This document shows positions 1-64,000 of a stretch of DNA of 64,000 nucleotides, piece after piece. Where the stretch lies: contig NZ_FOWZ01000002.1 in NCBI RefSeq assembly GCF_900115585.1, positions 124,001 to 188,000 of the forward strand, written 5' to 3'. The stretch comes from Qipengyuania nanhaisediminis (GTDB lineage Bacteria > Pseudomonadota > Alphaproteobacteria > Sphingomonadales > Sphingomonadaceae). Position numbers and translations under genes: made by a program. Each line of letters opens with the position of its first letter. Within the stretch, counting starts at the first letter, position 1. The notes beneath the pieces were generated by a model. That model saw only the letters and a program-made list of their open reading frames with translations. It did no database searches and had not been told where the DNA came from.

Positions 1-445
1 CTCCGAGAATCGAGTTGCGCTGTGCGGCCTGCTTGCGGCGCTGCGAGTGGCGAGCCGCGACGTGGCCGACTTCGTGACCGAGCACGCCCGCCAGTTCGGC
101 TTCGTTGTTCATCAGCGATACGAGCTGGCGCGTCGTGTAGACGTAGCCACCGGGGATCGCGAAAGCGTTGTTGACCGGGCTGTTCAGCAGCGAAACGGTG
201 AAGCTGCCGCGCGCATTGGCAAGGCCCGACTGGACGGCGATGTTCTGGCCGACCATTTCCACATATTGGGCCTGCGGACCGGTCATCGCTCCGCCGAATT
301 CGGCCAGAAGCTGCGGATGCGCCTCTGCGCCTTGCTGCGCTTCGCCCTGCGAAATCGGCGCGGATGCGTCTGGAATGCTGGCGCAGCCCGTAAGGGCCAG
401 CGCCATGGTGGCGGTGGATGCGGCGAGTGTCTTCATGACGGACAT
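1..445 (-). CDS. M48-family metalloprotease, lipoprotein (3' part cut off by window edge)
   Basis: Zinc-dependent endopeptidase of the M48 (HtpX/Oma1/BepA-like) family, probably acting in the periplasm on damaged or outer-membrane proteins. Translation of the minus strand gives a short N-terminal hydrophobic stretch ending in a lipobox-like LTGC around residue 22, so a lipid-anchored protein is likely. About 120 residues in, the zinc signature HEVGH followed by VAARHSQRR is visible, which is the M48 hallmark. The ATG at 445 is preferred over the in-frame ATG at 436 because a GGGGA lies about 6 bases upstream of it. The gene runs out of the window, so the third zinc ligand and any TPR domain cannot be seen. 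Confidence 0.85.
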   Translation of the reverse strand, partial: MSVMKTLAASTATMALALTGCASIPDASAPISQGEAQQGAEAHPQLLAEFGGAMTGPQAQYVEMVGQNIAVQSGLANARGSFTVSLLNSPVNNAFAIPGGYVYTTRQLVSLMNNEAELAGVLGHEVGHVAARHSQRRKQAAQRNSILG

Positions 446-557
446 TGGGTTCCCCTTCGTCTGGCCAAGCGGGTCCCACCGCCGCCGGCCGGTTGTTTAC
501 GCTAGGGAGAACAGGGGGATGCGGCTGTTTGTTCCCGCACCACGAAATTCAGGTCGG

Positions 558-1502
558 TCAGCCTGCAATCTGCAGGAAACGCTCCTCGCGCATACGCTTG
601 AGCTCTTCCGCAGAGTGGATCGACAGCTTGTCGAGTTCCTCGCCGATCGCTTCCGCTAGGCTGTGCGCCGCTGCACGCGGATCGCGGTGTGCGCCGCCCA
701 CAGGTTCGGCCACGATGCGGTCGATCACGCCCAGTTCCTTCAGGTTCTGCGCCGTCACCTTCATGGCCTCAGCCGCATCGGGCGCCTTTTCTGCCGTGCG
801 CCACAGGATGGATGCACAGCCTTCGGGCGAAATCACCGAATAGACCGCATGTTCGAGCATCAGCACGCGTTCGGCACTGGCCAGCGCCACTGCGCCGCCC
901 GAACCGCCCTCGCCCACGATGCTGGCGACCATTGGCACCGGCAATGCGAGGCAGGCTTCGGTGGAACGCGCGATCGCTTCTGCCTGGCCGCGCTCTTCCG
1001 CCTCGACGCCCGGAAACGCGCCGGAAGTGTCGACAAGGGTGACGACCGGCAGGTCGAACCGGCCGGCAAGTTCCATAAGCCGGATCGCCTTGCGATAGCC
1101 TTCGGGCTTGCCCATGCCGAAATTGTGACGGATGCGGCTGGCGGTATCATTGCCCTTTTCATGGCCGATCAGCACGATCTTGCGACCATTCAGCTTGGCA
1201 AATCCGCCCATGATCGCTTCGTCTTCGCCATAGGCGCGGTCACCGCCAAGCGGCACGAATTCCTCGAACGCATATTCGACGTAATCGCGGAAATGCGGTC
1301 GCGAAGGATGCCGCGCGACCTGCGTTTTCTGCCACGGAGTAAGCGAGGCATAGGTGGAAGCCAGCAAGTCCGCGCTCTTGAGTTCAAGGCGCTGGAGCTC
1401 GTTCGTGATATCGACCTCGTCGCCCTCGGCAGCGCTGCGCAGTTCCGCAATGCGCGTTTCGAGTTCGGCAACGGGCTTTTCGAATTCAAGATAGGAAACC
1501 AT
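558..1502 (-). CDS. accA: acetyl-CoA carboxylase carboxyltransferase subunit alpha
   Basis: Transfers the carboxyl group from carboxybiotin to acetyl-CoA, the second half-reaction of fatty-acid synthesis initiation, in complex with AccD and with AccB/AccC. The 314-residue product has the usual family length and shows the coiled N-terminus (MVSYLEFEKP), a crotonase-fold carboxyltransferase core with SGAFPGVEAEERGQ, IVGEGGSGGA and ISPEGCASILWR. A longer reading from 1538 adds 12 residues that are not family-like, so the ATG at 1502 is chosen. It follows the recombinase gene by 10 bp and is probably co-transcribed with it. Confidence 0.96.
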   Translation of the reverse strand: MVSYLEFEKPVAELETRIAELRSAAEGDEVDITNELQRLELKSADLLASTYASLTPWQKTQVARHPSRPHFRDYVEYAFEEFVPLGGDRAYGEDEAIMGGFAKLNGRKIVLIGHEKGNDTASRIRHNFGMGKPEGYRKAIRLMELAGRFDLPVVTLVDTSGAFPGVEAEERGQAEAIARSTEACLALPVPMVASIVGEGGSGGAVALASAERVLMLEHAVYSVISPEGCASILWRTAEKAPDAAEAMKVTAQNLKELGVIDRIVAEPVGGAHRDPRAAAHSLAEAIGEELDKLSIHSAEELKRMREERFLQIAG

Positions 1503-1512
1503 CGCCACCCCG

Positions 1513-2391
1513 CTAGTCGCTCGCGCGCGGGCGGGCAAGAGGATGCCGCTCGTTGACCAGCTTTACCAACCGGGCCGCATCGACATGGGTATAGATTTGC
1601 GTCGTCGCGATATCCGCATGGCCGAGCAGGGTCTGCAGCGCGCGCAGGTCCGCCCCGCCCTCCAGCAAGTGGGTCGCAAAGGCGTGGCGCAGCACGTGGG
1701 GGCTGAGCTTTTCCGGCGGCAGGTCGGCGCGCACGGCCAGTTCCTTCAGCATCTGGAACAGGCGCACGCGCGAGATATGTCCGGCGCGCGAGGGGAACAG
1801 GAAGGTCGATCCGCCCGGTCGGAGCGCAAGCCAGCGCGATAGCGCTTTCTTGGCACGGCGGCTGATCGGTACCAGCCGGGTCTGGCCGCCCTTCCCGGTC
1901 ACAGTAAGGAAAGGTTCGTCGCGGGGCACGGCGGAAAGGGGCAGAGAGACGAGTTCGGTCGCGCGCAAGCCCGAACCATAGAGCAATTCGAGCATGACCA
2001 GCATCCGGACCGCCTCGGGCCGCTCGCTTGCCGCCTCGTCCTCGGCGCGGGCGAAGAGCGCTTCCACCTGCTGGTGTGTCAGGATCTTCGGCAAGGGGCG
2101 TCGTGTGGCGGGCCGCGGCAGGGCATGGGTCGGATCGTCCTCGCGCATGCCCTCGTCCATCAGGAAGCCGTAGAACTGGCGCAGCGCGGAAATCTTGCGA
2201 GCCATCGTCGACGCGGCGAGCGACGACCAGCCCTGCCCGAGCTTCGACAATTGTGCCTTGCTGGCGGAGGCAAGGTCGCCGCCGACGATCTCCTCTGCCT
2301 GCGCAAGGTCGCGTCCGTAGGCAGCTAAGGTGTTCTGGGCCGCACCGCGTTCCGCGGCCAGCATGGCAAGGAAATCCTCGATTGCGCTCAT
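1513..2391 (-). CDS. xerD: XerD-type tyrosine recombinase
   Basis: Site-specific recombinase of 292 residues, matching XerC/XerD length. An N-terminal SAM-like core-binding domain (residues 1-90) precedes the catalytic domain. Catalytic residues are visible: Arg in GSGLRATELVSL, His-x-x-Arg in HVLRHAFATHLL, His in LLGHADIATTQ and the nucleophilic Tyr in IYTHV. The family resolves chromosome dimers at dif with XerC and FtsK. Position directly upstream of accA and downstream of a secreted protein gene fits a chromosomal housekeeping copy, not a mobile integrase. XerC cannot be excluded from sequence alone. Confidence 0.85.
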   Translation of the reverse strand: MSAIEDFLAMLAAERGAAQNTLAAYGRDLAQAEEIVGGDLASASKAQLSKLGQGWSSLAASTMARKISALRQFYGFLMDEGMREDDPTHALPRPATRRPLPKILTHQQVEALFARAEDEAASERPEAVRMLVMLELLYGSGLRATELVSLPLSAVPRDEPFLTVTGKGGQTRLVPISRRAKKALSRWLALRPGGSTFLFPSRAGHISRVRLFQMLKELAVRADLPPEKLSPHVLRHAFATHLLEGGADLRALQTLLGHADIATTQIYTHVDAARLVKLVNERHPLARPRASD

Positions 2392-2398
2392 GGACCGA

Positions 2399-4219
2399 TC
2401 AGGCCCGCGCGACCGCCTCCGCGGCGATCATCCTGGCCTCTGCTTCCATGCCCACGGCATTGAGTGCGGAAACGATGTGGTAGAGGTGGCGCGCGGTCAT
2501 CTGGTCCCAGCTCGTGCCCTGCATGCCCAGCCCGGCAAGATAGGCTACCAGGGCACCGTTGTTCACTTCGGCAGCCTTGTCGATCATCCGGGTCCATCGT
2601 GTGGGCGCGGTGAAGTTCATTTCGAGCCGGTCGGAATATTCGTTGATCTCGTCCTGCCCGACACGCCCCAATCCGGCGAGACCGGCGAGAAACATACGCG
2701 ATTTGCGGCTGCGAGCGGATTCGTCGTCGTCGAAAAAGGTGTCGAGCTGGCCGTCAGTTACGGTGCCGCCCTGCGGATTGGCTAGCGCCAGCAGCGCCCA
2801 GCCGAGACTGCCCTCCTCGACAGCATTGGCCCATCGCATCGCGTCCCGGTCGAGCCCTGCGGTCAGCATCGAGGCAATGAGGTCTCCAGAATCGTCTGCG
2901 AAATCCGCGCTCGGCGTCACGCGCGCGGCGGCATAGGCGGTCAGGACGTAACGACCGTACTGGTTGTCTGCCCCGCCCCACACGTCGCGGATGGCACTAA
3001 TGCGTTCAGCGGGCAAAGGATCGACATAGGCAGAGCGCAGGCGCGAGGCTACCGGCAGCGCAGGATCCTCGCCTGCCTGCTCCCGCTCAGCATAGAGCAG
3101 CGAATAGAGATCGACGATGGCACGCGCTGAAAGAACGCCCGAAGCCGCTGCCACATCGGCGCCGCGTATGCGTTGGCCCGGGGATAGCGCCGGCGTCAGA
3201 GCGCTGGAAATCAGCATCGAATTATCGAGATCGTCGGTAAGGTTTTCCGGAACCGGTTCGCCCAGCGCATTCGCCATGGAAAAGCGCCAGGGGGTCAGAT
3301 CGCCCGACCCTTCCCATTCGATGGTCACCGCGCGGCGTCCGTCGCCTGCAGCACCGGCGTAGCGCTGGGCCAGCAGGACGTCGAGCCGGGCGTCTTCCTC
3401 GGTACGCGACAGCAGGCGGCGCAAGTCGTTCTGCGCCCGCTGGGTCTCGCCGGCAAATGCTGCGCAGATACCCTCCAGCATCTCGCGATGCGGTGTTTCG
3501 TCGGAGGCTTTGCCCAGCCGGATGGCCGGGCACGCCCCCACGATATCGCTCGTCCCGACATAGGCGTCGATCGCGGCGCGGGTCAGCGCAGGCGAGTAAT
3601 TCGCCGTGTCGATATCCTGCACCAAAGCGCGGGCGACAGCATACTCGCCCATGCTGTTCAGCGCGCGCGCACGCAGCGTGGCGAATTCGACCGGACCCAT
3701 CCCCTGCGGCGCATCGAGGCGGCTGGCGAGCGCGCGGCGCATCAGGATGTGACCCCAGCGCGAAACCATCGGCCCTTGGACACCGCCCAGGGCAGCACGG
3801 ACGATGGACGCGGGTTGGCGCGCGAGCGAGCCGGTCGGCAAGCCGCCCTCGGTCGGCGCAATAATTCCGATTTCGCTGGTGGCCCGGCGCGCGGCAGGCG
3901 GAATATCGTAACGCGGTCGAAGGCCCAGAGCTTCGTCCAGTTCCGCCGCGCTCATCGCCTCCAGTTCCTCGACCGACGGAATGTCGCTCAGGCTCACGCC
4001 GGATGTGTCGACGGGCGCGGGCGCGCTCGGCAGGGGCTGCACGACTTCGCCCGAAGTCGACGGGCTTTCCGCAGGCGCAGGCGTGGCAGGAGCCGGAGTG
4101 GCGGCCGGGGCAGGCGTATTGGCTGCGCCGGGCAGAATGCTCTCCGGCGTGCGCTGCGCAACCACGACGCTCGATGAAATCACGAGGGCCGCACCGGCCA
4201 GCCAATAGCCGCGCTTCAT
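2399..4219 (-). CDS. exported protein of unknown function, helical repeat-like
   Basis: A 606-residue protein with an N-terminal signal peptide (MKRGYWLAGAALVISSSVVV) followed by a Pro/Ala-rich linker of about 60 residues (APAATPAPATPAPAESP) and then an Ala- and Leu-rich, probably all-helical body. No catalytic motif is recognised; the body could be an alpha-solenoid. The start at 4219 overlaps the stop of the small membrane ORF by 4 bases (ATGA), which indicates translational coupling. It ends 8 bp before the recombinase start, so the small ORF, this gene, xerD and accA may be one operon. Function unknown. Confidence 0.7.
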   Translation of the reverse strand: MKRGYWLAGAALVISSSVVVAQRTPESILPGAANTPAPAATPAPATPAPAESPSTSGEVVQPLPSAPAPVDTSGVSLSDIPSVEELEAMSAAELDEALGLRPRYDIPPAARRATSEIGIIAPTEGGLPTGSLARQPASIVRAALGGVQGPMVSRWGHILMRRALASRLDAPQGMGPVEFATLRARALNSMGEYAVARALVQDIDTANYSPALTRAAIDAYVGTSDIVGACPAIRLGKASDETPHREMLEGICAAFAGETQRAQNDLRRLLSRTEEDARLDVLLAQRYAGAAGDGRRAVTIEWEGSGDLTPWRFSMANALGEPVPENLTDDLDNSMLISSALTPALSPGQRIRGADVAAASGVLSARAIVDLYSLLYAEREQAGEDPALPVASRLRSAYVDPLPAERISAIRDVWGGADNQYGRYVLTAYAAARVTPSADFADDSGDLIASMLTAGLDRDAMRWANAVEEGSLGWALLALANPQGGTVTDGQLDTFFDDDESARSRKSRMFLAGLAGLGRVGQDEINEYSDRLEMNFTAPTRWTRMIDKAAEVNNGALVAYLAGLGMQGTSWDQMTARHLYHIVSALNAVGMEAEARMIAAEAVARA

Positions 4220-4350
4220 CCTGCTGCTCCTGGCAGGTCGACAGATTCGGAAATCGGGCGCAGCGGTTCTTCCCCGCCGTCGATCCAAGCCACGACCAGC
4301 ACCGCCAGCACGGCGAGCGCAGCGATCAGGATCATACGCGAGCGTTTCAC
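4216..4350 (-). CDS. small single-pass membrane protein (44 aa)
   Basis: A GTG-started 44-residue ORF reading VKRSRMILIAALAVLAVLVV and then an acidic/proline tail. One transmembrane helix (about residues 6-23) is preceded by basic residues, so an N-in orientation is predicted. Its stop codon overlaps the ATG of the next gene by 4 bases, a strong sign that it is translated. It is the first gene of the leftward operon and diverges from aroK. No family is recognised. An ATG at residue 6 is an alternative start. Confidence 0.55.
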   Translation of the reverse strand: MKRSRMILIAALAVLAVLVVAWIDGGEEPLRPISESVDLPGAAG

Positions 4351-4426
4351 GGCCAAGATTTTCGTATCCTCGATCAATATTCGTGTGGGTTGCCCGCGCC
4401 CTAGCCCATCTATAGGCCGAGCGGCA

Positions 4427-4996
4427 ATGAGCAACGCGCATACACCCCACGATATGTCCGATCCTCTGCGGCAGGCGCGCAGGATTACACGCCCGCTCGT
4501 GCTGGTCGGACTGATGGGCGTTGGCAAGACAAGTATCGGTCGCCGCCTCGCCTCGGCGCTCGATCGCGATTTCGTTGACGCAGACGAGGAAATAGAGCGC
4601 GCCGCCGACCGCACGGTGGCGGAAATCTTCGAAGCCCACGGCGAAGCCTATTTCCGCGACGGCGAACGCCGCGTGATTGCGCGGTTGATGGAGGAAGGGC
4701 ACGGCGTGATCGCCACCGGTGGCGGCGCCTTCGTCGATCCCGAAACCCGCGCTCTCGTCCTTGATCAGGGGCTGGCGATCTGGCTCGATTGCGACATCGA
4801 AACCCTGGTCGAGCGGACTTCGCGCAAGAATACGCGCCCCTTGCTGAAGACCAGCGACCCGCACGCCATCCTGCGCGACCTAAAGGAACAGCGCAGTCCC
4901 GTCTATGCGCAGGCGCAAATACACGTCGTGACGGGCGATGGGCCGCATGAGCTTGCAGTCGAGCGCATCATCGAGGAGCTTGCGGCATGGCAGTGA
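4427..4996 (+). CDS. aroK: shikimate kinase
   Basis: Phosphorylates shikimate at the 3-hydroxyl with ATP, fifth step of the chorismate pathway. The 189-residue product shows Walker [16 protein letters not shown] (about residues 30-44), the Mg/shikimate-binding [16 protein letters not shown], the substrate-binding TGGGAF and the lid Arg region [11 protein letters not shown]. The ATG at 4427 is chosen; reading from 4385 adds 14 residues overlapping the promoter area. The last 10 bases overlap aroB, giving the common aroK-aroB operon with translational coupling. Confidence 0.96.
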
Positions 4997-6096
4997 TAGA
5001 CGTCGAACTTGCCGGACGAACCTACGAGGTGCGGGTCGCGCGCGATTTGCTCGCGCGTGTTGCCGAAGAGGCTGCCCCCTTCCTGCGCAAACAGTCCGTG
5101 CCGATCGTGGCCGATGCCAATGCGCGCCGACACTGGGGCGCAGAAGTCGAGGCGTCCCTGCGCGCGGCGGACAAGGAACCGCGCTGGTACGACGTCGCAC
5201 CCGGCGAAAGCTCTAAAAGCTGGGAAAGCCTGGCGCGGCTCACCGACTGGCTGCTGGCCGAAGGCGTCGAGCGCGGCGACCATGTGCTGGCGCTTGGCGG
5301 CGGCGTGGTTGGCGATTTGACCGGATTTGCCTGCGCAATCCTCAAACGCGGCTGCGGCTTCGTCCAATTGCCGACCACGCTCTTGGCGCAGGTGGACAGT
5401 TCGGTGGGCGGCAAGACCGCAATTAACACATCGGCAGGCAAGAACCTCATCGGAGCCTTCCACCAGCCCTCGCTGGTGTTGGCCGACCTGTCGGCGCTCG
5501 ACACCCTGGCCGACCGCGAGATGCGCGCGGGCTATGCGGAAGTGCTGAAATACGGCGTGCTAGGCGATGCGGATTTCTTCGCCTGGCTCGAGGAAAACGG
5601 CTCGAAAGTGGTGGCACGAGAGAACGAAGCGCTCGAACACGCCGTCGCGAGCAGCGTTGCGGCGAAGGCGCGCATCGTCGCTGAGGACGAGCGCGAGACG
5701 TCCGGTGCGCGTGCGCTGCTCAACCTCGGCCATACCTTCGGCCATGCGCTGGAGGCGGAGACAGGCTTTTCCGACCGCCTGCTGCATGGCGAAGGCGTTG
5801 CCCTCGGCATGGTGCTTGCAGCCCGCTATTCCGCACGGCGCGGCGAGATCGGTATCGAGGAAGCGGAGCGCGTGACCCGCGCGGTCGATGCCGCCGGCCT
5901 TCCATCGGAAATTTCCGCGCTTGGCCTGACCTGCGACGGGCGTGCGCTGGCCGACCATATGCTGCACGACAAGAAGATGGATGCAGGCACCCTGCCCTTC
6001 ATCCTGCTGCGCGGCATCGGTGCGGCATATCTCGCGAAGGACGTGGCGCTGGACGACGTTGCGCTCTTCCTCGACGAGCAGCTTCAGGCGCACTAA
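4987..6096 (+). CDS. aroB: 3-dehydroquinate synthase
   Basis: Converts DAHP to 3-dehydroquinate using NAD+ and a divalent metal, second step of the shikimate pathway. The 369-residue protein carries the NAD-binding [14 protein letters not shown], the signature [16 protein letters not shown], the metal-ligand region EVLKYG and the conserved [11 protein letters not shown]. Length is normal. It overlaps aroK by 10 bases and is followed 10 bp later by the cyclase-family gene, which may be part of the same transcript. Confidence 0.97.
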
Positions 6097-6106
6097 CGTG
6101 GCGCGC

Positions 6107-6877
6107 ATGACGCGCTTTATCGACCTTTCCATCCCGATCACCAACGAGGTCGTGTCCGACCCCGACGTGATGCGCCCAAAGATCCAGTACATGACCCACG
6201 AAAGCACGTGGGAGCAGATCGCCATGTTCTTTCCCGGCCTCGCAAAATACGACCTGCCGGACGGCGAAGGCTGGGCGGTCGAGATGCTGGAGCTGTCGAC
6301 GCACAACGGCACGCACATGGATGCGCCCTGGCATTATCATTCGACGACACACGATGGCGCCAGTCCCGCCCCCAGCATTGACGAGGCCCCGCTCGACCGG
6401 TTCTATCGCCCCGGCGTGAAGCTCGATTTCAGTCACCTGCCGCATGGCCATGTCGTCAGGGCGGCGGAAGTGGAAGAGGCGCTGGCGAAGATAGGCTACG
6501 ACCTGCAACCGCTCGACATTGTCCTTGTCCAGTCGGGCGCAGTCTACGGCACGGAGAACTTCACCGACCAGGGCGTGGGCCTCGGCGCGGAAGCGACTCT
6601 ATGGCTGACGGAGCGCGGCGTGGAAGTCGTCGGCACCGATGCGTGGAGCTGGGATGCCCCCTTCAGCCACACCGCGAAGCGCTGGGCTAAGACCCGCGAT
6701 CCTTCGATCATCTGGGAAGGCCACAAGGCAGGCCGCATTCGCCCCTATTACCAGATCGAAAAGCTGACCAACCTTCAAAGCCTGCCCGACCATGGCTTCA
6801 TGTTCAGCTGTTTTCCGGTGAAGATCGAACGCGCCAGTGCGGGATGGATCAGGGCCGTAGCGATGGTGGAAGAATAG
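6107..6877 (+). CDS. cyclase/kynurenine-formamidase family hydrolase
   Basis: A 256-residue metal-dependent hydrolase of the cyclase family (PF04199). The characteristic motif HNGTHMDAPWHYHS is present near residue 65 and supplies the metal-binding His/Asp residues. Relatives include bacterial kynurenine formamidase KynB and isatin hydrolase; no kyn genes are nearby, so the substrate is not assigned. An in-frame GTG at 6098 is an alternative start. The gene lies 10 bp after aroB and 1 bp before the acetyltransferase, so it is probably part of the aro transcript. Confidence 0.8.
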   Translation: MTRFIDLSIPITNEVVSDPDVMRPKIQYMTHESTWEQIAMFFPGLAKYDLPDGEGWAVEMLELSTHNGTHMDAPWHYHSTTHDGASPAPSIDEAPLDRFYRPGVKLDFSHLPHGHVVRAAEVEEALAKIGYDLQPLDIVLVQSGAVYGTENFTDQGVGLGAEATLWLTERGVEVVGTDAWSWDAPFSHTAKRWAKTRDPSIIWEGHKAGRIRPYYQIEKLTNLQSLPDHGFMFSCFPVKIERASAGWIRAVAMVEE

Positions 6878-6878
6878 C

Positions 6879-7340
6879 ATGCACATTGCGATTGCCGACA
6901 TCGCGGATCCCGGCGTTCGTGACCTTGCCGCCTATCACCAGCGGGAAATGTATCGCGCCTCTCCTCCGGGTACCGACTTCGCTCTCGATGTGTCGGGACT
7001 GGAGAAGGCCGGGATCACGATCGTGGGGGCCTGGGAGGAGCAGAGCCTGATCGCAATCGGCGCATTGAAGCGATTGCCGGAAGGCCAGGCGGAACTGAAG
7101 TCCATGCGAACCCATCCCGACCATCTGGGTAAGGGTGCCGCGAGCGCTATCCTCGAGGCTCTCATCGCCATGGCTGCGCAGGAGGGCTTCGACCGGCTAA
7201 GTCTTGAGACGGGTACGGCGGAGGCGTTCCAACCGGCTATCAAGCTGTACACGAAGCGCGGCTTCGAGCGGGGCGATGCCTTTTCGGAATACGTCAACGG
7301 GCCGCACAACCAGTGCTACCATCTGGACCTTACTGCCTAG
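6879..7340 (+). CDS. GNAT-family N-acetyltransferase
   Basis: A 153-residue acetyl-CoA-dependent N-acyltransferase. Motif A is readable as ELKSMRTHPDHLGKGAASAI (about residues 72-91), which has the Q/R-x-x-G-x-G/A phosphate loop variant, followed by LYTKRGFERGDAF, the C-terminal motif B of GNAT proteins. Substrate unknown. Start ATG 6879 is one base after the previous stop, suggesting coupled translation. Confidence 0.85.
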   Translation: MHIAIADIADPGVRDLAAYHQREMYRASPPGTDFALDVSGLEKAGITIVGAWEEQSLIAIGALKRLPEGQAELKSMRTHPDHLGKGAASAILEALIAMAAQEGFDRLSLETGTAEAFQPAIKLYTKRGFERGDAFSEYVNGPHNQCYHLDLTA

Positions 7341-7346
7341 TCGGGA

Positions 7347-7607
7347 TCAGCTTGCGCGCGGCTCCAGCCGTGTGACCTTCGCGCCTGCCCCCACAGGCTC
7401 GTAATCCGCCATCATCGCATCGTGTTCGCCGAACAGCCGCTCGATCTCGGTCCTGCGTTGCAAGAGCATCTGCGCGATGCCCGGTGCGAGGCTGTCGCCA
7501 TCGCCGATCTTGCCGAGGATTCCTGCGAGATCGGCGATCGTCGCATCCTCGGGGGTCTTGTGGTAATTCCCCCTGGTATCGAAAAATCCAGTGCCCCTAT
7601 GTGCCAT
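7347..7607 (-). CDS. conserved hypothetical protein, 86 aa
   Basis: Small soluble protein beginning MAHRGTGFFDTRGNYHKTPE and continuing with a helical, acidic middle part; no signal peptide or membrane helix. The start at 7607 is supported by AGGAG about 8 bases upstream; reading from 7697 adds 30 residues of no family character. It converges with the acetyltransferase gene, 6 bp between stops. No function recognised. The 183 bp upstream towards pccA contain no gene and probably its promoter. Confidence 0.6.
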   Translation of the reverse strand: MAHRGTGFFDTRGNYHKTPEDATIADLAGILGKIGDGDSLAPGIAQMLLQRRTEIERLFGEHDAMMADYEPVGAGAKVTRLEPRAS

Positions 7608-7790
7608 GCTTACTACTCCTGAGTGTGTTGCGTCAGAAGCGAACCGAAGGCCCACAGTATCTCCACAAGTTCGATTCGGTAAAAGTCCCTTAACCACGAT
7701 TTCACGCCGACCCCTGCATTTCGCAAGGATCGGCGCAAAACGGGCAATAATCTAAACGCGATACTTTACCAGAAAGCGCGCGCGACTTTT

Positions 7791-9857
7791 CTATTCGAGT
7801 TCGAGAATGACCTCGTCCACCGCGAGGCTGTCGCCCTCTCCGGCGTTGATCTTGCCCACGACGGCCTGCTTTTCGGCGCGCAGGATGTTTTCCATCTTCA
7901 TCGCCTCGACCGTGGCGAGCGGCTGTCCGGGCTGGACTTCCTCGCCCTCTGCCACATGCAGTTTCACCAGCAGGCCCGGCATCGGGCAGATCAGCATCTT
8001 GGAAAGATCCGGCGGTTCCTTTTCGATCATGTGACCGGCCAGATGCGCGATCCGCGTCTGGAGGATGCGCAGGTGATGCGTCGCCCCGCGCGTCGTGATC
8101 GCATAGCCGGTACGCGACGGAGCCAGCTGGAAAGTGTAGGTTTCAAGCGGCTCGGCGTCTTCGTCGGCGTTGTTGTCGAACAGGGCCACGTCGATCATGC
8201 GCTGGCCCGGTGTGTACTGCATCTCGATCGTGACCTGCTCACCGTCGACCGTGAGCGCGTTCTCTTCCAGGCGCACTTCGTGGGTGGAGGAGCCTTCTTC
8301 GCGCGTCCCGATCCGGATGGTCCAGTCACCCGGCGCGTATTCGTCGCCGTTCAACTGCTGGTCGATCCGCCGCGCACGGTCGGCATCGGCAGTGGCGATC
8401 ACGCCGCCCACCGCAGCCAGAACGCGCTTGAGTTCGTGGGAAGCAGGCGCGCCCTCGAAGCCTTCGGGATATTCCTCCGCGATGAAGCCGGTGGTCAGCT
8501 CGCCCGAGCGGAACCGCGGGTGCTGCATGATCGCGCTGAGGAAATCGATATTGTGCCCCAGCCCCTCGATCCGGAATGCATCGAGCGCCTGCACCTGAAG
8601 GTCCGCCGCCTCGTCGCGGGTCTCGCCCCAGGTTACGAGCTTGGCGATCATCGGGTCGTAGAACATCGACACCTCGCCGCCTTCGAAGACGCCATCGTCC
8701 ACGCGGACGCCATCGACGCCCCGTCGCCCGTTCTCGGCGCCATCGTCCACCCAGGGCTCGACCGGAGGCTGGTAGTGCACGAGACGACCGGTGGACGGGA
8801 GGAAGCCGCGATAGGGATCTTCCGCATAGACGCGGTTCTCGATCGCCCAACCGTCGATCTTTACATCGTCCTGCGTGATCTCGAGCTTCTCGCCGGCTGC
8901 GACCCGTATCATTTGCTCTACAAGGTCTACACCGGTGATCGCTTCCGTTACAGGATGTTCCACCTGCAGTCGGGTGTTCATTTCGAGGAAGTAGAAGCTC
9001 TCCCCCGTCTTGTCGGCGCCGGAAACGATCAATTCCACGGTGCCTGCGCTATGATAGTCCACCGCCCGCGCCAATGCGACGCATTGCTCGCCCATGGCCT
9101 TGCGCATCTTGGGTGTGACGAAGGGCGACGGCGCTTCCTCGACGACCTTCTGGTGCCGCCGCTGGATCGAGCATTCGCGCTCGTTCAGATAAATGATGTT
9201 GCCGTGCTTATCGCCCAGGATCTGGATTTCGATATGGCGCGGGTTCTCGATGAATTTCTCGATGAAGACCCGGTCGTCGCCGAAGGAGTTCAAACCTTCA
9301 CGCTTGGTCGCCTCGAAACCTTCGCGCACATCCTTTTCGGACCAGGCGAGGCGCATGCCCTTGCCGCCGCCGCCCGCGCTGGCCTTCATCATCACCGGAT
9401 AGCCGATGTCATTGCTGATCTCGACCGCGTGCTCTGTGTCGCGTATTTCACCGACGAAGCCGGGGACGACGTTCACCCCCGCTTCGCGTGCGAGCTTCTT
9501 CGATTCGATCTTGTCGCCCATCGCCGCGATCGCGCCGGTCGGCGGGCCGATGAAAGTGATGTTTTCCTTCGCCAGCGCCTCCACGAAGCTGGCGCGTTCG
9601 GACAGGAAGCCATAGCCCGGATGCACCGCCTCTGCGCCCGTCTGCTTGCAAGCGGCGATGATCCTGTCCGCGATCAGGTAGCTTTCCGCCGCTGGCGCCG
9701 GACCGATATGAACGGCCTCGTCCGCCATGCGCACGAAAGGCGCGCGCGCATCGGCATCGGAATAGACCGCGACAGTGGCGATACCCATGCGCTTGGCGGT
9801 CTTGATGACGCGGCAGGCAATTTCACCGCGGTTGGCGATCAGGATCTTGGAAAACAA
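7791..9857 (-). CDS. pccA: propionyl-CoA carboxylase, biotin-carrying alpha subunit
   Basis: ATP-dependent biotin carboxylase plus biotin carrier of propionyl-CoA carboxylase, which makes methylmalonyl-CoA with PccB. The 688-residue protein has the biotin-carboxylase N domain (MFSKILIANRGEIACRVI), ATP-grasp loop MKASAGGGGKGMRLAW near residue 160, the catalytic NTRLQVEHPVTE, the linking BT domain and a C-terminal biotinyl domain with EAMKMENIL, Lys being biotinylated. The propionyl assignment, over acetyl- or methylcrotonyl-CoA, rests on pccB, the epimerase and the mutase nearby on the same strand. Confidence 0.9.
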   Translation of the reverse strand: MFSKILIANRGEIACRVIKTAKRMGIATVAVYSDADARAPFVRMADEAVHIGPAPAAESYLIADRIIAACKQTGAEAVHPGYGFLSERASFVEALAKENITFIGPPTGAIAAMGDKIESKKLAREAGVNVVPGFVGEIRDTEHAVEISNDIGYPVMMKASAGGGGKGMRLAWSEKDVREGFEATKREGLNSFGDDRVFIEKFIENPRHIEIQILGDKHGNIIYLNERECSIQRRHQKVVEEAPSPFVTPKMRKAMGEQCVALARAVDYHSAGTVELIVSGADKTGESFYFLEMNTRLQVEHPVTEAITGVDLVEQMIRVAAGEKLEITQDDVKIDGWAIENRVYAEDPYRGFLPSTGRLVHYQPPVEPWVDDGAENGRRGVDGVRVDDGVFEGGEVSMFYDPMIAKLVTWGETRDEAADLQVQALDAFRIEGLGHNIDFLSAIMQHPRFRSGELTTGFIAEEYPEGFEGAPASHELKRVLAAVGGVIATADADRARRIDQQLNGDEYAPGDWTIRIGTREEGSSTHEVRLEENALTVDGEQVTIEMQYTPGQRMIDVALFDNNADEDAEPLETYTFQLAPSRTGYAITTRGATHHLRILQTRIAHLAGHMIEKEPPDLSKMLICPMPGLLVKLHVAEGEEVQPGQPLATVEAMKMENILRAEKQAVVGKINAGEGDSLAVDEVILELE

Positions 9858-9931
9858 ACGGGCCTCCGATGCAGGCGAACTAGCGTGAGCAGTCCATGCC
9901 GCAGCGGAGGCCCCGTATCAAGGCAAGTGCC

Positions 9932-10363
9932 TCAATCCCGGTCGATATGACCGATCTGGCGGTCCTGGCGCAGGATCAGGGAGTCGAATTCCTCCCACAG
10001 CGCCTTGGCCTTGGCCTCGCCGCCGACCTGGCGCACGAATTCGGCTTCCCACTTCTTGCCTTCCGGATTTTCGGCCCAGCCCAACTGGGCGATCCCGCCA
10101 CGCATCGGCAAGGCGACGATGCTGTCGTAATCGCCGGTTTGCATGTGGAAATCGATCACGTCGTTATAGCCCAGTGCCGCATCGACCTTTGCGAACATCT
10201 CGATGATTTCGTGGGCACGCTCGCCCTTGCCGGGCTTCCACTTGATCATGTTGACGCGATACCAGTCGACCTTGGAAAGTTCGGGCGTGTGATCGTCCGC
10301 AAAGGCGGGTGTTGCCGGGATGGCGAGGCCAATGGCGGCGGCGGTCAAGATAAGCTTCTTCAT
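9932..10363 (-). CDS. small exported protein of unknown function
   Basis: A 143-residue protein with a clear Sec signal peptide (MKKLILTAAAIGLAIPATPA, cleavage likely after AFA) and a compact mature part of about 120 residues. The mature sequence (VDWYRVNMIKWKPGKGERA, later YDSIVALPMRGG) resembles the pattern of small ferredoxin-like alpha/beta proteins, but no family is assigned. It sits 75 bp upstream of pccA in the same direction, with a 148-bp gap to the preceding gene, so it may have its own promoter. Confidence 0.65.
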   Translation of the reverse strand: MKKLILTAAAIGLAIPATPAFADDHTPELSKVDWYRVNMIKWKPGKGERAHEIIEMFAKVDAALGYNDVIDFHMQTGDYDSIVALPMRGGIAQLGWAENPEGKKWEAEFVRQVGGEAKAKALWEEFDSLILRQDRQIGHIDRD

Positions 10364-10511
10364 GCAGTCTTCCCCCTAGTCAGGAATACGACCCTAAGAA
10401 GCGATCCGTTCGGTTATATGCTGTTGTCCCCCAGCGCGGCGAATTAGCCACCTGAATCAAGCGAGAGTCAAGCAGTCAGCCTAACCCACTGATCCGACCC
10501 CAAATTTTCGG

Positions 10512-11291
10512 TTAGGCCTGGACGAAATCGATCAGGGCATGGGCGTAGTGCTGCGCCCCGCGGCGCTCGCCCTCACCCTCCAGCAGGCCATGCATTGCGG
10601 TTGCGAGACGCGACTGGTTTTCCGCCGATAGGTCACCCAGCGGCGAGACGTAGATGCCGATCGTGAAGAGGATGGCTCCGGTTTCCGGCAGACGCCTCAG
10701 GGTCTGGCGTTCGGAGCGCACGAAGAGCGTTTCGCCGGCATTTTCCGGCGTCACATGCGCAAACGCCTGTTCCGGCGGCTCGGCCACCCAGCGCTGTTCG
10801 CCGGTGGCTGCGATAAACCAGTTGCAGCGCCCGTAAATCGCGCCCGCTTTGAGCTTGGCCATGAAGTGATCGACCCCGCTGGCAAGCTGCTCCTCGTAGC
10901 CCTGGATCGGCGCATGGAGCGCACGCAGCGGCAGACCCAATTTGTCCGCCGGCGTCCAATCCGAAGGCCATGCCACTGCCGCACCGACGAGACGGTACTG
11001 TTCGTCGCCTTCGCGCAGGGTGAGCAGGCACATGTCCTCGTGATGCGCCTTTGCGGCCTCAGCCAATCCACCCGACAGGCCAAGCATGGCGGCAAGATCC
11101 GCCCCGGGAGCCTCACCCTCCGGCGAGAGCTGGATGCCTTCCGGATAGGCCGCAAAGCCTGCCTCACGGGCAGCCAGGTCCGGATCGGGCTGGAGCCAGT
11201 CGCTTTCGTCGAGTTTCGCAAGGCCCATTTTAAGCACTCCGCCGCCGCGTGCCTTCGGCAGCAGGTCGTCGACGGAGAAGCCCAAGCTCAC
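10512..11291 (-). CDS. DUF3445 / haem-dependent oxidative N-demethylase-like protein
   Basis: A 259-residue member of PF11927 (DUF3445), whose characterised members are haem-dependent oxidative N-demethylases related to the dimethylamine monooxygenase alpha subunit. Family features visible are the central [25 protein letters not shown] and the C-terminal [17 protein letters not shown] block. A GTG start at 11291 overlapping the bioB stop by 4 bases (GTGA) is chosen over 11315, since the longer form would run 28 bases into bioB. The coupling places it in the mutase/bioB operon; a role in methylamine or other N-methyl metabolism is only an inference. Confidence 0.75.
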
Positions 11292-12301
11292 TCGGCAGGC
11301 TCCGCCACCTTGCAAGCCCGCATCGGCTCCTCCTGTGCAAGCGCGGTGAGGCCCAGCTTGGCAAAGAGCGCCGCATCGCTGTCATCGCCCGCATTGGGCG
11401 CGGTCAGCAGCTTGTCGCCGGTGAAGATCGAGTTCGCACCAGCCATGAAGCACAGAGCCTGCGTCGCCTCGGACATAGACTCGCGGCCTGCGGACAGTCG
11501 CACCATGCTCATCGGCATCGCGATACGCGCCACGGCCACGGTGCGGACGAATTCGATATCGTCGATCTTGGCGAGCGGCGTATCGGCCAGCATGTCGCCT
11601 AGCACCGTGCCCTTGACCGGCACCAGCGCATTGACCGGCACGCTTTCGGGATGGCGTTCGAGGGTGGCGAGCGTGTGGACGAAGCCCACCCGGTCCTCGC
11701 GCGTTTCGCCCATGCCCACGATCCCGCCGCTGCACACATTGATGCCCGCATCGCGCACGTTTTGCAGAGTGTCGAGCCGGTCCTGGTAATTGCGCGTCGA
11801 GATCACGCGCTCGTAATATTCCGGCCCGGTGTCGACATTGTGATTGTAGTAATCGAGGCCCGCTTCCTTGAGCATGTCCGCCTGTTTCGGCGTCAGCATG
11901 CCCAGCGTCATGCAGGTTTCCAGCCCCATGGCGCGCACGCCCTTCACGATCTCGACGATCGCGGGCATGTCGCGGTCCTTGGGATTGCGCCAGGCCGCGC
12001 CCATGCAGAAGCGCTGCGAGCCTGCATCCTTCGCCTGCGCCGCGCGCTGGAGGACCGATTGCACCTCCATCAGCTTGGTCGCCTCGACCCCGCTGTCGGC
12101 CTTCACCGACTGCGAGCAATAGCCGCAATCCTCCGGACACCCGCCGGTCTTGATCGACAGCAGCGTGCAGAGCTGGATCTGCTCGGGCGGATGGAACTCC
12201 CGGTGCACAGTGGCGGCGCGGAACAGCAGTTCGGTGAAGGGAAGGTCGAAGAGCTCCGCGATTTCCTCGCGGGTCCAGTCGGTGCGGATTTTAGAATGCA
12301 T
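11288..12301 (-). CDS. bioB: biotin synthase
   Basis: Radical-SAM enzyme that inserts sulfur into dethiobiotin. The 337-residue product has the CxxxCxxC iron-sulfur motif in [13 protein letters not shown] near residue 52, the second-cluster region with [12 protein letters not shown], and the conserved [12 protein letters not shown]. The ATG at 12301 overlaps the stop of the small membrane ORF by one base (TGATG). A TTG one codon upstream is possible but unneeded. No other bio genes are adjacent: its place behind the methylmalonyl-CoA mutase suggests supply of biotin to the PccA carrier. Confidence 0.95.
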
Positions 12302-12582
12302 CAAGAAGCCTCAGTTTGACGAAAAACAGCAAAGGTCACAATGCTCGCGAGTACAAAGCCGAACACGGCATCGGAAAAACCTACTGCTCCGCGGCTGAGC
12401 AGCCATACGCCGAGCGCTATCACAGCAGCTATCCAGATTGCGATCGTTAGTTTTTTAAGACGCGGTGGATCCGATTTCAGATTGCTTCCCCTGACCAATC
12501 GCAGTCCTATCCATGCTCCAACTGAGACTGCAACTAAGACGACTACTACAGTCAAAGCCGCTACAAGTTGGTTGTCGCTCAC
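12301..12582 (-). CDS. small membrane protein (93 aa) between mutase and bioB
   Basis: GTG-started ORF overlapping the mutase stop by 4 bases (GTGA) and touching bioB (TGATG), so it is almost certainly translated as part of the operon. The sequence predicts three transmembrane helices, about residues 6-30 ([19 protein letters not shown]), 44-63 ([18 protein letters not shown]) and 68-87 ([19 protein letters not shown]). No family or motif is recognised, and it has no detectable similarity by eye to the other small membrane ORF behind pccB. Confidence 0.65.
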
Positions 12583-14735
12583 TCCGCCGCCTCGTCCAGA
12601 TCCTCCCCAGCAGGCGGCATGTTGTGGCCCAGTAGGCGCAGCACGTCCGCTGCACATTCGACGACATTGCTGCCCGGGCCGTAGATGCCCTGCACCCCGG
12701 CATCGCGCAGGAAGTCGTAATCCTTCTGCGGAATCACGCCTCCGGCAATGACCTTGATGTCGCTGCGGCCAGCTTCCTTCAGCAGGGTGATGAGTTCGGG
12801 GATGAGCGTCTTGTGCCCCGCCGCAAGGCTGCTCGCGCCGATTGCGTCGACGTCGTTCTCCAGAGCCATGTCGCGCGTTTCCGCAGGCGTCTGGAACAGC
12901 GGGCCGGAGACGACCTCGAAGCCCATGTCGGCAAAGGCGGATGCGATCACATTCGCGCCGCGGTCGTGGCCGTCCTGGCCCATCTTGGCGACCATCAGCT
13001 TGGGCGCACGTCCAAGACGGCGCTCGACGGCCTTCACCCCTTCGACCACTTGGCGGTAACGATCGTCGTCCGAATAGGCTTCGGAATAAACCCCGCGCAC
13101 GGGCTTCGGCATGGTGTCGTAGCGGCCATAGGCGTCTTCCATCGCCTGGCTGATTTCGCCGAGCGTCGCATCGTGGCGTGCAGCCTCGACCGCGAGTTCG
13201 AGCAGATTGCCCTCGCGCTGCGCAGCGCCGCGTGCCAGCGCGTCGAGCGCGGCCTTGCAAGCGAATTCGTCGCGGCCTGCACGGACCTTTTCAAGGCGCG
13301 CAATCTGGCTCTGACGCACGGCGTGGTTGTCGATATCGAGCGTGTCGATCTCGTCTTCCTTGTCGCGGCGGTATTTGTTGACGCCCACGATCACCGTCTC
13401 GCCCCGGTCGACGCTCGCCTGCTTGGCAGCGGCCGCCTGCTCGATCTGCGCCTTGGGTTTGCCACTGGCGACGTACTCAGTCATTCCGCCTGCCGCCTCG
13501 ACCTCGTCGAGCATCTTTTTCGCCTCGTCCACCAGCGCGGCGGTGAGGCTTTCGATGTAATAGCTGCCGCCCAGGGGATCGGCGACATTGGTGATGCCGG
13601 TCTCTTCCTGGATCACCAGCTGCGTGTTGCGCGCGATGCGGGCGGAGAAGTCGGTCGGCAGCGCAATCGCCTCGTCCAGCGCATTGGTGTGAAGCGACTG
13701 CGTGCCGCCCAGCACCGCCGCCATCGCTTCGATCGTGGTGCGGATGACGTTGTTGTAGGGGTCCTGCTCCTGCAGCGAGACACCGGACGTCTGGCAGTGG
13801 GTGCGCAGCATCTTCGACTTGGGGTTTTCGGCCCCCAGCCCTTCCATCACATCATGCCACAGCGCACGCGCGGCGCGCATCTTGGCGATCTCCATGAAGA
13901 AGTTCATGCCGATGCCCCAGAAGAAGGACAGGCGGGGCGCGAAGGCGTCGATATCGAGGCCCGCTTCCATCGCGCGCTTGGCATATTCCTTGCCGTCGGC
14001 GATGGTAAAGGCGAGTTCCTGCACCGCCGTCGCCCCGGCCTCGTGCATGTGATAGCCCGAGATCGAAATACTGTTGAATTTCGGCATGTTGGCCGAGGTA
14101 TATGCGATGATGTCCGAAACGATCCGCATGCTCGGTTCGGGCGGGTAGATATAGGTATTGCGGACCATGAACTCCTTGAGGATGTCGTTCTGGATGGTCC
14201 CGGCGAGCTTGTCCTGGCTCACCCCCTGCCGCTCCGCCGCGACGATGTAGAACGCCATCACCGGGATCACCGCGCCGTTCATCGTCATCGACACGCTCAT
14301 GTCGTCGAGCGGGATCTGGTCGAACAGGATTTCCATGTCGCGCACGGTGTCGATCGCGACGCCCGCCTTGCCGACATCGCCGACCACGCGCGGGTGGTCG
14401 CTGTCATAGCCGCGATGGGTGGCAAGGTCGAAAGCGACCGAAAGGCCCTTCTGACCCGCGGCAAGGTTGCGGCGATAGAAGGCGTTCGATTCCTCGGCGG
14501 TCGAGAAGCCCGCATACTGGCGGATGGTCCACGGACGGCCGGTGTACATCGAGGCATAAGGCCCGCGCGTGAACGGCGCGATTCCGGGCACGCCGGGCTC
14601 GAGACCTTCGGTATCCTCGCTGGTGTAGAGCGGCTTTACCTCGATGCCTTCGGGCGTGTGCCAGGTCAGGTCGCGGCCCTTCACTTCCTTGTCGGCGCGG
14701 GCCTTCCAGTCGTCGTATGTCGGCTTGTCAGTCAT
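12579..14735 (-). CDS. scpA: methylmalonyl-CoA mutase
   Basis: Adenosylcobalamin-dependent isomerase converting (R)-methylmalonyl-CoA to succinyl-CoA. The single 718-residue chain has the catalytic TIM barrel ([20 protein letters not shown] near residue 80) and the C-terminal B12-binding domain with the base-off ligand motif [11 protein letters not shown], then [10 protein letters not shown] and VIAGGVIP. The ATG at 14735 ([10 protein letters not shown]) is preferred to a GTG six codons earlier. It begins 22 bp after the epimerase stop, giving an mce-mcm operon. Confidence 0.96.
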
Positions 14736-14757
14736 CGTGAGTTCCGTGTCCACGCGG

Positions 14758-15207
14758 TCAGTTCGACCAGTGCGCGTTTTCCTTGGGGGTTTCCATGATT
14801 TCGGTCAGCTGGCCCATCATGTCCTTGGGGTGGAGGAAGAAGATCGGCGTGCCGTGTGCGCCGATGCGCGTCGGGCCGAGGATACGCTTGCCCATGTCCT
14901 CGAACCACTTGCGCGCGTCCTCGATGTCCTCGACTTCGTAGCAGACGTGGTGCTGCGCGCCCGAGGGGTTCTTCTCGAGAAATTTGGCGATGGGGCTGTC
15001 TTCGCCCAGCGGCTCGATCAGTTCGATCTGTGTGCCGTTGGTGCCATTCTCGCCCGGAGTGTCGACGAAGCAGACCTTCACGCCCTGCGCTTCCAGATCG
15101 AACGGCTTGTGAAAGCGCGTCGCGCCCATGACATCGCGGTAATAGCGGATCGATTCCTCGATCGACGGCGTCGCGACACCGATGTGATTGAGACGGCCGA
15201 GCTTCAT
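14758..15207 (-). CDS. mce: methylmalonyl-CoA epimerase
   Basis: Metal-dependent VOC-fold enzyme interconverting (S)- and (R)-methylmalonyl-CoA between PCC and the mutase. The 149-residue protein shows [18 protein letters not shown] at the N-terminus, the metal ligands His (NHIG), the central [14 protein letters not shown] and the C-terminal [18 protein letters not shown] with the catalytic/metal Glu. Start ATG 15207 has GGAGGA upstream. A 17-codon copy of its start lies at 17428-17481, beyond the S9 peptidase gene. Confidence 0.95.
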
Positions 15208-15230
15208 GCGTCATCCTCCAGAACAGAAAC

Positions 15231-15258
15231 GGCGCGCCCCTGCAAACAGGAGCGCGCC
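15231..15258 (-). terminator. hairpin terminator behind the S9 peptidase gene
   Basis: GGCGCGC pairs with GCGCGCC, one C/A mismatch, then CCTG pairs with CAGG around a 4-base loop. On the minus strand the stem is followed by a T-rich GTTTCTGTTC. It lies between the S9 peptidase stop and the epimerase start, so the peptidase gene appears to be terminated separately from the mce-mcm operon. Confidence 0.6.
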
Positions 15259-15286
15259 GCTTCTTTGGAACGTCGGCAGGCAGCAA

Positions 15287-17326
15287 TCAACCGCCGCTTT
15301 CGACATCTCCCAGTCCTTCGACATATTCGGCACCGGCGAGGATTTCCGCCGAACTGCCTTCGAAGCTGTCGCCGATGGGCTGCGTACGGCCGCCGAGGCA
15401 GGTGCCGAGGAAGCCTTCCATCGCCGCGAAGAAGCTCAGCCGGTTTTCCGGTTTCTGGAAGCCGTGCCCTTCGTCGGGATAGTTGATGTAGGTGACGGGC
15501 AGGTTCTTCGCCTGCATGGCCTCCACCAAATTGTCGGCTTCCTGCTTGGTCACGCGCGGGTCGTTGCCGCCCTGCCCCACGAGCAGGGGCACGCGAATGT
15601 CGTCGATCCGGCTGATGGCCGAGCGCGCTAGCAGGTCCTTGCGCTGTTCTGGATCGGCGGGATCGCCGACATAGCGATACCAGGTCCCGGCGAGGAACGG
15701 CTTCCAGTATTCGGGGAAGCTCTCGATCAGGGTGACGAGGCTCGACGGGCCGACGATGTCGACACCGCAGGCGAAGCGGTCGGGCGTGAAGGCAACGCCG
15801 GTCAGCGTCGCATAGCCGCCGTAGCTGCCCCCGCCGATCGCGACCTTGTCTTCCTGCGCAATGCCCTCCGAAATCGCCCAGTCGACCGCGTCGATCAGGT
15901 CGGTGTGCATCTTGCCGGCAAATTCGCCGACGGCGGCATTGGTGAAGTCCTTGCCGAAGCCGGTCGAGCCGCGGTAATTGACGCTCAATACCGCATAGCC
16001 GCGATTGGCCATCCACTGGTGCACCGTGTTGTAGCCGTAGCTGTCGCGTGCCCACGGGCCGCCATGGACCCACAGCAGCATCGGGACCGCTTCGTCCGGA
16101 CGCCCGTCGCCATCGGGATCGCTGCCCGGCGGCAGGGTGAGGTAGGACACAAGCGTCTTGCCGTCCGAAGACTTGAGCTCCAGCGGGTGCATCGGCTGCA
16201 GCGGAGCATCGGCGAGATCGGGACGTGTCACGAACCACGGCGTCAGCGTCAGCGCAGTCCGATCATAGACATGATATTGGCCCGGAGCCTCTGCAGAGCC
16301 ACCCCATACAATCCATTTGCTGTCGTCTTCGGTCCGCGAAAGGATCTGGTACTCTCCGTCGATCTTCGAGGAGAGGAACTGCAGTTCCTTGGCCGCCTCG
16401 TCGTTCAGCGCCTGCCATTCTTCCTGGAGGTAATTGGTTGAATAGGCGATCGGCTCGTAAGTCTCGTTATCGACCAGCACGCGGCTCAGGTCCGCCTTGT
16501 CCGGTTCGATCAGAAGCGAACGCTCGCCCGTCGTCAGGTCGATGGCGAAGCCTGCCGCCAAGTTCCGCTCGCGGCTGTCGATCATGTAGACCGTGTTGTT
16601 GTCGCGCGAGAAGCCGACGATATTGGTGTTGAGCATGTCCTCGCTGGGAATGTCGGCGAAGACTTCGCCCGGCGTCATATCCTCGTTGAGATAGACCGCC
16701 TTCATGCCGCCGTCCGGCTGCGGGGCCAGCGCCATGCGCGGCTTGTAGGTGTTGTCGGTGACCCAAGCGGCATAGCCGGGGTTCTCCGCGACCAGCGTGC
16801 GCTCGCCCGTCTCGATATTGTATTCATAGAGATCGGTCAGCTGCGGGTTACGCTCATTCGTGCCGACCAGGATCACGCCGGGCCGGTCGCGGCTGGCGCC
16901 CATCAGCTGCGCGCGGATGCCGTCGGGCAGCGGGGTCAAGTCGCGCGTCTCGCCGGTTTCGGGATTGGCGGCATAGACGTGGAAGTTCTCGTCGCCGTCA
17001 TTGTCCTTCACGAACAATACGTACTGGCTGTCGACGGTCCACTGGTGGTTGGAAATGCCGCGATGGCGGTCGTCGGTCACGACCTTGCCGTTCGAAGGAT
17101 CGCTGGCAGACGCGACCCAGACGTTCATCACGCCTTCGTCGGGCGCGATCCAGCTGACCCACTGGCCGTCCGGGCTGATGCGGCCCTGGCTGGCCACGGG
17201 ATTGCCGAACAATTCGTCCCGGTCGATCAGCTCGTAATCGGAAAGGGCGTGATGTTCGGCATGGCCGACGCCCGTCATCAACGCCGAACCTGCGAGCGCA
17301 GCGGCGGCTAGGGAAATTTTCTTCAT
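15287..17326 (-). CDS. secreted S9-family prolyl oligopeptidase-like peptidase
   Basis: A 679-residue serine peptidase with an N-terminal Sec signal (MKKISLAAAALAGSALMTGV) followed by a seven-bladed beta-propeller region (repeats such as DGQWVSWIAPDEG and SKWIVWGGS) and a C-terminal alpha/beta-hydrolase domain. The nucleophile motif is GGGSYGGYAT near residue 500, the acid is expected in LLVGQGGNDPRV and the His in DEGHGFQKPENR. It acts on peptides in the periplasm or outside the cell. It splits the pccB and mce genes and is bounded by a terminator and by a duplicated fragment of mce, so it looks like a later insertion. Confidence 0.9.
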   Translation of the reverse strand: MKKISLAAAALAGSALMTGVGHAEHHALSDYELIDRDELFGNPVASQGRISPDGQWVSWIAPDEGVMNVWVASASDPSNGKVVTDDRHRGISNHQWTVDSQYVLFVKDNDGDENFHVYAANPETGETRDLTPLPDGIRAQLMGASRDRPGVILVGTNERNPQLTDLYEYNIETGERTLVAENPGYAAWVTDNTYKPRMALAPQPDGGMKAVYLNEDMTPGEVFADIPSEDMLNTNIVGFSRDNNTVYMIDSRERNLAAGFAIDLTTGERSLLIEPDKADLSRVLVDNETYEPIAYSTNYLQEEWQALNDEAAKELQFLSSKIDGEYQILSRTEDDSKWIVWGGSAEAPGQYHVYDRTALTLTPWFVTRPDLADAPLQPMHPLELKSSDGKTLVSYLTLPPGSDPDGDGRPDEAVPMLLWVHGGPWARDSYGYNTVHQWMANRGYAVLSVNYRGSTGFGKDFTNAAVGEFAGKMHTDLIDAVDWAISEGIAQEDKVAIGGGSYGGYATLTGVAFTPDRFACGVDIVGPSSLVTLIESFPEYWKPFLAGTWYRYVGDPADPEQRKDLLARSAISRIDDIRVPLLVGQGGNDPRVTKQEADNLVEAMQAKNLPVTYINYPDEGHGFQKPENRLSFFAAMEGFLGTCLGGRTQPIGDSFEGSSAEILAGAEYVEGLGDVESGG

Positions 17327-17427
17327 GAAGTCAGTCTCCTCTCGATGACGGGGAGACTAACCGGGGGAGACTGTGTTGTCTAGGTAACACGCCCTCTCGC
17401 GGCGCGGGCCTCGATGGACGGCAGAGT

Positions 17428-17481
17428 TCAGTCGATTAAGGGGGTAGCAACGCGGATATGGTTGGGACGGCCGAGTTTCAT
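17428..17481 (-). pseudogene. 17-codon duplicated fragment of the methylmalonyl-CoA epimerase start
   Basis: Reading the minus strand from 17481 gives MKLGRPNHIRVATPLID and then TGA, against [17 protein letters not shown] at the true epimerase start. Fourteen of seventeen residues agree. Its ATG overlaps the stop of the upstream small membrane ORF by 4 bases (ATGA). It is a non-functional remnant of an older mce position directly behind that ORF. Confidence 0.75.
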
Positions 17482-17700
17482 AACCAATACCTCACATCGA
17501 GCCCAAAGACGCTCAGCGTTATCAGTATCGCGAAAACTGCGATCATCCAATGGACCGAAAACCAGAACCAATATCCGGCGGGATCGTCGACACGAGTGCA
17601 CGCGAACGGTGCGATCCCGAATGACTTCCTACGTGTTCCCTGAACTGCCGTAACGAGGGCAAGTAAAGTTGCCGCCGCGACTAGCCAAGGTAGATAGATT

Positions 17701-17717
<17 letters not shown>
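17478..17717 (-). pseudogene. small membrane-protein ORF behind pccB, start codon not identifiable
   Basis: An open frame of about 75-80 codons reads [20 protein letters not shown] (first membrane helix), a basic/polar middle, then YWFWFSVHWMIAVFAILITL (second helix) and ends in VRYWL. It follows pccB with a short overlap. The natural start position carries ATA ATA instead of ATG/GTG/TTG; the nearest in-frame ATG upstream (17777) lies deep in pccB and gives a non-family Ser/Arg-rich N-terminus. Either a rare ATA start is used or the gene has lost its start. Its stop overlaps the mce remnant. Confidence 0.4.
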
Positions 17718-19233
<1,516 letters not shown>

Positions 19234-19292
19234 GCTCTCTCCGTAAATTCTCTCGCGAAGCGCCTAGAGCGCGCAGTGGCGAAGCGTCAATG

Positions 19293-20033
19293 TCAGGCTT
19301 GGCCTCGCTGTGCGCTTATCAGGAATTCGATATTGCCTTCCGGGCCCGTGATGGGGCTTTCGACAATGCCCTGAACCTCGAAGCCAAGCCCTTCGACCCA
19401 AGCGCGCACTTCGTCGCAGACGCGAGCGTGGAGCGCGGGGTCGCTGACCACGCCTTTCTTGCCGACTTCCTCGCGTCCGACCTCGAACTGCGGCTTGATG
19501 AGGGCGACGAGGCGGCAATCCTCTTCGGCGAGTTCGATCGGGCGTTCGAGAACCTTGGCGAGCCCGATGAAGCTTGCATCGCACACCACCCAGGTAACGG
19601 ACTTGTCGATCATCTCCGGCGTAAGAATTCGCGCGCTGGTCTGTTCCAGCACCGTAACCCGCTCGTCCTGCCGCAGCTTCCACGCCAGCTGGTTGGTGCC
19701 GCTGTCGACAGCGAAGACGTGGCTAGCCCCGCCCTGCAACAACACATCGGTAAAGCCGCCGGTCGAGCTGCCGATGTCCATTGCGGTAACGCCGCTCGGA
19801 TCGAGACCGAAATGCTCGATCGCGTGTGCAAGCTTGATCCCGCCGCGGCTCACCCAGGGATGGTCGCGCCCGCGCACTTCGAGCGGGGCGTCCTCGCGCA
19901 ATTGCTGACCGGGCTTCGCAAGCTTCTGTTCGCCGGAAAATACGAGCCCCGCCATGACCAGCGCCTGCGCACGGGTCCGGCTTTCCACCAGGCCGCGATC
20001 GACAAGCATTTGGTCGAGACGTTTCTTCGCCAC
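19293..20033 (-). CDS. tlyA: TlyA-family S4-domain rRNA 2'-O-methyltransferase / haemolysin-like
   Basis: SAM-dependent RNA methyltransferase of 246 residues. An N-terminal S4 RNA-binding domain (KKRLDQMLVDRGLVESRTRA, residues 3-22) is followed by an FtsJ-like Rossmann domain with DIGSSTGGFTDVLLQGGA as the SAM-binding motif I and KPQFEVGRE near the catalytic KDKE tetrad. Homologues methylate the 2'-OH of cytidines in 16S and 23S rRNA and determine capreomycin susceptibility in mycobacteria. It begins 60 bp upstream of pccB; the operon link is uncertain. Confidence 0.9.
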   Translation of the reverse strand: MAKKRLDQMLVDRGLVESRTRAQALVMAGLVFSGEQKLAKPGQQLREDAPLEVRGRDHPWVSRGGIKLAHAIEHFGLDPSGVTAMDIGSSTGGFTDVLLQGGASHVFAVDSGTNQLAWKLRQDERVTVLEQTSARILTPEMIDKSVTWVVCDASFIGLAKVLERPIELAEEDCRLVALIKPQFEVGREEVGKKGVVSDPALHARVCDEVRAWVEGLGFEVQGIVESPITGPEGNIEFLISAQRGQA

Positions 20034-20080
20034 AGCAAACTCCGTTTGAAACCAAGGGCGTTAGCGCGCATTGGACCGGT

Positions 20081-20638
20081 ATGAAACCGATCTACGGACA
20101 AATTGCCGCCGCCTGTGCGCTGACCATCGGCCTTGCAGCCTGCATCCCGCCCTCGCCCGAGCCGACACCCGCGCCCAGCCCTGCACCCGTCAGCACGCCT
20201 TCGCCGACACCGACGCCTACATCGGTGGCGCAGGCTCCCGTCACCGAAAACTGGATCGATGCCCCGCAAACTACCGGCGATTGGTCTTATGGGACGGTCA
20301 ACGGCGGCACGATCGCACGCTTCTCTGGGCGCGATACAGGGCCGCTCTTCGCCATTGGTTGCATGCGCGGAAGCGCCCGTGTCGCGTTGATCCGCTACCA
20401 GGCAGGCAGCAGCACCAATCCGGCCATGACCATCCGGACCGAAACGGCCACGCGCACACTTGCGACCCGCACTGGCGACAGTGCCTCCTCGCTCGCAGCC
20501 GATGTGCAGGCGAGAGACCCGCTGCTTGATGCCATGGCGCTGACGCGCGGACGATTCGCTGTGGAAACAAGCAATTCCCCGTCGCTTTACCTCCCGGCAT
20601 GGTCCGAAGTGACGCGGGTGATCGAGGATTGCCGTTAG
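20081..20638 (+). CDS. putative lipoprotein of unknown function
   Basis: A 185-residue protein whose signal peptide ends in a lipobox (GLAACIPP), followed by a Pro/Thr/Ser-rich linker (PSPEPTPAPSPAPVSTPSPT) and a globular domain of about 130 residues beginning VTENWIDAPQTTGDWSYGTV. The domain contains paired-beta patterns (ARFSGRDTGPLFAIGC, TRGRFAVETSNSPSLYLPAW) seen in small Sphingomonadales lipoproteins, but no function is known. It diverges from tlyA with only 47 bp between starts. Confidence 0.7.
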   Translation: MKPIYGQIAAACALTIGLAACIPPSPEPTPAPSPAPVSTPSPTPTPTSVAQAPVTENWIDAPQTTGDWSYGTVNGGTIARFSGRDTGPLFAIGCMRGSARVALIRYQAGSSTNPAMTIRTETATRTLATRTGDSASSLAADVQARDPLLDAMALTRGRFAVETSNSPSLYLPAWSEVTRVIEDCR

Positions 20639-20814
20639 ACTGATTCGGACGTCGCCGAACCTCCGTATCGCAACCCTGTCGGCGGATACGAAAAAGGCCC
20701 GGGATTCGTCCCGAGCCACAAACGTCAATTCTGACGTGGGATAACTTTTTTACAAGCCTTGTTTTCACCTCTTTTCCGCAACAAATTGTAAGCAAGATCA
20801 GCGGCGCACGCGGT

Positions 20815-20843
20815 CTTGGCCACCAGTGAAACGGCGGTCTAGC
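20815..20843 (+). promoter_or_regulatory. possible sigma-70-type promoter of the small SD-rich transcript
   Basis: CTTGGC (20815-20820) and TCTAGC (20838-20843) are separated by 17 bases, resembling the alphaproteobacterial CTTGAC-N17-CTATAT pattern. A transcript starting near 20850 would have only a few bases before the ribosome-binding site. Prediction only. Confidence 0.35.
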
Positions 20844-20853
20844 TCACAAGCTT

Positions 20854-20868
20854 GAAAGGAGGTGATCC
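20854..20868 (+). promoter_or_regulatory. extended Shine-Dalgarno sequence, 15 bases complementary to the 16S 3' end
   Basis: GAAAGGAGGTGATCC matches the complement of the usual alphaproteobacterial 16S rRNA 3' tail over 15 consecutive bases. The GGAGG core is 7 bases from the ATG at 20870. Ordinary ribosome-binding sites in this window match 4-6 bases. Confidence 0.7.
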
Positions 20869-20869
20869 G

Positions 20870-20926
20870 ATGTCTCATGGTTCAGTAGCGAGGTCGGTGA
20901 AGATCCCTACGGAGCATATTCGGTAA
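20870..20926 (+). CDS. 18-codon small ORF (leader peptide or microprotein)
   Basis: Encodes MSHGSVARSVKIPTEHIR. The very strong ribosome-binding site directly before it is the main support for translation. The stop codon lies inside a predicted hairpin (TATTCGG 20917-20923 with CCGAGTA 20935-20941), and a large terminator-like hairpin follows 50 bases later. It could be an attenuation leader for ilvE (it holds two Val and two Ile but no Leu, so it is not rich in branched-chain codons), or an independent microprotein/sRNA. No known family is claimed. Confidence 0.5.
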   Translation: MSHGSVARSVKIPTEHIR

Positions 20927-20978
20927 CATTCCTGCCGAGTAAGGCTACGTGAGCGGCGCTTCCGACCGCTGACCATGC

Positions 20979-21017
20979 GAAGGGCGATCCTCCTACGGGC
21001 GAGGGTCGCCCTTCTCA
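20979..21017 (+). terminator. strong hairpin, probable terminator of the small transcript
   Basis: Bases 20979-20992 pair with 21001-21014 (14 bp, one T-G pair) around an 8-base loop; the outer nine pairs are GAAGGGCGA/TCGCCCTTC. The sequence then continues CATTT, a weak T-run. The 5' arm contains TCCTCC, which is partly complementary to the extended Shine-Dalgarno sequence. Confidence 0.65.
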
Positions 21018-21069
21018 TTTGAGGGTCTCGATACTTGCGCCCGCGCGCCCTTCACACTAACCGCGCGTC

Positions 21070-22149
21070 ATGGATTTCGCGCACATTCCCCACCCCGCCC
21101 CCGTCCCCGGCGAGACCCGCCAGCAGGCTCTCCTGGACCCCGGTTTTGGCAAGCTGTTTACCGATCACATGGTCGTCATCGACTATGATGCCGACAAGGG
21201 TGGATGGCATCAGGCGACACTGGGACCGCGCCAGCCGATCAGCCTCGATCCTGCGGCGGCCGTGCTGCATTACGCTCAGGAAATTTTCGAGGGGATGAAA
21301 GCTTACAAGCACGGCGACGACACGCTCGGCCTGTTTCGTCCCGAACAGAATGCGCGGCGTTTCAACGCAAGCGCGCGGCGGATGGCGATGCCCGAATTGC
21401 CGGAAGAGCTTTTCCTCGAATCCATCCGCCAGTTGGTCGCCGCCGACCGTGACTGGGTGCCGAGCGATCCCGACGGCTCGCTTTACCTGCGCCCCTTCAT
21501 GTTCGCATCCGAGGCCTTCCTCGGCGTGCGCCCCGCGAGGCAGTACAAATATATCCTGATTGCGAGTCCCGTCGGGCCCTACTTCAAGGGCGGCGCGAAG
21601 CCGGTGAAGATCTGGGTCAGTCGCAACTATACGCGCGCAGCTCCCGGCGGGACCGGTGCGGCGAAGACCGGCGGCAATTACGCTGCCAGCCTCGTGCCCC
21701 AGGCCGAGGGTATCGAAAACGGCTGCGATCAGGTGGTCTTCCTCGATGCGGTCGAGAAGAAATGGATCGAAGAACTGGGCGGCATGAACCTGTTCTTCGT
21801 ATTCAACGATGGCACGGTAATCACTCCGCCGCTGACGGGCACGATCCTGCCGGGCATCACCCGCGACAGCCTGATCCAACTGCTGCGCGAAGAGGGTCTC
21901 AACGTTCGCGAAGAGCCATACAGCATCGACCAGTGGCGCGTGGATGCGACCACCGGCAAGCTGCTGGAGACGATGGCCTGCGGCACCGCTGCGGTCGTGA
22001 CGCCAGTCGGCACCGTACTTGGCCCTGATGGCGACTTCACCATTGGCACTGGCGGTACCGGCCAGATCACCAACAAGGTCCGCGAAAAGCTGGTCGGCAT
22101 CCAGAAGGGCGCCGTGAACGATACGCACGGCTGGGTCACGAAGCTCTAA
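21070..22149 (+). CDS. ilvE: branched-chain amino-acid aminotransferase
   Basis: PLP-dependent fold-IV transaminase interconverting Val, Leu and Ile with their 2-oxo acids using glutamate/2-oxoglutarate. The 359-residue protein is the longer eukaryote-like type (BCAT II): HPAPVPGETRQQALLDPGFG at the start, GMKAYKHGDDTLGLFRPEQN, the PLP Lys in KTGGNYAASLVPQ near residue 200, and GTAAVVTPVG. Start ATG 21070. It converges with the LysR gene, overlapping it by 4 bases. Confidence 0.94.
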   Translation: MDFAHIPHPAPVPGETRQQALLDPGFGKLFTDHMVVIDYDADKGGWHQATLGPRQPISLDPAAAVLHYAQEIFEGMKAYKHGDDTLGLFRPEQNARRFNASARRMAMPELPEELFLESIRQLVAADRDWVPSDPDGSLYLRPFMFASEAFLGVRPARQYKYILIASPVGPYFKGGAKPVKIWVSRNYTRAAPGGTGAAKTGGNYAASLVPQAEGIENGCDQVVFLDAVEKKWIEELGGMNLFFVFNDGTVITPPLTGTILPGITRDSLIQLLREEGLNVREEPYSIDQWRVDATTGKLLETMACGTAAVVTPVGTVLGPDGDFTIGTGGTGQITNKVREKLVGIQKGAVNDTHGWVTKL

Positions 22150-23075
22150 GGCCGAGCCGTCACCGAAGGCTCCACTCCCTCGCACGCGGCCAGTCGATCT
22201 CTGATTGCATCGATAAGCCAGCTGGTTGCAGGGCCTGGCCGAGCATCGCGGCGCCAAAGCGCGCTGAGCGTATAGTTCGCGCCGGGCTTTTCGGGGAGGT
22301 CCAGCAGACACAGCCTGCCTTCCTCAAGATCGCCGCGCACCATGTGCCGCGGCATATTGCCCCAGCCGATCCCCTCCTTGAGCAGCGCGTGCTTCGCGCC
22401 GAGGTCTGCCAGGCGCCAGTTCTGCGGCGACAGCACCGAAAATTCCCGCCCTTCCGAAAGGGGCGAGCGGTCCGACAGTACGAGCTGGAGGTGCTTGCGG
22501 CTCTGCCCCGGCTTGATGCCGGCGCGCGCGAGCGGATGGTCGGGGGCGGCAACCGGGACCAGTTCCACGGCGCCGACGGCCTGTCTTTCAAGTTCCGCCC
22601 TGTCGGCCATCAGCGGACCGCCGATCGCCAGGTCCGCGCCGCCTCCAATAAGACAAGCCTCGACAGCACCCAAGGCTTCCACCTGTAGTCGCAGAGCGAC
22701 ACTGGGATACATCTTGCGAAATTCGCGCAGCACCCCCGCTGTCACCTCGCCCGGCAGCATCACGTCGACGACCAGCGAAACCTCGCTCTCGAGGCCGGCA
22801 TGGAGGCTTCGCGACTTCGCAAGGAGCGTGTCGACACCGTCGGTTACGGCCATGGCTTCAGGGAGCAGCGCCTTGCCGTCATCGGTCAACACCGGCCTGC
22901 GCGAGCCTTCGCGCTCGAACAGCGTTACTCCCAATTGCGCTTCCATCTGGGCAATGCCGTAGCTTACGGCCGAGACCGCCCGGCCCATCTTGCGCGCCGC
23001 GGCGCCGAAGCTCCCCTCCTCGGCCACTGCGAGAAAGATGCGGAGTTGGTCGAGGCTAGGCTCGCCAAGCTTCAC
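22146..23075 (-). CDS. LysR-family transcriptional regulator
   Basis: A 309-residue regulator with an N-terminal winged HTH (SLDQLRIFLAVAEEGSFGAA, residues 7-26, then VSYGIAQMEAQLGVTLFERE) and a periplasmic-binding-like effector domain. The start codon is GTG. It is divergent from the pirin-azoreductase genes, and a perfect 6-bp inverted repeat of the kind bound by LysR proteins lies in the shared intergenic region, so it probably controls those genes in response to an electrophile or quinone. This matches a common proteobacterial arrangement. Confidence 0.9.
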   Translation of the reverse strand: MKLGEPSLDQLRIFLAVAEEGSFGAAARKMGRAVSAVSYGIAQMEAQLGVTLFEREGSRRPVLTDDGKALLPEAMAVTDGVDTLLAKSRSLHAGLESEVSLVVDVMLPGEVTAGVLREFRKMYPSVALRLQVEALGAVEACLIGGGADLAIGGPLMADRAELERQAVGAVELVPVAAPDHPLARAGIKPGQSRKHLQLVLSDRSPLSEGREFSVLSPQNWRLADLGAKHALLKEGIGWGNMPRHMVRGDLEEGRLCLLDLPEKPGANYTLSALWRRDARPGPATSWLIDAIRDRLAACEGVEPSVTARP

Positions 23076-23125
23076 TGTTCGTATTTCCTGAACATCTTAA
23101 CGCATTTTATCGCAGTTATCGAAAC

Positions 23126-23141
23126 ATAGCGCAATCGCTAT
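23126..23141. promoter_or_regulatory. probable LysR operator, ATAGCG-N4-CGCTAT
   Basis: A perfect 6-bp inverted repeat with a 4-base spacer lies 50 bp from the LysR GTG and 40 bp from the pirin ATG. T-N11-A boxes overlap it. Position and symmetry suggest the regulator's binding site. Confidence 0.5.
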
Positions 23142-23181
23142 TTGTTGCTCCAACGAAGCAATCCGTTTGAGGAGACCCGAC

Positions 23182-23883
23182 ATGATCGAACACCGCCCTT
23201 TCGATACGCTCGGCAAGGCCAACCACGGCTGGCTCGATGCGAACCACCATTTCTCTTTTGCCGGCTACCATGATCCGGAGCGCGTGAACTGGGGCGCCCT
23301 GCGTGTCTGGAACGACGATATCATCGCGCCGAAGAACGGCTTTCCGACGCACCCGCACCGGGACATGGAAATCATTACCTATGTCCGCACCGGCGCGATC
23401 ACCCACCGCGACAGCATGGGTAACGAAGGCCGGACCGAGGCAGGGGACGTCCAGGTGATGAGCGCCGGAAACGGCGTCCAGCATTCGGAATTCAATCTGG
23501 AAGACGAGGAAACCACGCTCTTCCAGATCTGGATCATTCCTTCGGAACGCGGCGGCCAGCCCGGCTGGGGAGCACGCAAGTTTCCCAAGGACGACCGCGC
23601 CGGCCAGTTCGTGCCGCTCGCCAGTGGAGCCGCAAACGACGACGACGCCCTCAACATCCGGACGGATGCCCGTGTTCTGGGTGCGACGGTCAAGGCGGGC
23701 GAAAGCGTGACCTACACGCCCGCAGCAGCCGATCGGCACCTCTATCTCGTGCCGGCGACCGGAAGCATCCGTATCGGCAATATCGAAGCGAAAGCCCGCG
23801 ACGGCATCGCCATCACCAAGGAAGACAGCATCACCATTACCGCTCTCGAGGACAGCGAACTTGTCCTCGTCGATGCGGCCTGA
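23182..23883 (+). CDS. pirin-family protein (quercetinase-like bicupin)
   Basis: A 233-residue bicupin. The metal-binding N-terminal cupin is readable as FPTHPHRDMEIITYVRTGAI (about residues 55-74) with the His ligands, then AGNGVQHSEFN with the His and Glu ligands, both intact. Some pirins, such as E. coli YhhW, are quercetin 2,3-dioxygenases; others are redox sensors. GAGGAG precedes the ATG at 23182. The gene is followed 15 bp later by the azoreductase gene and faces the LysR regulator. Confidence 0.9.
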   Translation: MIEHRPFDTLGKANHGWLDANHHFSFAGYHDPERVNWGALRVWNDDIIAPKNGFPTHPHRDMEIITYVRTGAITHRDSMGNEGRTEAGDVQVMSAGNGVQHSEFNLEDEETTLFQIWIIPSERGGQPGWGARKFPKDDRAGQFVPLASGAANDDDALNIRTDARVLGATVKAGESVTYTPAAADRHLYLVPATGSIRIGNIEAKARDGIAITKEDSITITALEDSELVLVDAA

Positions 23884-23898
23884 ACAGGAGACAGACAC

Positions 23899-24492
23899 AT
23901 GAGCACTATTCTTCACATCACCGCCAGTATCCGTGACGGCGAAAGCGTTTCGCGCAGCCTCGGCACCAAGCTGGTCGAAAACCTCGCAGCCAAGCAGGAC
24001 GCCGAGGTCGTCACCCGCGACCTCGCGAAGAACGAGATCCCGTTCATCGATGCGGAGCGTTTCGCGGCAAACCTCGCGCCCTATGCCGACCGTTCGCCCG
24101 AGCAGCACGAACTGGCCAAGGTTGCGGACGAGCTGATCGAGGAACTGAAGGCAGCCGACACCATCGTGTTCAGCGTGCCGGTCTACAACTTCGCCGTTCC
24201 CGCCACGGTCAAGGCGTGGGCCGACCTCGTCGCCCGCGCAGGCACGACCTTCCGCTATACCGAGAATGGGGCCGAGGGCCTGCTGACCGGCAAGAAAGCC
24301 TATATCGCAATCGCGTCGGGCGGCACGCCGATCGGGAGCGAGATCGACTTCATGAGCCCGTGGCTGAAGTTCTTCCTCGGCTTCCTCGGCATCACCGATG
24401 TCGAAATGGTCGCCGCCGATGGCATCAGGGGTGAAGGCGGCGAAGAGAAGATCGCCGAAGCCCACGAAGAAGTCGAACGCCTCGCCGCCTGA
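23899..24492 (+). CDS. azoR: FMN-dependent NADH azoreductase / NAD(P)H quinone reductase
   Basis: A 197-residue flavodoxin-fold reductase. It starts STILHITASIRDGESVSRSL, where the Ser-rich loop binds FMN phosphate, and contains FSVPVYNFAVPATVKAW, the AzoR FMN-binding signature, and AYIAIASGGTPIG. The family reduces quinones and azo compounds by two electrons. In an apparent operon with pirin; the pair suggests detoxification of aromatic electrophiles. Confidence 0.9.
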   Translation: MSTILHITASIRDGESVSRSLGTKLVENLAAKQDAEVVTRDLAKNEIPFIDAERFAANLAPYADRSPEQHELAKVADELIEELKAADTIVFSVPVYNFAVPATVKAWADLVARAGTTFRYTENGAEGLLTGKKAYIAIASGGTPIGSEIDFMSPWLKFFLGFLGITDVEMVAADGIRGEGGEEKIAEAHEEVERLAA

Positions 24493-25836
24493 TCACGCGG
24501 GCTTGTGAGCCGCCATTATCTCCCGCCGCTTCTGGATTTCATAATATTCGGGGCGGCGCGGGAATTTCGCTGTCAGTAATAGCAGCAGCGCAACCGACAG
24601 TCCGGCAGCCACGATGATGAATATCGAGGGCAGGCCGCCGAGCGCTTCTGTCTTGCCCAGCATGATCGCTCCGAACGAAATTCCGAAGTTCGATACCGCC
24701 ATGTAGATCGTGAACTGCGTCGCTGCGACGGTCGGATCGCACAGCCGCATCGAGATCGGCAGCAATGCGACCGTGATCAGCATGTCGAGCGGGATCCAGA
24801 AATAGACGAACGCCATGAAGACGGCCGAGTTGCTCCAGTGTTCGACCGCTCCGAACATGACCGCGCACATCGCGATGCCCGACGCCACCCACATGATGCC
24901 GATCCGCTTCGCGCCGTATCTGTCTCCGAGCCAGCCTCCGAGCGTCATGCACAGAACTCCGGCCAGCAGGCCGGCTGTTGCGGTCAGGCTGGATATTTCG
25001 GCAGTGTCCCAGCCCACATAATTGGCCCCGATGAGCGGTGTCGCACCTGCGAAGCCGCCATAGAGGACCCCGCGCCCGAACAGGCAAGGCAGCCACAAAA
25101 GGCTCGACGACTTTCGCATCGAGTTGAACGTGGACTTGAGCAGCGGCCACCAGGCATCGAGCTGGATTTCCAGGTTCCTCTCGTGGGCCCTGCCGCTACT
25201 CCACGGCATCGACCTTTCGCCCTGCCGCTCCCTGAACGAGGCAATGTAAACGCACAGGACAAAAATCAGGGCGGCGACAATCAGGAATGCCGCTGGCGCT
25301 CCGAAGTCCCCGATTACGAAACCGCAAATGGCCGTTGCGGCGGCGATACCAATCGCCTGACCGCCGAACATCATGCCGGAACCTCGCGCTCGCTCATCCT
25401 CGGTCATGATATCGACCGCAAGGCCATCGACCGCCACGTCCTGGAACGTCGTCGCCAGGTTCAGGGCAAAGCCGATACCGCCGAGAATTGCGACGTCTTT
25501 CACGGAAGGCTCTATTAGCGCTGCGATCAGCAGGCATGCGATCATCACGAGCTGCGCACCAAGGATCCACGCCCTGCGTCGCCCCATGGGCAGGAAGGTA
25601 TAGCGGTCCATGATGAACCCGTTGACGAGCTTGAGCGACCACGGAAGCGCCGTCAGCGCAGCCACGGAGCCGACATCGGCCGCAGGCGCCCCTTTCACGG
25701 CCATCCATGCCGGCACCGCGAACCAGAACAAGCCGATCGGCATGCCCTGCCCGACGTAGAGAATGAAAAGGGTGAACAGCCGCAAGCGCTGGCTGTCTTC
25801 AAGGATCAGTGATTTTCCGGACGCGGCAGATGCCAT
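24493..25836 (-). CDS. MFS transporter, AmpG/PAT-like
   Basis: A 447-residue integral membrane protein with about 12 hydrophobic helices. The loop MGRRRAWILG near residue 83 is the MFS motif A variant, and TTFQDVAVDGLAVDIM near residue 130 matches the conserved motif of the AmpG muropeptide permease and acetyl-CoA transporter families. The substrate could be anhydro-muropeptides, but no ampC/ampR or recycling gene lies nearby. It converges with azoR, stops adjacent. Confidence 0.75.
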   Translation of the reverse strand: MASAASGKSLILEDSQRLRLFTLFILYVGQGMPIGLFWFAVPAWMAVKGAPAADVGSVAALTALPWSLKLVNGFIMDRYTFLPMGRRRAWILGAQLVMIACLLIAALIEPSVKDVAILGGIGFALNLATTFQDVAVDGLAVDIMTEDERARGSGMMFGGQAIGIAAATAICGFVIGDFGAPAAFLIVAALIFVLCVYIASFRERQGERSMPWSSGRAHERNLEIQLDAWWPLLKSTFNSMRKSSSLLWLPCLFGRGVLYGGFAGATPLIGANYVGWDTAEISSLTATAGLLAGVLCMTLGGWLGDRYGAKRIGIMWVASGIAMCAVMFGAVEHWSNSAVFMAFVYFWIPLDMLITVALLPISMRLCDPTVAATQFTIYMAVSNFGISFGAIMLGKTEALGGLPSIFIIVAAGLSVALLLLLTAKFPRRPEYYEIQKRREIMAAHKPA

Positions 25837-25945
25837 CGCTTAGCCCCCATAAGCATGAGTAACGGCTGGCTATCTGCCCTTGGCCGATCGCGTCCCTACG
25901 ATCCGATTGGCGTAGTGCTGCCCTATCGCGGGCGATCTAGCAAGG

Positions 25946-28237
25946 TCAGCCGGGCACGTTTCGCTTCAGGTCATCGAGCCACAGATCCGCTACGGCATCG
26001 CTGGGCGCACGCCAGTCGCCTCGTGGTGAAAGCGCGCCGCCCGCGCTGACTTTCGGCCCGTTGGGCATGGCGCTGCGCTTGAACTGGCTGAAGCCAAAGA
26101 AGCGCTTCACGAAGTTTTCCAGCCACTTGGCGATGGTGGGCAGGTCGTATGCGTTCTTGGCATCTTCGGGGAAATCGATTGGCCACTGCCCTGCCTCGGC
26201 ATCCTTCCATGCGTGCCAGGCAAGGAACGCCACATGGCTCGGACTTTGTCCCCAGCGAATGACGTGGTGCAGGAAAAAATCGTTCAATTCGTAGGGGCCG
26301 ATGATCGATTGCGTGCTCTGAATGGTGCCATCCTCGTCCGCAGGAACCAGTTCGGGGCTGATTTCGGTATCGAGGATATCGAGCAATACCTCGTCGACAT
26401 GATCGTCGAACTGGTGCGTCGTCGTGGTCCAGCGAATGAGATACTGGATGAGCGTCTTCGGCACGCCCGAATTGACGCCATAGTGGCTCATCTGGTCGCC
26501 CACGCCATAGGTGCACCAGCCTAGGGCGAGTTCGGACAGGTCGCCGGTTCCGATCACCCAGCCGCCATGCTGTCCTGCAAGGCGGAAGAGGTAGTCCGTG
26601 CGCAGGCCCGCCTGGACGTTTTCGAAGGTGGTGTCGTAGACGGGATGTCCGTCGGCGAAGGCGTGGCCGATATTTTCCAGCATCATCGTCGCCGTCGGCT
26701 TGATGTCGATTTCTTCTGCAGTGATGCCGAAGGCCTTCATCAGCTTCCATGCGTTGGACTTGGTCCCGTCCGACGTTGCGAAGCCGGGCATGGTGTAGCC
26801 GCGAATATCGGTGCGGGGGCGGCCCAGGCGGTCCATCGCCTTGGCGGCGACCAGCAAGGCATGGGTGCTGTCGAGCCCACCCGAGATGCCGATGACCAGG
26901 CACTTGGGGCGCGTGGCCTCGATCCGGCGCATCAGGGCGTCAACCTGGATGTTGAAAGCCTCGTAGCAATCCTCGTCCAGCTTCTCCTGGCGGTTCGGGA
27001 CGAAGGGGAAGCGGCGGATCGGCCGGACCAGTCCGTTGTCTTTTGGCGCCGCGCCGTGCTCGAACCCGATTGTGCGGTACCAGTCTTCCGGGCGACCCGC
27101 CGCATCGGCTGCATCGCCCCAGGTCTGCATCCGCATGCGCTCTGCAAGGATGCGGCGCGTGTCGACGTCTGTCACGCACAGCTCGGGCTCGTGATCGAAA
27201 CGCACGCTCTCGATCAGCAAATCGCCCAGTTCGTAGATCATGCCCTGCCCGTCCCACGAAAGGTCGGTGGTGCTTTCGCCATAGCCACTGGCGGAATAGG
27301 CATAGGCGCAGACATAGCGTGACGAGCTGGCGCGCGTGAGCATGTGCCGCTCGTCCGACTTGCCGATCGTGATGTTCGATGCGGAGAGGTTGAGCAGGAT
27401 CGTCGCCCCGGCCAGCGCGGCAAGCGTACCGGGCGGATTGGGCGACCAGAAATCCTCGCAAATCTCGATACCGAAAGTGAAGCCGGCAAGGTCTTCCGCT
27501 TCGAAGACGATGTCCGTTCCAAACGGCACCGTTTCGCCCAGCACGTCGATTTCCAGCGCGACGCAGTCGCGCCCGTGGCTGAACCAGCGCTTTTCGTAGA
27601 ATTCGCGGTAATTCGGCAGGTAACTTTTGGGCACCACGCCGAGGATACGCCCCTTGGAGATTGTGATGGCGCAATTGTATATCCGCCCGTTCCGCCGCAG
27701 CGGCGCGCCGATGACCAGCAACGGTGTGAGTGTGCGCGACCGCTCGAGTATTTCTGAAAGATGCCGTTCGACCGCCTCCAGAAGCGCGGTCTGCAAATGC
27801 AGGTCGTCGAGCGCATAAGAGGACAGGCTCAGTTCCGGATAAAGCAGGAGATCGACGCCCTGCTCATGCGCTTTTTCGGCCTGCTCGATTATGCCTTGGG
27901 CATTGTAGGCGATATCCGCGGTGCGGACTTTCGGCGTGGCGGTTGCGACGCGTACGAACCCGTGCGTGTGCAAATCGAAAAAGGGATGCGTGTCACCGCT
28001 GGCCATGGGTCGCGTTTCTTTCTGTTGGTTTTCTGCAGGCTCTATCCAGTCCGCAGGCTCGCAAATGCCGAGCTCGGAGAGCGTGCGCTGGGCCTGTGCG
28101 CGGGCTATGCGCCCCTTGCTTTCCCAGCCGAACACGGTCTGCGTCTTGAAGCCATGACGGGACGCAAACTCTTCTGCGGACAGAGGTGGTTTCTGCGCCA
28201 GCCGCCATGCCTTGAGTTTCTGCCCTGCTCTATGCAT
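25946..28237 (-). CDS. nadE: glutamine-dependent NAD+ synthetase with N-terminal helix-turn-helix extension
   Basis: Makes NAD+ from deamido-NAD+, ATP and glutamine-derived ammonia. The usual enzyme begins at an internal ATG (28006, MASGDTHPFFDL) and contains the glutaminase/nitrilase domain with Glu in LLYPELSLSSYAL, Lys in VVPKSYLPNYREFYEKRWF and Cys in GIEICEDFW, then the synthetase domain with the ATP loop ISGGLDSTHALLVA near residue 452. Upstream, in the same open frame without a stop, 77 more codons encode an XRE-like helix-turn-helix (SAEEFASRHGFKTQTVFGWE). Whether one 763-residue fusion or a 686-residue enzyme is made is not settled; 28006 would be the conventional start. Confidence 0.88.
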   Translation of the reverse strand: MHRAGQKLKAWRLAQKPPLSAEEFASRHGFKTQTVFGWESKGRIARAQAQRTLSELGICEPADWIEPAENQQKETRPMASGDTHPFFDLHTHGFVRVATATPKVRTADIAYNAQGIIEQAEKAHEQGVDLLLYPELSLSSYALDDLHLQTALLEAVERHLSEILERSRTLTPLLVIGAPLRRNGRIYNCAITISKGRILGVVPKSYLPNYREFYEKRWFSHGRDCVALEIDVLGETVPFGTDIVFEAEDLAGFTFGIEICEDFWSPNPPGTLAALAGATILLNLSASNITIGKSDERHMLTRASSSRYVCAYAYSASGYGESTTDLSWDGQGMIYELGDLLIESVRFDHEPELCVTDVDTRRILAERMRMQTWGDAADAAGRPEDWYRTIGFEHGAAPKDNGLVRPIRRFPFVPNRQEKLDEDCYEAFNIQVDALMRRIEATRPKCLVIGISGGLDSTHALLVAAKAMDRLGRPRTDIRGYTMPGFATSDGTKSNAWKLMKAFGITAEEIDIKPTATMMLENIGHAFADGHPVYDTTFENVQAGLRTDYLFRLAGQHGGWVIGTGDLSELALGWCTYGVGDQMSHYGVNSGVPKTLIQYLIRWTTTTHQFDDHVDEVLLDILDTEISPELVPADEDGTIQSTQSIIGPYELNDFFLHHVIRWGQSPSHVAFLAWHAWKDAEAGQWPIDFPEDAKNAYDLPTIAKWLENFVKRFFGFSQFKRSAMPNGPKVSAGGALSPRGDWRAPSDAVADLWLDDLKRNVPG

Positions 28238-28275
28238 TTCCTGCGATTATCCCGAAAAGATAATTCGCGCAAGGA

Positions 28276-29280
28276 TCAAGCCGCAGCAAGCAACTCCGCC
28301 ACGTCGGGGGCATCCTGCAGTAGCTCCAGCAGCCCGCGTTCGTCCCGCGTCAGCCACTGCGTGGCCCGTGGCAGCTTAAGCGAAGCACGCCATTCCTCCT
28401 GGCGATCGACCAAATCGATCACGGCCGGATGGATATAGCTCTTGCGCGTTACGGCGGGGGTGTTGCCGAGTTTCTGCGCAACACAATCGAGCAGTTCCTT
28501 GATCGGCAGCCTGCCCTCGCCCTGGCGCAGGCACTCGAAGGCCAGCACGCTTGCATGCCAGGTTCGAAAATTCTTCGCAGTAAACCGCTCGCCCATGGCC
28601 TCTTCGAGATAGGCGTTTACATCGCTCGAGCCGACGGGATTTACCTCGCCATCATCGTCGACATATTTGAATACGTTCTGGCCGGGCAGGTCCTGCATCT
28701 TGCGCACCAGCCGAGCGAGGCTGCCGTCGGTCAGCGTTACTTCACGCTGCTTGCCGGACTTTCCACGATAGCGAAGGCGCAGGGTCTTGCCGGTCACCTC
28801 TGCATGCCGTCGCCTCAAAGTCGTCGCGCCGAAACTCTTGTTACGCTCGGCATAACCTTCATTGCCGACGCGAACCGCACCGAGATCGAGCAGTCGCACC
28901 ACGCTTGCCACTGCCCGGTCGCGGGTCAGTTTTCGGCCGCGCAAATCTTCCTCCACCCGCTTGCGAACAAGGGGGAGCAATGCGCCGAACGCGATGCAGC
29001 CATCGAATTTCTCGCCTTCGCGGGCAGCGCGGAAATCGGGGTGATAGCGATATTGCTTGCGACCCTTCGCATCCAGGCCGGTCGCGAGAATATGGCCGTT
29101 CGGCGCCGGACAGAACCATGCGTCCTCATAAGCGGGCGGAAGGGCGATCGCGTTGAGCCGCTCCTTCTCCTTGCGGTCGCGAATAAGCTCGCCCTTGGGA
29201 TCGTAATACGCCCAGCCCTTGCCTGCGCCCTTGCGGGTGATGCCGGGCAGGCTGTCGTCTACATAGATGAGCTTCGTCAT
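28276..29280 (-). CDS. type IB DNA topoisomerase
   Basis: Poxvirus-like type IB topoisomerase of 334 residues that relaxes supercoils through a 3'-phosphotyrosine intermediate. The N-terminal domain begins MTKLIYVDDSLPGITRKG; the catalytic domain shows the Arg/Lys residues in RVGNEGYAERNKSFGATTL and YRGKSGKQ, the HAS box (RTWHASVLAF) and the active-site Tyr in TRKSYIHPAVID. The ATG at 29280 is chosen; reading from 29370 adds 30 residues over the divergent promoter. Only 38 bp separate it from the HTH-NadE gene downstream. Confidence 0.92.
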   Translation of the reverse strand: MTKLIYVDDSLPGITRKGAGKGWAYYDPKGELIRDRKEKERLNAIALPPAYEDAWFCPAPNGHILATGLDAKGRKQYRYHPDFRAAREGEKFDGCIAFGALLPLVRKRVEEDLRGRKLTRDRAVASVVRLLDLGAVRVGNEGYAERNKSFGATTLRRRHAEVTGKTLRLRYRGKSGKQREVTLTDGSLARLVRKMQDLPGQNVFKYVDDDGEVNPVGSSDVNAYLEEAMGERFTAKNFRTWHASVLAFECLRQGEGRLPIKELLDCVAQKLGNTPAVTRKSYIHPAVIDLVDRQEEWRASLKLPRATQWLTRDERGLLELLQDAPDVAELLAAA

Positions 29281-29371
29281 GGCGAAGGGAAGAACCGTGG
29301 CAAGCGTGTAGCGGTTCCCCACCTTGCGACGAATGGAAGGGTGAATTAGCCCGACCAAAAAGGAGATCACT

Positions 29372-30223
29372 ATGGCCGATGCGACTTACACCCCGCCCGA
29401 AGTCTGGACCCACGACGCCGAAAACGGCGGGCGCTTCGCCAGTATCAACGCTCCGACAGCAGGTGCCCGCGAGCAGAAGGACCTCCCGGTCGGAAAGCAC
29501 GATTTCCAACTCTACTCGCTGGCAACGCCGAACGGCGTGAAGGCAACCGTCATGCTGGAAGAGCTGCTGGAAGCCGGTCACTCCGGCACCGAATACGATG
29601 CCTACACGATCAATATCGGCGACGGCGTGCAGTTCACCAGCGGCTTCGTCGACGTGAACCCCAACAGCAAGATCCCCGCCCTCCTCGATCGCAGCGGCGA
29701 CAAGCCCGTTCGCGTTTTCGAAAGCGGCGCGATCCTGATGCATCTCGCTGAAAAGTTCGGCGCATTCCTCCCGACAGACCACACGCGCGCCGAAGTGCTC
29801 AGCTGGCTGTTCTGGCAGATCGGCAGCGCGCCATTCATCGGCGGCGGCTTCGGGCATTTCTACGCCTATGCGCCGGAGAAGTTCGAGTACCCCATCAATC
29901 GCTACGCCATGGAGACCAAGCGTCTCTTCGATGTTGCCGACAAGCGGCTCGCGGACAGTGAATATCTTGGCGGCAAGGATTACACGGTCGCCGATATCGC
30001 GGCATGGCCATGGATGGCGCCCTTCGTTGAAGGCACCATCTACAACGAGGCAAAGACCTTTCTGTCGATCCACGAGTACGAGAACGTCGCGCGCTGGGCA
30101 AAGCAGATCGCCGACCGCCCGGCGGTTAAGCGCGGACGGATCGTCAACAAGGCATGGGGCGATGAAGACACGCAGTTGCTAGAGCGTCACTCGGCTGCGG
30201 ATTTTGAAGGAAAGAAGCTTTAA
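29372..30223 (+). CDS. yghU: glutathione S-transferase-family disulfide-bond oxidoreductase (YghU-like)
   Basis: A 283-residue GST-fold protein of the YghU/YfcG group, which reduces disulfides and organic hydroperoxides with glutathione. The N-terminal extension TYTPPEVWTHDAENGGRFAS is typical of YghU; the thioredoxin-like domain has LATPNGVKATVMLEELLE and VDVNPNSKIPAL, then the helical domain with YTVADIAAWPW. It lies between topoisomerase IB (divergent) and tRNA-Gln, the last chromosomal gene before the island. Confidence 0.9.
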   Translation: MADATYTPPEVWTHDAENGGRFASINAPTAGAREQKDLPVGKHDFQLYSLATPNGVKATVMLEELLEAGHSGTEYDAYTINIGDGVQFTSGFVDVNPNSKIPALLDRSGDKPVRVFESGAILMHLAEKFGAFLPTDHTRAEVLSWLFWQIGSAPFIGGGFGHFYAYAPEKFEYPINRYAMETKRLFDVADKRLADSEYLGGKDYTVADIAAWPWMAPFVEGTIYNEAKTFLSIHEYENVARWAKQIADRPAVKRGRIVNKAWGDEDTQLLERHSAADFEGKKL

Positions 30224-30271
30224 TCCCCCCTTCACATTGACGGCGGGCACGCTATAGGAGCGCCCGCCTGC

Positions 30272-30346
30272 TGGGGTGTAGCCAAGTGGTAAGGCACCGG
30301 TTTTTGGTACCGGCATTCGCAGGTTCGATCCCTGCCACCCCAGCCA
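30272..30346 (+). tRNA. tRNA-Gln (anticodon UUG), CCA encoded
   Basis: The acceptor stem TGGGGTG/CACCCCA closes the cloverleaf; D arm GCC-AAGTGGTAA-GGC, anticodon stem CCGGT/ACCGG with loop TTTTGGT (anticodon TTG), and T arm GCAGG-TTCGATC-CCTGC follow, with discriminator G and encoded CCA. The last 18 bases are the left attachment core of the genomic island and are repeated at 54650. Confidence 0.95.
30329..30346 (+). repeat. attL core of the genomic island, inside tRNA-Gln
   Basis: TCCCTGCCACCCCAGCCA forms the 3' end of tRNA-Gln and recurs exactly at 54650-54667. The integrase gene starts 133 bp further on. This is the classic tRNA 3'-end integration pattern. Confidence 0.85.
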
Positions 30347-30420
30347 AGCAGCCTCGAGAAAGACAGAAAAGCCGAGAATTCCGCGGATTCGATTCCAAGG
30401 GATTCGCAGTTGTCCCCAGC

Positions 30421-30431
30421 AACTGTCCCAA
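30421..30431 (+). repeat. possible integrase arm-type site, left end
   Basis: AACTGTCCCAA occurs here, 75 bp inside attL, next to related CTGTCCCA and TTGTCCCC copies, and again exactly at 54570-54580 near attR. Such short repeats at both ends are typical of arm-type integrase binding sites. Confidence 0.4.
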
Positions 30432-30479
30432 GCGGCTGTCCCAGGCAGGGATGACAGCGGCCTCACGAAGGCTCGTTCC

Positions 30480-32492
30480 ATGCCCCGATCACCAGTTCAG
30501 AATATCAAACGCCGCGGCGCCGTTTACTGGTGGCGACGCACCCTTTCGCTCGGAAAGTTGGCATTTTCAGAAAATCGACTCATAAGCTTGGAGTTCAGCC
30601 TCTTCACAAAAGAGCTGGACAGCGCCCGCGGCCGTGCCGCGGCGATGACCGCTTATAGTGAAAGGCTGAAAATGAGTTTCCGGGATAACGTCGCACAGTT
30701 TGGACTCGACGAGCAGACTATCTCATCGATCTTTGTGGAAGAGGTTCGCAGCTACCGCAACGAGCTGGTCCATCTCGAAGCCACTTGGAAGGCTCATCCA
30801 GAGTGGAGCAGGGTTTCCAACCGCGAGGATGATCTGGGAGTTTTCCAGGCACTCTGGAAGGGCATTGCCGATGAAGGTGTTGGCGTGCCGAGAGACTGGG
30901 ACTTTGTCGAAAAGCATTTCGCGGAGTTCGACCATGACATGCAATGCCGTGTGCGCGATCTGCTCCGCGATCACCGCGACCTGCCGGAATCGCTTCGGCT
31001 GACCGCGCAGGCGCGCCTTGAGCAGGCTGGCGCTCCCAGCAACGCGGTCAGCATACCGGTTGCTGTGGATGTGATCGCCCGCGCCCGCGCCGAGGCAGCC
31101 CGGCGCGTGAAGGAAAATTCCGATTTCAACGATCTGGCCAAGCTCGCATCTCTCGCGACTTCATTTGTGAAGTCGGTGATGCCTCACGGAACAGAGGCCC
31201 CTGCCGCAAGCCACTTCCCTAGCGCGTCGCCTTTGCTACCTGCGTCTCTGAACGCAGAACAGCAACGCTACGCAGCGATGTCACCGACCGAGTTCGCCGA
31301 GGTATTCATAGGTGAAAAATTTGGTGGATTGGAACACCGTGAGGGCAACAAGCGCCAGCGCGAAATCGTCCAAGAATCCACCTTCCGAGATATCCGTTGG
31401 GTAGCGGTATTGCTTGAGAAGGCGATGCCCGAGGGAGTGCCCTTCTCACAGGTCACGATGGAACACGTGACCAACCTCGATAGCTGGTTTGATCTTCTCC
31501 CGACAACCATTGGAAAGTCGCCGAAGGATAGGGAGCCGGAAACGACCTTCGAAATGATCAGGGAACGTGCGCTTGAGCGAATCGACAGCGGGGAGCTGAG
31601 CCCCGAACAGATCGGCCTAAGCGTTAACACCAGCAACAAGCACTGGCAGAACTTCGCGCGCATGCACAAATACCTTCGATCGCTCGTTCCCGGAGTGTTC
31701 GAAGTAGACGTTTCAAAGTTCGTCACTCCTGAAACGAAGGACGAGCGAGAAGCTCGAGACGCTTACACCAAAGAACAGGGCCAGGCGATTTTCAGCCTAC
31801 CTCCTTGGACGGGTTGTGCAGGCCTCGACGACAGACTGAAGTCAGGCACCCACATCATTCACGATGCGCTCTTCTTCATTCTCCTGCTAGTCTGGTATAC
31901 GGGCGCGCGCAGGGAGGAAATTTGCAAGCTCAAGCTGGACGATGTTTTCGACAGCGAACCGCATGGCATTCCCTATATCTTCATTCGTCCGACCGATACC
32001 GGCAGGATCAAGTGCAAGAGTTCGAAACGAAAAATCCCATTGCATGAAGAACTCTTCCGCCTTGGCTTCTTAAAGTATGTCGCGGCTTTGAGGGCCGCAG
32101 GTGAGACCCTTCTTTTTGCAGAGATGTATCCGTCAAGCGGGACCAAGCGAAAGATCGGCGACGTGTTCTACAAGAACTGGTGGATTTACTTGCGCCCCTT
32201 CGTGCCTGACCTGAAACGCGGACAGGCGATGCATGCCGCTCGGCACTCTTGTTCCGATGCTCTCAAGCAAGCCGGTATAACTCTCGAGAAGCGCAACGAC
32301 TTTTTAGGGCAAAGCCAAAAAGCTCTTGGCGAAGGCGCTGCGAGATACTCCGAACCGCTCGCCCTCAAAGGAATGAAGGAGATGCTTACGGACATCCCTT
32401 CGGTAACCCTTCATTTGGATGACGTCAGCGAGATTAATCTTTTGCCTGCTGAGCTGCGCGTCCAGCGCCCATCGCGCGAAAAAAAAGTGTAG
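30480..32492 (+). CDS. tyrosine-type site-specific integrase of the genomic island
   Basis: A 670-residue recombinase, much longer than phage-lambda type integrases because of a large N-terminal part (residues 1-330), which starts with the KRRGAVYWWRRTLSLG pattern of the DUF6538-type N-terminus. The C-terminal catalytic domain has Arg in YTGARREEICKLKLDDVF, His-x-x-Arg in MHAARHSCSDALKQAG, and the nucleophile Tyr in GAARYSEPLALKGM; the His/Trp position is replaced by LGQSQ. It lies next to the tRNA-Gln attachment site and should catalyse integration there. A bidirectional terminator follows 40 bp after the stop. Confidence 0.92.
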   Translation: MPRSPVQNIKRRGAVYWWRRTLSLGKLAFSENRLISLEFSLFTKELDSARGRAAAMTAYSERLKMSFRDNVAQFGLDEQTISSIFVEEVRSYRNELVHLEATWKAHPEWSRVSNREDDLGVFQALWKGIADEGVGVPRDWDFVEKHFAEFDHDMQCRVRDLLRDHRDLPESLRLTAQARLEQAGAPSNAVSIPVAVDVIARARAEAARRVKENSDFNDLAKLASLATSFVKSVMPHGTEAPAASHFPSASPLLPASLNAEQQRYAAMSPTEFAEVFIGEKFGGLEHREGNKRQREIVQESTFRDIRWVAVLLEKAMPEGVPFSQVTMEHVTNLDSWFDLLPTTIGKSPKDREPETTFEMIRERALERIDSGELSPEQIGLSVNTSNKHWQNFARMHKYLRSLVPGVFEVDVSKFVTPETKDEREARDAYTKEQGQAIFSLPPWTGCAGLDDRLKSGTHIIHDALFFILLLVWYTGARREEICKLKLDDVFDSEPHGIPYIFIRPTDTGRIKCKSSKRKIPLHEELFRLGFLKYVAALRAAGETLLFAEMYPSSGTKRKIGDVFYKNWWIYLRPFVPDLKRGQAMHAARHSCSDALKQAGITLEKRNDFLGQSQKALGEGAARYSEPLALKGMKEMLTDIPSVTLHLDDVSEINLLPAELRVQRPSREKKV

Positions 32493-32530
32493 TCAGGCTT
32501 TCCCTCTGATGCAGGCGACTGCGGATGCAA

Positions 32531-32557
32531 AAAAGGGGCACGATCGGCGCCCCTTTT
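32531..32557. terminator. bidirectional terminator behind the integrase gene
   Basis: AAAAGGGGC (32531-32539) pairs with GCCCCTTTT (32549-32557) around a 9-base loop, giving a G/C stem flanked by A-run and T-run, so it works in both directions. It lies 39 bp behind the integrase stop and also ends the reverse-strand gene fragment. Confidence 0.75.
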
Positions 32558-32588
32558 GTCATGTGTGGACAGGCAGGGCGCGGTCCCG

Positions 32589-32729
32589 CTACAGCTGTTG
32601 CCACGCCAGATAACTTGCGAGCAGTTTGCGGCGGTGATTTACGGGACAAAACGCCTGGAGCCAGAATATCCATGCCGCCTGGGCCTCGCAGCCGATCTGA
32701 CCGAGGCGCGCGAGCAGCGTGGAATCGGT
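32589..32729 (-). pseudogene. truncated duplicate of the 3' end of the gene at 36595-37185
   Basis: Read leftwards, this stretch encodes TLLARLGQIGCEAQAAWIF and continues nearly identically to the last third of the 196-residue protein at 36595-37185 (PLARLGQIGCEAQAAWIF), ending in CPVNHRRKLLASYLAWQQL and a stop. An in-frame TAG immediately precedes it (32730-32732) and no start is present, so it is a relic left by duplication or deletion within the island. Confidence 0.75.
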
Positions 32730-32831
32730 CTAGGCCAAGATGAACTCGACCTGTTTAACCGATTACAAGGTGGCAGAATCCCTGAGAGCGATTTAGTTTG
32801 CGATGCAGGCTGTGTCCTTCATGGTGAGACC

Positions 32832-34106
32832 ATGAGCCAACCTGATCATTCCGCCATCGCCATCCAGCTTATCGCAGAGGCTGCCTTTCACCAACCTGAT
32901 GCAGATCGATCATCCCATAGCTTCATTATTCAGCACCCCGGCGAAGAATACCGCATGTCCGGTCTCGGCATTAACTTACACTATTGCGAAACGGCATTCA
33001 CGAAGGCAATTTTGTATGTCCGTCGATATGGTGCGCCCTACCTCGGTTCGTTGTCTTTCTCTGACGTGCGGTCACTCATCACAGATTTTGTGGCGAGCAG
33101 CTTTTACCTTGTCTCCAACGAAATCTGGGGTGTTTGGTTTTCGGAAAGCTTTCGAGAGCGCCTATCCGATAAAAGTTTGACAGAATGGGGCCAAGCTTTG
33201 GCGACTTCGCGCCTTTTCATAGAGCCACGGGAACTGACTCTATTCCCCCTCACGGTTATCAAGTGCGAACACCCATTCATCGGCCGGGACTTTTTCCTTG
33301 TTGGACCGAACGACCTCACACCCGAGATGATCGGTTCGGTAAGCTCCTCGAAGGATTTTATCGCAAACCAATTTCCTCCTTTTCGAGGGGCGAGTGCCCC
33401 ACCGAAACCAGTCTCTTCATGGCTTGGCATTTGGGCTCCGAACGTTGAGACCGCCAAAAGATTCCGCGCGACTGTCTTGGGTGCGCTTGCGCTAGTGCCT
33501 AATGCGATCGAGCGATACCTTTTTACCATGCGAAAGGTCGTATCGGGCAGGTGCACGCTAATCGGTCCACGGTATTCCATTTCTATCGGCGACCCACACA
33601 CGCCGGGCCTTTCCGAAGACATCGTCCTCGTTAGTGAGGATGCAAAATGGCTCAACAAGCTCGATCATATGCTCACCAGTCCGAAGAAGGCCCATAGGCG
33701 ACGGATGCGCGCGCTCGAATATCAGTTTCGAGCATGGGCCCCCGACCCAGCCAAGCGTTTCCCCAGCCTCGTGGGATCCATTGATGCGATATTTGGCGGC
33801 GACGGAAGTGGTGCAACGCAAGCCGTTGTCGATGCGGTGGAGCCACTCATGGGCAAGGAATACGACAGCGCTCGCATCCGGATGCTTCTCAGCCTGCGCG
33901 GAAGCGTAATCCATGGCGGCGCTCCCAATGTCTACGAGTCGAAGAGCTATCGCCGCTACTATGAGAGTTATCACGAGGATGCTGTTCGTGATCTCGAACA
34001 GATCGTAGCGAAATGTCTGCAGCACGAAGTCTTTGGCGAAGATTTTCGCGAGAGACCCTTCACATACGCCCATCTTCTCGAGGAGCGGAAACGAATAAGG
34101 ATGTAG
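32832..34106 (+). CDS. HEPN-like (Apea-type) protein, 424 aa
   Basis: Hypothetical cytosolic protein. The ATG at 32832 is chosen because the longer frame from 32556 runs through the antisense gene fragment. The N-terminal 240 residues match nothing recognised (CETAFTKAILYVRRYGAPYL, FIGRDFFLVGPNDLTPEM). The C-terminal 150 residues are helical and contain LLSLRGSVIHGG, an R-x4-H motif in the context usual for Apea-like HEPN domains, which are often RNases in defence and toxin systems. It stands alone, so it may be a single-gene abortive-infection effector. That role is inferred; the motif itself is visible. Confidence 0.55.
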   Translation: MSQPDHSAIAIQLIAEAAFHQPDADRSSHSFIIQHPGEEYRMSGLGINLHYCETAFTKAILYVRRYGAPYLGSLSFSDVRSLITDFVASSFYLVSNEIWGVWFSESFRERLSDKSLTEWGQALATSRLFIEPRELTLFPLTVIKCEHPFIGRDFFLVGPNDLTPEMIGSVSSSKDFIANQFPPFRGASAPPKPVSSWLGIWAPNVETAKRFRATVLGALALVPNAIERYLFTMRKVVSGRCTLIGPRYSISIGDPHTPGLSEDIVLVSEDAKWLNKLDHMLTSPKKAHRRRMRALEYQFRAWAPDPAKRFPSLVGSIDAIFGGDGSGATQAVVDAVEPLMGKEYDSARIRMLLSLRGSVIHGGAPNVYESKSYRRYYESYHEDAVRDLEQIVAKCLQHEVFGEDFRERPFTYAHLLEERKRIRM

Positions 34107-34429
34107 CGAACGGAGAAGATGGACTCATTGATAAAAAAAGAAAAAGCCATGACTAACACCCGTGCTTGGCGTGCAAAGCCTAGAACTAACAAGGCCAACT
34201 CGAGACAGACACGGAACTGCCTGTGTCGTGAAAGCCATCCGGACTGTTAGAAATGTCCAAGAAGATCGGCGAAGGAATCCCACCAAGATCTTCAGAAAGG
34301 GCACACTAAGCGAAATTGCTGGCAATACATGCGGGTCCTTTGCACACGCTGCCAAGTCGAGGTGTCTTTTTCAAAAAGATACACTGACGTTTCGGAATTG
34401 CAGGCACTTTGCCGGCGCGCTTTGCCAGC
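34107..34429. other. non-coding stretch with no recognised element
   Basis: About 320 bp between the HEPN-like gene and a truncated ORF. It has A-rich stretches just after 34130 and no convincing ORF, repeat or strong terminator by eye. It may hold the missing 5' part of the following truncated gene in eroded form. Confidence 0.4.
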
Positions 34430-34834
34430 ATGGTGAGCGGCCTCAGTGCTCGTCACGACGGTTCGGCCCAGCGCAGCGGTATCGATCGCGTGATCACACT
34501 CGCTTCCGGCCGGGCCTACACCGTCGACGAGAAGGTGAGGATGAACGATTGGCCTGACATCCTGCTCGAGCGTTGGAGCGACGAACAGCGGGGCACGCCC
34601 GGCTGGATCAAGAAGCCGCTAGCTTGCGACTTCATCGCCTATGCCTTCGCTCCCAGCCGCCGGTGCTATCTATTGCCGGTGGTGCAATTGCAGCGCGCCT
34701 TGCGCCTGAACGGTCGGCAGTGGATCGAGCGATATGGGGAGCGGTTCGCGATGAACCCGGGCTATCGGTCGAGCAACGTGCCTGTGCCGATCGAAACGCT
34801 CATGGGCGCGATCTCCGCAGCCAAGGTGCTTTGA
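34430..34834 (+). CDS. conserved hypothetical protein, probably 5'-truncated
   Basis: An ORF of 134 codons. From SGIDRVITLASGRAYTVDEK through WPDILLERWSDE, WIKKPLACDFIAYAFAPS to VPIETLMGAI it reads like an intact small domain, with GC and codon use like the chromosome. The N-terminus (MVSGLSARHDGSAQ) starts abruptly and no ribosome-binding site is seen, so the first part of the gene is probably lost. Function unknown; it is the only rightward gene between two leftward blocks. Confidence 0.45.
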   Translation: MVSGLSARHDGSAQRSGIDRVITLASGRAYTVDEKVRMNDWPDILLERWSDEQRGTPGWIKKPLACDFIAYAFAPSRRCYLLPVVQLQRALRLNGRQWIERYGERFAMNPGYRSSNVPVPIETLMGAISAAKVL

Positions 34835-34856
34835 TAAAGTTCACCTCTCGCGACGT

Positions 34857-35429
34857 TCAGTGCGGGAGCTGCTTCCCGAAATTGTCCGCACCCGCGATTT
34901 TTGCCGGAGACCTTTCTATCACGCGGCCTTCGAAGTCGGCGGCGTTCTTCGAAGTAATCACCCCTTCAAGAATCTTCGACTGCAGCCTCAGAAGACTAAC
35001 GTCGCTGTGAACCACCTCGACGATACGCCAAAACGCATAGAGCAAAAGCCAAGCAATCGTTGCGGACATCCCTCGACCGGCAATGTCAGCGACCCATTCC
35101 TGTGCCGTGAGCCGATCGATAACCTCGACCGCATCGTTTGCGACAATAAGCAATACGACCGCAGCCAAACACACGAAAATAAGCGCGCGAAGCTTGCGAG
35201 CGTTGGCTTCAAGGTTCTTCGCAACCTGTCGAAACTGATCGAGATCGAAGTGATCGGCATTCGTGAATGGCATGCCACGGGCCAGTCTGACCAGCACCGC
35301 TGCGGCGATGATCGATATTGCCGGAAGGAGAGCCGGCCGCAATGTTTCCCAAGTTCCCACCGGCACAAAGAACCCCGCTGCGAGCAAGCCCGCAGTGGTG
35401 ATCGCGACAGTAGGCCAAGAAATCTTCAT
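34857..35429 (-). CDS. four-helix membrane protein, partner of the upstream 347-aa protein
   Basis: A 190-residue integral membrane protein starting MKISWPTVAI. Predicted helices lie at about 5-25 (VAITTAGLLAAGFFVPVG), 32-52 (LLPAISIIAAAVLVRLA), 78-102 (LIFVCLAAVVLLIVAND) and 115-138 (ATIAWLLLYAFWRIVEV), with a cytosolic loop and a charged C-terminal tail. It starts 16 bp behind the stop of the 347-residue gene and is surely co-transcribed. No family is recognised; a membrane effector for the upstream protein is a reasonable guess. A start at 35468 would add 13 residues overlapping the upstream gene. Confidence 0.5.
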   Translation of the reverse strand: MKISWPTVAITTAGLLAAGFFVPVGTWETLRPALLPAISIIAAAVLVRLARGMPFTNADHFDLDQFRQVAKNLEANARKLRALIFVCLAAVVLLIVANDAVEVIDRLTAQEWVADIAGRGMSATIAWLLLYAFWRIVEVVHSDVSLLRLQSKILEGVITSKNAADFEGRVIERSPAKIAGADNFGKQLPH

Positions 35430-35445
35430 ACCATCTATATACGTT

Positions 35446-36489
35446 TCATGGAGTGATTTTACCATCATGAAGGAATCGCCGATGCACTTCGAGCATTTGG
35501 TCACGCGCGTCCTCTAGAACGAGCAAGCCGCTCGCCCCATCCACCTTAGTGATCCCCATGTCTTGGAATAAGCGGGCGTCAGCGCCTTTGGACGTTCCGC
35601 TCTTCGTTCGCACGGTCACCTCGCCATCTGGGAGGTTCCGCAGCCCGGATGCTAGGTCCTTCATGAAATTCTTCTGAATTTTACGCTTCTTCGCACGATA
35701 TCCGATGCTGACGAGAACCTCGAGTGCGGCTTCGTCAGGCACAGCATCAATCAGTTCCTGGGCTTTGAGTGCCCCGTAGAGATCATTCAGTATTTCTCGG
35801 CTTTTAGCCCACCCCAGAGCTCCGCCACCTAATTTTTCGCGCTCCTCGACCTCGATTACGTTTGCAGGGTCCTCAGGCTGCGGCGGATCGGCATGGAGCG
35901 TTTCTGGCACAATACCCCCCACCTGAATGAACGTTGGCTCATCATCCGCGAGTTGATCTTGATCGAAAAGCGCCTGGAGCTGCACATAATGCTCCGCGCC
36001 AATCACATTCGCTTTGCTAGCGAGCAACCAGGTGAGATATTGCTCCATCGCGCCAACTTGCAACGACGCGGACTGGATCTGGTAAAAGTGATCGCCCACA
36101 GCCAACCAATAGCTAAGCCCGTGAAGATATTCATGGCCCTCGGGAGCTGCCTGCTCGGCAATTTCATACGCTTCTAGGACAGCCTCCAGTTCGGGCTGGG
36201 CGTCGTCATCAGCCAGCTTCAGCAGCGCTTGCATCTGACCAGGGGCGAACAAGCATGTTGTCCCGAATACATAGGTATCATCGACAGCAAAATTGTTGAG
36301 GGCGCGCTGATATTCCGGCTGCGTCGGCACGTTCACCGTTCGGTGCTTCACGTGCTCTTTGATTTTCGAGCCGTCTCCGCCGTCAGCCTCCAGTGCGGCC
36401 GCTATCCGATCGCTTAAGGTTTCGTCTGGAAATGCACCTTCCTCGCGCGAAAGTCGACGATAGTGAATGCGGCAAGGCTTTTTGGCCAT
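35446..36489 (-). CDS. hypothetical cytosolic protein, 347 aa, first gene of a two-gene unit
   Basis: Soluble acidic protein with no signal peptide or membrane helix, beginning MAKKPCRIHYRRLSREEGAF. The N-terminal 220 residues contain VNVPTQPEYQRALNNFAVDD and HEYLHGLSYWLAVGDHFYQI; the C-terminal part is rich in charged residues (YRAKKRKIQKNFMKDLASGL). No catalytic motif is identified. It precedes a four-helix membrane protein, and such soluble-plus-membrane pairs are common in defence islands. A strong start context is present (GGGGGACTCG region) just before the ATG. Function unknown. Confidence 0.55.
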   Translation of the reverse strand: MAKKPCRIHYRRLSREEGAFPDETLSDRIAAALEADGGDGSKIKEHVKHRTVNVPTQPEYQRALNNFAVDDTYVFGTTCLFAPGQMQALLKLADDDAQPELEAVLEAYEIAEQAAPEGHEYLHGLSYWLAVGDHFYQIQSASLQVGAMEQYLTWLLASKANVIGAEHYVQLQALFDQDQLADDEPTFIQVGGIVPETLHADPPQPEDPANVIEVEEREKLGGGALGWAKSREILNDLYGALKAQELIDAVPDEAALEVLVSIGYRAKKRKIQKNFMKDLASGLRNLPDGEVTVRTKSGTSKGADARLFQDMGITKVDGASGLLVLEDARDQMLEVHRRFLHDGKITP

Positions 36490-36594
36490 CGAGTCCCCCT
36501 TAGACTTGATTGGTGACTTTTAAGGGACTGATTGTCCAGAAAATATGGTTCGGGGGCCTTCTGGTGGCGAGTGCGGATGCAAAAAAGGGCGTTG

Positions 36595-37185
36595 TCAGCT
36601 CCTCTTTCGTATAGCGCTAGCAGGCTGCAAGCGAGCCCGCTGCAGCTGCCTCCAGGCCAGATAGCTGGCGAGCAGTTTGCGGCGGTGATTGACCGGACAA
36701 TACGCCTGGAGCCAGAATATCCATGCAGCCTGCGCCTCGCAGCCGATCTGACCGAGGCGCGCGAGCGGCGTGGGTTCGATCTCGGGCAGGTCAAGCCCGC
36801 CTACCCGGCCAGCGCTCGCCAGGATATGACGGGGCAATGGGGCGAACAGGTTACGCCGAAGTCCTATTCGCGGAACGATATCGAGATAAGCCTCAGGGAA
36901 TGGGGCCGGTGCGTGCTCACCAGCAGGGGGTAGCGAAAGGGCGCAGATCAGCGCCATCGTGTCCGGGTCGAACAACGCGCGGATTGCATCGCGCATTGGT
37001 GCAGGATCATGCCCCGCCCCGTAGCCGTGCATGTGAAGCGCGAAGCTTGCCTCCCCGCGGCACTTTGGGTCGATGACGAAGGCTCCGAACCCGAAGGGTG
37101 CCTTCGGCGCAAATGAGTTCGGAGGCGGCAGTAGCGAGAGCGCGACCATGCGGATGGGCAGGGTGCGGCGGATAGTTCTTTGCAT
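36595..37185 (-). CDS. hypothetical island protein, 196 aa
   Basis: ORF starting MQRTIRRTLPIRMVAL and continuing with FGFGAFVIDPKCRGEASFAL, IVPRIGLRRNLFAPLPRHIL and a basic C-terminus. No family is recognised. A truncated copy of its last 46 codons lies at 32589-32729. It follows the 268-residue gene behind a 13-bp hairpin, so its transcription may be attenuated or independent. The downstream 105 bp towards the 347-aa gene contain no gene. Confidence 0.5.
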   Translation of the reverse strand: MQRTIRRTLPIRMVALSLLPPPNSFAPKAPFGFGAFVIDPKCRGEASFALHMHGYGAGHDPAPMRDAIRALFDPDTMALICALSLPPAGEHAPAPFPEAYLDIVPRIGLRRNLFAPLPRHILASAGRVGGLDLPEIEPTPLARLGQIGCEAQAAWIFWLQAYCPVNHRRKLLASYLAWRQLQRARLQPASAIRKRS

Positions 37186-37200
37186 GATTATGGTGCTTTC

Positions 37201-37240
37201 AAGAAGAAGCGGGCGGTCATCCAGATCGGATGCCGCCCGC
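37201..37240 (-). terminator. strong hairpin between island genes
   Basis: GCGGGCGG (37209-37216) pairs with CCGCCCGC (37233-37240) and, after a bulged T, CATCC with GGATG around AGATC: 13 pairs. On the minus strand it is followed by TTCTTCTT. It lies between the stop of the 268-residue gene and the start of the 196-residue gene. Confidence 0.6.
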
Positions 37241-37273
37241 TTGGATTGTTGGACATGTGGGTGTCTGAGCTTG

Positions 37274-38080
37274 TCAGCCTGTCTCCAGCGGCTCATCGGC
37301 GAAGCGCAGCTGCAGGAAATGCTCGCTCAGTGCCTGAGCACCTTGAAGGCTCGCGAGCTCGGTCCATGCCTCCCAGCGGTCGAGCCGGTGGATCAGCCAG
37401 GCGAACAGCCGGTCGCGCGCGAAATCGTCGCCAAAGGTCATCGACCACAACACCCGGCCAAGCGGGATGTTCGCACCCTCGGGAGGCCCGATGAGCTTGA
37501 TGCCGGGAAATTCGTCGATCTCTGCGCGGATGAACCTTGCCGGCAGGTTCAGCGCGAACTTCTCGTTCACCGCGAAGATGCGCTCGCGCTCCTCGCGAGT
37601 TTCCCCGCGGTCAAACCCGCGCTGGGGAACAAGGGTCGGTAGTCCGATCGGGATCGGCGCCGCGCTGCGAGGCCGTGTGCTGGCGAGCATGACGAGGACG
37701 GCGCGGCCCTCGATGGTAAGCTTGTCGAAGCCATCGGAAAGCCCGTGCCCCTTGAGCCAGCAGGCATAGTGGAACGCGATATCCCACGAGCCCTTAAAGA
37801 GGTCTCGCACATGCTCTTCGATATGGACGATGCGCCGATCGATGCAAGCAAGAACTGCGAGCAGCAATTCAAGTTGGTTGACGAACTCCCAATGCGATCT
37901 GCGCGCCATGGAGAGCCGGCCGCACCACAGGTATTCGCGCAAGGAATCCCAGCGCCGATCTGTCTCGTCGATGAGAGCGGGCTCGTATTCGGAATCGGCT
38001 ACACACCAATACCCCCAGGGCAGGTTCGGGTTGCGGATCCTTTCGTAGGGAAGGTCCTGTTCCATATGAGCCTCCCTCAT
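37274..38080 (-). CDS. hypothetical island protein, 268 aa
   Basis: Cytosolic protein with many Trp and His residues (NPNLPWGYWCVADSEYEPAL, IAFHYACWLKGHGLS, WLIHRLDRWEAWTELASLQ). No known domain is recognised. Its ATG overlaps the stop of the upstream gene by 4 bases (ATGA), so the two are translationally coupled. An in-frame ATG five codons later (MEQDLPYERI) is an alternative start. It belongs to the leftward accessory block of the island that also carries the two exonuclease-like genes. Confidence 0.5.
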   Translation of the reverse strand: MREAHMEQDLPYERIRNPNLPWGYWCVADSEYEPALIDETDRRWDSLREYLWCGRLSMARRSHWEFVNQLELLLAVLACIDRRIVHIEEHVRDLFKGSWDIAFHYACWLKGHGLSDGFDKLTIEGRAVLVMLASTRPRSAAPIPIGLPTLVPQRGFDRGETREERERIFAVNEKFALNLPARFIRAEIDEFPGIKLIGPPEGANIPLGRVLWSMTFGDDFARDRLFAWLIHRLDRWEAWTELASLQGAQALSEHFLQLRFADEPLETG

Positions 38081-38748
38081 GACTTGCCGAGCTTGTGCGA
38101 GAGAGACCCGAGCGCAGTGTCAGATCCTGCGGATTGACCTCTGCCGATTTCATGTAGCTGGCGCGCGAGCTTGACCGTCTCGTCATACATGTAATCGATG
38201 GAGCGATAGGTCTCGCCTTCCTCGATCGCCAGGATCGGTCTGACACCCACCGGGACGAGGTCACCGGGCTTGTCGGCCGCGAAACCGAACCACCAGGCAT
38301 CGTCCTGCGCCGTGTTCGCTGCCGACGGGCCCGAGCGAACGTGGACGTGCACATGGCAGATCTGCAGTTCTTCTGGATCGTCCCGCGAGCAGACTTCAGC
38401 ATAGTCGATCCCGCCATGCGGCGAGAGACCGGCGGTGGGCGGAACAGCATCGGTGTTGAAGCCGTGCAGCGGATGCCCGGGCGGCACGGCTACATAGCCA
38501 GCCCACACGCCGGAGGCCTGACGCAGGAGGATGCAATCGAGATTGGTCGCAGCATCGCGCCAGGCGAGCTTGTCGACCGGTTCGTGCGACCAGGGTCCGG
38601 GCAGGTTCGGACGGTGGTCCGGAATCACGAACGCCTGTTCGGGCCGCACCTCGGTATTGCCGATGGCGAAACGCTCGGGGAGCTTGGCGAGATTGGTAGT
38701 CCTGGCCTGTGCGAGCGCACGGCTGGAGGGCTTTTTCTTCTTTGGCAT
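38077..38748 (-). CDS. hypothetical island protein with WxGYVAVPPGHP domain, 223 aa
   Basis: Starts MPKKKKPSSRALAQARTTNL. The central part VWAGYVAVPPGHPLHGFNTD, GLSPHGGIDYAE and DAWWFGFAADKPGDLVP resembles a domain of unknown function common in phage and plasmid accessory genes, in which WxGYVxVPxGHPxYG is followed by an HGG motif and WxFGFD. The start at 38748 is chosen because AAGGA precedes it; the ATG at 38769 abuts the T-run of a terminator. It overlaps the following gene by 4 bases. Confidence 0.5.
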   Translation of the reverse strand: MPKKKKPSSRALAQARTTNLAKLPERFAIGNTEVRPEQAFVIPDHRPNLPGPWSHEPVDKLAWRDAATNLDCILLRQASGVWAGYVAVPPGHPLHGFNTDAVPPTAGLSPHGGIDYAEVCSRDDPEELQICHVHVHVRSGPSAANTAQDDAWWFGFAADKPGDLVPVGVRPILAIEEGETYRSIDYMYDETVKLARQLHEIGRGQSAGSDTALGSLSHKLGKS

Positions 38749-38769
38749 TTTCAAAATTCCTTCGGACAT

Positions 38770-38803
38770 AAAAAAGGCCGCTGACCCGGACGGGGAGCGG
38801 CTG
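38770..38803 (-). terminator. hairpin terminator behind the PolB-exonuclease-like gene
   Basis: AGCGGC (38796-38801) and GCCGCT (38777-38782) form the stem, and on the minus strand it is followed by CTTTTTT directly before the next gene. It separates the gene at 38933 from that at 38077. Confidence 0.6.
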
Positions 38804-38932
38804 CTGGAAGACCTGCGCACTCTGCAGGTCCTGTCTGGCACGTAACTTGTCTTGCGGCGGTGCCTCGCGCCGTATCTCGATCGGTTCAGGTCATTTTTTC
38901 CTCCCTCCTCTCTATCTCATCCCCGCTGCTGC

Positions 38933-39784
38933 TCATGGGGTTCGGTAAACCACACCGCGCAGGCCCGCGGCACGCTGCCTGTCGCGTGCCCAAGGGCGGT
39001 AGGTGGCACGTAAGAAACTGCTCTCGGGAACAGCGCTTAGCGCTGCCTCCCCGATCGCGATGGTCGACGCTTCGGCATCAATCGCAATCTCGCCATGCGA
39101 CGCCAGGTGACGCAGCGCGATCACGCTGGTGGTTATGACATCGGCGAGCACCTGCTCGCGCACTTTGGGCCAGTCGCCCTTCTCCACCAGTTGGCCAATC
39201 TGCTTGCTGGGCGACGGCTTTGCCGGAATGGAGGTCGCAGCAGCATATTCCGGAAGGTGAGGCGCCTTGGCCTGGACGGTTACCGCCCGGCACAGATCGA
39301 TACGCTCCCTGGCGTGCGGCGAGCCGTCCAGCAGATGAGGCGGCAGGACAAGTCCGAACTCGCCGGCACACCGGCGCAGGACCGCGAGGTCCTTGACCTC
39401 CCCGCCCCACGTGACGAGCTGCGCATTCGGCGCCTGACGAAGAGCCTCGAAGAACTGCGTTACCATTTCCTGTTCGCTCGCCTCTTCCCCGGTCAGAACG
39501 ATGACGCTTTCGACGGTCGGGACCTCTTCGCCGGAATCAAACCGTAACTGCATCCAGGACGCGGCGGCGATCCGGTGGAATGGCCAGCGGATCTTGGGCT
39601 CGGCGCTCTCGCCTTCGGCGACGCAATATCCTTCGTAGCGGGACCTGTCCCACCGGTATTCAAAGTCGGCGACAATGATACGCTGCAGGCCGCGGCGGAC
39701 GCGCCGGCCTTCGGCATCCAGTTCAAGGAACTTGCGAGCTTCGCGCTCGAGGGCTTGCTCGAAGCATTCTTTCTCGATGTGCAT
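38933..39784 (-). CDS. predicted 3'-5' exonuclease of the PolB-exo2-like group
   Basis: A 283-residue RNase H-fold protein. The first acidic pair is in IIVADFEYRW (D-x-E, about residue 40), then TWGGEVKDLAVLRRCAGEFG gives the second Asp motif, and VREQVLADVITTSVIALRHL supplies the third Asp-x-x-T helix, the order expected of PF10108-type exonucleases related to family-B polymerase proofreading domains. Identity is distant, so activity is inferred. It lies in tandem with a DnaQ-like gene, both followed by terminator hairpins. Confidence 0.55.
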   Translation of the reverse strand: MHIEKECFEQALEREARKFLELDAEGRRVRRGLQRIIVADFEYRWDRSRYEGYCVAEGESAEPKIRWPFHRIAAASWMQLRFDSGEEVPTVESVIVLTGEEASEQEMVTQFFEALRQAPNAQLVTWGGEVKDLAVLRRCAGEFGLVLPPHLLDGSPHARERIDLCRAVTVQAKAPHLPEYAAATSIPAKPSPSKQIGQLVEKGDWPKVREQVLADVITTSVIALRHLASHGEIAIDAEASTIAIGEAALSAVPESSFLRATYRPWARDRQRAAGLRGVVYRTP

Positions 39785-39801
39785 GATGTATTCTCCATAT
39801 G

Positions 39802-39826
39802 AAAAGACCCGCTCGGATGGCGGGTC
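39802..39826 (-). terminator. hairpin terminator between the two exonuclease-like genes
   Basis: GACCCGC (39806-39812) pairs with GCGGGTC (39820-39826) around a 7-base loop, and four T follow on the minus strand. It lies between the DnaQ-like gene and the start of the PolB-exo-like gene. Confidence 0.65.
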
Positions 39827-39861
39827 GTTGGCGTTAAAGTGAGACTTGTAAAGGAGCGCGC

Positions 39862-40752
39862 TCAGCGGTGCCGCTCACGCGCAGTGATGGCTCGCAAGGT
39901 CGGCGCTTTCAGACCATTACGATAATGCCAGGCCTCTTCGTGTTGGGCGAGTTCGGAGCTTAGCTCTTTCTCCCAGAACCCGGCGTTTGCATTCCAGCGA
40001 TATTGCCGCGCCTTGAGGAGGTCTTTCTTGCCGAACGGAGCGCCGCGCGCCTCGACCATCACGGTGTCGGTGTCCACGGTCTCGAGGAGCCGCTGCAGAT
40101 GCGAGCGGACAGCACCCGGACCAATGCCGCGTCGGCGCTGCATCAGCAGCACGAACAAGGACCATACATCGGGCCCTGCACGGTGCGCTTCGCTATACCA
40201 TCCGTGCTGCGCCAGCAGGCTCCCCTGCGCGCGGCCATCGAGACCTGCCATCAGCCAGTCGACATCCTTAAGCGAGCAGCCCCATTTGGCTTTCGCGAGC
40301 GACGGGTAGCGGCGCTCGAGAAAACCAATTTCAAATGCCGCATTGTGGCTCACGAGGACGTCCGCCCGCGAGAGGTATCCTTCGACCGACAAATCGTCGA
40401 TCTTGTGACCGTTGAGCATGTGGTTGGCGAGGCCCGTCACCAGGCTCACCCGCGGGTCCAGTTCGACGTTCGGGTCCTCGAGCCAGCTAAACGGTCCGAT
40501 GTGGGCAATGACCCCGCTTTCTTCGTCCACCCAGACGAGCATTACTGCCACCTCGATTATGGTATCATTTTCGGCATCGAGCCCGGTCGTTTCGAGATCT
40601 ACAATGCCGATACATTTTCCGTCAGGTGGAACCCCGTCATCGGGAAACAACGGGTAAGGCGTCGGGACCTTTCGCAGGACGCGATATCCCTCGTGCCGCT
40701 CAAGCAGCTGTGCGTGCTGTTCGAGCACGGGATCGAGATGGTTCGTAATCAT
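39862..40752 (-). CDS. DnaQ-like 3'-5' exonuclease (DEDDh family)
   Basis: A 296-residue protein with an exonuclease domain at about residues 45-215. Exo I is GIVDLETTGLDAENDTIIEV (catalytic D and E), exo II is LVSHNAAFEIGFLE, where the usual Asp of HNAxFD is Glu, and exo III is EAHRAGPDVWSLF with His and Asp. A C-terminal segment of about 80 residues follows (WNANAGFWEKELSSELAQHE) of the type that binds or trims single-stranded DNA in plasmid proteins. The Glu-for-Asp change may lower activity. First gene of the leftward accessory block. Confidence 0.75.
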   Translation of the reverse strand: MITNHLDPVLEQHAQLLERHEGYRVLRKVPTPYPLFPDDGVPPDGKCIGIVDLETTGLDAENDTIIEVAVMLVWVDEESGVIAHIGPFSWLEDPNVELDPRVSLVTGLANHMLNGHKIDDLSVEGYLSRADVLVSHNAAFEIGFLERRYPSLAKAKWGCSLKDVDWLMAGLDGRAQGSLLAQHGWYSEAHRAGPDVWSLFVLLMQRRRGIGPGAVRSHLQRLLETVDTDTVMVEARGAPFGKKDLLKARQYRWNANAGFWEKELSSELAQHEEAWHYRNGLKAPTLRAITARERHR

Positions 40753-41439
40753 GTAATGCCTTTCGGTTCGTGTGACGTCGAACCGGCGAGGCGGAAGCTC
40801 GAGCGCTATGCTCTTTTCCTTTCACCTGGCCGGTTCGCCCGGCCATTTCCTCGATAGGAGTTCCGCTACTTCGATGGCCCCGATGCTGTCAGCAAAGGGT
40901 GCCGCTCCCCCCAAGGTGTCGCCGACACCGCCCCAGGACCGCCGCGGCGGTGCGCACCGAGGAGGCGTAGCCGACGTGCGAAGCCGAAGGGCTGAGCTAT
41001 TCTCGAAGGACCTCTCGGGTCCGAACGAGCGCGCAAAGTCGTTAGCACCGCAGGTGCGGATGACTTTGAGGTATTGCGCCGCAAAACAGGGATGCTCCGA
41101 AGGTGCGTCCCTTTTTGAGGTATTGCGCCTGAAAACAGGGGTGGCATTTTGCACCCCTTTTTGAGGTATTGCGCCTGAAATTCTGAATAGATTTTGCCAC
41201 GAGTCCAAGCCGTGGACCACTATCGAAACGATGGGATTTCGCCACGTATCAGCTCCGCAGACCATGTTTTGCAGTTCTTGGTCGCGGCCGATTTGAACCG
41301 ATAGATGCGATTGATCTGCTCGGGAGGGCCACGTCGGCCCAAATAGCACAATCGGGCGCACTTCGCGTCGCGTGCCCACGGGAAATGCATTCCTGGGGCA
41401 TGAATTCACGCAATTTCAATCTCTTGCCACGTATAGTTG
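40753..41439. other. 687-bp non-coding region rich in hairpins and direct repeats
   Basis: Between two divergent island genes there is no credible gene. It holds TGGCCGG/CCGGCCA (40827-40845) and GGACC/GGTCC hairpins, three copies of TTTGAGGTATTGCGCC, two terminator-like stems between them, and three copies of a GCCACG(T/A) motif near 41196, 41241 and 41427, the last one just before the ATG at 41440. A structured RNA, a replication or partition-like site, or multiple operators are possible. Confidence 0.5.
41065..41175 (+). repeat. three direct repeats TTTGAGGTATTGCGCC with hairpin spacers
   Basis: Identical 16-base copies start at 41065, 41114 and 41160, i.e. every 46-49 bases. Copies 2 and 3 continue TGAAA. 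The two spacers fold as AGGGA...TCCCTTTTT (41088-41116) and AGGGGTG...CACCCCTTTTT (41137-41162), each like a small intrinsic terminator whose T-run merges into the next repeat. Confidence 0.7.
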
Positions 41440-42495
41440 ATGCGAGCCATTTTCCGTATGCGGCTCGATGGGAGTGCGAACGTGGAAAAGAACAAGCCGG
41501 TCCAAGTTCAAGATCCAGCGGCGGCTGATGGCGGGGAGGAAATGCGGGACGCGGTGACTAGTGATCGCGGTCGTAATGCGGATCGGCGCGACGCTCGGTC
41601 ACGTGCGAGGAAACTCAGACGCCTCCTTGCTGAGCTCGAAATCGAACCAGAACTAGCCGAGCAAATCGTGTCTGACCTCTCGTCTCTGCTTCCGCCGCAA
41701 CATCGAATGTCGCGCGACAAAGACGTAGCTGCTCGCCTAAAAGCATTGCTGGAGCGGGACGCGAAAGCGCCCCATGCCCTGTTGATGCGGCAGTCCGGAG
41801 CAGAGATTGATGTCAGTTCCGAAGGCGCGATAAGATCTACGGAAAAGCTGTCCGAACTAGTGCAGGAAGGAGACGAAAGGCTCCTTCAAAGTTATGTGGC
41901 GAATGAGCGTCTACGAGCCGTTCTGGCATGCCAGATCGCTGAGCATGATGCTGCCCGTAACGTATTGGTAGCCGAACTCGCACGACGTTATACGGTCAAC
42001 GAACAATGGCGATACAAGCTTCCAAAGTTCATGATGCCCCTAGTCGCGGTGATGCTCAAAGCTGGTGTAAGACGAGACGATTTGCGCCTCGGAAACACGC
42101 TTTTGGGTGCGGTTATCGATCTCGTTGCTCAAGGCTATCAGGCTGAAGGGATTGCTAAGATCGATCTCATACAGGCAGCCCAAAATGCCGAACAATTGTT
42201 CGAAAGTTTTGAAGCAGAAGAAGTCCACGGGCAGCAATCGGGCGCTGTATATAGTGGAAAAGCAGAGCACTTTAGCGTGGCAGAACAGCGATTGAGCCCA
42301 GTAAATTTCGAGCGGAGGAAAGCGTCCAGAAGCGATCCGGAAAACGCTGAAAAAGAGCGCGCTTTTAGGGCGACAACGCTGCTCACCCAAGCAGCCGGCG
42401 GACTGGATGAATTCGGCCGACCTGTCTTCCAAAGCCTTGAAGATTTTTACGAGGGCGTGAAGTATCTCAAGGAGCAAAATGCGCTCGAGCATTAG
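41440..42495 (+). CDS. hypothetical island protein, 351 aa
   Basis: Cytosolic, highly charged protein. The N-terminal 70 residues are Arg/Asp-rich and probably disordered (DRGRNADRRDARSRARKLRR), followed by helical segments (LAELEIEPELAEQIVSDLSS, NEQWRYKLPKFMMPLVAVML) and a C-terminal TLLTQAAGGLDEFGRPVFQS. No family recognised. It lies between the repeat region and the restriction operon, transcribed towards the helicase gene. A GCCACGTAT motif repeated upstream ends 6 bp before the ATG, which suggests regulated expression. Confidence 0.45.
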   Translation: MRAIFRMRLDGSANVEKNKPVQVQDPAAADGGEEMRDAVTSDRGRNADRRDARSRARKLRRLLAELEIEPELAEQIVSDLSSLLPPQHRMSRDKDVAARLKALLERDAKAPHALLMRQSGAEIDVSSEGAIRSTEKLSELVQEGDERLLQSYVANERLRAVLACQIAEHDAARNVLVAELARRYTVNEQWRYKLPKFMMPLVAVMLKAGVRRDDLRLGNTLLGAVIDLVAQGYQAEGIAKIDLIQAAQNAEQLFESFEAEEVHGQQSGAVYSGKAEHFSVAEQRLSPVNFERRKASRSDPENAEKERAFRATTLLTQAAGGLDEFGRPVFQSLEDFYEGVKYLKEQNALEH

Positions 42496-42625
42496 CCGAT
42501 CGCTCACACCGAAGAGATTGGAGCGACCCCAAGCATCTCTCGATTCCTAGCGTTGGAATGGCGTTTGCGTCATACAAGTTCGCCGTGGAATTCAAACGTC
42601 GATGGGTCGCTCAACTCGCGTGACT

Positions 42626-44683
42626 TCAAGTGATGTCGTCGAGAAACTCGCTCCCAGGATCGACGCCGCTGACGAGCAGTTGATCACGAGCCCTCGTGCA
42701 AGCAACATAGAGCAGATGCCGCTCAGTCTCGTATATGCTTTCCATCTCGGCGACGTCGCCGATTGAGGCTAGCCGGTCAGGGTCCGGGATTACATCTTCG
42801 TCGCATGCCATCACGGCCACCGCCCGATATTCGAGGCCTTTCGCGTCGTGCATCACAGTAACGACTGGCCGCTTGGAAACCCCTGTTGCTGCAACAGCTT
42901 CCGCAGCAGCCTTCCGGGCGCGACCGAGCTGGTCGTGGTTACGGACAAGCAACGCAATCTGATGTGAGGGAATCCCGGACATCATGCACCGTTGCAGCCA
43001 ACCGCTCACAAAATCCCCCTCAGCGTCACTATCTTCAAACAAGTGAACCTCTGGCGTGGGACCATCAAAGATCGACACCGTGCCACGCCGGCCCTCTTCC
43101 ACGCCGTCCAGATCTGTAATCGCAGGCGGAAGCAGACGGTCTGCCATTGCCCTAATCTGGTGCGACGTGCGGTAGTTCACCCGCAGCGAATGACTGCGGC
43201 CTCGAATGTCGAGGCCCAGCTTCGCCCAGCTGAAGGGCAGCCGGAATATGCGCTGCCCGATATCGCCGGCAAGGAAGAGGGCATCGTCTCGCCCCTTCCC
43301 CACCGCGGCGAGGAAGCGGACCTGTGCGACCGTAAGGTCCTGCGCTTCGTCGACGACGACATGTTCGAAGGGGATTTTGCCGCCGTCCTCAAGCCATCCT
43401 GTCAGTTGGTCGTAAATCATTGCACGAGTGACCCAACCGTGCTCGGCCATGCGGGTTCGGACGTGGTCGAATACGGCCCATGCTGCCTCCCGCTGCTTTG
43501 GACCCAGACGGGTGCGGCGACCTATCCTGGGGAGTGTGGCGTAGCTCTCCGGGTCGGTTACGCCCCAAGCATCGACCAGCTCCTGCCATTCTTCTAGCAG
43601 GAATTGCGGTGTAAGGTCGGCGCCAAGGCCTGCCGATACGGCCTCCTCAATTAGCTTCCGTATCTGGCCATGCTCGACAAGATCTGGCTCGCCGAACTGC
43701 TCGCAATAAAGCTCTACCGCAGCTTCACCGATCGGCCGGACTGTAACCCGCTCCCGCAATTCAGGGAGAGCCTGCGTCTGGATTTCGAGCTTCGCGCACA
43801 GGGATTGCGCAAGCTCTGGGGAGAAAGTGGTCAGAAGAACGCGCACGATCTCGCTTTGCTCTGCAAGATGCACGGCGCGATGCAGTGCTACGATGGTCTT
43901 ACCCGTTCCCGCCGACCCGGTAACGCGGGTCGGGCCGGTCACCTTGCGACGCACCAATTCACGCTGCGCCGGATGCAAAAATACTGCCCATTTCTCGAAA
44001 GGGGCATCGAGCGCCGCCTTCAGTTCGTCGACATTGTCGAACACACGGAAGCGGCGCTGTGCGTCGGGATGGGAATAGGGATCGGCTCCCGGTTCGGCCG
44101 GGGTGACAATATGATCCTCAAGCTTCCCACCCGTCGCAAAATCGTAAAGGGCTTCCGCAGCCTCAGCGGGAAGTCGGTCGAATAGAGTATCGATCTCAGC
44201 CTCCGGCATCTCCTGCACTTGGTTCAGCCATTCACGTGGCACGCCGACATCGAGGAGCTGGTCGTCGGTCAACGACCAGAAGGGCTGGACGGACTCTTCA
44301 GTGGTTTCCTTCGCGTCGGAATGGTCGCCGTATTCAGGCTCGGCCCTTTGCTGACCTTCAATCACTTCCACGATCTGCATGGCGCCAGACCGCTCGTGAG
44401 GAATGAATTTGCGCCGCTCGGCCCAGCGATAGGCATCGTTGTGGTGGCCTACATACGCGAGCAGGTTATCGTCGCCGTCGCGCCGAAGAATGATACGCAG
44501 GTCCCGTGAGACGCGCGCCGACCAGACCTTGTCGTCCCCTGCCCTCGTCAGCCGTTCGAGACTTAGACCTGTGCCCTTTGGGTCCATCATCAGATCTACG
44601 GTCGTGATCTTGACCTGCTTCTGCTCTTGGTGGGTGAGCTTCCCAAGTGCCTCTGCGAACGTGGATGCATAGAGGAGTGTCAT
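42626..44683 (-). CDS. RelE/ParE-fold domain fused to UvrD-like superfamily-1 helicase
   Basis: A 685-residue protein, last gene of the restriction operon. Residues 1-95 have the pattern of RelE/ParE-type toxins (YASTFAEALGKLTHQEQKQV, WSARVSRDLRIILRR, YVGHHNDAYRWAERR). The helicase part shows Walker A GSAGTGKTIVALHRA near residue 260, motif II VVVDEAQDLTVAQ, motif III/IV GDIGQRIF and LRVNYRTSHQIR, motif V TVMHDAKGLEYRAV and motif VI VACTRARDQLLVSG. It should be an ATP-driven 3'-5' DNA translocase. It starts 10 bp behind the small basic protein gene, with AGGAG upstream. Whether the RelE-like domain cleaves RNA is unknown; the fusion occurs in other UvrD-like proteins. Confidence 0.85.
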   Translation of the reverse strand: MTLLYASTFAEALGKLTHQEQKQVKITTVDLMMDPKGTGLSLERLTRAGDDKVWSARVSRDLRIILRRDGDDNLLAYVGHHNDAYRWAERRKFIPHERSGAMQIVEVIEGQQRAEPEYGDHSDAKETTEESVQPFWSLTDDQLLDVGVPREWLNQVQEMPEAEIDTLFDRLPAEAAEALYDFATGGKLEDHIVTPAEPGADPYSHPDAQRRFRVFDNVDELKAALDAPFEKWAVFLHPAQRELVRRKVTGPTRVTGSAGTGKTIVALHRAVHLAEQSEIVRVLLTTFSPELAQSLCAKLEIQTQALPELRERVTVRPIGEAAVELYCEQFGEPDLVEHGQIRKLIEEAVSAGLGADLTPQFLLEEWQELVDAWGVTDPESYATLPRIGRRTRLGPKQREAAWAVFDHVRTRMAEHGWVTRAMIYDQLTGWLEDGGKIPFEHVVVDEAQDLTVAQVRFLAAVGKGRDDALFLAGDIGQRIFRLPFSWAKLGLDIRGRSHSLRVNYRTSHQIRAMADRLLPPAITDLDGVEEGRRGTVSIFDGPTPEVHLFEDSDAEGDFVSGWLQRCMMSGIPSHQIALLVRNHDQLGRARKAAAEAVAATGVSKRPVVTVMHDAKGLEYRAVAVMACDEDVIPDPDRLASIGDVAEMESIYETERHLLYVACTRARDQLLVSGVDPGSEFLDDIT

Positions 44684-44693
44684 CGACGTGCTC

Positions 44694-45041
44694 CTAAGTT
44701 TTCTTCTGTTTGGTGACAGGGTCCGTAGATTTGTAAGCGGCTTGTCGTGCCTCTTCTGCGAGGCGAAGTTCCGCCTCAAGGCGTTTCACGTCCTTGCGCG
44801 CTATCATCAACTCCGTCTCCACCCGCTTCACAGTCTTGTCGGACTGTGACCGCCATTGTCTGATCGAGAGGCCTGCGTGGCGGGCTTCTTGAAGCGTCAG
44901 ATGGCCGGAAAACTCCGGATGTTTCCGCTTGATCTTCCGCTTTCCCGCCTTCGTTTTGGCACCAATCTTCTTCCCTATGCCGACAAACGAACCGTGGACA
45001 CCGGCCCATCCTGATCCACCAACTCGCCGTCGACCCGACAT
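44694..45041 (-). CDS. small basic coiled-coil protein of the restriction operon, 115 aa
   Basis: The first 45 residues are Gly/Arg/Lys-rich (GKKIGAKTKAGKRKIKRKHP), probably nucleic-acid binding; the second half is a long charged helix (VKRVETELMIARKDVKRLEA), predicted coiled coil. No family is recognised. It starts 2 bp behind the Mod stop and ends 10 bp before the helicase gene, so it is embedded in the operon and may link the methylase/nuclease complex to the helicase. That link is inferred only from position. Confidence 0.6.
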   Translation of the reverse strand: MSGRRRVGGSGWAGVHGSFVGIGKKIGAKTKAGKRKIKRKHPEFSGHLTLQEARHAGLSIRQWRSQSDKTVKRVETELMIARKDVKRLEAELRLAEEARQAAYKSTDPVTKQKKT

Positions 45042-45043
45042 GT

Positions 45044-48019
45044 CTAAACCTCCAACACCTTCATAACCTCGTCGCCCAGGTGGTTGACCACCTTCACGGC
45101 TACGCGGCCGTCTTTCGGCTTTGCAAACGGCCGCGACCGGACACGGTTGAGGCTATCCCAAGCCTCCTGATCTACCTCGGCCTTCAAGGTCGTCTTCAAC
45201 GCCTTGTAGGGATCGTTCGCGCCGGGGAAGTAGGCGTGGCGGACGAAGAAGCTTTCGTAGTTGTAGTCGGTGTCGATAAACCACACGGCGATGTCGTCGG
45301 CGTCGCCGCTTTCGATCTGGCCGCCCTTATACATATCGACGCCCATCACCTCGATGCTGACCATGCCGTCGCCTTCGACGTGCACCTGAATGTCAGGCTC
45401 GCCGAATACGGTGAACAGGTTGCCTGCGCCGGTATTGGCAAGGTCCGGCATGTGCAGGTCGGGGTTGATACGCGCCTGCAGGACAGTGAGCGGGCCCATC
45501 TTGGTGACTTCACCGGCGTGGGCATCGAAGTTGAAGGCAGCGGCAATCAAGATGTCGAAGCCATTCTCCTGTGCTTCGCGTGCTGCGGCCACGACCTGCG
45601 GGCGCGTGATGGTGCCGTATTCGGGGCCGACGAAGATGGCGGCGCGACGGGTCGGGCCGGCTTCGGTTTCCTCTTCGCCCTCCGCCTCGGTCAGCGATTT
45701 CTGGCGCACGGTGCCCTCGGCGACGATCCATTCGCCGGGCCATAGCTTCATGCTTTCGAAGACGAGCTTGTCGTCTTTGGCGCGCTGCTGGACGCCAGAG
45801 CGCTTGAGATTTTCGAGCACCATCTCGGCAAAGTCGGCGCGTTCGCCGCTCTCGCCTTTCTTCGCCCTGCCCTCGGCAGCCTCGATCTCGTCGAACAGGC
45901 TGTCGTCCACATCCACGGCGGGGACGCGGTGGGGCGAGAGGCTTTCGACCGTAAAGGGCCCGGCCACGCGGACGCGGGACTTATCCTCGTAGGGCTGGTC
46001 GTAGAGATATTCGGTGTCCGCCTTGGCGGCGATGCTGGCGTCAATTTCCTGCTGGCGTTCGATGCGCAGCTTCCACCATTCGGCGTGCAGCTTCTCGCAT
46101 TCCGGGTCGTTCCAAGGATCGACCGGGTGTTCGGGCAGCGTGTCGAGCGTGTAGTCGCGCTCAAGTTCTTCGTTCAGCGTGTTCAGCCACTTCGTGCGGG
46201 TCGCATCGCTGGCGCTCTCGTTGCGCGCCTTCTCCAGCGCCTTGGCGGCATCGTCGGGCCACGGTGCGCCGGGTTCGCGCGGCATGGTCCATTCCTCGAA
46301 GGGCGGCAGGTCGGGATCGGAGCCGTCGCGGCCGCGCATCGCGTTGATTTCGGCGCGCAGGGGTTCGAGCTTTTCCTGATACTCCTCCCAGATCGTGTCG
46401 ATCTCGGCATTGTTGGCGATGCTCTTGAGCGTGATGTGCGGAACGCGTTTGTAGACGAAGCCCTGGCGGATGCGGCCCTGCGTCAGCGTATCGCGCGGCG
46501 GCGTGCGAGTGACCTCGCCTTCCTTCACCTGCCCCTCGCGGCTGTCGGCGAGCAAATACCAGGGATAGCGCGCCCCCATGATCCGCGCCCGGGCGAGCGC
46601 GAGCGCGACCCGGCTCGTGTCGATCGTGATCCAACGCCGTCCCCACTGCTCGGCGACATAGGCGGTGGTGCCCGAACCGCAGGTGGGATCGAGCACCAAA
46701 TCGCCAGGATCGGTGGTCATCAGGATGCAGCGTTCAACCACCTTGCTATTGGTCTGAACGACATAGATTTTGTCGTCAGTGAAGCTGCCCGTGATTGTAT
46801 CGGTCCAGATATTCGTTCGAACCGAGATAGGGAAGTCACCGATATAGCTTCGGAATTGGATCGAACTTCGCGTTTTCTGGATGCGTGAAGCTTTAGCAAC
46901 CCTGCCAAGGTTCTCGTGGCGAACTTTCCAATGACTGCTTCCGCCAGCACGATAGGTTTGATCGCGGAACTCAAATCGATCGTCTTTGCCAGAAGAACCC
47001 GGAGAAATGAGTGATACTAGGCGGTAACGCTTTGGGTTACGGTCATTTGTGTGATCGACAGGAACTACCGTCTCACCATCTTCATCGAGGACCGATCGAT
47101 AAAGATTGATACTACCGATCTCCTCCTTCTCTTTGAAAAGAGGTCGATATTTGACCAATTCGCGATTCCGCGCATACCACAATACTGTGTCGTTTACGGA
47201 AGGCAGCGTCGCACTCGTTGCATACGGGGTCGTTTGAAACAGCACGGAGACGACGAAATTCTCCTCCCCGAACACCTCGTCCATCAGCGCGCGCACGCGG
47301 TGGACGTTCTCGTCGCCGATCTGAACGAAGACGCTGCCACTTTCCGTCAAGAGGTCGCGCGCCACGGTCAGGCGGTCGCGCAGGTATGTAAGGTAGGAGT
47401 GGATGCCGTCCGCCCAGGTATCGCGGAAGGCCTTCACCTGCTCGGGCTCGCGCGTCAGGTGGTCGGCCTTGGCATCCTTCACGTCGCGCGAGGTGGTAGA
47501 CCACTGGAAGTTGGAGTTGAACTTGATGCCATAGGGCGGGTCGATATAGATGCACTGCACCTGGCCCTTCAGCCCCTCGCGCTCGGCCAACGATGCCATC
47601 ACCTTCAGCCCGTCGCCCAGGATCATGCGGTTCGACCAGTGCTGGTCATGCGCGTAGAACTCGGTCCGCGCCTCCGGATCGACGCCGTTGAAATCGGCGA
47701 AAAGATCGGGCGCGTCGTCGGGTTCGCCACGCTGGCTGGCGCGCTTCAGATCCTCGATCAGCGCCTTGGGATGGATTTTCTCCTGGATATAGAGCGGCGG
47801 CGCCTCGACCACGAGGTCTGACCAGTCCGCCACATCCTTCCCCCTCCACACCAGCTGCGGATCGAGATCGCGGTTGCGCCGTTCGTAAGCGACCTCGATC
47901 GGCCGTTTGGTCTCGGCGTCGACGAAGGTTTCGAGTTCCGCCGTGGGCGCGTTCTTGCGCGTCGCCTCGTCGTGGGTGAGCGTTTCGACGCGGAGGGGTT
48001 TCTTGGGTGAGCGGGCCAT
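45044..48019 (-). CDS. mod: type III-like DNA N6-adenine/N4-cytosine methyltransferase (Mod)
   Basis: A 991-residue beta-class methyltransferase, far longer than EcoP15I-type Mod (about 640). The catalytic motif IV DPPYGIKFNSNF (about residue 176) precedes the SAM motif I VLDPTCGSGTTAYVAEQW (about residue 460), the beta-class order; the target-recognition region lies between them. The last 350 residues are an acidic extension with beta-rich segments (AAIFVGPEYGTITRPQVVAA, DDIAVWFIDTDYNYESFFVR) found in Mod proteins paired with BPTD_3080-type nucleases. Its ATG overlaps the stop of the PD-ExK gene (TAATG). Confidence 0.9.
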   Translation of the reverse strand: MARSPKKPLRVETLTHDEATRKNAPTAELETFVDAETKRPIEVAYERRNRDLDPQLVWRGKDVADWSDLVVEAPPLYIQEKIHPKALIEDLKRASQRGEPDDAPDLFADFNGVDPEARTEFYAHDQHWSNRMILGDGLKVMASLAEREGLKGQVQCIYIDPPYGIKFNSNFQWSTTSRDVKDAKADHLTREPEQVKAFRDTWADGIHSYLTYLRDRLTVARDLLTESGSVFVQIGDENVHRVRALMDEVFGEENFVVSVLFQTTPYATSATLPSVNDTVLWYARNRELVKYRPLFKEKEEIGSINLYRSVLDEDGETVVPVDHTNDRNPKRYRLVSLISPGSSGKDDRFEFRDQTYRAGGSSHWKVRHENLGRVAKASRIQKTRSSIQFRSYIGDFPISVRTNIWTDTITGSFTDDKIYVVQTNSKVVERCILMTTDPGDLVLDPTCGSGTTAYVAEQWGRRWITIDTSRVALALARARIMGARYPWYLLADSREGQVKEGEVTRTPPRDTLTQGRIRQGFVYKRVPHITLKSIANNAEIDTIWEEYQEKLEPLRAEINAMRGRDGSDPDLPPFEEWTMPREPGAPWPDDAAKALEKARNESASDATRTKWLNTLNEELERDYTLDTLPEHPVDPWNDPECEKLHAEWWKLRIERQQEIDASIAAKADTEYLYDQPYEDKSRVRVAGPFTVESLSPHRVPAVDVDDSLFDEIEAAEGRAKKGESGERADFAEMVLENLKRSGVQQRAKDDKLVFESMKLWPGEWIVAEGTVRQKSLTEAEGEEETEAGPTRRAAIFVGPEYGTITRPQVVAAAREAQENGFDILIAAAFNFDAHAGEVTKMGPLTVLQARINPDLHMPDLANTGAGNLFTVFGEPDIQVHVEGDGMVSIEVMGVDMYKGGQIESGDADDIAVWFIDTDYNYESFFVRHAYFPGANDPYKALKTTLKAEVDQEAWDSLNRVRSRPFAKPKDGRVAVKVVNHLGDEVMKVLEV

Positions 48020-48903
48020 TAGTTGCGTTCCAGTGGGGCTTGGAAATGTCGGATATCATGCAATCGAAGGAGATCGCGGATTTCACCGGTGATCGGCGTT
48101 TCCGTCACGAGGATTGCTTCGACGTAGCCGTCTTGCCGCACATCCATCGCGGATTGGACGGCGCGATACTTCACGCATTGGAACACGCCCTTGCGGAAAT
48201 CCGCTTCGTTTGAGTCGCGAGACTTCACTTCGAGAACCACCACCCGGTCATCGCAGTAGTAAACCGCGTCAACACGGTCCGCAGAATCCAGTGTCACTTC
48301 GGTCTCCGAGCGGCAATCCACGTAGTCGGTATTGATGAGCGATGGATTGTCCTTCACCCACAAACGAAGCGCTTCATGGTTTGGCCCTTCGCCGATACGA
48401 CCGTATTTCAGGCCATCCTCTTCCGACCCCGCCTTACGACGGCTGCGCTCTGCCGCGATCTCTTCTACCGTGAGCTGTTGGCCAAAGGTGCGCTGGTAAA
48501 GATCGATCCAGTCTTCAGCCGTGTATTCGTAAACCTCGTGCGCTGCGTCGTCGAAGCATTCCTCCCAACGAGGATGATCAGTCCCTTTTTCGCGCAAACC
48601 GGGGATTTCGAACCGGTCCGCCATGTATCCTGCCGCACCATCGCTCGGCAGTCGGGTGCCTTGATTGACCATCAGGACATTCAGGAGCGGAGCCTCGTCG
48701 TCTTCCCATAGGACCCGATCGATCATCGAGCCGACGATGTATCCCATCTTCGGTGAGAAAATGGTGGTGAAGTCGTGTTCGCTCTCCAAGCGATCTTTAC
48801 CCTCCCCATATGTCATGGTGGAGCCATCCAGAGCGACCGCGATCAGCATCCGCATCAAAGGGGCGTGCGCGTATTGCTCTAGGTTCTCATTTGTCGGCTT
48901 CAT
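48019..48903 (-). CDS. predicted PD-(D/E)xK nuclease-like protein of the restriction operon, 294 aa
   Basis: Inserted between res and mod. The C-terminal domain has VDAVYYCDDRVVVLEVKSRD, giving the Asp and the E-x-K of a PD-(D/E)xK nuclease core, followed by FQCVKYRAVQSAM, which provides the usual Gln/Lys helix. The N-terminal 180 residues (NENLEQYAHAPLMRMLIAVA) are unassigned. The ATG at 48903 overlaps the Res stop by 4 bases and its stop overlaps mod by one base, so the three are translationally coupled. It may be a second nuclease or a DNA-end sensor, giving the system two nuclease centres. Confidence 0.7.
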   Translation of the reverse strand: MKPTNENLEQYAHAPLMRMLIAVALDGSTMTYGEGKDRLESEHDFTTIFSPKMGYIVGSMIDRVLWEDDEAPLLNVLMVNQGTRLPSDGAAGYMADRFEIPGLREKGTDHPRWEECFDDAAHEVYEYTAEDWIDLYQRTFGQQLTVEEIAAERSRRKAGSEEDGLKYGRIGEGPNHEALRLWVKDNPSLINTDYVDCRSETEVTLDSADRVDAVYYCDDRVVVLEVKSRDSNEADFRKGVFQCVKYRAVQSAMDVRQDGYVEAILVTETPITGEIRDLLRLHDIRHFQAPLERN

Positions 48904-51900
48904 CCCTGCTCTCCCCCAACCTGATCCAACCAACCCTTGATAACGCCCTCGAACTCGGTCTGGATCGTCCATTTGTCGGTGAACTCGGCAAAGGCCCAGC
49001 GGCCCATGGTGCCGAGATTGTTCACACCCGGCACCCAATAGGTCGCCATCGTTTCAGCCTTGTCCTTGGCGTCCTCGTTGCGGAACCCCTTGATCTCGAC
49101 CACGAGATGGAGCGGATCGTCCGCCCCCTTTCCATCGTCGATTTGCAGGATGAAGTCCGGTCGATATCGGTGTGCCTCGCCCCCAGCGCGATACGGAACT
49201 TCGAAGCCTAGGTTGTGGTTCTTGACCCAAGCCAGCACGCGCGGATGCGCATCGGCGACCCGGCAGAACTCAAGCTCCCAGTCGCTATCCGCAATCGCAT
49301 AATTGATGTGGCATTTCGGACCGGTTTCGTATCGGTCCTGGCTCGTGTTGAAACCGACATGCCGGGTCGAACCTTCCCGGTTGTAGGGATCGAGCATGGC
49401 GATCACGCGGTTGCCACCTTCGGCCCCGCGCGTAATCGCCGCCATAATCCGATCGGCCACCCGGTCGGCAATGTCATAATAGAGCAGCTGCGCTTGCTGA
49501 GTATTCCCTTTGCAGACGAGATGTTCGCTCATCCAGCGGCGCACGATCTTGCGCATTTCCATAATGAGGGCTGGGTTGGGAACCTCGCCATCTTCGGTGA
49601 GACGGCGACGAACGATGCGATCCGCGAGACGTAGCTGAATCGTCGCTGGACGCGTATCCGCCAGATGATCGAGGTTCATCTCGGCCTCTTCGCCCACGAT
49701 CCCTGAGTTCACCGTTTGAGCGGCCCCAACGAGATCAGGCGTTAGCTCCAGCGTCGAGTCATCGGTGAACTCGGCCCGAAGCGTGTCGCGCGGTAATTCG
49801 GTGCGGTATCCCTCGACCCGTGGAAAGCGAATTTCGACGTCGTCGCGCTCCGGGCTGATCGCCTCGACACGCACCATTGGTGGCGGCGGCTTGATCGTGG
49901 CATTTTGGGGCTGCGCCGTAAAGTCGAACGGAATGCCGAAGATGTCGGCGTATTCGACGTCAAAGCGATCCTCATCATTCAACCGGTAGGAAACACGGCG
50001 CAGCGCGCGACCAATTACCTGCTCGCACAGAAGCTGTGTGCCGAACGCGCGGACGCCGAGAACGTGAGTGACCGTATTCGCGTCCCATCCCTCGGTGAGC
50101 ATCGATACCGATACGACACACCGTATGGCTTCGCCCAGCTGACCGGGACGACCGACCGTATTCATGACTTCGCGCAGGATAGCGGTGTCGTCGATCTTCT
50201 CGGCCGCAGCCCGATCGCCAGTGCGCTGAACCAGCTCGTCCTTGAAGCGGGCGATTTCCGGTTCTGCGGCGGCTTTGAATTCGGCACTGATCGCCTCGCC
50301 GCTTTCGATCTGCTGGCTATCGATAAGCAGGGTCCGCATCTTCGGCAGGGCGACGCCGTCCGGGTCGAAATTGCGGAACAGCTTGCAGGCGCCCGCCATG
50401 AGGCGCTTGTTGCCATCCTTGTCCTCGATCTCGTAGCCCGCGATGTAGTCGTGGACGAGCTTGGACGTCGCGGTGTTGTTACAGACGACAATGAAGACCG
50501 GCTCGACGCCGAGGCCGTGCTCCTTCCAGGTTTCGAAGGTCTTCTCGTAATGCCCATAAAGCGCGTCGATCGCGGACAGAAGTTCGTTAGGAAGCTTCTG
50601 CGGATCGTCGAAGCCGGATTTTGCGCGCCCCTTTTTGGGTAGCTTCGTTCCAATATGCTCCCACAGGTTGCGGAACATCGGCGTGTCACCGCCCTCGACA
50701 TTGTCCATGATGGGCACGCGCGGCAACTTGACGATCCCGCACTCGATCGCATCCATGAGCGAGAAATCGCTCATCACCCAGCCGAAGAGCGAGCCTTCCC
50801 GGTAGCCGGAACCGCGCAAGAAAAAGGGCGTGGCAGACAGGTCATAGACCATGTTGAGGCCGAGCGTCCGCTTCACTACTTCCAGCCCGCTGATCCACAG
50901 GCGCGCCGCTTCATTGGCCTCCTTGGCCTCCGCCTTTTCGTCGCCTTTGAGCGCCTTTTCCTCTTCCGGCGATAACGGGCGTTCGCGATAGCAGTGATGC
51001 GCTTCGTCGTTCAGCACGACGATATTCTTCATACCCATTAAGGGTCCGGCCACCCGCCGGAGCATGGAACCGTCGCTCTCCTGCTTGGGCTCGGTCGCCA
51101 AGGCAGCCTGCTGGACCTTGTTGAGACTCACCTCGTCCTTTTTCTTGAAGGAATGGTAGTTGGTTATGACGATCTTTGCCTGCCCCAGATCGCGGAGCAT
51201 ATCCTCAGGCACGATGTGCCGGGTGCTATAATAGCTCTCCGGATCGTTCGGCTGCAGGACACGCAAACGGTCCTTGATGGTGATGCCAGGAGCTACAATC
51301 AGGAAACCCTTGGAAAAGCGCTTGGCGTTGGGATGGCGCACCGCGTTGAGCGTATGCCACGCGATAAGCATGGCCATGACTGTCGTTTTACCCGCGCCCG
51401 TCGCCAGCTTCAGCGCCATACGAACGAGATCAGGGTTCGACGCCTCGTTGGCCGCGAACAGGTGCTCCCAATAACGCTGCGCGGTAGCAAGCTTTGCCTT
51501 GCGTCCTTTGTGCTCCGGCTTGCCTGCCACTTCGGTCAGCCAGATCACGGTTTCGACCGCCTCGATCTGGCAGAAGAACGGCGGAAGCGGCATCTCGCCA
51601 GACCGCCAGTGGCGCAAGAGGCGCGCGGTCGTTGGCGTTACCTGCCACTGGCTTTCGGGAAGCTCCCGCCAGGTATCGACGGCTTGGCGGATACCGTTGA
51701 TGATCTCTGTTGGATCATAAATGTCGCCTTGCGCGTCCGCGAAGATGTCGGCTTGCGCTGCGCTTTTGCCGCGCATGGCTCTGGGCTTCGGTATCGGCGT
51801 GGTGAGATCGCTACGCCGCCTTCCAGTTTCCACCACACCTGTGGGCTGCCCGGCGTCTCCCAGCTGCCAATGGCGATCAGGACGCCTGTATGGCGAGTTA

Positions 51901-51944
51901 AGTATAGGGGAACTGAAAAACGCCTCGCTACTCACCACAGCCAC
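48900..51944 (-). CDS. res: type III-like restriction endonuclease/helicase subunit (Res, BPTD_3080 type)
   Basis: A 1014-residue superfamily-2 helicase-nuclease. Walker A KLATGAGKTTVMAML (about residue 180), motif Ia VAPGITIKDRL, motif II VLNDEAHHCYRERP, motif III VYDLSATPFFLRG and motif VI QVIGRALRRVSY are readable. The C-terminus holds the nuclease: YRPDFILQIDDGKG and VVEIKGFRNEDAKDKAE, a PD-ExK core. Start codon GTG at 51944. Unlike classical type III systems, res precedes mod. Together they should methylate a short site and cleave unmethylated invading DNA after ATP-driven movement. Confidence 0.88.
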   Translation of the reverse strand: MAVVSSEAFFSSPILNSPYRRPDRHWQLGDAGQPTGVVETGRRRSDLTTPIPKPRAMRGKSAAQADIFADAQGDIYDPTEIINGIRQAVDTWRELPESQWQVTPTTARLLRHWRSGEMPLPPFFCQIEAVETVIWLTEVAGKPEHKGRKAKLATAQRYWEHLFAANEASNPDLVRMALKLATGAGKTTVMAMLIAWHTLNAVRHPNAKRFSKGFLIVAPGITIKDRLRVLQPNDPESYYSTRHIVPEDMLRDLGQAKIVITNYHSFKKKDEVSLNKVQQAALATEPKQESDGSMLRRVAGPLMGMKNIVVLNDEAHHCYRERPLSPEEEKALKGDEKAEAKEANEAARLWISGLEVVKRTLGLNMVYDLSATPFFLRGSGYREGSLFGWVMSDFSLMDAIECGIVKLPRVPIMDNVEGGDTPMFRNLWEHIGTKLPKKGRAKSGFDDPQKLPNELLSAIDALYGHYEKTFETWKEHGLGVEPVFIVVCNNTATSKLVHDYIAGYEIEDKDGNKRLMAGACKLFRNFDPDGVALPKMRTLLIDSQQIESGEAISAEFKAAAEPEIARFKDELVQRTGDRAAAEKIDDTAILREVMNTVGRPGQLGEAIRCVVSVSMLTEGWDANTVTHVLGVRAFGTQLLCEQVIGRALRRVSYRLNDEDRFDVEYADIFGIPFDFTAQPQNATIKPPPPMVRVEAISPERDDVEIRFPRVEGYRTELPRDTLRAEFTDDSTLELTPDLVGAAQTVNSGIVGEEAEMNLDHLADTRPATIQLRLADRIVRRRLTEDGEVPNPALIMEMRKIVRRWMSEHLVCKGNTQQAQLLYYDIADRVADRIMAAITRGAEGGNRVIAMLDPYNREGSTRHVGFNTSQDRYETGPKCHINYAIADSDWELEFCRVADAHPRVLAWVKNHNLGFEVPYRAGGEAHRYRPDFILQIDDGKGADDPLHLVVEIKGFRNEDAKDKAETMATYWVPGVNNLGTMGRWAFAEFTDKWTIQTEFEGVIKGWLDQVGGEQG

Positions 51945-52193
51945 CCAATCCCATTTCCAATGAATCTGCTCTCATTTGAGACTCTGCATCCTAGATCCCC
52001 CTTTCCGACTGCCCGATAAAATAACAAAGATCGACCCCCTAACACGGACTTTCCAGATCATGCTCACCGCTAAGTGACCTCGGCTATATTGTTGGGCCTA
52101 AATAGGATTTGACCTCCTGCGCATCTTGCAATCGGTCCGAACTCGTGGCTTTCGTATCAAAACTTTGTGGGAGGCAAAGGGTGGTTCACGATC
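51945..52193. promoter_or_regulatory. divergent intergenic region between res and the two-gene module
   Basis: 249 bp of A/T-richer sequence separates the GTG of res from the ATG of the 359-aa gene. It must carry both promoters; no single box is clear enough to assign. No ORF or long inverted repeat is seen. Confidence 0.45.
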
Positions 52194-53273
52194 ATGAATT
52201 TGGCTAGTTTCGCTCGGGCCGGAACTATGGCCTACGCCGGATATAAATTCGGTAAAGGTGAGGATCGCCTGCAGGCCGCGACCCTTGCCGTCGCCGTGCA
52301 TACGAACCAGGAAATTGCCGAAATAAAGTATCAAGGCCGTATTGCCTTGGAGCAGAACCAGCTTCTGCTCGAGAGCCAAGACGTCGCGAACGACACTCTT
52401 CAAGACATTAAACGTGCTCAAGGAATAACCTACCTGGCGATAAGGGAAGGATTTGAACAAGCACATCAACAGGCCTTGTTGACGAATTTTGAGCTGAATT
52501 CATTAAATTCAGTGTCGCAATCAATGCTTTCCCAACTCCGCCTCCAATTGATGGAAGTTCAAAAACAGTCAGATATTCTTACAAGTATAAATCGAACTCT
52601 CAACAAGAAGAACGAAGTAGAGGCGGCCGAAATCCTCGAGCAGGGTGAAAAATTAATCGCCAGCCAAGCTCATGCCAAATCAGATCGGAGAGCAGCCCTG
52701 ATCCAAGAGGCGCTGAGCCAATTTGACAGGTCTACAGCCCTCGACCCGTTCAATGAGCGCGCCTGGATGCTGAAGGCATATTGGAATTGGTTCATAAACC
52801 CCAACGACCAAAGGTGGCTGGACTATTTTGCCGAGGCATGGCGCGTTCTACAAACCGAACTTCACAGCAGCGACGATGTCCAGCGAGAAATAGCCAAGAA
52901 AACTGCCCCGTTTCTCGCAGAACTCACGTCACAATGCATGTGCCAGTCCGGTTTGTGGCGGGAATTTCTAGAGGACTACGCAGATAGCTGCCTTGAGCAC
53001 GGGGCTGAAGACTTCGGTTTTTCCGTCAAAGCCGCTGTAATTAAGGCAACCATGATGCACGAGGGCTACAACGAGAAAATCGAAGCTGATGTAAACGAGT
53101 TTATGAACTTGTTTAGCATTCGTGCACTCTTGGAAGTCATCGTTGCCGATATCCGCGTTTATACCAGCGAGGCAGGATCTAGGGTAATCCGAATTATCAA
53201 GAATGCTCTACGTAGTCAGGAGCAATCCATGCATGGACTAATGAATATGGAGAGTCTCCGTGGAAATGCGTGA
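52194..53273 (+). CDS. hypothetical coiled-coil/TPR-like protein, 359 aa, first gene of a two-gene unit
   Basis: Soluble protein starting MNLASFARAGTMAYAGYKFG. Residues 20-150 are helical with coiled-coil character (QLLLESQDVANDTLQDIKRA, MLSQLRLQLMEVQKQSDILT). The part around LIQEALSQFDRSTALDPFNE followed by RAWMLKAYWNWFI has the A-to-F spacing of a TPR-like helix pair. The rest is helical without known motif. Base composition is clearly more A/T-rich than neighbours. It overlaps the membrane-protein gene by 14 bases, so the products probably act together. Confidence 0.55.
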   Translation: MNLASFARAGTMAYAGYKFGKGEDRLQAATLAVAVHTNQEIAEIKYQGRIALEQNQLLLESQDVANDTLQDIKRAQGITYLAIREGFEQAHQQALLTNFELNSLNSVSQSMLSQLRLQLMEVQKQSDILTSINRTLNKKNEVEAAEILEQGEKLIASQAHAKSDRRAALIQEALSQFDRSTALDPFNERAWMLKAYWNWFINPNDQRWLDYFAEAWRVLQTELHSSDDVQREIAKKTAPFLAELTSQCMCQSGLWREFLEDYADSCLEHGAEDFGFSVKAAVIKATMMHEGYNEKIEADVNEFMNLFSIRALLEVIVADIRVYTSEAGSRVIRIIKNALRSQEQSMHGLMNMESLRGNA

Positions 53274-54333
53274 TTTCGATCCGGCTGATGAGATAACAAA
53301 ATCGCTATCCGCCAACGGATACCGAATTGGTGCACTTCTTGAAAAAATAGACTCCTCCTATAGTCGAGCTAGTGCCTTCTGCTCCTACGTCGAGGGAAAC
53401 ATGGAGGGATATCGCAACAACCTAAACTCTCTTCAATTAAAAAGAGAATCGATAGTGCGTGATATCGATACTTCACTATCCGATCTCTATTTAGAAGCCG
53501 ATCATGCTTTTTCGAAGCAGAATGCGGATGACTTAAGTCAAAATAGGTTCTCATTTTTTGGGAAAGCCGAGAAATCCATCGAAAATGTTCGCGATCGGTT
53601 GACACAACTTAAAGAGCGCGCTGACGATCTGTCCATCGAGCTACTGCATGAGCATCAGTGGGAGCTAGAGGACTTATTTCAACGCTACTCGATCGCGGAC
53701 TTCTACCGGTCCATCCCAGCAAGCTCCATTCAGTCAGAGCTTGAATCGATTGCAGAATGTCATTCTGGATACTCGGATGACGAAATCGAGCAAAAGAAGA
53801 AATCATACCTCATTCTGGGAGGTGTCGCAGGGCTTATCCTAGCGATTTTCACCTACCCATTAGCCATGTGGTCGTTTGGGAATATTGCGGATAATGGCGG
53901 AATCTTTTCTGTGCTCATTCTTCTTGCCATTCTCGGAGGCGCCACGATCCTTCTAGGAGTTAATGAATCGGGTTGGGTGCTTGCCGCGGGCGGTTTATTT
54001 GCTCTCGCCCTCTTCTTTTATCTTCTGCCTCTACTAATAATAGGCGCCAGTGCAGGTCTGGCTTGGTATTTGTTCGATCAACAAATGGAAAAAAACGCGA
54101 GTTTGCAAAGCCATCACCGACGACAAATGGGGAGCGCTGCAGAGAAAATAGGTAAACGTATCTTGGATGATTGTCGGGGGACGCAATTAAGGATCGGAAG
54201 CGAATTGATGGCGGAGATCGAAAAGGAATCTGCCATTCTGGAAAATCTCATTGAGCAGCTCGCTAGTCTTGAGGCCGACTTTTCAGCAAGGTTGGCGAAA
54301 GCCCAGCGGATTCGGAAATTAGCCATCGGCTAA
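53260..54333 (+). CDS. membrane protein with flanking coiled coils, 357 aa, second gene of the unit
   Basis: N-terminal 185 residues are helical and charged (SYVEGNMEGYRNNLNSLQLK, ENVRDRLTQLKERADDLSIE). Four membrane helices follow: about 186-210 (LILGGVAGLILAIFTYPL), 218-240 (IFSVLILLAILGGATILL), 245-262 and 263-282 (LFALALFFYLLPLLIIGA). A further coiled coil closes the protein (LIEQLASLEADFSARLAKAQ). Start is GTG 53260, or ATG 53266; the former overlaps the upstream gene by 14 bases. The gene is A/T-rich like its partner. A membrane-acting effector is plausible but not shown. Confidence 0.55.
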   Translation: MEMRDFDPADEITKSLSANGYRIGALLEKIDSSYSRASAFCSYVEGNMEGYRNNLNSLQLKRESIVRDIDTSLSDLYLEADHAFSKQNADDLSQNRFSFFGKAEKSIENVRDRLTQLKERADDLSIELLHEHQWELEDLFQRYSIADFYRSIPASSIQSELESIAECHSGYSDDEIEQKKKSYLILGGVAGLILAIFTYPLAMWSFGNIADNGGIFSVLILLAILGGATILLGVNESGWVLAAGGLFALALFFYLLPLLIIGASAGLAWYLFDQQMEKNASLQSHHRRQMGSAAEKIGKRILDDCRGTQLRIGSELMAEIEKESAILENLIEQLASLEADFSARLAKAQRIRKLAIG

Positions 54334-54569
54334 GGTAAGTTGTTGGCCGCTGTGCGGTGAAGTGTCTCCCGATTGATAGCGTTCGTTCCTAAATTAGAGG
54401 AGTAATCAGCGCGGTCCATGCTCGTGATAAGCGCGGTGAGCGGCGTGTAGGCAGTCCCCCTGCATCATCTCAATCCTTGGTGGGTGATTGGTTCGGCACA
54501 GGCTCGAGATAGCCATTCAACTCATAATTCACCTTGAGGTAACCCTTGCTCTGTCGGCCTGCCCCAAGT

Positions 54570-54580
54570 AACTGTCCCAA
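54570..54580 (+). repeat. possible integrase arm-type site, right end
   Basis: AACTGTCCCAA, identical to 30421-30431 at the left end and 70 bp inside attR. Both ends also carry TTGTCC-type variants. Confidence 0.4.
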
Positions 54581-54649
54581 CTCACCCCTTTGGTGGCAAT
54601 TGTCCGACGCATTTCTGCGGTTTTCGAGGCGCGATTTTCTTGGCTGAGG

Positions 54650-54667
54650 TCCCTGCCACCCCAGCCA
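54650..54667 (+). repeat. attR core of the genomic island
   Basis: TCCCTGCCACCCCAGCCA, exact copy of the tRNA-Gln 3' end at 30329-30346. Upstream bases do not continue the tRNA, so only the 3' part is duplicated, as expected for insertion by a tyrosine integrase. Confidence 0.85.
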
Positions 54668-54784
54668 CTCTTCTCCATTCTTCCGATACCGGTCCCCCAC
54701 TCGCTTTTGCGAGCGAACTAGGTTGCATTTGCGCACCCTTTTGACCAAACGGGTCGGACACAAGAGACAGGAGATAGAGGACCC

Positions 54785-55570
54785 ATGAGCGATTTCGAAA
54801 TGATCAAGGCCGAACGCGACGGGCCCATTCTCACGATTACGCTCAACCGTCCCGAACGCCTCAACGCCTGCCCGCCGCAAATGGCGGACGAGATCTTCAC
54901 GGCTATCCGCGATATCGGCGATGCACGCGCCGTCCTCCTGCGCGGTGAAGGCCGCGCCTTCTGTTCGGGCGCCGACCTGGCCGCGAATGCCGAAATGTCC
55001 GTCAGTGGCGGTGACCGCGCGTTTGCGTCCCTGAGCCAGCATTACAACCCGATGATCCAGGCCTTGGCGACCCTCCCCGTCCCGGTGGTGTCCGTCGTTC
55101 AGGGCCCTGCCGCTGGCGTCGGCTGCTCGCTGGCCCTCGCTGCAGACTTCGTGCTGGCAAGCAAGAGCGGCTATTTCCTCCAGGCGTTCGTCAACATCGG
55201 CCTGGTGCCCGATGGCGGATCGAGCTGGATGCTCCCCCGCCTTATCGGCACCGCCCAAGCCACTCGCATGATGATGCTGGGTGAGAAAATCCACGGAGAG
55301 GAAGCGGAGCGTATCGGCTTGATCTATCGCTGCGTCGAGGACGACGCGCTGGCGGGCGAGGCACAGGCTCTCGTCGAGAAGCTGGCCAATGGCCCCACGG
55401 TGGCAATCGGCCAGATGAAGCGCACCCTGCGCGATGGCTTGCAGGCCGATTTCCCCGCGACGCTGGCGGCAGAAGCCAACGCGCAGCGTATCGCCGGCAG
55501 CACCCAGGACGCGGTCGAAGGCGCGCTTGCCTTCCTCCAGAAGCGCAAGGCCGAATTCAAGGGAAGCTGA
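54785..55570 (+). CDS. enoyl-CoA hydratase/isomerase family protein
   Basis: Crotonase-fold protein of 261 residues. It shows ITLNRPERLNACPPQMADEI at the N-terminus, the first oxyanion-hole region GEGRAFCSGADLA, the second PAAGVGCSLALAADF and the catalytic-loop FVNIGLVPDGGSSWMLPRLI, in which the Gly/Asp arrangement resembles PaaG-type or 2-(1,2-epoxy)-phenylacetyl isomerases. Exact substrate unknown. First chromosomal gene right of the island, with a GGAG ribosome-binding site. Confidence 0.88.
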   Translation: MSDFEMIKAERDGPILTITLNRPERLNACPPQMADEIFTAIRDIGDARAVLLRGEGRAFCSGADLAANAEMSVSGGDRAFASLSQHYNPMIQALATLPVPVVSVVQGPAAGVGCSLALAADFVLASKSGYFLQAFVNIGLVPDGGSSWMLPRLIGTAQATRMMMLGEKIHGEEAERIGLIYRCVEDDALAGEAQALVEKLANGPTVAIGQMKRTLRDGLQADFPATLAAEANAQRIAGSTQDAVEGALAFLQKRKAEFKGS

Positions 55571-55683
55571 TCCGGCGCTGCCTTGTGGCGAAAAGACAAC
55601 AAGGCCTCATCAAAATGGGCAAAAACCGCGCTGATTGATTGTTTTCCAACCGTTCTTCCGCAGAAGTGCCGGCATTAACGCCT

Positions 55684-55712
55684 GCGCTGCCTTCCCGGGC
55701 AGCGCAATTTTT
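55684..55712 (+). terminator. intrinsic terminator between enoyl-CoA hydratase and TonB receptor
   Basis: GCGCTGCC (55684-55691) pairs with GGCAGCGC (55698-55705) around TTCCCG, followed by AATTTTT. An 8-bp G/C stem and T-run separate the hydratase transcript from that of the receptor. Confidence 0.75.
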
Positions 55713-55762
55713 GGGAATCGCCAACACCGGAAAACCCGGTTTGCTTAGGGGGTTTAGAATAT

Positions 55763-58700
55763 ATGAATAGTCGCATTTACGGTGCGAATCCTAAGGCTAC
55801 GCGCCTGCTGGCAGGCTCCGGCCTGGCCGCACTCGCCGTAACCTTGGCTTCGCCGGCCGTTGCCCAGGACGCTGACACGCAGGAAGACGAAGAAGTCGTA
55901 ATCCTGGAAGAAGGTCAGGAAGTCCCCGAGGGTACCACCATCCTCGTTACGGGTTCGCGTATCCGTCGCAGCGAAGCGACCAGCTCTTCGCCCCTGCAGA
56001 TCATCGATCCCGACATCGCTCGCCGCACCGGCGCCACCGACGTCGCCGAGATCGTCCAGAACTCGCCGATCGCGAGCGGTTCGTCGCAGATCACTGCTGC
56101 TATCTCGGCCAACGCTGTCTCCAACGGCGGCCAGGGCGCTGAAACGATCTCGCTGCGTGGTCTGGGTGCGGAACGTACCCTCGTCCTGCTCAACTCGCGT
56201 CGCGCCGGTCCCGCCGGTACGCGTGGCGGCGTTTCGTCGTTCGACCTCAACGTCCTTCCTTCCTCGATCATCCAGTCGGTGGAAATCCTGAAGGACGGCG
56301 CATCGTCGATCTACGGTTCGGACGCTGTGGCCGGCGTGGTCAACCTCCTGACCAAGCGCTCGACCGACGGCCTCGAACTCGACGGCTCGGTTACCCTGCC
56401 ATTCGAAAGCGGTGGCGAAATCTACCAGGTCTCAGCTGCCTGGGGTAAGGAATTCGACCGCGGCCACATTATGTTCGCCGGTGAATACTATCGCCAGGAA
56501 GAACTCGAGCGTCAGGACCGCGACTATCTCGGTTGCGACTATGACTACCTGTTCCGCACCGAAGACGGTGACGAGCGCGTCGACCTGATCGATCCGCGTA
56601 CGGGCGACCTCGCCTGTAACGGCACGACCTGGGGTCACGTCTGGGCATATTACGCCAGCAATGTTCCGCAGACGAATGCGCCATCTACGCTCATGCAGTT
56701 CAGCTACGGCAACGACAATCTGGGTCAGTACCTTGATCGTCCTGGTCCGATCACCGGTGCATTCGACGTTTCGTCGCCCGATGGCTGGTATCCGGTGGCG
56801 AAGTGGGATCCGCTTTCGCAGGGCCTGACGAACAGCTATCACCCGTTCGAACAGAAGTCGTCCGTCATCCCCGAGACCGAGCGCTACACCGCTTACGTCG
56901 AAGGTTCGTTCGACATCACCGACACACTCCGCCTCTATGGTGAAGGCCTGTTCAACCAGCGTCGTACCTATGTCGACAGCTACAGCCAGTTCTACAACTT
57001 CGGCTACACGCAGCAGTACGACGAAGGCGATCCGGACGATCCGTTCCCGGGCTGGAACGGCAACTTCCAGTTCCTGTCGCCGACCGGTATCCTGGACAAC
57101 TACGACAACGAGATCACCGTCGATTACTATCGCGCTGTTCTCGGCCTGACGGGTGACTTCAGCGACCGTATCGGTTTCGACATCCACGGTCAGTACAGCC
57201 GTTCGGACGGTGACTACGCGATCGACCAGATCCTGCAGGACGTTATCGACCAGCAGACCAGCCGCGCATTCGGTGCAGGTTGCGCTGGCCTCGTCACGCC
57301 GATCAGCAACCGCCAGTGCCTCCAGGTCAACTGGGTCGATCCGCGCATCATGGCCGGTGACTTCACCGATGAAGAAGAAGCCTACTTCACGGAGACGGAA
57401 GTCGGTAACACCCTGTACGAACAGGTCTTCGTCGAAGCTTCGGTTTCGGGCCAGGCATTCGAAATGCCGGCAGGCTGGCTCGGCTTCGCAGCCGGTGCCG
57501 TCTACCGCCGCGACGAAATCAACGACCTCCCGGGTCACGTCACCTATGCTCCGAACCCCGATTTCGATCCGACCCTGTCGGAAGACGATCCAGCTTACGA
57601 GCGTCCGTTCGTCGACAACGGTTTTGCGAACCCGTTCTCCTCGGGCAACACCTTCGGTTATCGTGAGACGACCGAAGCATTCGCCGAAATCGAAGTTCCG
57701 CTGATGCGCGACCGTCCGCTGGTCCAGGACCTCGTCCTGTCGGCATCGGCTCGTGTCACAAACGTGAACTCGGTCCGTGGATCGGATGGCTTCTCGGACT
57801 CCGACAACGGCAACGTCACCTACAAGCTGATGGGTAACTGGCAGGTCAACGACTGGCTGCGTTTCCGCGCAACCTACGGTACGTCCTACCGTGCACCGGC
57901 CCTGTTCGAGCTCTTCCTGGCCGACCAGGTCAGCGGCGCTCGCCAGACGGTCGACCCGTGCGTAAACTGGGGCCAGAAACTTGCCGAAGGTTCAATTACG
58001 CAGCGTATCGCTGACAACTGCGCAGCCGAAGGTCTGGCAGATGACCGCACCGGCCAGGGCATCCAGGCCAGCGTCTTCACTTCGGGTGGTGTCGGCGTCC
58101 TTGAATCGGAATCGTCGCGCGCCATCACGGCCAGCACGATCCTGACGCCTTACGTCGGTGCGGACACCGATCTCGCCCTCACCATCGATTACTTCGATAT
58201 CAAGGTGAAGGACGAAATCGCCCAGCTCACGCCGACGGCGATCCTGCGTAACTGCTACGACTCCGAAGATTTCCCGAACAGCCCGTTCTGCGATCTCTTC
58301 GAGCGTGGTCAGGACGGTGACCCGACCAACATCCGCAACATCTTCCGCAAGTTCATCAACGTCGATGAACAGCTGAACCGCGGTATCGACTTCACCATCC
58401 GTGCAAGCCACGACTTCGGTGATGCAGGTCGTCTCCAGCTGCTTGCTCAGGCTACCTACCAGCTGGAAGACGTCGTCTCGCGTCTGGGTGAATTCGAAGA
58501 CTTCAACGGTGAAGTCGGCGATCCCAAGTTCACGGCCGACATCAACCTCGGCTATGACTACAAGGGCTGGGGCCTGCTCTACGGTCTCGACATCGTCGGT
58601 GCATCGTCGAGCGAAGAAGACTACATCGAAGACTTCGGCAATCTCTGCCGCAGCCCCGAAACCAGCGAATTCGCTGAGTTCGTGTACCTCGGCACGTACT

Positions 58701-58918
58701 GTGTACGTCCGCGTACCGATGCGGTCTTCTACCACAACCTCTCGCTGACGAAGGAATTCGCGGATCGTTTCGAAATCACCGCCGGTGTTTCGAACATCTT
58801 CGACACGCGACCGCCTGAAGTGTCCGGCATCACCACCATCGGTGGCGCCTCGCCGTTCGTCTCGCAGTACGACTGGCTTGGCCGGCGTCTGTTCGTGCGT
58901 GCAGGCATCAACTTCTAA
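55763..58918 (+). CDS. TonB-dependent outer-membrane receptor
   Basis: A 1051-residue receptor. A signal peptide (about residues 1-34, ending LASPAVAQ) is followed by an acidic stretch, then the plug domain beginning GTTILVTGSRIRRSEATSS with SLRGLGAERTLVLLNSRR and SVEILKDGASSIYGSDAVAG, and a beta-barrel ending in the terminal aromatic signature FVRAGINF. This is the oligosaccharide/peptide-type group with a TonB-box-like segment, common in Sphingomonadales. A very regular codon choice indicates high expression. It heads the sulfotransferase/halogenase locus and is followed by a strong terminator. Confidence 0.93.
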   Translation: MNSRIYGANPKATRLLAGSGLAALAVTLASPAVAQDADTQEDEEVVILEEGQEVPEGTTILVTGSRIRRSEATSSSPLQIIDPDIARRTGATDVAEIVQNSPIASGSSQITAAISANAVSNGGQGAETISLRGLGAERTLVLLNSRRAGPAGTRGGVSSFDLNVLPSSIIQSVEILKDGASSIYGSDAVAGVVNLLTKRSTDGLELDGSVTLPFESGGEIYQVSAAWGKEFDRGHIMFAGEYYRQEELERQDRDYLGCDYDYLFRTEDGDERVDLIDPRTGDLACNGTTWGHVWAYYASNVPQTNAPSTLMQFSYGNDNLGQYLDRPGPITGAFDVSSPDGWYPVAKWDPLSQGLTNSYHPFEQKSSVIPETERYTAYVEGSFDITDTLRLYGEGLFNQRRTYVDSYSQFYNFGYTQQYDEGDPDDPFPGWNGNFQFLSPTGILDNYDNEITVDYYRAVLGLTGDFSDRIGFDIHGQYSRSDGDYAIDQILQDVIDQQTSRAFGAGCAGLVTPISNRQCLQVNWVDPRIMAGDFTDEEEAYFTETEVGNTLYEQVFVEASVSGQAFEMPAGWLGFAAGAVYRRDEINDLPGHVTYAPNPDFDPTLSEDDPAYERPFVDNGFANPFSSGNTFGYRETTEAFAEIEVPLMRDRPLVQDLVLSASARVTNVNSVRGSDGFSDSDNGNVTYKLMGNWQVNDWLRFRATYGTSYRAPALFELFLADQVSGARQTVDPCVNWGQKLAEGSITQRIADNCAAEGLADDRTGQGIQASVFTSGGVGVLESESSRAITASTILTPYVGADTDLALTIDYFDIKVKDEIAQLTPTAILRNCYDSEDFPNSPFCDLFERGQDGDPTNIRNIFRKFINVDEQLNRGIDFTIRASHDFGDAGRLQLLAQATYQLEDVVSRLGEFEDFNGEVGDPKFTADINLGYDYKGWGLLYGLDIVGASSSEEDYIEDFGNLCRSPETSEFAEFVYLGTYCVRPRTDAVFYHNLSLTKEFADRFEITAGVSNIFDTRPPEVSGITTIGGASPFVSQYDWLGRRLFVRAGINF

Positions 58919-58941
58919 GCGTCTCGCTTAGCGAAAGATCG

Positions 58942-58976
58942 GGGGCGGTGCCGGAAGGCATCGCCCCTTTTCTTTT
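58942..58976 (+). terminator. intrinsic terminator of the TonB-receptor gene
   Basis: GGGGCGGTGCC (58942-58952) pairs with GGCATCGCCCC (58957-58967) around GGAA, followed by TTTTCTTTT. Eleven pairs, one G-T, with a clear T-run. Confidence 0.85.
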
Positions 58977-59035
58977 GCGCGGTAGAAGCCCTCGCCAGCC
59001 TTGCACTTTGCGCCCGCACCCTTAATCCGGCTGGC

Positions 59036-59824
59036 ATGCAAACCATTCACGTCAAGCCGGACAATCTGGACGAACGGAATGCGGAATTCCCGCAGGCGCC
59101 GCTCGATCGGCCGGTATTCCTGAACAGCCTTCCGAAGTCCGGCAGCCACTTGCTGCGCAACATCATCCGCATGTTCGTACCGGTGGAGCACCAGTACAAC
59201 GCCGACTTCATCCAGTTCGCCAATCTCAAGCGCCACGTGGCCGCCTTCGACGGGCCGCCCGCCAAGCTGAGCTGGGGGCACCTGTTCTTCGCCGACATCT
59301 CGGCTGCGACCACGGGTGGCGCGCGCCGTATCCTCCTCGTGCGCGATCCCTACGACTGGGTTCTTGCGATGGCCCGCTTTATGCTGTCGGACGAGTTTTC
59401 CGGCGATCTCGATATTCTCAAGAAGGCTCCCCTTACCGCAGAGGAGCTCATGAATGTCGTGATCTTCGGCCTGCCGCGCCAGAGCCCCGGCCTTCACGAG
59501 ACGTTTCTTTTCAACGCGGTCGCATGGCTCGGCACGGGCGAATACCTCGTCAGGTTCGAGGAATTGCGCGAGGCGGTAAAGAACCTCGATAGCGACGAAA
59601 GCGAAGCCTATTTCGCCAAACTTCTCGAGGCGTGCGGCATTGCCATGCCCGACGATTGGCGCGAACGGGTCCGCATTGGTGCGGATCCGGAGCAGAGCGG
59701 TACGGCCCGCCAGAACCTGACCATGCGCGGGGTCACCATTCCCGACACGCTTCCGCAAGCACAGCGCGACATCGTGGATCTGGTGTCGCCGCGCCTGCGC
59801 ACCATCCTGGGGTACGCACAATGA
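59036..59824 (+). CDS. sulfotransferase-domain protein
   Basis: A 262-residue PAPS-dependent sulfotransferase-like protein. The 5'-phosphosulfate loop is LPKSGSHLLRNIIRM near residue 32 and the 3'-phosphate region is LLVRDPYDWVLAMARFML near residue 100. Length is that of small soluble sulfotransferases. Its last codons overlap the following TPR-sulfotransferase gene (ATGA), so the two are coupled. The acceptor is unknown; peptide, carbohydrate or natural product is possible given the halogenase and receptor. Confidence 0.8.
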   Translation: MQTIHVKPDNLDERNAEFPQAPLDRPVFLNSLPKSGSHLLRNIIRMFVPVEHQYNADFIQFANLKRHVAAFDGPPAKLSWGHLFFADISAATTGGARRILLVRDPYDWVLAMARFMLSDEFSGDLDILKKAPLTAEELMNVVIFGLPRQSPGLHETFLFNAVAWLGTGEYLVRFEELREAVKNLDSDESEAYFAKLLEACGIAMPDDWRERVRIGADPEQSGTARQNLTMRGVTIPDTLPQAQRDIVDLVSPRLRTILGYAQ

Positions 59825-61614
59825 GCGGCGGACGCCCAGTCGAAACCGTCGGCGGTTCGCTTGACGAAGCGCTCGCCCGCGGCGCCGCCCTGCTCCAGTC
59901 CGACCCAGCGTTGGCCCTGAAGCAGGCTCAGGTCATCCTGCGCAAGGACGGGCGCGAACCGCGCGCGCTGCGTCTTGCCGCTGCTGCCCATCGCGCCAGG
60001 GGCGAGGCGGATTTCGCCGCCAAGGCCGAGCTCCTCGCTATCGACGAAGCGCGCCGGTATCCCGTGCTGGCGCAGGCGGCCAAGGCGCTCAATGCAGGTG
60101 ATTTCCCCGCGGCGAGCGATCTTGCCGCCAAGCATCTCAAGGACTTTCCCGGAGATCTTGCTGCTATAGTCCTCTCCGCCGAAAGCGCGCTGGGTATCGG
60201 TTTGCACGACAAGGCGATCCCCATGCTGAAGATGGTCCTCGATCGCGCGCCGGGTTTCGCCCACGCCAGCGTGCTGTTGGTCAACGGCCTGATGCTGTCG
60301 GACCAGTTGACCGAAGCTCGCAAGACGCTGGAACCGCTCATTGCCGCTAACCCGGACGATATCGGCCTTCTCTCGCTTCAGAACCGCCTGTTGACCGGCG
60401 CTGGCGATTTCGAGGGCTGCGTGGAGACGACGCAGCAGCTGATCGATCTGAAGCCGAAATCGCCCGATTTCCGCGCCGATCACGCAGACGCCTTGCGCTT
60501 CGTCGGGCTGAGCGATGAGGCGAAAGAGGCGTATCGCAAGGCGCTTGAGCTCGATCCCGATCATGCGCGCTCGTGGTGGAGTCTCGCCGATCTCGAGGCT
60601 TCCAGTCTCTCCGATGACGATATCGCCTATCTGACCAAGCGACTGGAAACAGCCGGATTCAAGGGCGAGCGCGAGATCAATTTCCACTTCGCCCTCGCAA
60701 TGGCTCATCACGCGCAGAAGGATTTCGACCGGGCATTCGCGCATTTCGAAGCCGGAAACCGGAAACGCCGGGAAGCCGATCCTTTCGATGCGGCCGAGTT
60801 CCGTGAATTGATGACGAGGCATCTCGATTACGCCAGCTCGATCGCAGCTGCGCCGAAAGATGCGATCGAGCCCGCGTCCCCCCTACCCCTCTTCGTGGTG
60901 GGTATGCCGCGGGCAGGTTCGACCCTGCTTGAACGAATGCTCGGTCAGTCGGACGATATCGAACCGCTCGGGGAGTTGCAGGTCGTCTCCCACATGGTCC
61001 AGCGCCTGATGCTGACCCAGGGCCGCGAAGCGCTTCCGCAAACGATAGCCGGGCTGAACGACCAGGCGCTTGCCTCCATGGGCACATGGTATCGCAATCG
61101 TGCACGCGAGATGATGCGCAGCAATTCCAGCATCATCATCGACAAGATGCACATGAACTGGCGCCACCTGCCCCTGATCCTGCGCATGCTTCCGCAAGCG
61201 AAGATCATCGATATCCGGCGTGATCCGATGGATTGCTGCTGGTCGAATTATCGCACATTGTTCGCACGCGGCCATGCGGCTTCCAGCGATCTCGAGGATA
61301 TCGCGAGCTTCTATCGCACCTATACGCACTTCACCGACGCCTTGCGTGAACGGTACCCCGGCCGGATCATGCTGGTCGAATACGAGAACCTCGTGGATCG
61401 TCCGCAGGAGGTGCTCGGGGATGTGTGCGAATTTCTCGGCGTTTCCTACGATGAGGCAATGCTCGCTTTTCACCAGTCGTCCGAAGCGGTGGCGACGGCC
61501 AGTTCCGAACAGGTGCGTAAGCCCTTGAACCGGAAGGGGATCGGCGCATGGAAGGACTATGAGGCCCATCTCGCTCCCTTGTCCGATGCCCTGGGTGAGC
61601 TTGCTGCAAACTGA
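59821..61614 (+). CDS. TPR-containing sulfotransferase
   Basis: A 597-residue protein. The N-terminal half (about residues 10-340) is a series of tetratricopeptide-like helix pairs (AKEAYRKALELDPDHARSWW is one recognisable unit); the C-terminal half is a sulfotransferase with the PAPS loop FVVGMPRAGSTLLERMLGQS near residue 360 and IIDIRRDPMDCCWSNY for the 3'-phosphate. The ATG at 59821 overlaps the previous stop by 4 bases. Architecture is common in Sphingomonadales and Caulobacterales next to TonB receptors. Substrate unknown. Confidence 0.88.
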   Translation: MSGGRPVETVGGSLDEALARGAALLQSDPALALKQAQVILRKDGREPRALRLAAAAHRARGEADFAAKAELLAIDEARRYPVLAQAAKALNAGDFPAASDLAAKHLKDFPGDLAAIVLSAESALGIGLHDKAIPMLKMVLDRAPGFAHASVLLVNGLMLSDQLTEARKTLEPLIAANPDDIGLLSLQNRLLTGAGDFEGCVETTQQLIDLKPKSPDFRADHADALRFVGLSDEAKEAYRKALELDPDHARSWWSLADLEASSLSDDDIAYLTKRLETAGFKGEREINFHFALAMAHHAQKDFDRAFAHFEAGNRKRREADPFDAAEFRELMTRHLDYASSIAAAPKDAIEPASPLPLFVVGMPRAGSTLLERMLGQSDDIEPLGELQVVSHMVQRLMLTQGREALPQTIAGLNDQALASMGTWYRNRAREMMRSNSSIIIDKMHMNWRHLPLILRMLPQAKIIDIRRDPMDCCWSNYRTLFARGHAASSDLEDIASFYRTYTHFTDALRERYPGRIMLVEYENLVDRPQEVLGDVCEFLGVSYDEAMLAFHQSSEAVATASSEQVRKPLNRKGIGAWKDYEAHLAPLSDALGELAAN

Positions 61615-61630
61615 GATGTAGGGAAGCGCG

Positions 61631-63145
61631 ATGACCGACCCTGTTCGCAAGATATTGATTGTCGGCGGAGGCTCGGCAGGCTGGATGGCCGCTGCTTATC
61701 TGTCGCGTGCGCTCTCCGATACCGTGGCGATCGAACTCGTCGAAAGCGAAGCGGTCGGCACGGTCGGTGTCGGCGAGGCAACAATCCCGCCGATCCGCGA
61801 ATTCAATCGCATGGCGGGGATCGACGAGGTCGAATTCGTCAAGGCGACCGATGCCACCTTCAAGGTCGGCATCGAGTTCGAGAACTGGGGTGTGCCTGGC
61901 GATCGATACCTCCACGCCTTCGGACATGTCGGCCAGGAACTCGATGCGATGGTGCGCCTTCATCACTGGTGGCTGCTGGGCAAGCAGGCGGGCGGGCCGG
62001 ACTATCCGCAGTGGCAGGAGCTGTTCCTTGGACGCGCCGCCGCCGATCTCGACCGCTTTGCCATCGACCAGCGCCCGGGCAGCGAACTTTCACGCCTCCT
62101 TCCCCATGCCTATCACTTCGATTCCCTTAGCTACGGTAAGTATCTGCGCAAGGTCGCGGAAAGCCGCGGTGTAAAGCGGACCGAGGGAAAGATTGTCGCC
62201 GTCCACCGCGCTTCCGACACGGGGGAAGTCACTGGAATCGGCCTGGATGACGGCGCCACCCTTGAAGCCGACTTCTTCATCGACTGTTCCGGCTTCCGCA
62301 GCCTCGTTTTGGGCGAAGCGATGGAAGTGCCCTTCGACGACTGGAGCCATTGGCTGCCTGCAGACCGCGCGCTCGTCGTGCAGACCGAAAACGTGGGCGA
62401 GACGATATCTCCGATGACGCGCGCCATCGCCCACAGCGTTGGCTGGCAATGGCGCATCCCGCTTCGGAGCAGGACCGGCAACGGTCACGTCTTCTCGAGC
62501 GCGTTTTCAAGCGGGGACGAGGCGACAGAGCGTCTGTTGGCGACTATATCGGGCGATCTGCGCGGCGACCCGCGCATTATCACATTCCGGACCGGCAGGC
62601 GGCAGGACGCGTGGTCGGGCAACGTCGTCGGGATCGGTCTCGCCGCCGGCTTCTTGGAGCCCTTGGAGTCGACCAGTATCCATCTGGTCCAGGCCAGCCT
62701 CGAACGCTTGGTAGAGCTTTTTCCGACCAAGGCGATCGACCCCGTCCTGCGCGACCGTTTCAACGCGCAGACGCAGCAGGAATGGGAGCAGGTCCGCGAC
62801 TTCGTAATCGCGCACTATGCAGTGATGCAGCGCGACGACAGCGAGTTCTGGCGTCATTGCCGCACGATGGAATTGCCGGATACCCTTTCGACGATCCTCG
62901 AACTTTGGCGCTCGCACGGAAGCGTGGCCATAGACGGCGGACACCTCTTCCAGCTCGGGTCGTGGACGTCGCTGCTGCTCGGGCAGAACCTTGAACCGGA
63001 TCGGCCCCATCCGGCCACGGCGCGCGCACAGCCGCAACCCATCGCAGACCGGATCGCCCATATTGCAGCCTCGCTGCGCAAGAGCGCAGAGGGGCTGCCC
63101 GATCACGGACAGTTCCTCGCCCGCATGGCCGGGACAGCGTCATAG
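61631..63145 (+). CDS. flavin-dependent tryptophan halogenase family protein
   Basis: A 504-residue FADH2-dependent halogenase. The FAD-binding ILIVGGGSAGWMAAAYLSRA is at the N-terminus, and the diagnostic WxWxIP motif occurs as GWQWRIPLRSRTG near residue 275, followed by AAGFLEPLESTSIHLVQ. The catalytic Lys expected in the family near residue 75-80 is likely EFVKATDATFKVG. Family members in Sphingomonadales and Caulobacter lie beside TonB receptors and may act on sugars or peptides, not free Trp. It starts 16 bp after the sulfotransferase stop and is co-transcribed. Confidence 0.9.
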   Translation: MTDPVRKILIVGGGSAGWMAAAYLSRALSDTVAIELVESEAVGTVGVGEATIPPIREFNRMAGIDEVEFVKATDATFKVGIEFENWGVPGDRYLHAFGHVGQELDAMVRLHHWWLLGKQAGGPDYPQWQELFLGRAAADLDRFAIDQRPGSELSRLLPHAYHFDSLSYGKYLRKVAESRGVKRTEGKIVAVHRASDTGEVTGIGLDDGATLEADFFIDCSGFRSLVLGEAMEVPFDDWSHWLPADRALVVQTENVGETISPMTRAIAHSVGWQWRIPLRSRTGNGHVFSSAFSSGDEATERLLATISGDLRGDPRIITFRTGRRQDAWSGNVVGIGLAAGFLEPLESTSIHLVQASLERLVELFPTKAIDPVLRDRFNAQTQQEWEQVRDFVIAHYAVMQRDDSEFWRHCRTMELPDTLSTILELWRSHGSVAIDGGHLFQLGSWTSLLLGQNLEPDRPHPATARAQPQPIADRIAHIAASLRKSAEGLPDHGQFLARMAGTAS

Positions 63146-63174
63146 GCCCCGGCCACGACAGGCAAGTCACAGCA

Positions 63175-64000
63175 TTACGACGGCAGGAAAATCGCCTTCG
63201 CGTTGACGAATTCCTTCATGCCGAAGCCGCCATGTTCGCGGCCATAACCTGAATCCTTGACCCCGCCGAAAGGCATGTTCGGGTCTGCCGCTCCAAATGA
63301 GTTGATACGGACCATGCCTGTGTCGAAATGATCGCGGGCCAGGCGGATCGCCTTGTCCTCATCCTTGGTGAAGATGCCCCCGCCAAGGCCATAGCGGCTG
63401 TCATTGGCGATCCGCATCGCGTCCTCGTCGTCTTTTGCGCGGATGATCGACGCGACAGGGCCGAATAGCTCGTCGTCATAGGCCGGAGTGCCCGGCTTGC
63501 AGTCGGCGAGGACCGTTGCCGGGTAATAGCACCCTTTCGCGTCCTTGTCCGGATCGCCGCCGCACAGCAGGGTCGCCCCTCCATCGAGGCTCTTGGCTAC
63601 CTGCTCGACCAGCGTGTCGAATTGCTCCTCGCTCGAAACCGGGCCCAGCTGGGTGTCCTCGTCGAAGGGATCGCCCATCTTTACCGATTTCATGCTTTCG
63701 ACGAATGCCGATACGAAATCATCGTAGACGGCGTCGGTCACCACGAACCTCTTGGCCGACACGCAGGTTTCGCCGTTGTTATACAGCCTGCCCTGGACGC
63801 ATGTTTTCACTGCCAGGTCGATGTCCGCATCTTCCAGGACGAGGTAGGCGTCGTTCGAACCGAGCTCCAGCACCGTCTTCTTGAGGTTCTTGGCCGCCAG
63901 TTCGCCGATATGGCTGCCCGCACCATCGCTGCCGGTCATTGTCACTGCGCGGACCAGGTCATGTTCGATGATCTTGTCCGATACGTCGTGGCCGACAAGG
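63175..64000 (-). CDS. NAD(P)-dependent aldehyde dehydrogenase (5' part outside window)
   Basis: The visible 275 C-terminal residues match the succinate-semialdehyde dehydrogenase-like branch: the cofactor loop VTMTGSDGAGSHIGELAA, the catalytic Glu in LELGSNDAYLVL, the catalytic Cys in NNGETCVSAKRFVV, then LFGPVASIIRAKDDEDA, FGGVKDSGYGREHGGFG and the C-terminus. The frame runs off the right edge without a start. Two bases of substrate specificity cannot be judged. It converges with the halogenase gene with 29 bp between stops. Confidence 0.85.
   Translation of the reverse strand, partial: LVGHDVSDKIIEHDLVRAVTMTGSDGAGSHIGELAAKNLKKTVLELGSNDAYLVLEDADIDLAVKTCVQGRLYNNGETCVSAKRFVVTDAVYDDFVSAFVESMKSVKMGDPFDEDTQLGPVSSEEQFDTLVEQVAKSLDGGATLLCGGDPDKDAKGCYYPATVLADCKPGTPAYDDELFGPVASIIRAKDDEDAMRIANDSRYGLGGGIFTKDEDKAIRLARDHFDTGMVRINSFGAADPNMPFGGVKDSGYGREHGGFGMKEFVNAKAIFLPS

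What the first reader, a model, noticed from the sequence alone, without database searches (positions are those of the whole stretch)
42626..51944. Five-gene restriction operon: Res, PD-ExK protein, Mod, basic coiled-coil protein, RelE-fold/UvrD helicase
All five genes read leftwards with 4-base, 1-base, 2-bp and 10-bp junctions, so they are a single translationally coupled unit. Res and Mod alone are a type III-like pair, but here res comes first and three additional proteins are locked in: a second PD-ExK-like nuclease, a small basic coiled-coil protein and a UvrD-like translocase with a RelE/ParE-fold N-terminus. Two nuclease centres and two helicases suggest a restriction system with DNA degradation after the first cut, or a toxin-like response. 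I do not know of a described system with exactly this gene order.
Basis: partly seen in the sequence, partly recalled or inferred. Interest (0 to 1): 0.82.

Follow-up and report, generated by a model that had tools for sequence, protein, structure and literature searches.

The report
Restriction operon with swappable cargo slots
Bacteria of many phyla carry a three-gene unit, probably for defence against viruses (a DNA cutter, a matching DNA marker and a motor fused to a toxin-like part), with two places where different extra genes are plugged in and swapped; the five genes here are one such loaded copy.

Summary
The five genes, coordinates and tight junctions are real; "five genes locked together" is not. 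Three genes form a recurrent core: Res (BPTD_3080 family), a type III-like Mod, and a UvrD helicase with a RelE/HigB-like N-terminus. The other two are cargo in two slots (Res|slot 1|Mod|slot 2|UvrD). A same-genus genome has Res 98% and UvrD 88% identical, yet both slots hold unrelated genes and the middle of Mod is exchanged too; DNA similarity breaks at or near core-gene edges. Among 88 near-relative Res-Mod loci, 56 have UvrD in order, 14 lack it, 18 are untestable; in an even alphaproteobacterial sample only 12 of 23 Res genomes have the helicase. Slot 1 is filled in 59 of 88, slot 2 in 48 of 56, with over 30 Pfam-recognised kinds, many of toxin, nuclease or defence type. The helicase resembles ArmD of ARMADA type II but forms a separate clade. 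Embedded genes are known in type I RM and BREX loci, and my control finds them in classic type III loci nearly as often as in slot 1. So: a new variant of a known kind, whose natural cargo swaps make gating of effectors testable. No function was tested.

The parts
48900..51944 (-). Res, BPTD_3080 family: SF2 helicase core with C-terminal PD-(D/E)xK motif (core gene 1)
   Evidence: dN/dS 0.022 against the same-genus copy
48019..48903 (-). slot-1 cargo: 294-aa protein with predicted C-terminal PD-(D/E)xK domain (D209/D212...E225-x-K227)
   Evidence: replaced by an unrelated 311-aa protein in G767; 51.5% homologue in slot 1 of Rhizobium leguminosarum
45044..48019 (-). Mod, type III-like DNA methyltransferase (core gene 2), DPPY at residue 160, DPTCGSG at 444
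46808..47251 (-). exchanged middle part of Mod (presumed target-recognition domain): no blastn similarity to the same-genus Mod, about 90% on both sides
44694..45041 (-). slot-2 cargo: 115-aa basic protein (pI 11.1)
   Evidence: replaced by a 337-aa NYN-domain protein in G767
42626..44683 (-). UvrD/GajB-like helicase with RelE/HigB-like N-terminal domain (core gene 3, ArmD-like)
   Evidence: dN/dS 0.104
44354..44683 (-). RelE/HigB-like N-terminal domain of the UvrD protein (R63, H80, H81, Y85 invariant in 32 sequences)
30347..54718 (.). 24.4-kb genomic island that holds the operon; absent at this site in the three same-genus genomes compared
30329..30346 (+). 3' end of tRNA-Gln(ttg): candidate attL
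54650..54667 (+). 18-bp direct repeat of the tRNA-Gln 3' end: candidate attR
30480..32492 (+). 670-aa protein beside the tRNA; C-terminal half like tyrosine recombinases
   Evidence: 34.6% to an annotated tyrosine-type recombinase/integrase; weak, E 0.65

Best explanation
The locus is a modular restriction operon on a tRNA-Gln island. SHOWN by sequence: a recurrent three-gene core (Res, type III-like Mod, RelE-UvrD) with two positions, between Res and Mod and between Mod and UvrD, where unrelated genes, many of effector type, are exchanged while the core is kept under purifying selection; the middle of Mod is exchanged as well. INFERRED working: (1) Mod methylates an adenine in an asymmetric host site; Res with Mod finds unmethylated sites in entering DNA, moves along it and cuts with its C-terminal PD-(D/E)xK domain, as EcoP15I does. 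(2) The RelE-UvrD protein is loaded on cut or single-stranded phage DNA, unwinds it and ends its replication; its RelE-like domain is held on the motor and cuts, or merely binds, RNA near the invader. ArmD, with the same architecture, is needed for ARMADA defence. (3) The slot genes are second-line effectors expressed from the same message: here a PD-(D/E)xK nuclease and a small basic protein. They act when phages escape or block the core, as PrrC does in EcoprrI. (4) Cargo and recognition region are replaced by recombination in the conserved core genes on either side.
For: Same-genus pair: Res 97.9%, UvrD 88% aa; blastn blocks end at or near core-gene edges (the Mod block ends exactly at the Mod stop, the UvrD block starts exactly at its ATG; the other two slot edges lie 38 and 13 bp inside Res and Mod), both slots unrelated, Mod middle exchanged. 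Core order: 89 of 102 loci Res-Mod, 57 of them with UvrD (one duplicate removed gives 88 and 56). Slots filled 59 of 88 and 48 of 56; outer slot genes lie within -25..+40 bp of the core gene in 38 of 54, 35 of 54, 38 of 47 and 38 of 47 junctions, with the nearest start chosen. Both slots empty in 7 of 56 and in an annotated Pseudomonas plasmid. Three loci with Res 89-90% identical (Azonexus, Accumulibacter, Casimicrobiaceae) carry Bro-N, Fic or DUF4062 cargo in slot 1. Slot-1 state changes 34 times on the Res tree, least possible 11. Cargo includes known systems. Core dN/dS 0.02-0.16. ArmD genetics: PMC12458937, passages read.
Against: No restriction, methylation or defence was measured. 14 of 70 testable near-relative loci lack UvrD; in the even class sample 11 of 23 Res genomes have no helicase match and 7 of 19 helicase genomes no Res, some perhaps because contigs end. 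Two Tistrella-type loci have Mod-Res with UvrD on the opposite strand, two diverged ones Mod-Res without it; G190 has Mod-UvrD without Res. 29 of 88 have no slot-1 gene, so cargo is dispensable. Genes between mod and res are nearly as frequent in classic type III loci: 10 of 27; with equal thresholds the slot-1 excess is weak (p 0.02 at 260 bp, 0.08 at 600 bp), only slot 2 stands out. The 34 changes are below all 200 shuffles (minimum 36, mean 39.6), so cargo is partly inherited. RelE catalysis is not shown; the window's own N-terminus did not match Pfam's toxin model. The loci were picked by similarity to this Res.
Confidence: 0.57

Rival explanations
1. The slots are passive landing sites: toxin-antitoxin and defence genes settle between co-transcribed restriction genes because they gain expression and are hard to lose there, with no functional link to the core.
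For: Very many unrelated families (102 clusters among 164 proteins); empty slots are common; classic type III loci also hold genes between mod and res (10 of 27), hardly less often than slot 1 at equal thresholds.
Against: 26 of 29 shared cargo families keep to one slot (shuffled mean 9.8, maximum 17 of 5000), and slot 2 is filled more often than the classic gap (p 5e-5 and 6e-4 at two thresholds). Shared descent of some loci could cause part of the slot preference.
Confidence: 0.33
2. The RelE-like domain is a dead or binding-only domain and UvrD merely processes restriction ends, so there is no toxin-like action.
For: Only distant similarity to HigB/RelE; ArmD's Walker A mutant loses defence, its Walker B mutant only partly, and no RelE-domain mutant is in the passages read.
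Against: R63, H80, H81, Y85, W87 are invariant in 32 sequences, more than a spacer domain would need.
Confidence: 0.35
3. One reading: one fixed five-gene system with two obligatory nucleases.
For: Tight junctions; a related slot-1/slot-2 pair also occurs in Croceibacterium (35% and a weak E 9e-4).
Against: Same-genus replacement of both genes; Rhizobium has the slot-1 relative with a different slot 2; minimal three-gene operons.
Confidence: 0.04
4. It is a diverged ARMADA type II system.
For: Shared RelE-UvrD last gene and methyltransferase-plus-translocase logic; an SNF2-type helicase sits in slot 2 of one locus (L041).
Against: None of the five proteins is a YprA-like helicase or PglX-like methyltransferase; the helicases form two separate clades (support 99).
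Confidence: 0.04

Closest known systems
ARMADA type II (bioRxiv 2025.09.15.676423, PMC12458937; abstract and passages read)
   Same: [quoted passage not shown] a methyltransferase and an SF2 helicase precede it; two loci that I assign to it also carry inserted genes.
   Different: ARMADA has a YprA-like helicase, a BrxHII-like helicase and a PglX-like methyltransferase; here Res (BPTD_3080) and a type III-like Mod. The helicases are separate clades.
Classic type III restriction-modification (EcoP15I)
   Same: Mod similarity, middle recognition region, Res with SF2 motor and C-terminal PD-(D/E)xK; classic loci too can hold a gene between mod and res.
   Different: Res is only remotely similar (PRK15483 model E 0.011; no solved relative at E 0.01); res comes first in 89 of 102 loci; Mod here is 991 aa; a third core gene and a second slot.
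EcoprrI type IC RM with embedded PrrC (PMC3710099 and PMC12707154, passages read)
   Same: An effector gene inside an RM operon, triggered when the RM is blocked.
   Different: Type I; a single cargo, not two slots with many families.
Vibrio cholerae VPI-2 type I RM with embedded TgvAB (PMC11411939, passages read) and the embedded genes of Payne et al. 2024 (seen only as cited there)
   Same: A complete defence system inside an RM operon; GmrSD-type cargo occurs here too.
   Different: Described for type I RM and Hma in what I read; I saw no description for this Res-Mod-RelE-UvrD core.
BREX with auxiliary effectors (PMC12839542, passages read)
   Same: Diverse nuclease and toxin genes within a methylation-based core locus.
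   Different: Different core genes.
Gabija GajB
   Same: Helicase part similar (PADLOC GajB 79 bits; VIA-align Z 14.4, rmsd 8.7, 316 residues).
   Different: No GajA among the five proteins; an added RelE-like domain.

Membership tests
Type III restriction-modification | Mod of the type III Mod family with an internal recognition region | tested here: met
   exchanged middle region between DPPY and DPTCGSG. Adenine specificity itself not tested.
Type III restriction-modification | Res: SF2 motor with C-terminal PD-(D/E)xK | tested here: met
   (P873 D874, E894, K896 invariant in 8 sequences)
Type III restriction-modification | Res recognised by the established type III Res model | tested here: not met
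   PRK15483 E 0.011, 13.6 bits against cut-off 564; PADLOC REase_III at best 25 bits. It belongs to its own model NF046055.
Type III restriction-modification | mod gene upstream of res (27 of 27 classic loci with a Mod found) | tested here: not met
   res first in 89 of 102 loci
Type III restriction-modification | cuts between two inverted unmethylated sites, one-strand methylation | not testable with these tools
   needs SMRT sequencing and enzyme assays
BPTD_3080 family restriction endonuclease (NF046055) | score over the curated cut-off | tested here: met
   1193 against 800 bits
ARMADA type II | ArmD-like RelE-UvrD last gene | tested here: met
ARMADA type II | YprA-like helicase (ArmC) and PglX-like methyltransferase (ArmB) | tested here: not met
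   operon genes are NF046055 Res and a type III-like Mod; no other ORF over 720 aa in the listed island stretches beside them (read as ORFs, not scanned by profile)
Gabija | GajA (ATPase-TOPRIM) partner | tested here: not met
   none of the five proteins
RelE/HigB toxin superfamily (N-terminal domain) | sequence profile and strand order | tested here: met
   HigB-like_toxin in 16 of 22 members, RelE-like phrog_1213 on the window protein, beta-alpha-alpha-beta-beta-beta-beta-alpha order in the model (that RelE has it is recalled)
RelE/HigB toxin superfamily (N-terminal domain) | RNase activity | not testable with these tools
   assay needed

The most novel reading that the evidence does not exclude
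The Res-Mod-RelE-UvrD trio is a general immune chassis: it restricts unmethylated DNA itself and holds whichever effector system is plugged into its two slots inactive until a phage blocks or outruns it, so that cargo and recognition region can be replaced independently by recombination in the core genes. One conserved core would then carry dozens of second-line immune responses across bacterial phyla.
Probability: 0.28. Interest if true: 0.87.

Novelty: new variant of a known kind. Interest (0 to 1): 0.66.

Why it matters
Effectors embedded in restriction loci are documented in the papers I read for a few cases (PrrC, TgvAB) and by neighbourhood surveys; whether the restriction core controls them in general is open. 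Here nature supplies close pairs: the same core, two fixed positions, different cargo, even within one genus. That makes the question directly testable by cargo swaps. It also offers a way to find new defence genes by reading what sits in these slots, and it shows the ArmD-type RelE-helicase in more than one kind of methylation-based system. I found no description of this trio or its slots in the listings and passages of my paper searches (open-licence PubMed Central only).

Tried and rejected
Fixed five-gene system: rejected by the same-genus replacement.

Shine-Dalgarno site built into the end of Mod as a socket for slot 2: GGAGG stands there in the window, G767, Croceibacterium and Aquibaculum, but in only 3 of 77 Mod tails against a synonymous-codon control mean of 1.85, maximum 3. 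Rejected as a general feature.

Slots unique to this family: rejected by my own control. Of 32 classic type III regions fetched (Pseudomonadota; only 5 of the 41 genomes found score over that model's cut-off), 27 had a Mod found upstream (by motif and length only), 10 with a gap over 600 bp. I classed that as a gene between; in one of the ten (L212) no ORF of 85 aa was listed, and in L209 the 392-aa "Mod" may be a wrong call. A first comparison used 260 bp for my loci and 600 bp for the control (p 0.007 and 1.7e-5); with equal thresholds p is 0.02 (260 bp) or 0.08 (600 bp) for slot 1 and 5e-5 or 6e-4 for slot 2. I therefore dropped the claim that slot 1 is filled more often. My gaps run between aligned ends, the control's between ORFs.

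Relatives of the 294-aa protein in viral contigs: none. In 385 alphaproteobacterial genomes, 4 including this one; two of them about 30% identical and with no core gene found in the 11-18 kb fetched around them.

PDB by sequence: no relative of Res and no significant one of the 294-aa protein; the RelE part only weakly (RelE3, YoeB at E 0.65-0.84, behind a ribosomal protein at 0.21). The VIA-align rows for UvrD cover residues 232-685, so they test nothing about the N-terminus.

Rows dropped: L055 (same contig as L061); L058 and L059 (32-33% Res, Mod-Res order) and L050/L051 from the slot counts; 9 loci without Mod (8 with under 3 kb after Res, and L064). Slot counts use 88 loci, UvrD counts 70 testable ones. 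Minus-strand ORFs were weighted 0.8 in slot calling, which favours the plus strand (162 against 18). A few ORFs of 85-130 aa in the clusters may not be genes. The PADLOC scan used 95 of the 102 cluster representatives plus the window's 294-aa protein; it lists families, not the number of members with a match, so I give no rate.
Full report
OBSERVATION. The five leftward ORFs are real: Res 48900-51944, a 294-aa protein 48019-48903, Mod 45044-48019, a 115-aa protein 44694-45041 and UvrD 42626-44683, with junctions of -4, -1, +2 and +10 bp. Res is a BPTD_3080 family restriction endonuclease (1193 bits, cut-off 800) with SF2 motifs and a C-terminal PD...E-x-K. Mod is type III-like; EcoP15I Mod is its second-best solved match. 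The 294-aa protein has no Pfam, NCBIfam or PHROGs family and only a weak Cas4 match in PADLOC (E 0.015). AlphaFold2 gives a fairly confident C-terminal part (about residues 171-290, block means 67-87 with dips to 52-54) in an otherwise poor model (mean 51). Its Foldseek list has three matches at E 0.001 or better (two R2 retrotransposon proteins and VC1899), followed by nucleases such as Cdn1, Can2 and BspD6I; that these are restriction-like folds is recalled. The UvrD model (mean pLDDT 78) matches Rep/PcrA (Z about 19 over ~390 residues at large rmsd). Its N-terminus is RelE/HigB-like by phrog_1213 (E 0.002) and by Pfam in 16 of 22 relatives.

WHAT IS CONSERVED. NF046055 Res occurs in 23 of 385 alphaproteobacterial genomes. 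A profile search of named genomes matched 586 stretches (limit reached), 559 confirmed; the best 80 were kept. After removing one duplicate, 88 Res-Mod loci remain: 56 with UvrD, 14 without although at least 4.5 kb follows Mod, 18 untestable. The 56 include 12 named phyla (44 have a named phylum). This set was chosen by closeness to the window's Res. In the even class sample, 12 of the 23 Res genomes also hold a RelE-UvrD match (E 1e-30 or better), and 12 of the 19 genomes with such a match hold the Res; some of the others end at contig edges, one (G190) has Mod-UvrD without Res, one (G183) has it in an ARMADA-like setting. So the trio is the rule among near relatives and about half the story in the wider family.

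WHAT IS NOT CONSERVED. Between Res and Mod (slot 1) and between Mod and UvrD (slot 2) the content varies: slot 1 filled in 59 of 88, slot 2 in 48 of 56, both empty in 7 (260-bp rule). An annotated Pseudomonas avellanae plasmid shows the bare trio with 1-bp junctions. The 164 slot proteins of at least 85 aa (window included) fall into 102 clusters. Pfam on 40 slot proteins (38 of them cluster representatives) left 10 without a family; ten further ones, two of them from G767 and two from Rhizobium, left 4. Families found include Fic, Bro-N, HepT and a nucleotidyltransferase, GmrSD, PIN, NYN, DUF4411, YhcG, SIR2, HerA, AAA and subtilase, DarT and macro, RhuM, TIR, GHKL ATPases, OLD-like ATPases and NOV_C. 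PADLOC on ten chosen ones gave strong matches to IetA, IetS, SIR2, HerA, DarT, ThsB and SoFic, weaker ones for two, none for one. Of 29 cargo families seen in two or more loci, 26 keep to one slot (shuffled mean 9.8, maximum 17 of 5000).

PROOF OF EXCHANGE. A same-genus genome (G767, locus L237) has Res 97.9% and UvrD 88% identical. DNA blocks shared with the window are 48938-51946, 47252-48006, 45044-46807 and 42636-44683. Both slots and the middle of Mod lie outside them. Two slot edges fall exactly on the Mod stop and the UvrD start; the other two lie 38 bp inside Res and 13 bp inside Mod. G767 slot 1 holds a 311-aa protein (48% to a DUF4268-like slot-1 protein of L041) and slot 2 a 337-aa NYN protein. 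The first three junctions have the same spacing as in the window (-4, -1, +2). dN/dS is 0.022 for Res, 0.164 for Mod and 0.104 for UvrD, so the core is under purifying selection. Mod identity is mostly 0.8-0.98 per 60 columns except codons ~260-426, between DPPY and DPTCGSG, where it falls to 0.40-0.68: a swapped region, presumably for target recognition. A named genome, Qipengyuania sp. XHP0211, keeps only a truncated Res (residues 2-719, 98.7% aa, 89% DNA). More widely, three loci with Res 89-90% identical carry cargo of three families in slot 1. On a FastTree of 89 Res the shared slot-1 states need 34 changes (least possible 11; 200 shuffles: mean 39.6, minimum 36), slot-2 states 14 (8; mean 17.9, minimum 15): labile, yet partly inherited. 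Rhizobium has a 51.5% relative of the 294-aa protein in slot 1 beside a different slot 2.

THE HELICASE. In a FastTree of 69 proteins the RM-associated helicases and 8 ARMADA-context ones separate with support 99. The ARMADA label was given from gene order, size and annotation; the genes of one (L230) are annotated only as hypothetical, and YprA membership was not tested. The helicase nearest to the window's (73%) lies on a Qipengyuania citrea plasmid in a run with a TM0106-family nuclease and a DUF4011 gene and is nested in the RM clade, so this gene too moves between systems. In ARMADA type II, deleting any of four genes, or ArmD's Walker A mutation, abolished defence; ArmD's Walker B mutation weakened it (PMC12458937, passages read).

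CONTROL. Classic type III loci (PRK15483-like Res; 41 of 398 genomes): of 32 regions fetched, 27 had a Mod found upstream, 10 with more than 600 bp between. At equal thresholds slot 1 is filled little more often than this (59 of 88 against 11 of 27 at 260 bp, p 0.02; 50 of 88 against 10 of 27 at 600 bp, p 0.08); slot 2 clearly more often (48 of 56, p 5e-5; 43 of 56, p 6e-4). Embedded genes are thus not special to this family; its second slot before a helicase is the added feature.

SETTING. The operon lies in a 24.4-kb island absent at this place from the three same-genus genomes compared. Shared DNA stops at the last base of tRNA-Gln (30346) and resumes at 54719 (54785 in one). An 18-bp copy of the tRNA end lies at 54650-54667, and a recombinase-like gene stands next to the tRNA. 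2 of 31 genomes of the genus have the Res, this one included.

MECHANISM AND STATUS. Anatomy and exchange are shown; restriction, the role of the RelE domain and the gating of cargo are inferred from EcoP15I, ARMADA and PrrC. It should work like a type III system with an ArmD-type helper and changeable second-line effectors. It is not ARMADA, and not a standard type III member (Res model and gene order not met).

Noticed in passing
window 30347-54718: Genomic island at the 3' end of tRNA-Gln(ttg) with an 18-bp direct repeat and a recombinase-like gene; the same tRNA site holds about 1.5-2.5 kb of other DNA in three same-genus genomes.
   Followed up: partly
window 52167-54333: Two rightward ORFs (368 and 357 aa, overlapping) in low-GC DNA (0.46-0.50 against about 0.60), inside the island and divergent from the operon; function unknown.
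   Followed up: no
window 37274-40752: A run of leftward ORFs of unknown role in the island, including a 296-aa protein with an exonuclease-like start (DLETTGLD, read by eye).
   Followed up: no
L035 10787-22757: Qipengyuania citrea plasmid: TM0106-family nuclease, 240-aa protein, RelE-UvrD (73% to the window's) and a 1900-aa DUF4011 protein in one direction with short or overlapping junctions; may be an undescribed defence operon using the same helicase.
   Followed up: partly
L064 9815-12229: Truncated Res remnant in Qipengyuania sp. XHP0211, 98.7% identical over residues 2-719 although only 89% in DNA.
   Followed up: partly
L046 and L054 (genome G065): Two copies of the system in one genome with different slot-1 cargo: HepT plus nucleotidyltransferase, and PIN.
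   Followed up: no
L041 and L162, slot 2: A 954-956-aa protein before UvrD, an SNF2-type helicase in L041 and alike by its start in L162; a possible link to ARMADA's BrxHII-like helicase.
   Followed up: no
L050, L051: Tistrella-type loci: Mod-Res order with the RelE-UvrD gene directly behind on the opposite strand.
   Followed up: no
L161 (G190) 9665-14482: Mod directly followed by RelE-UvrD with no Res found in the 20 kb fetched.
   Followed up: no
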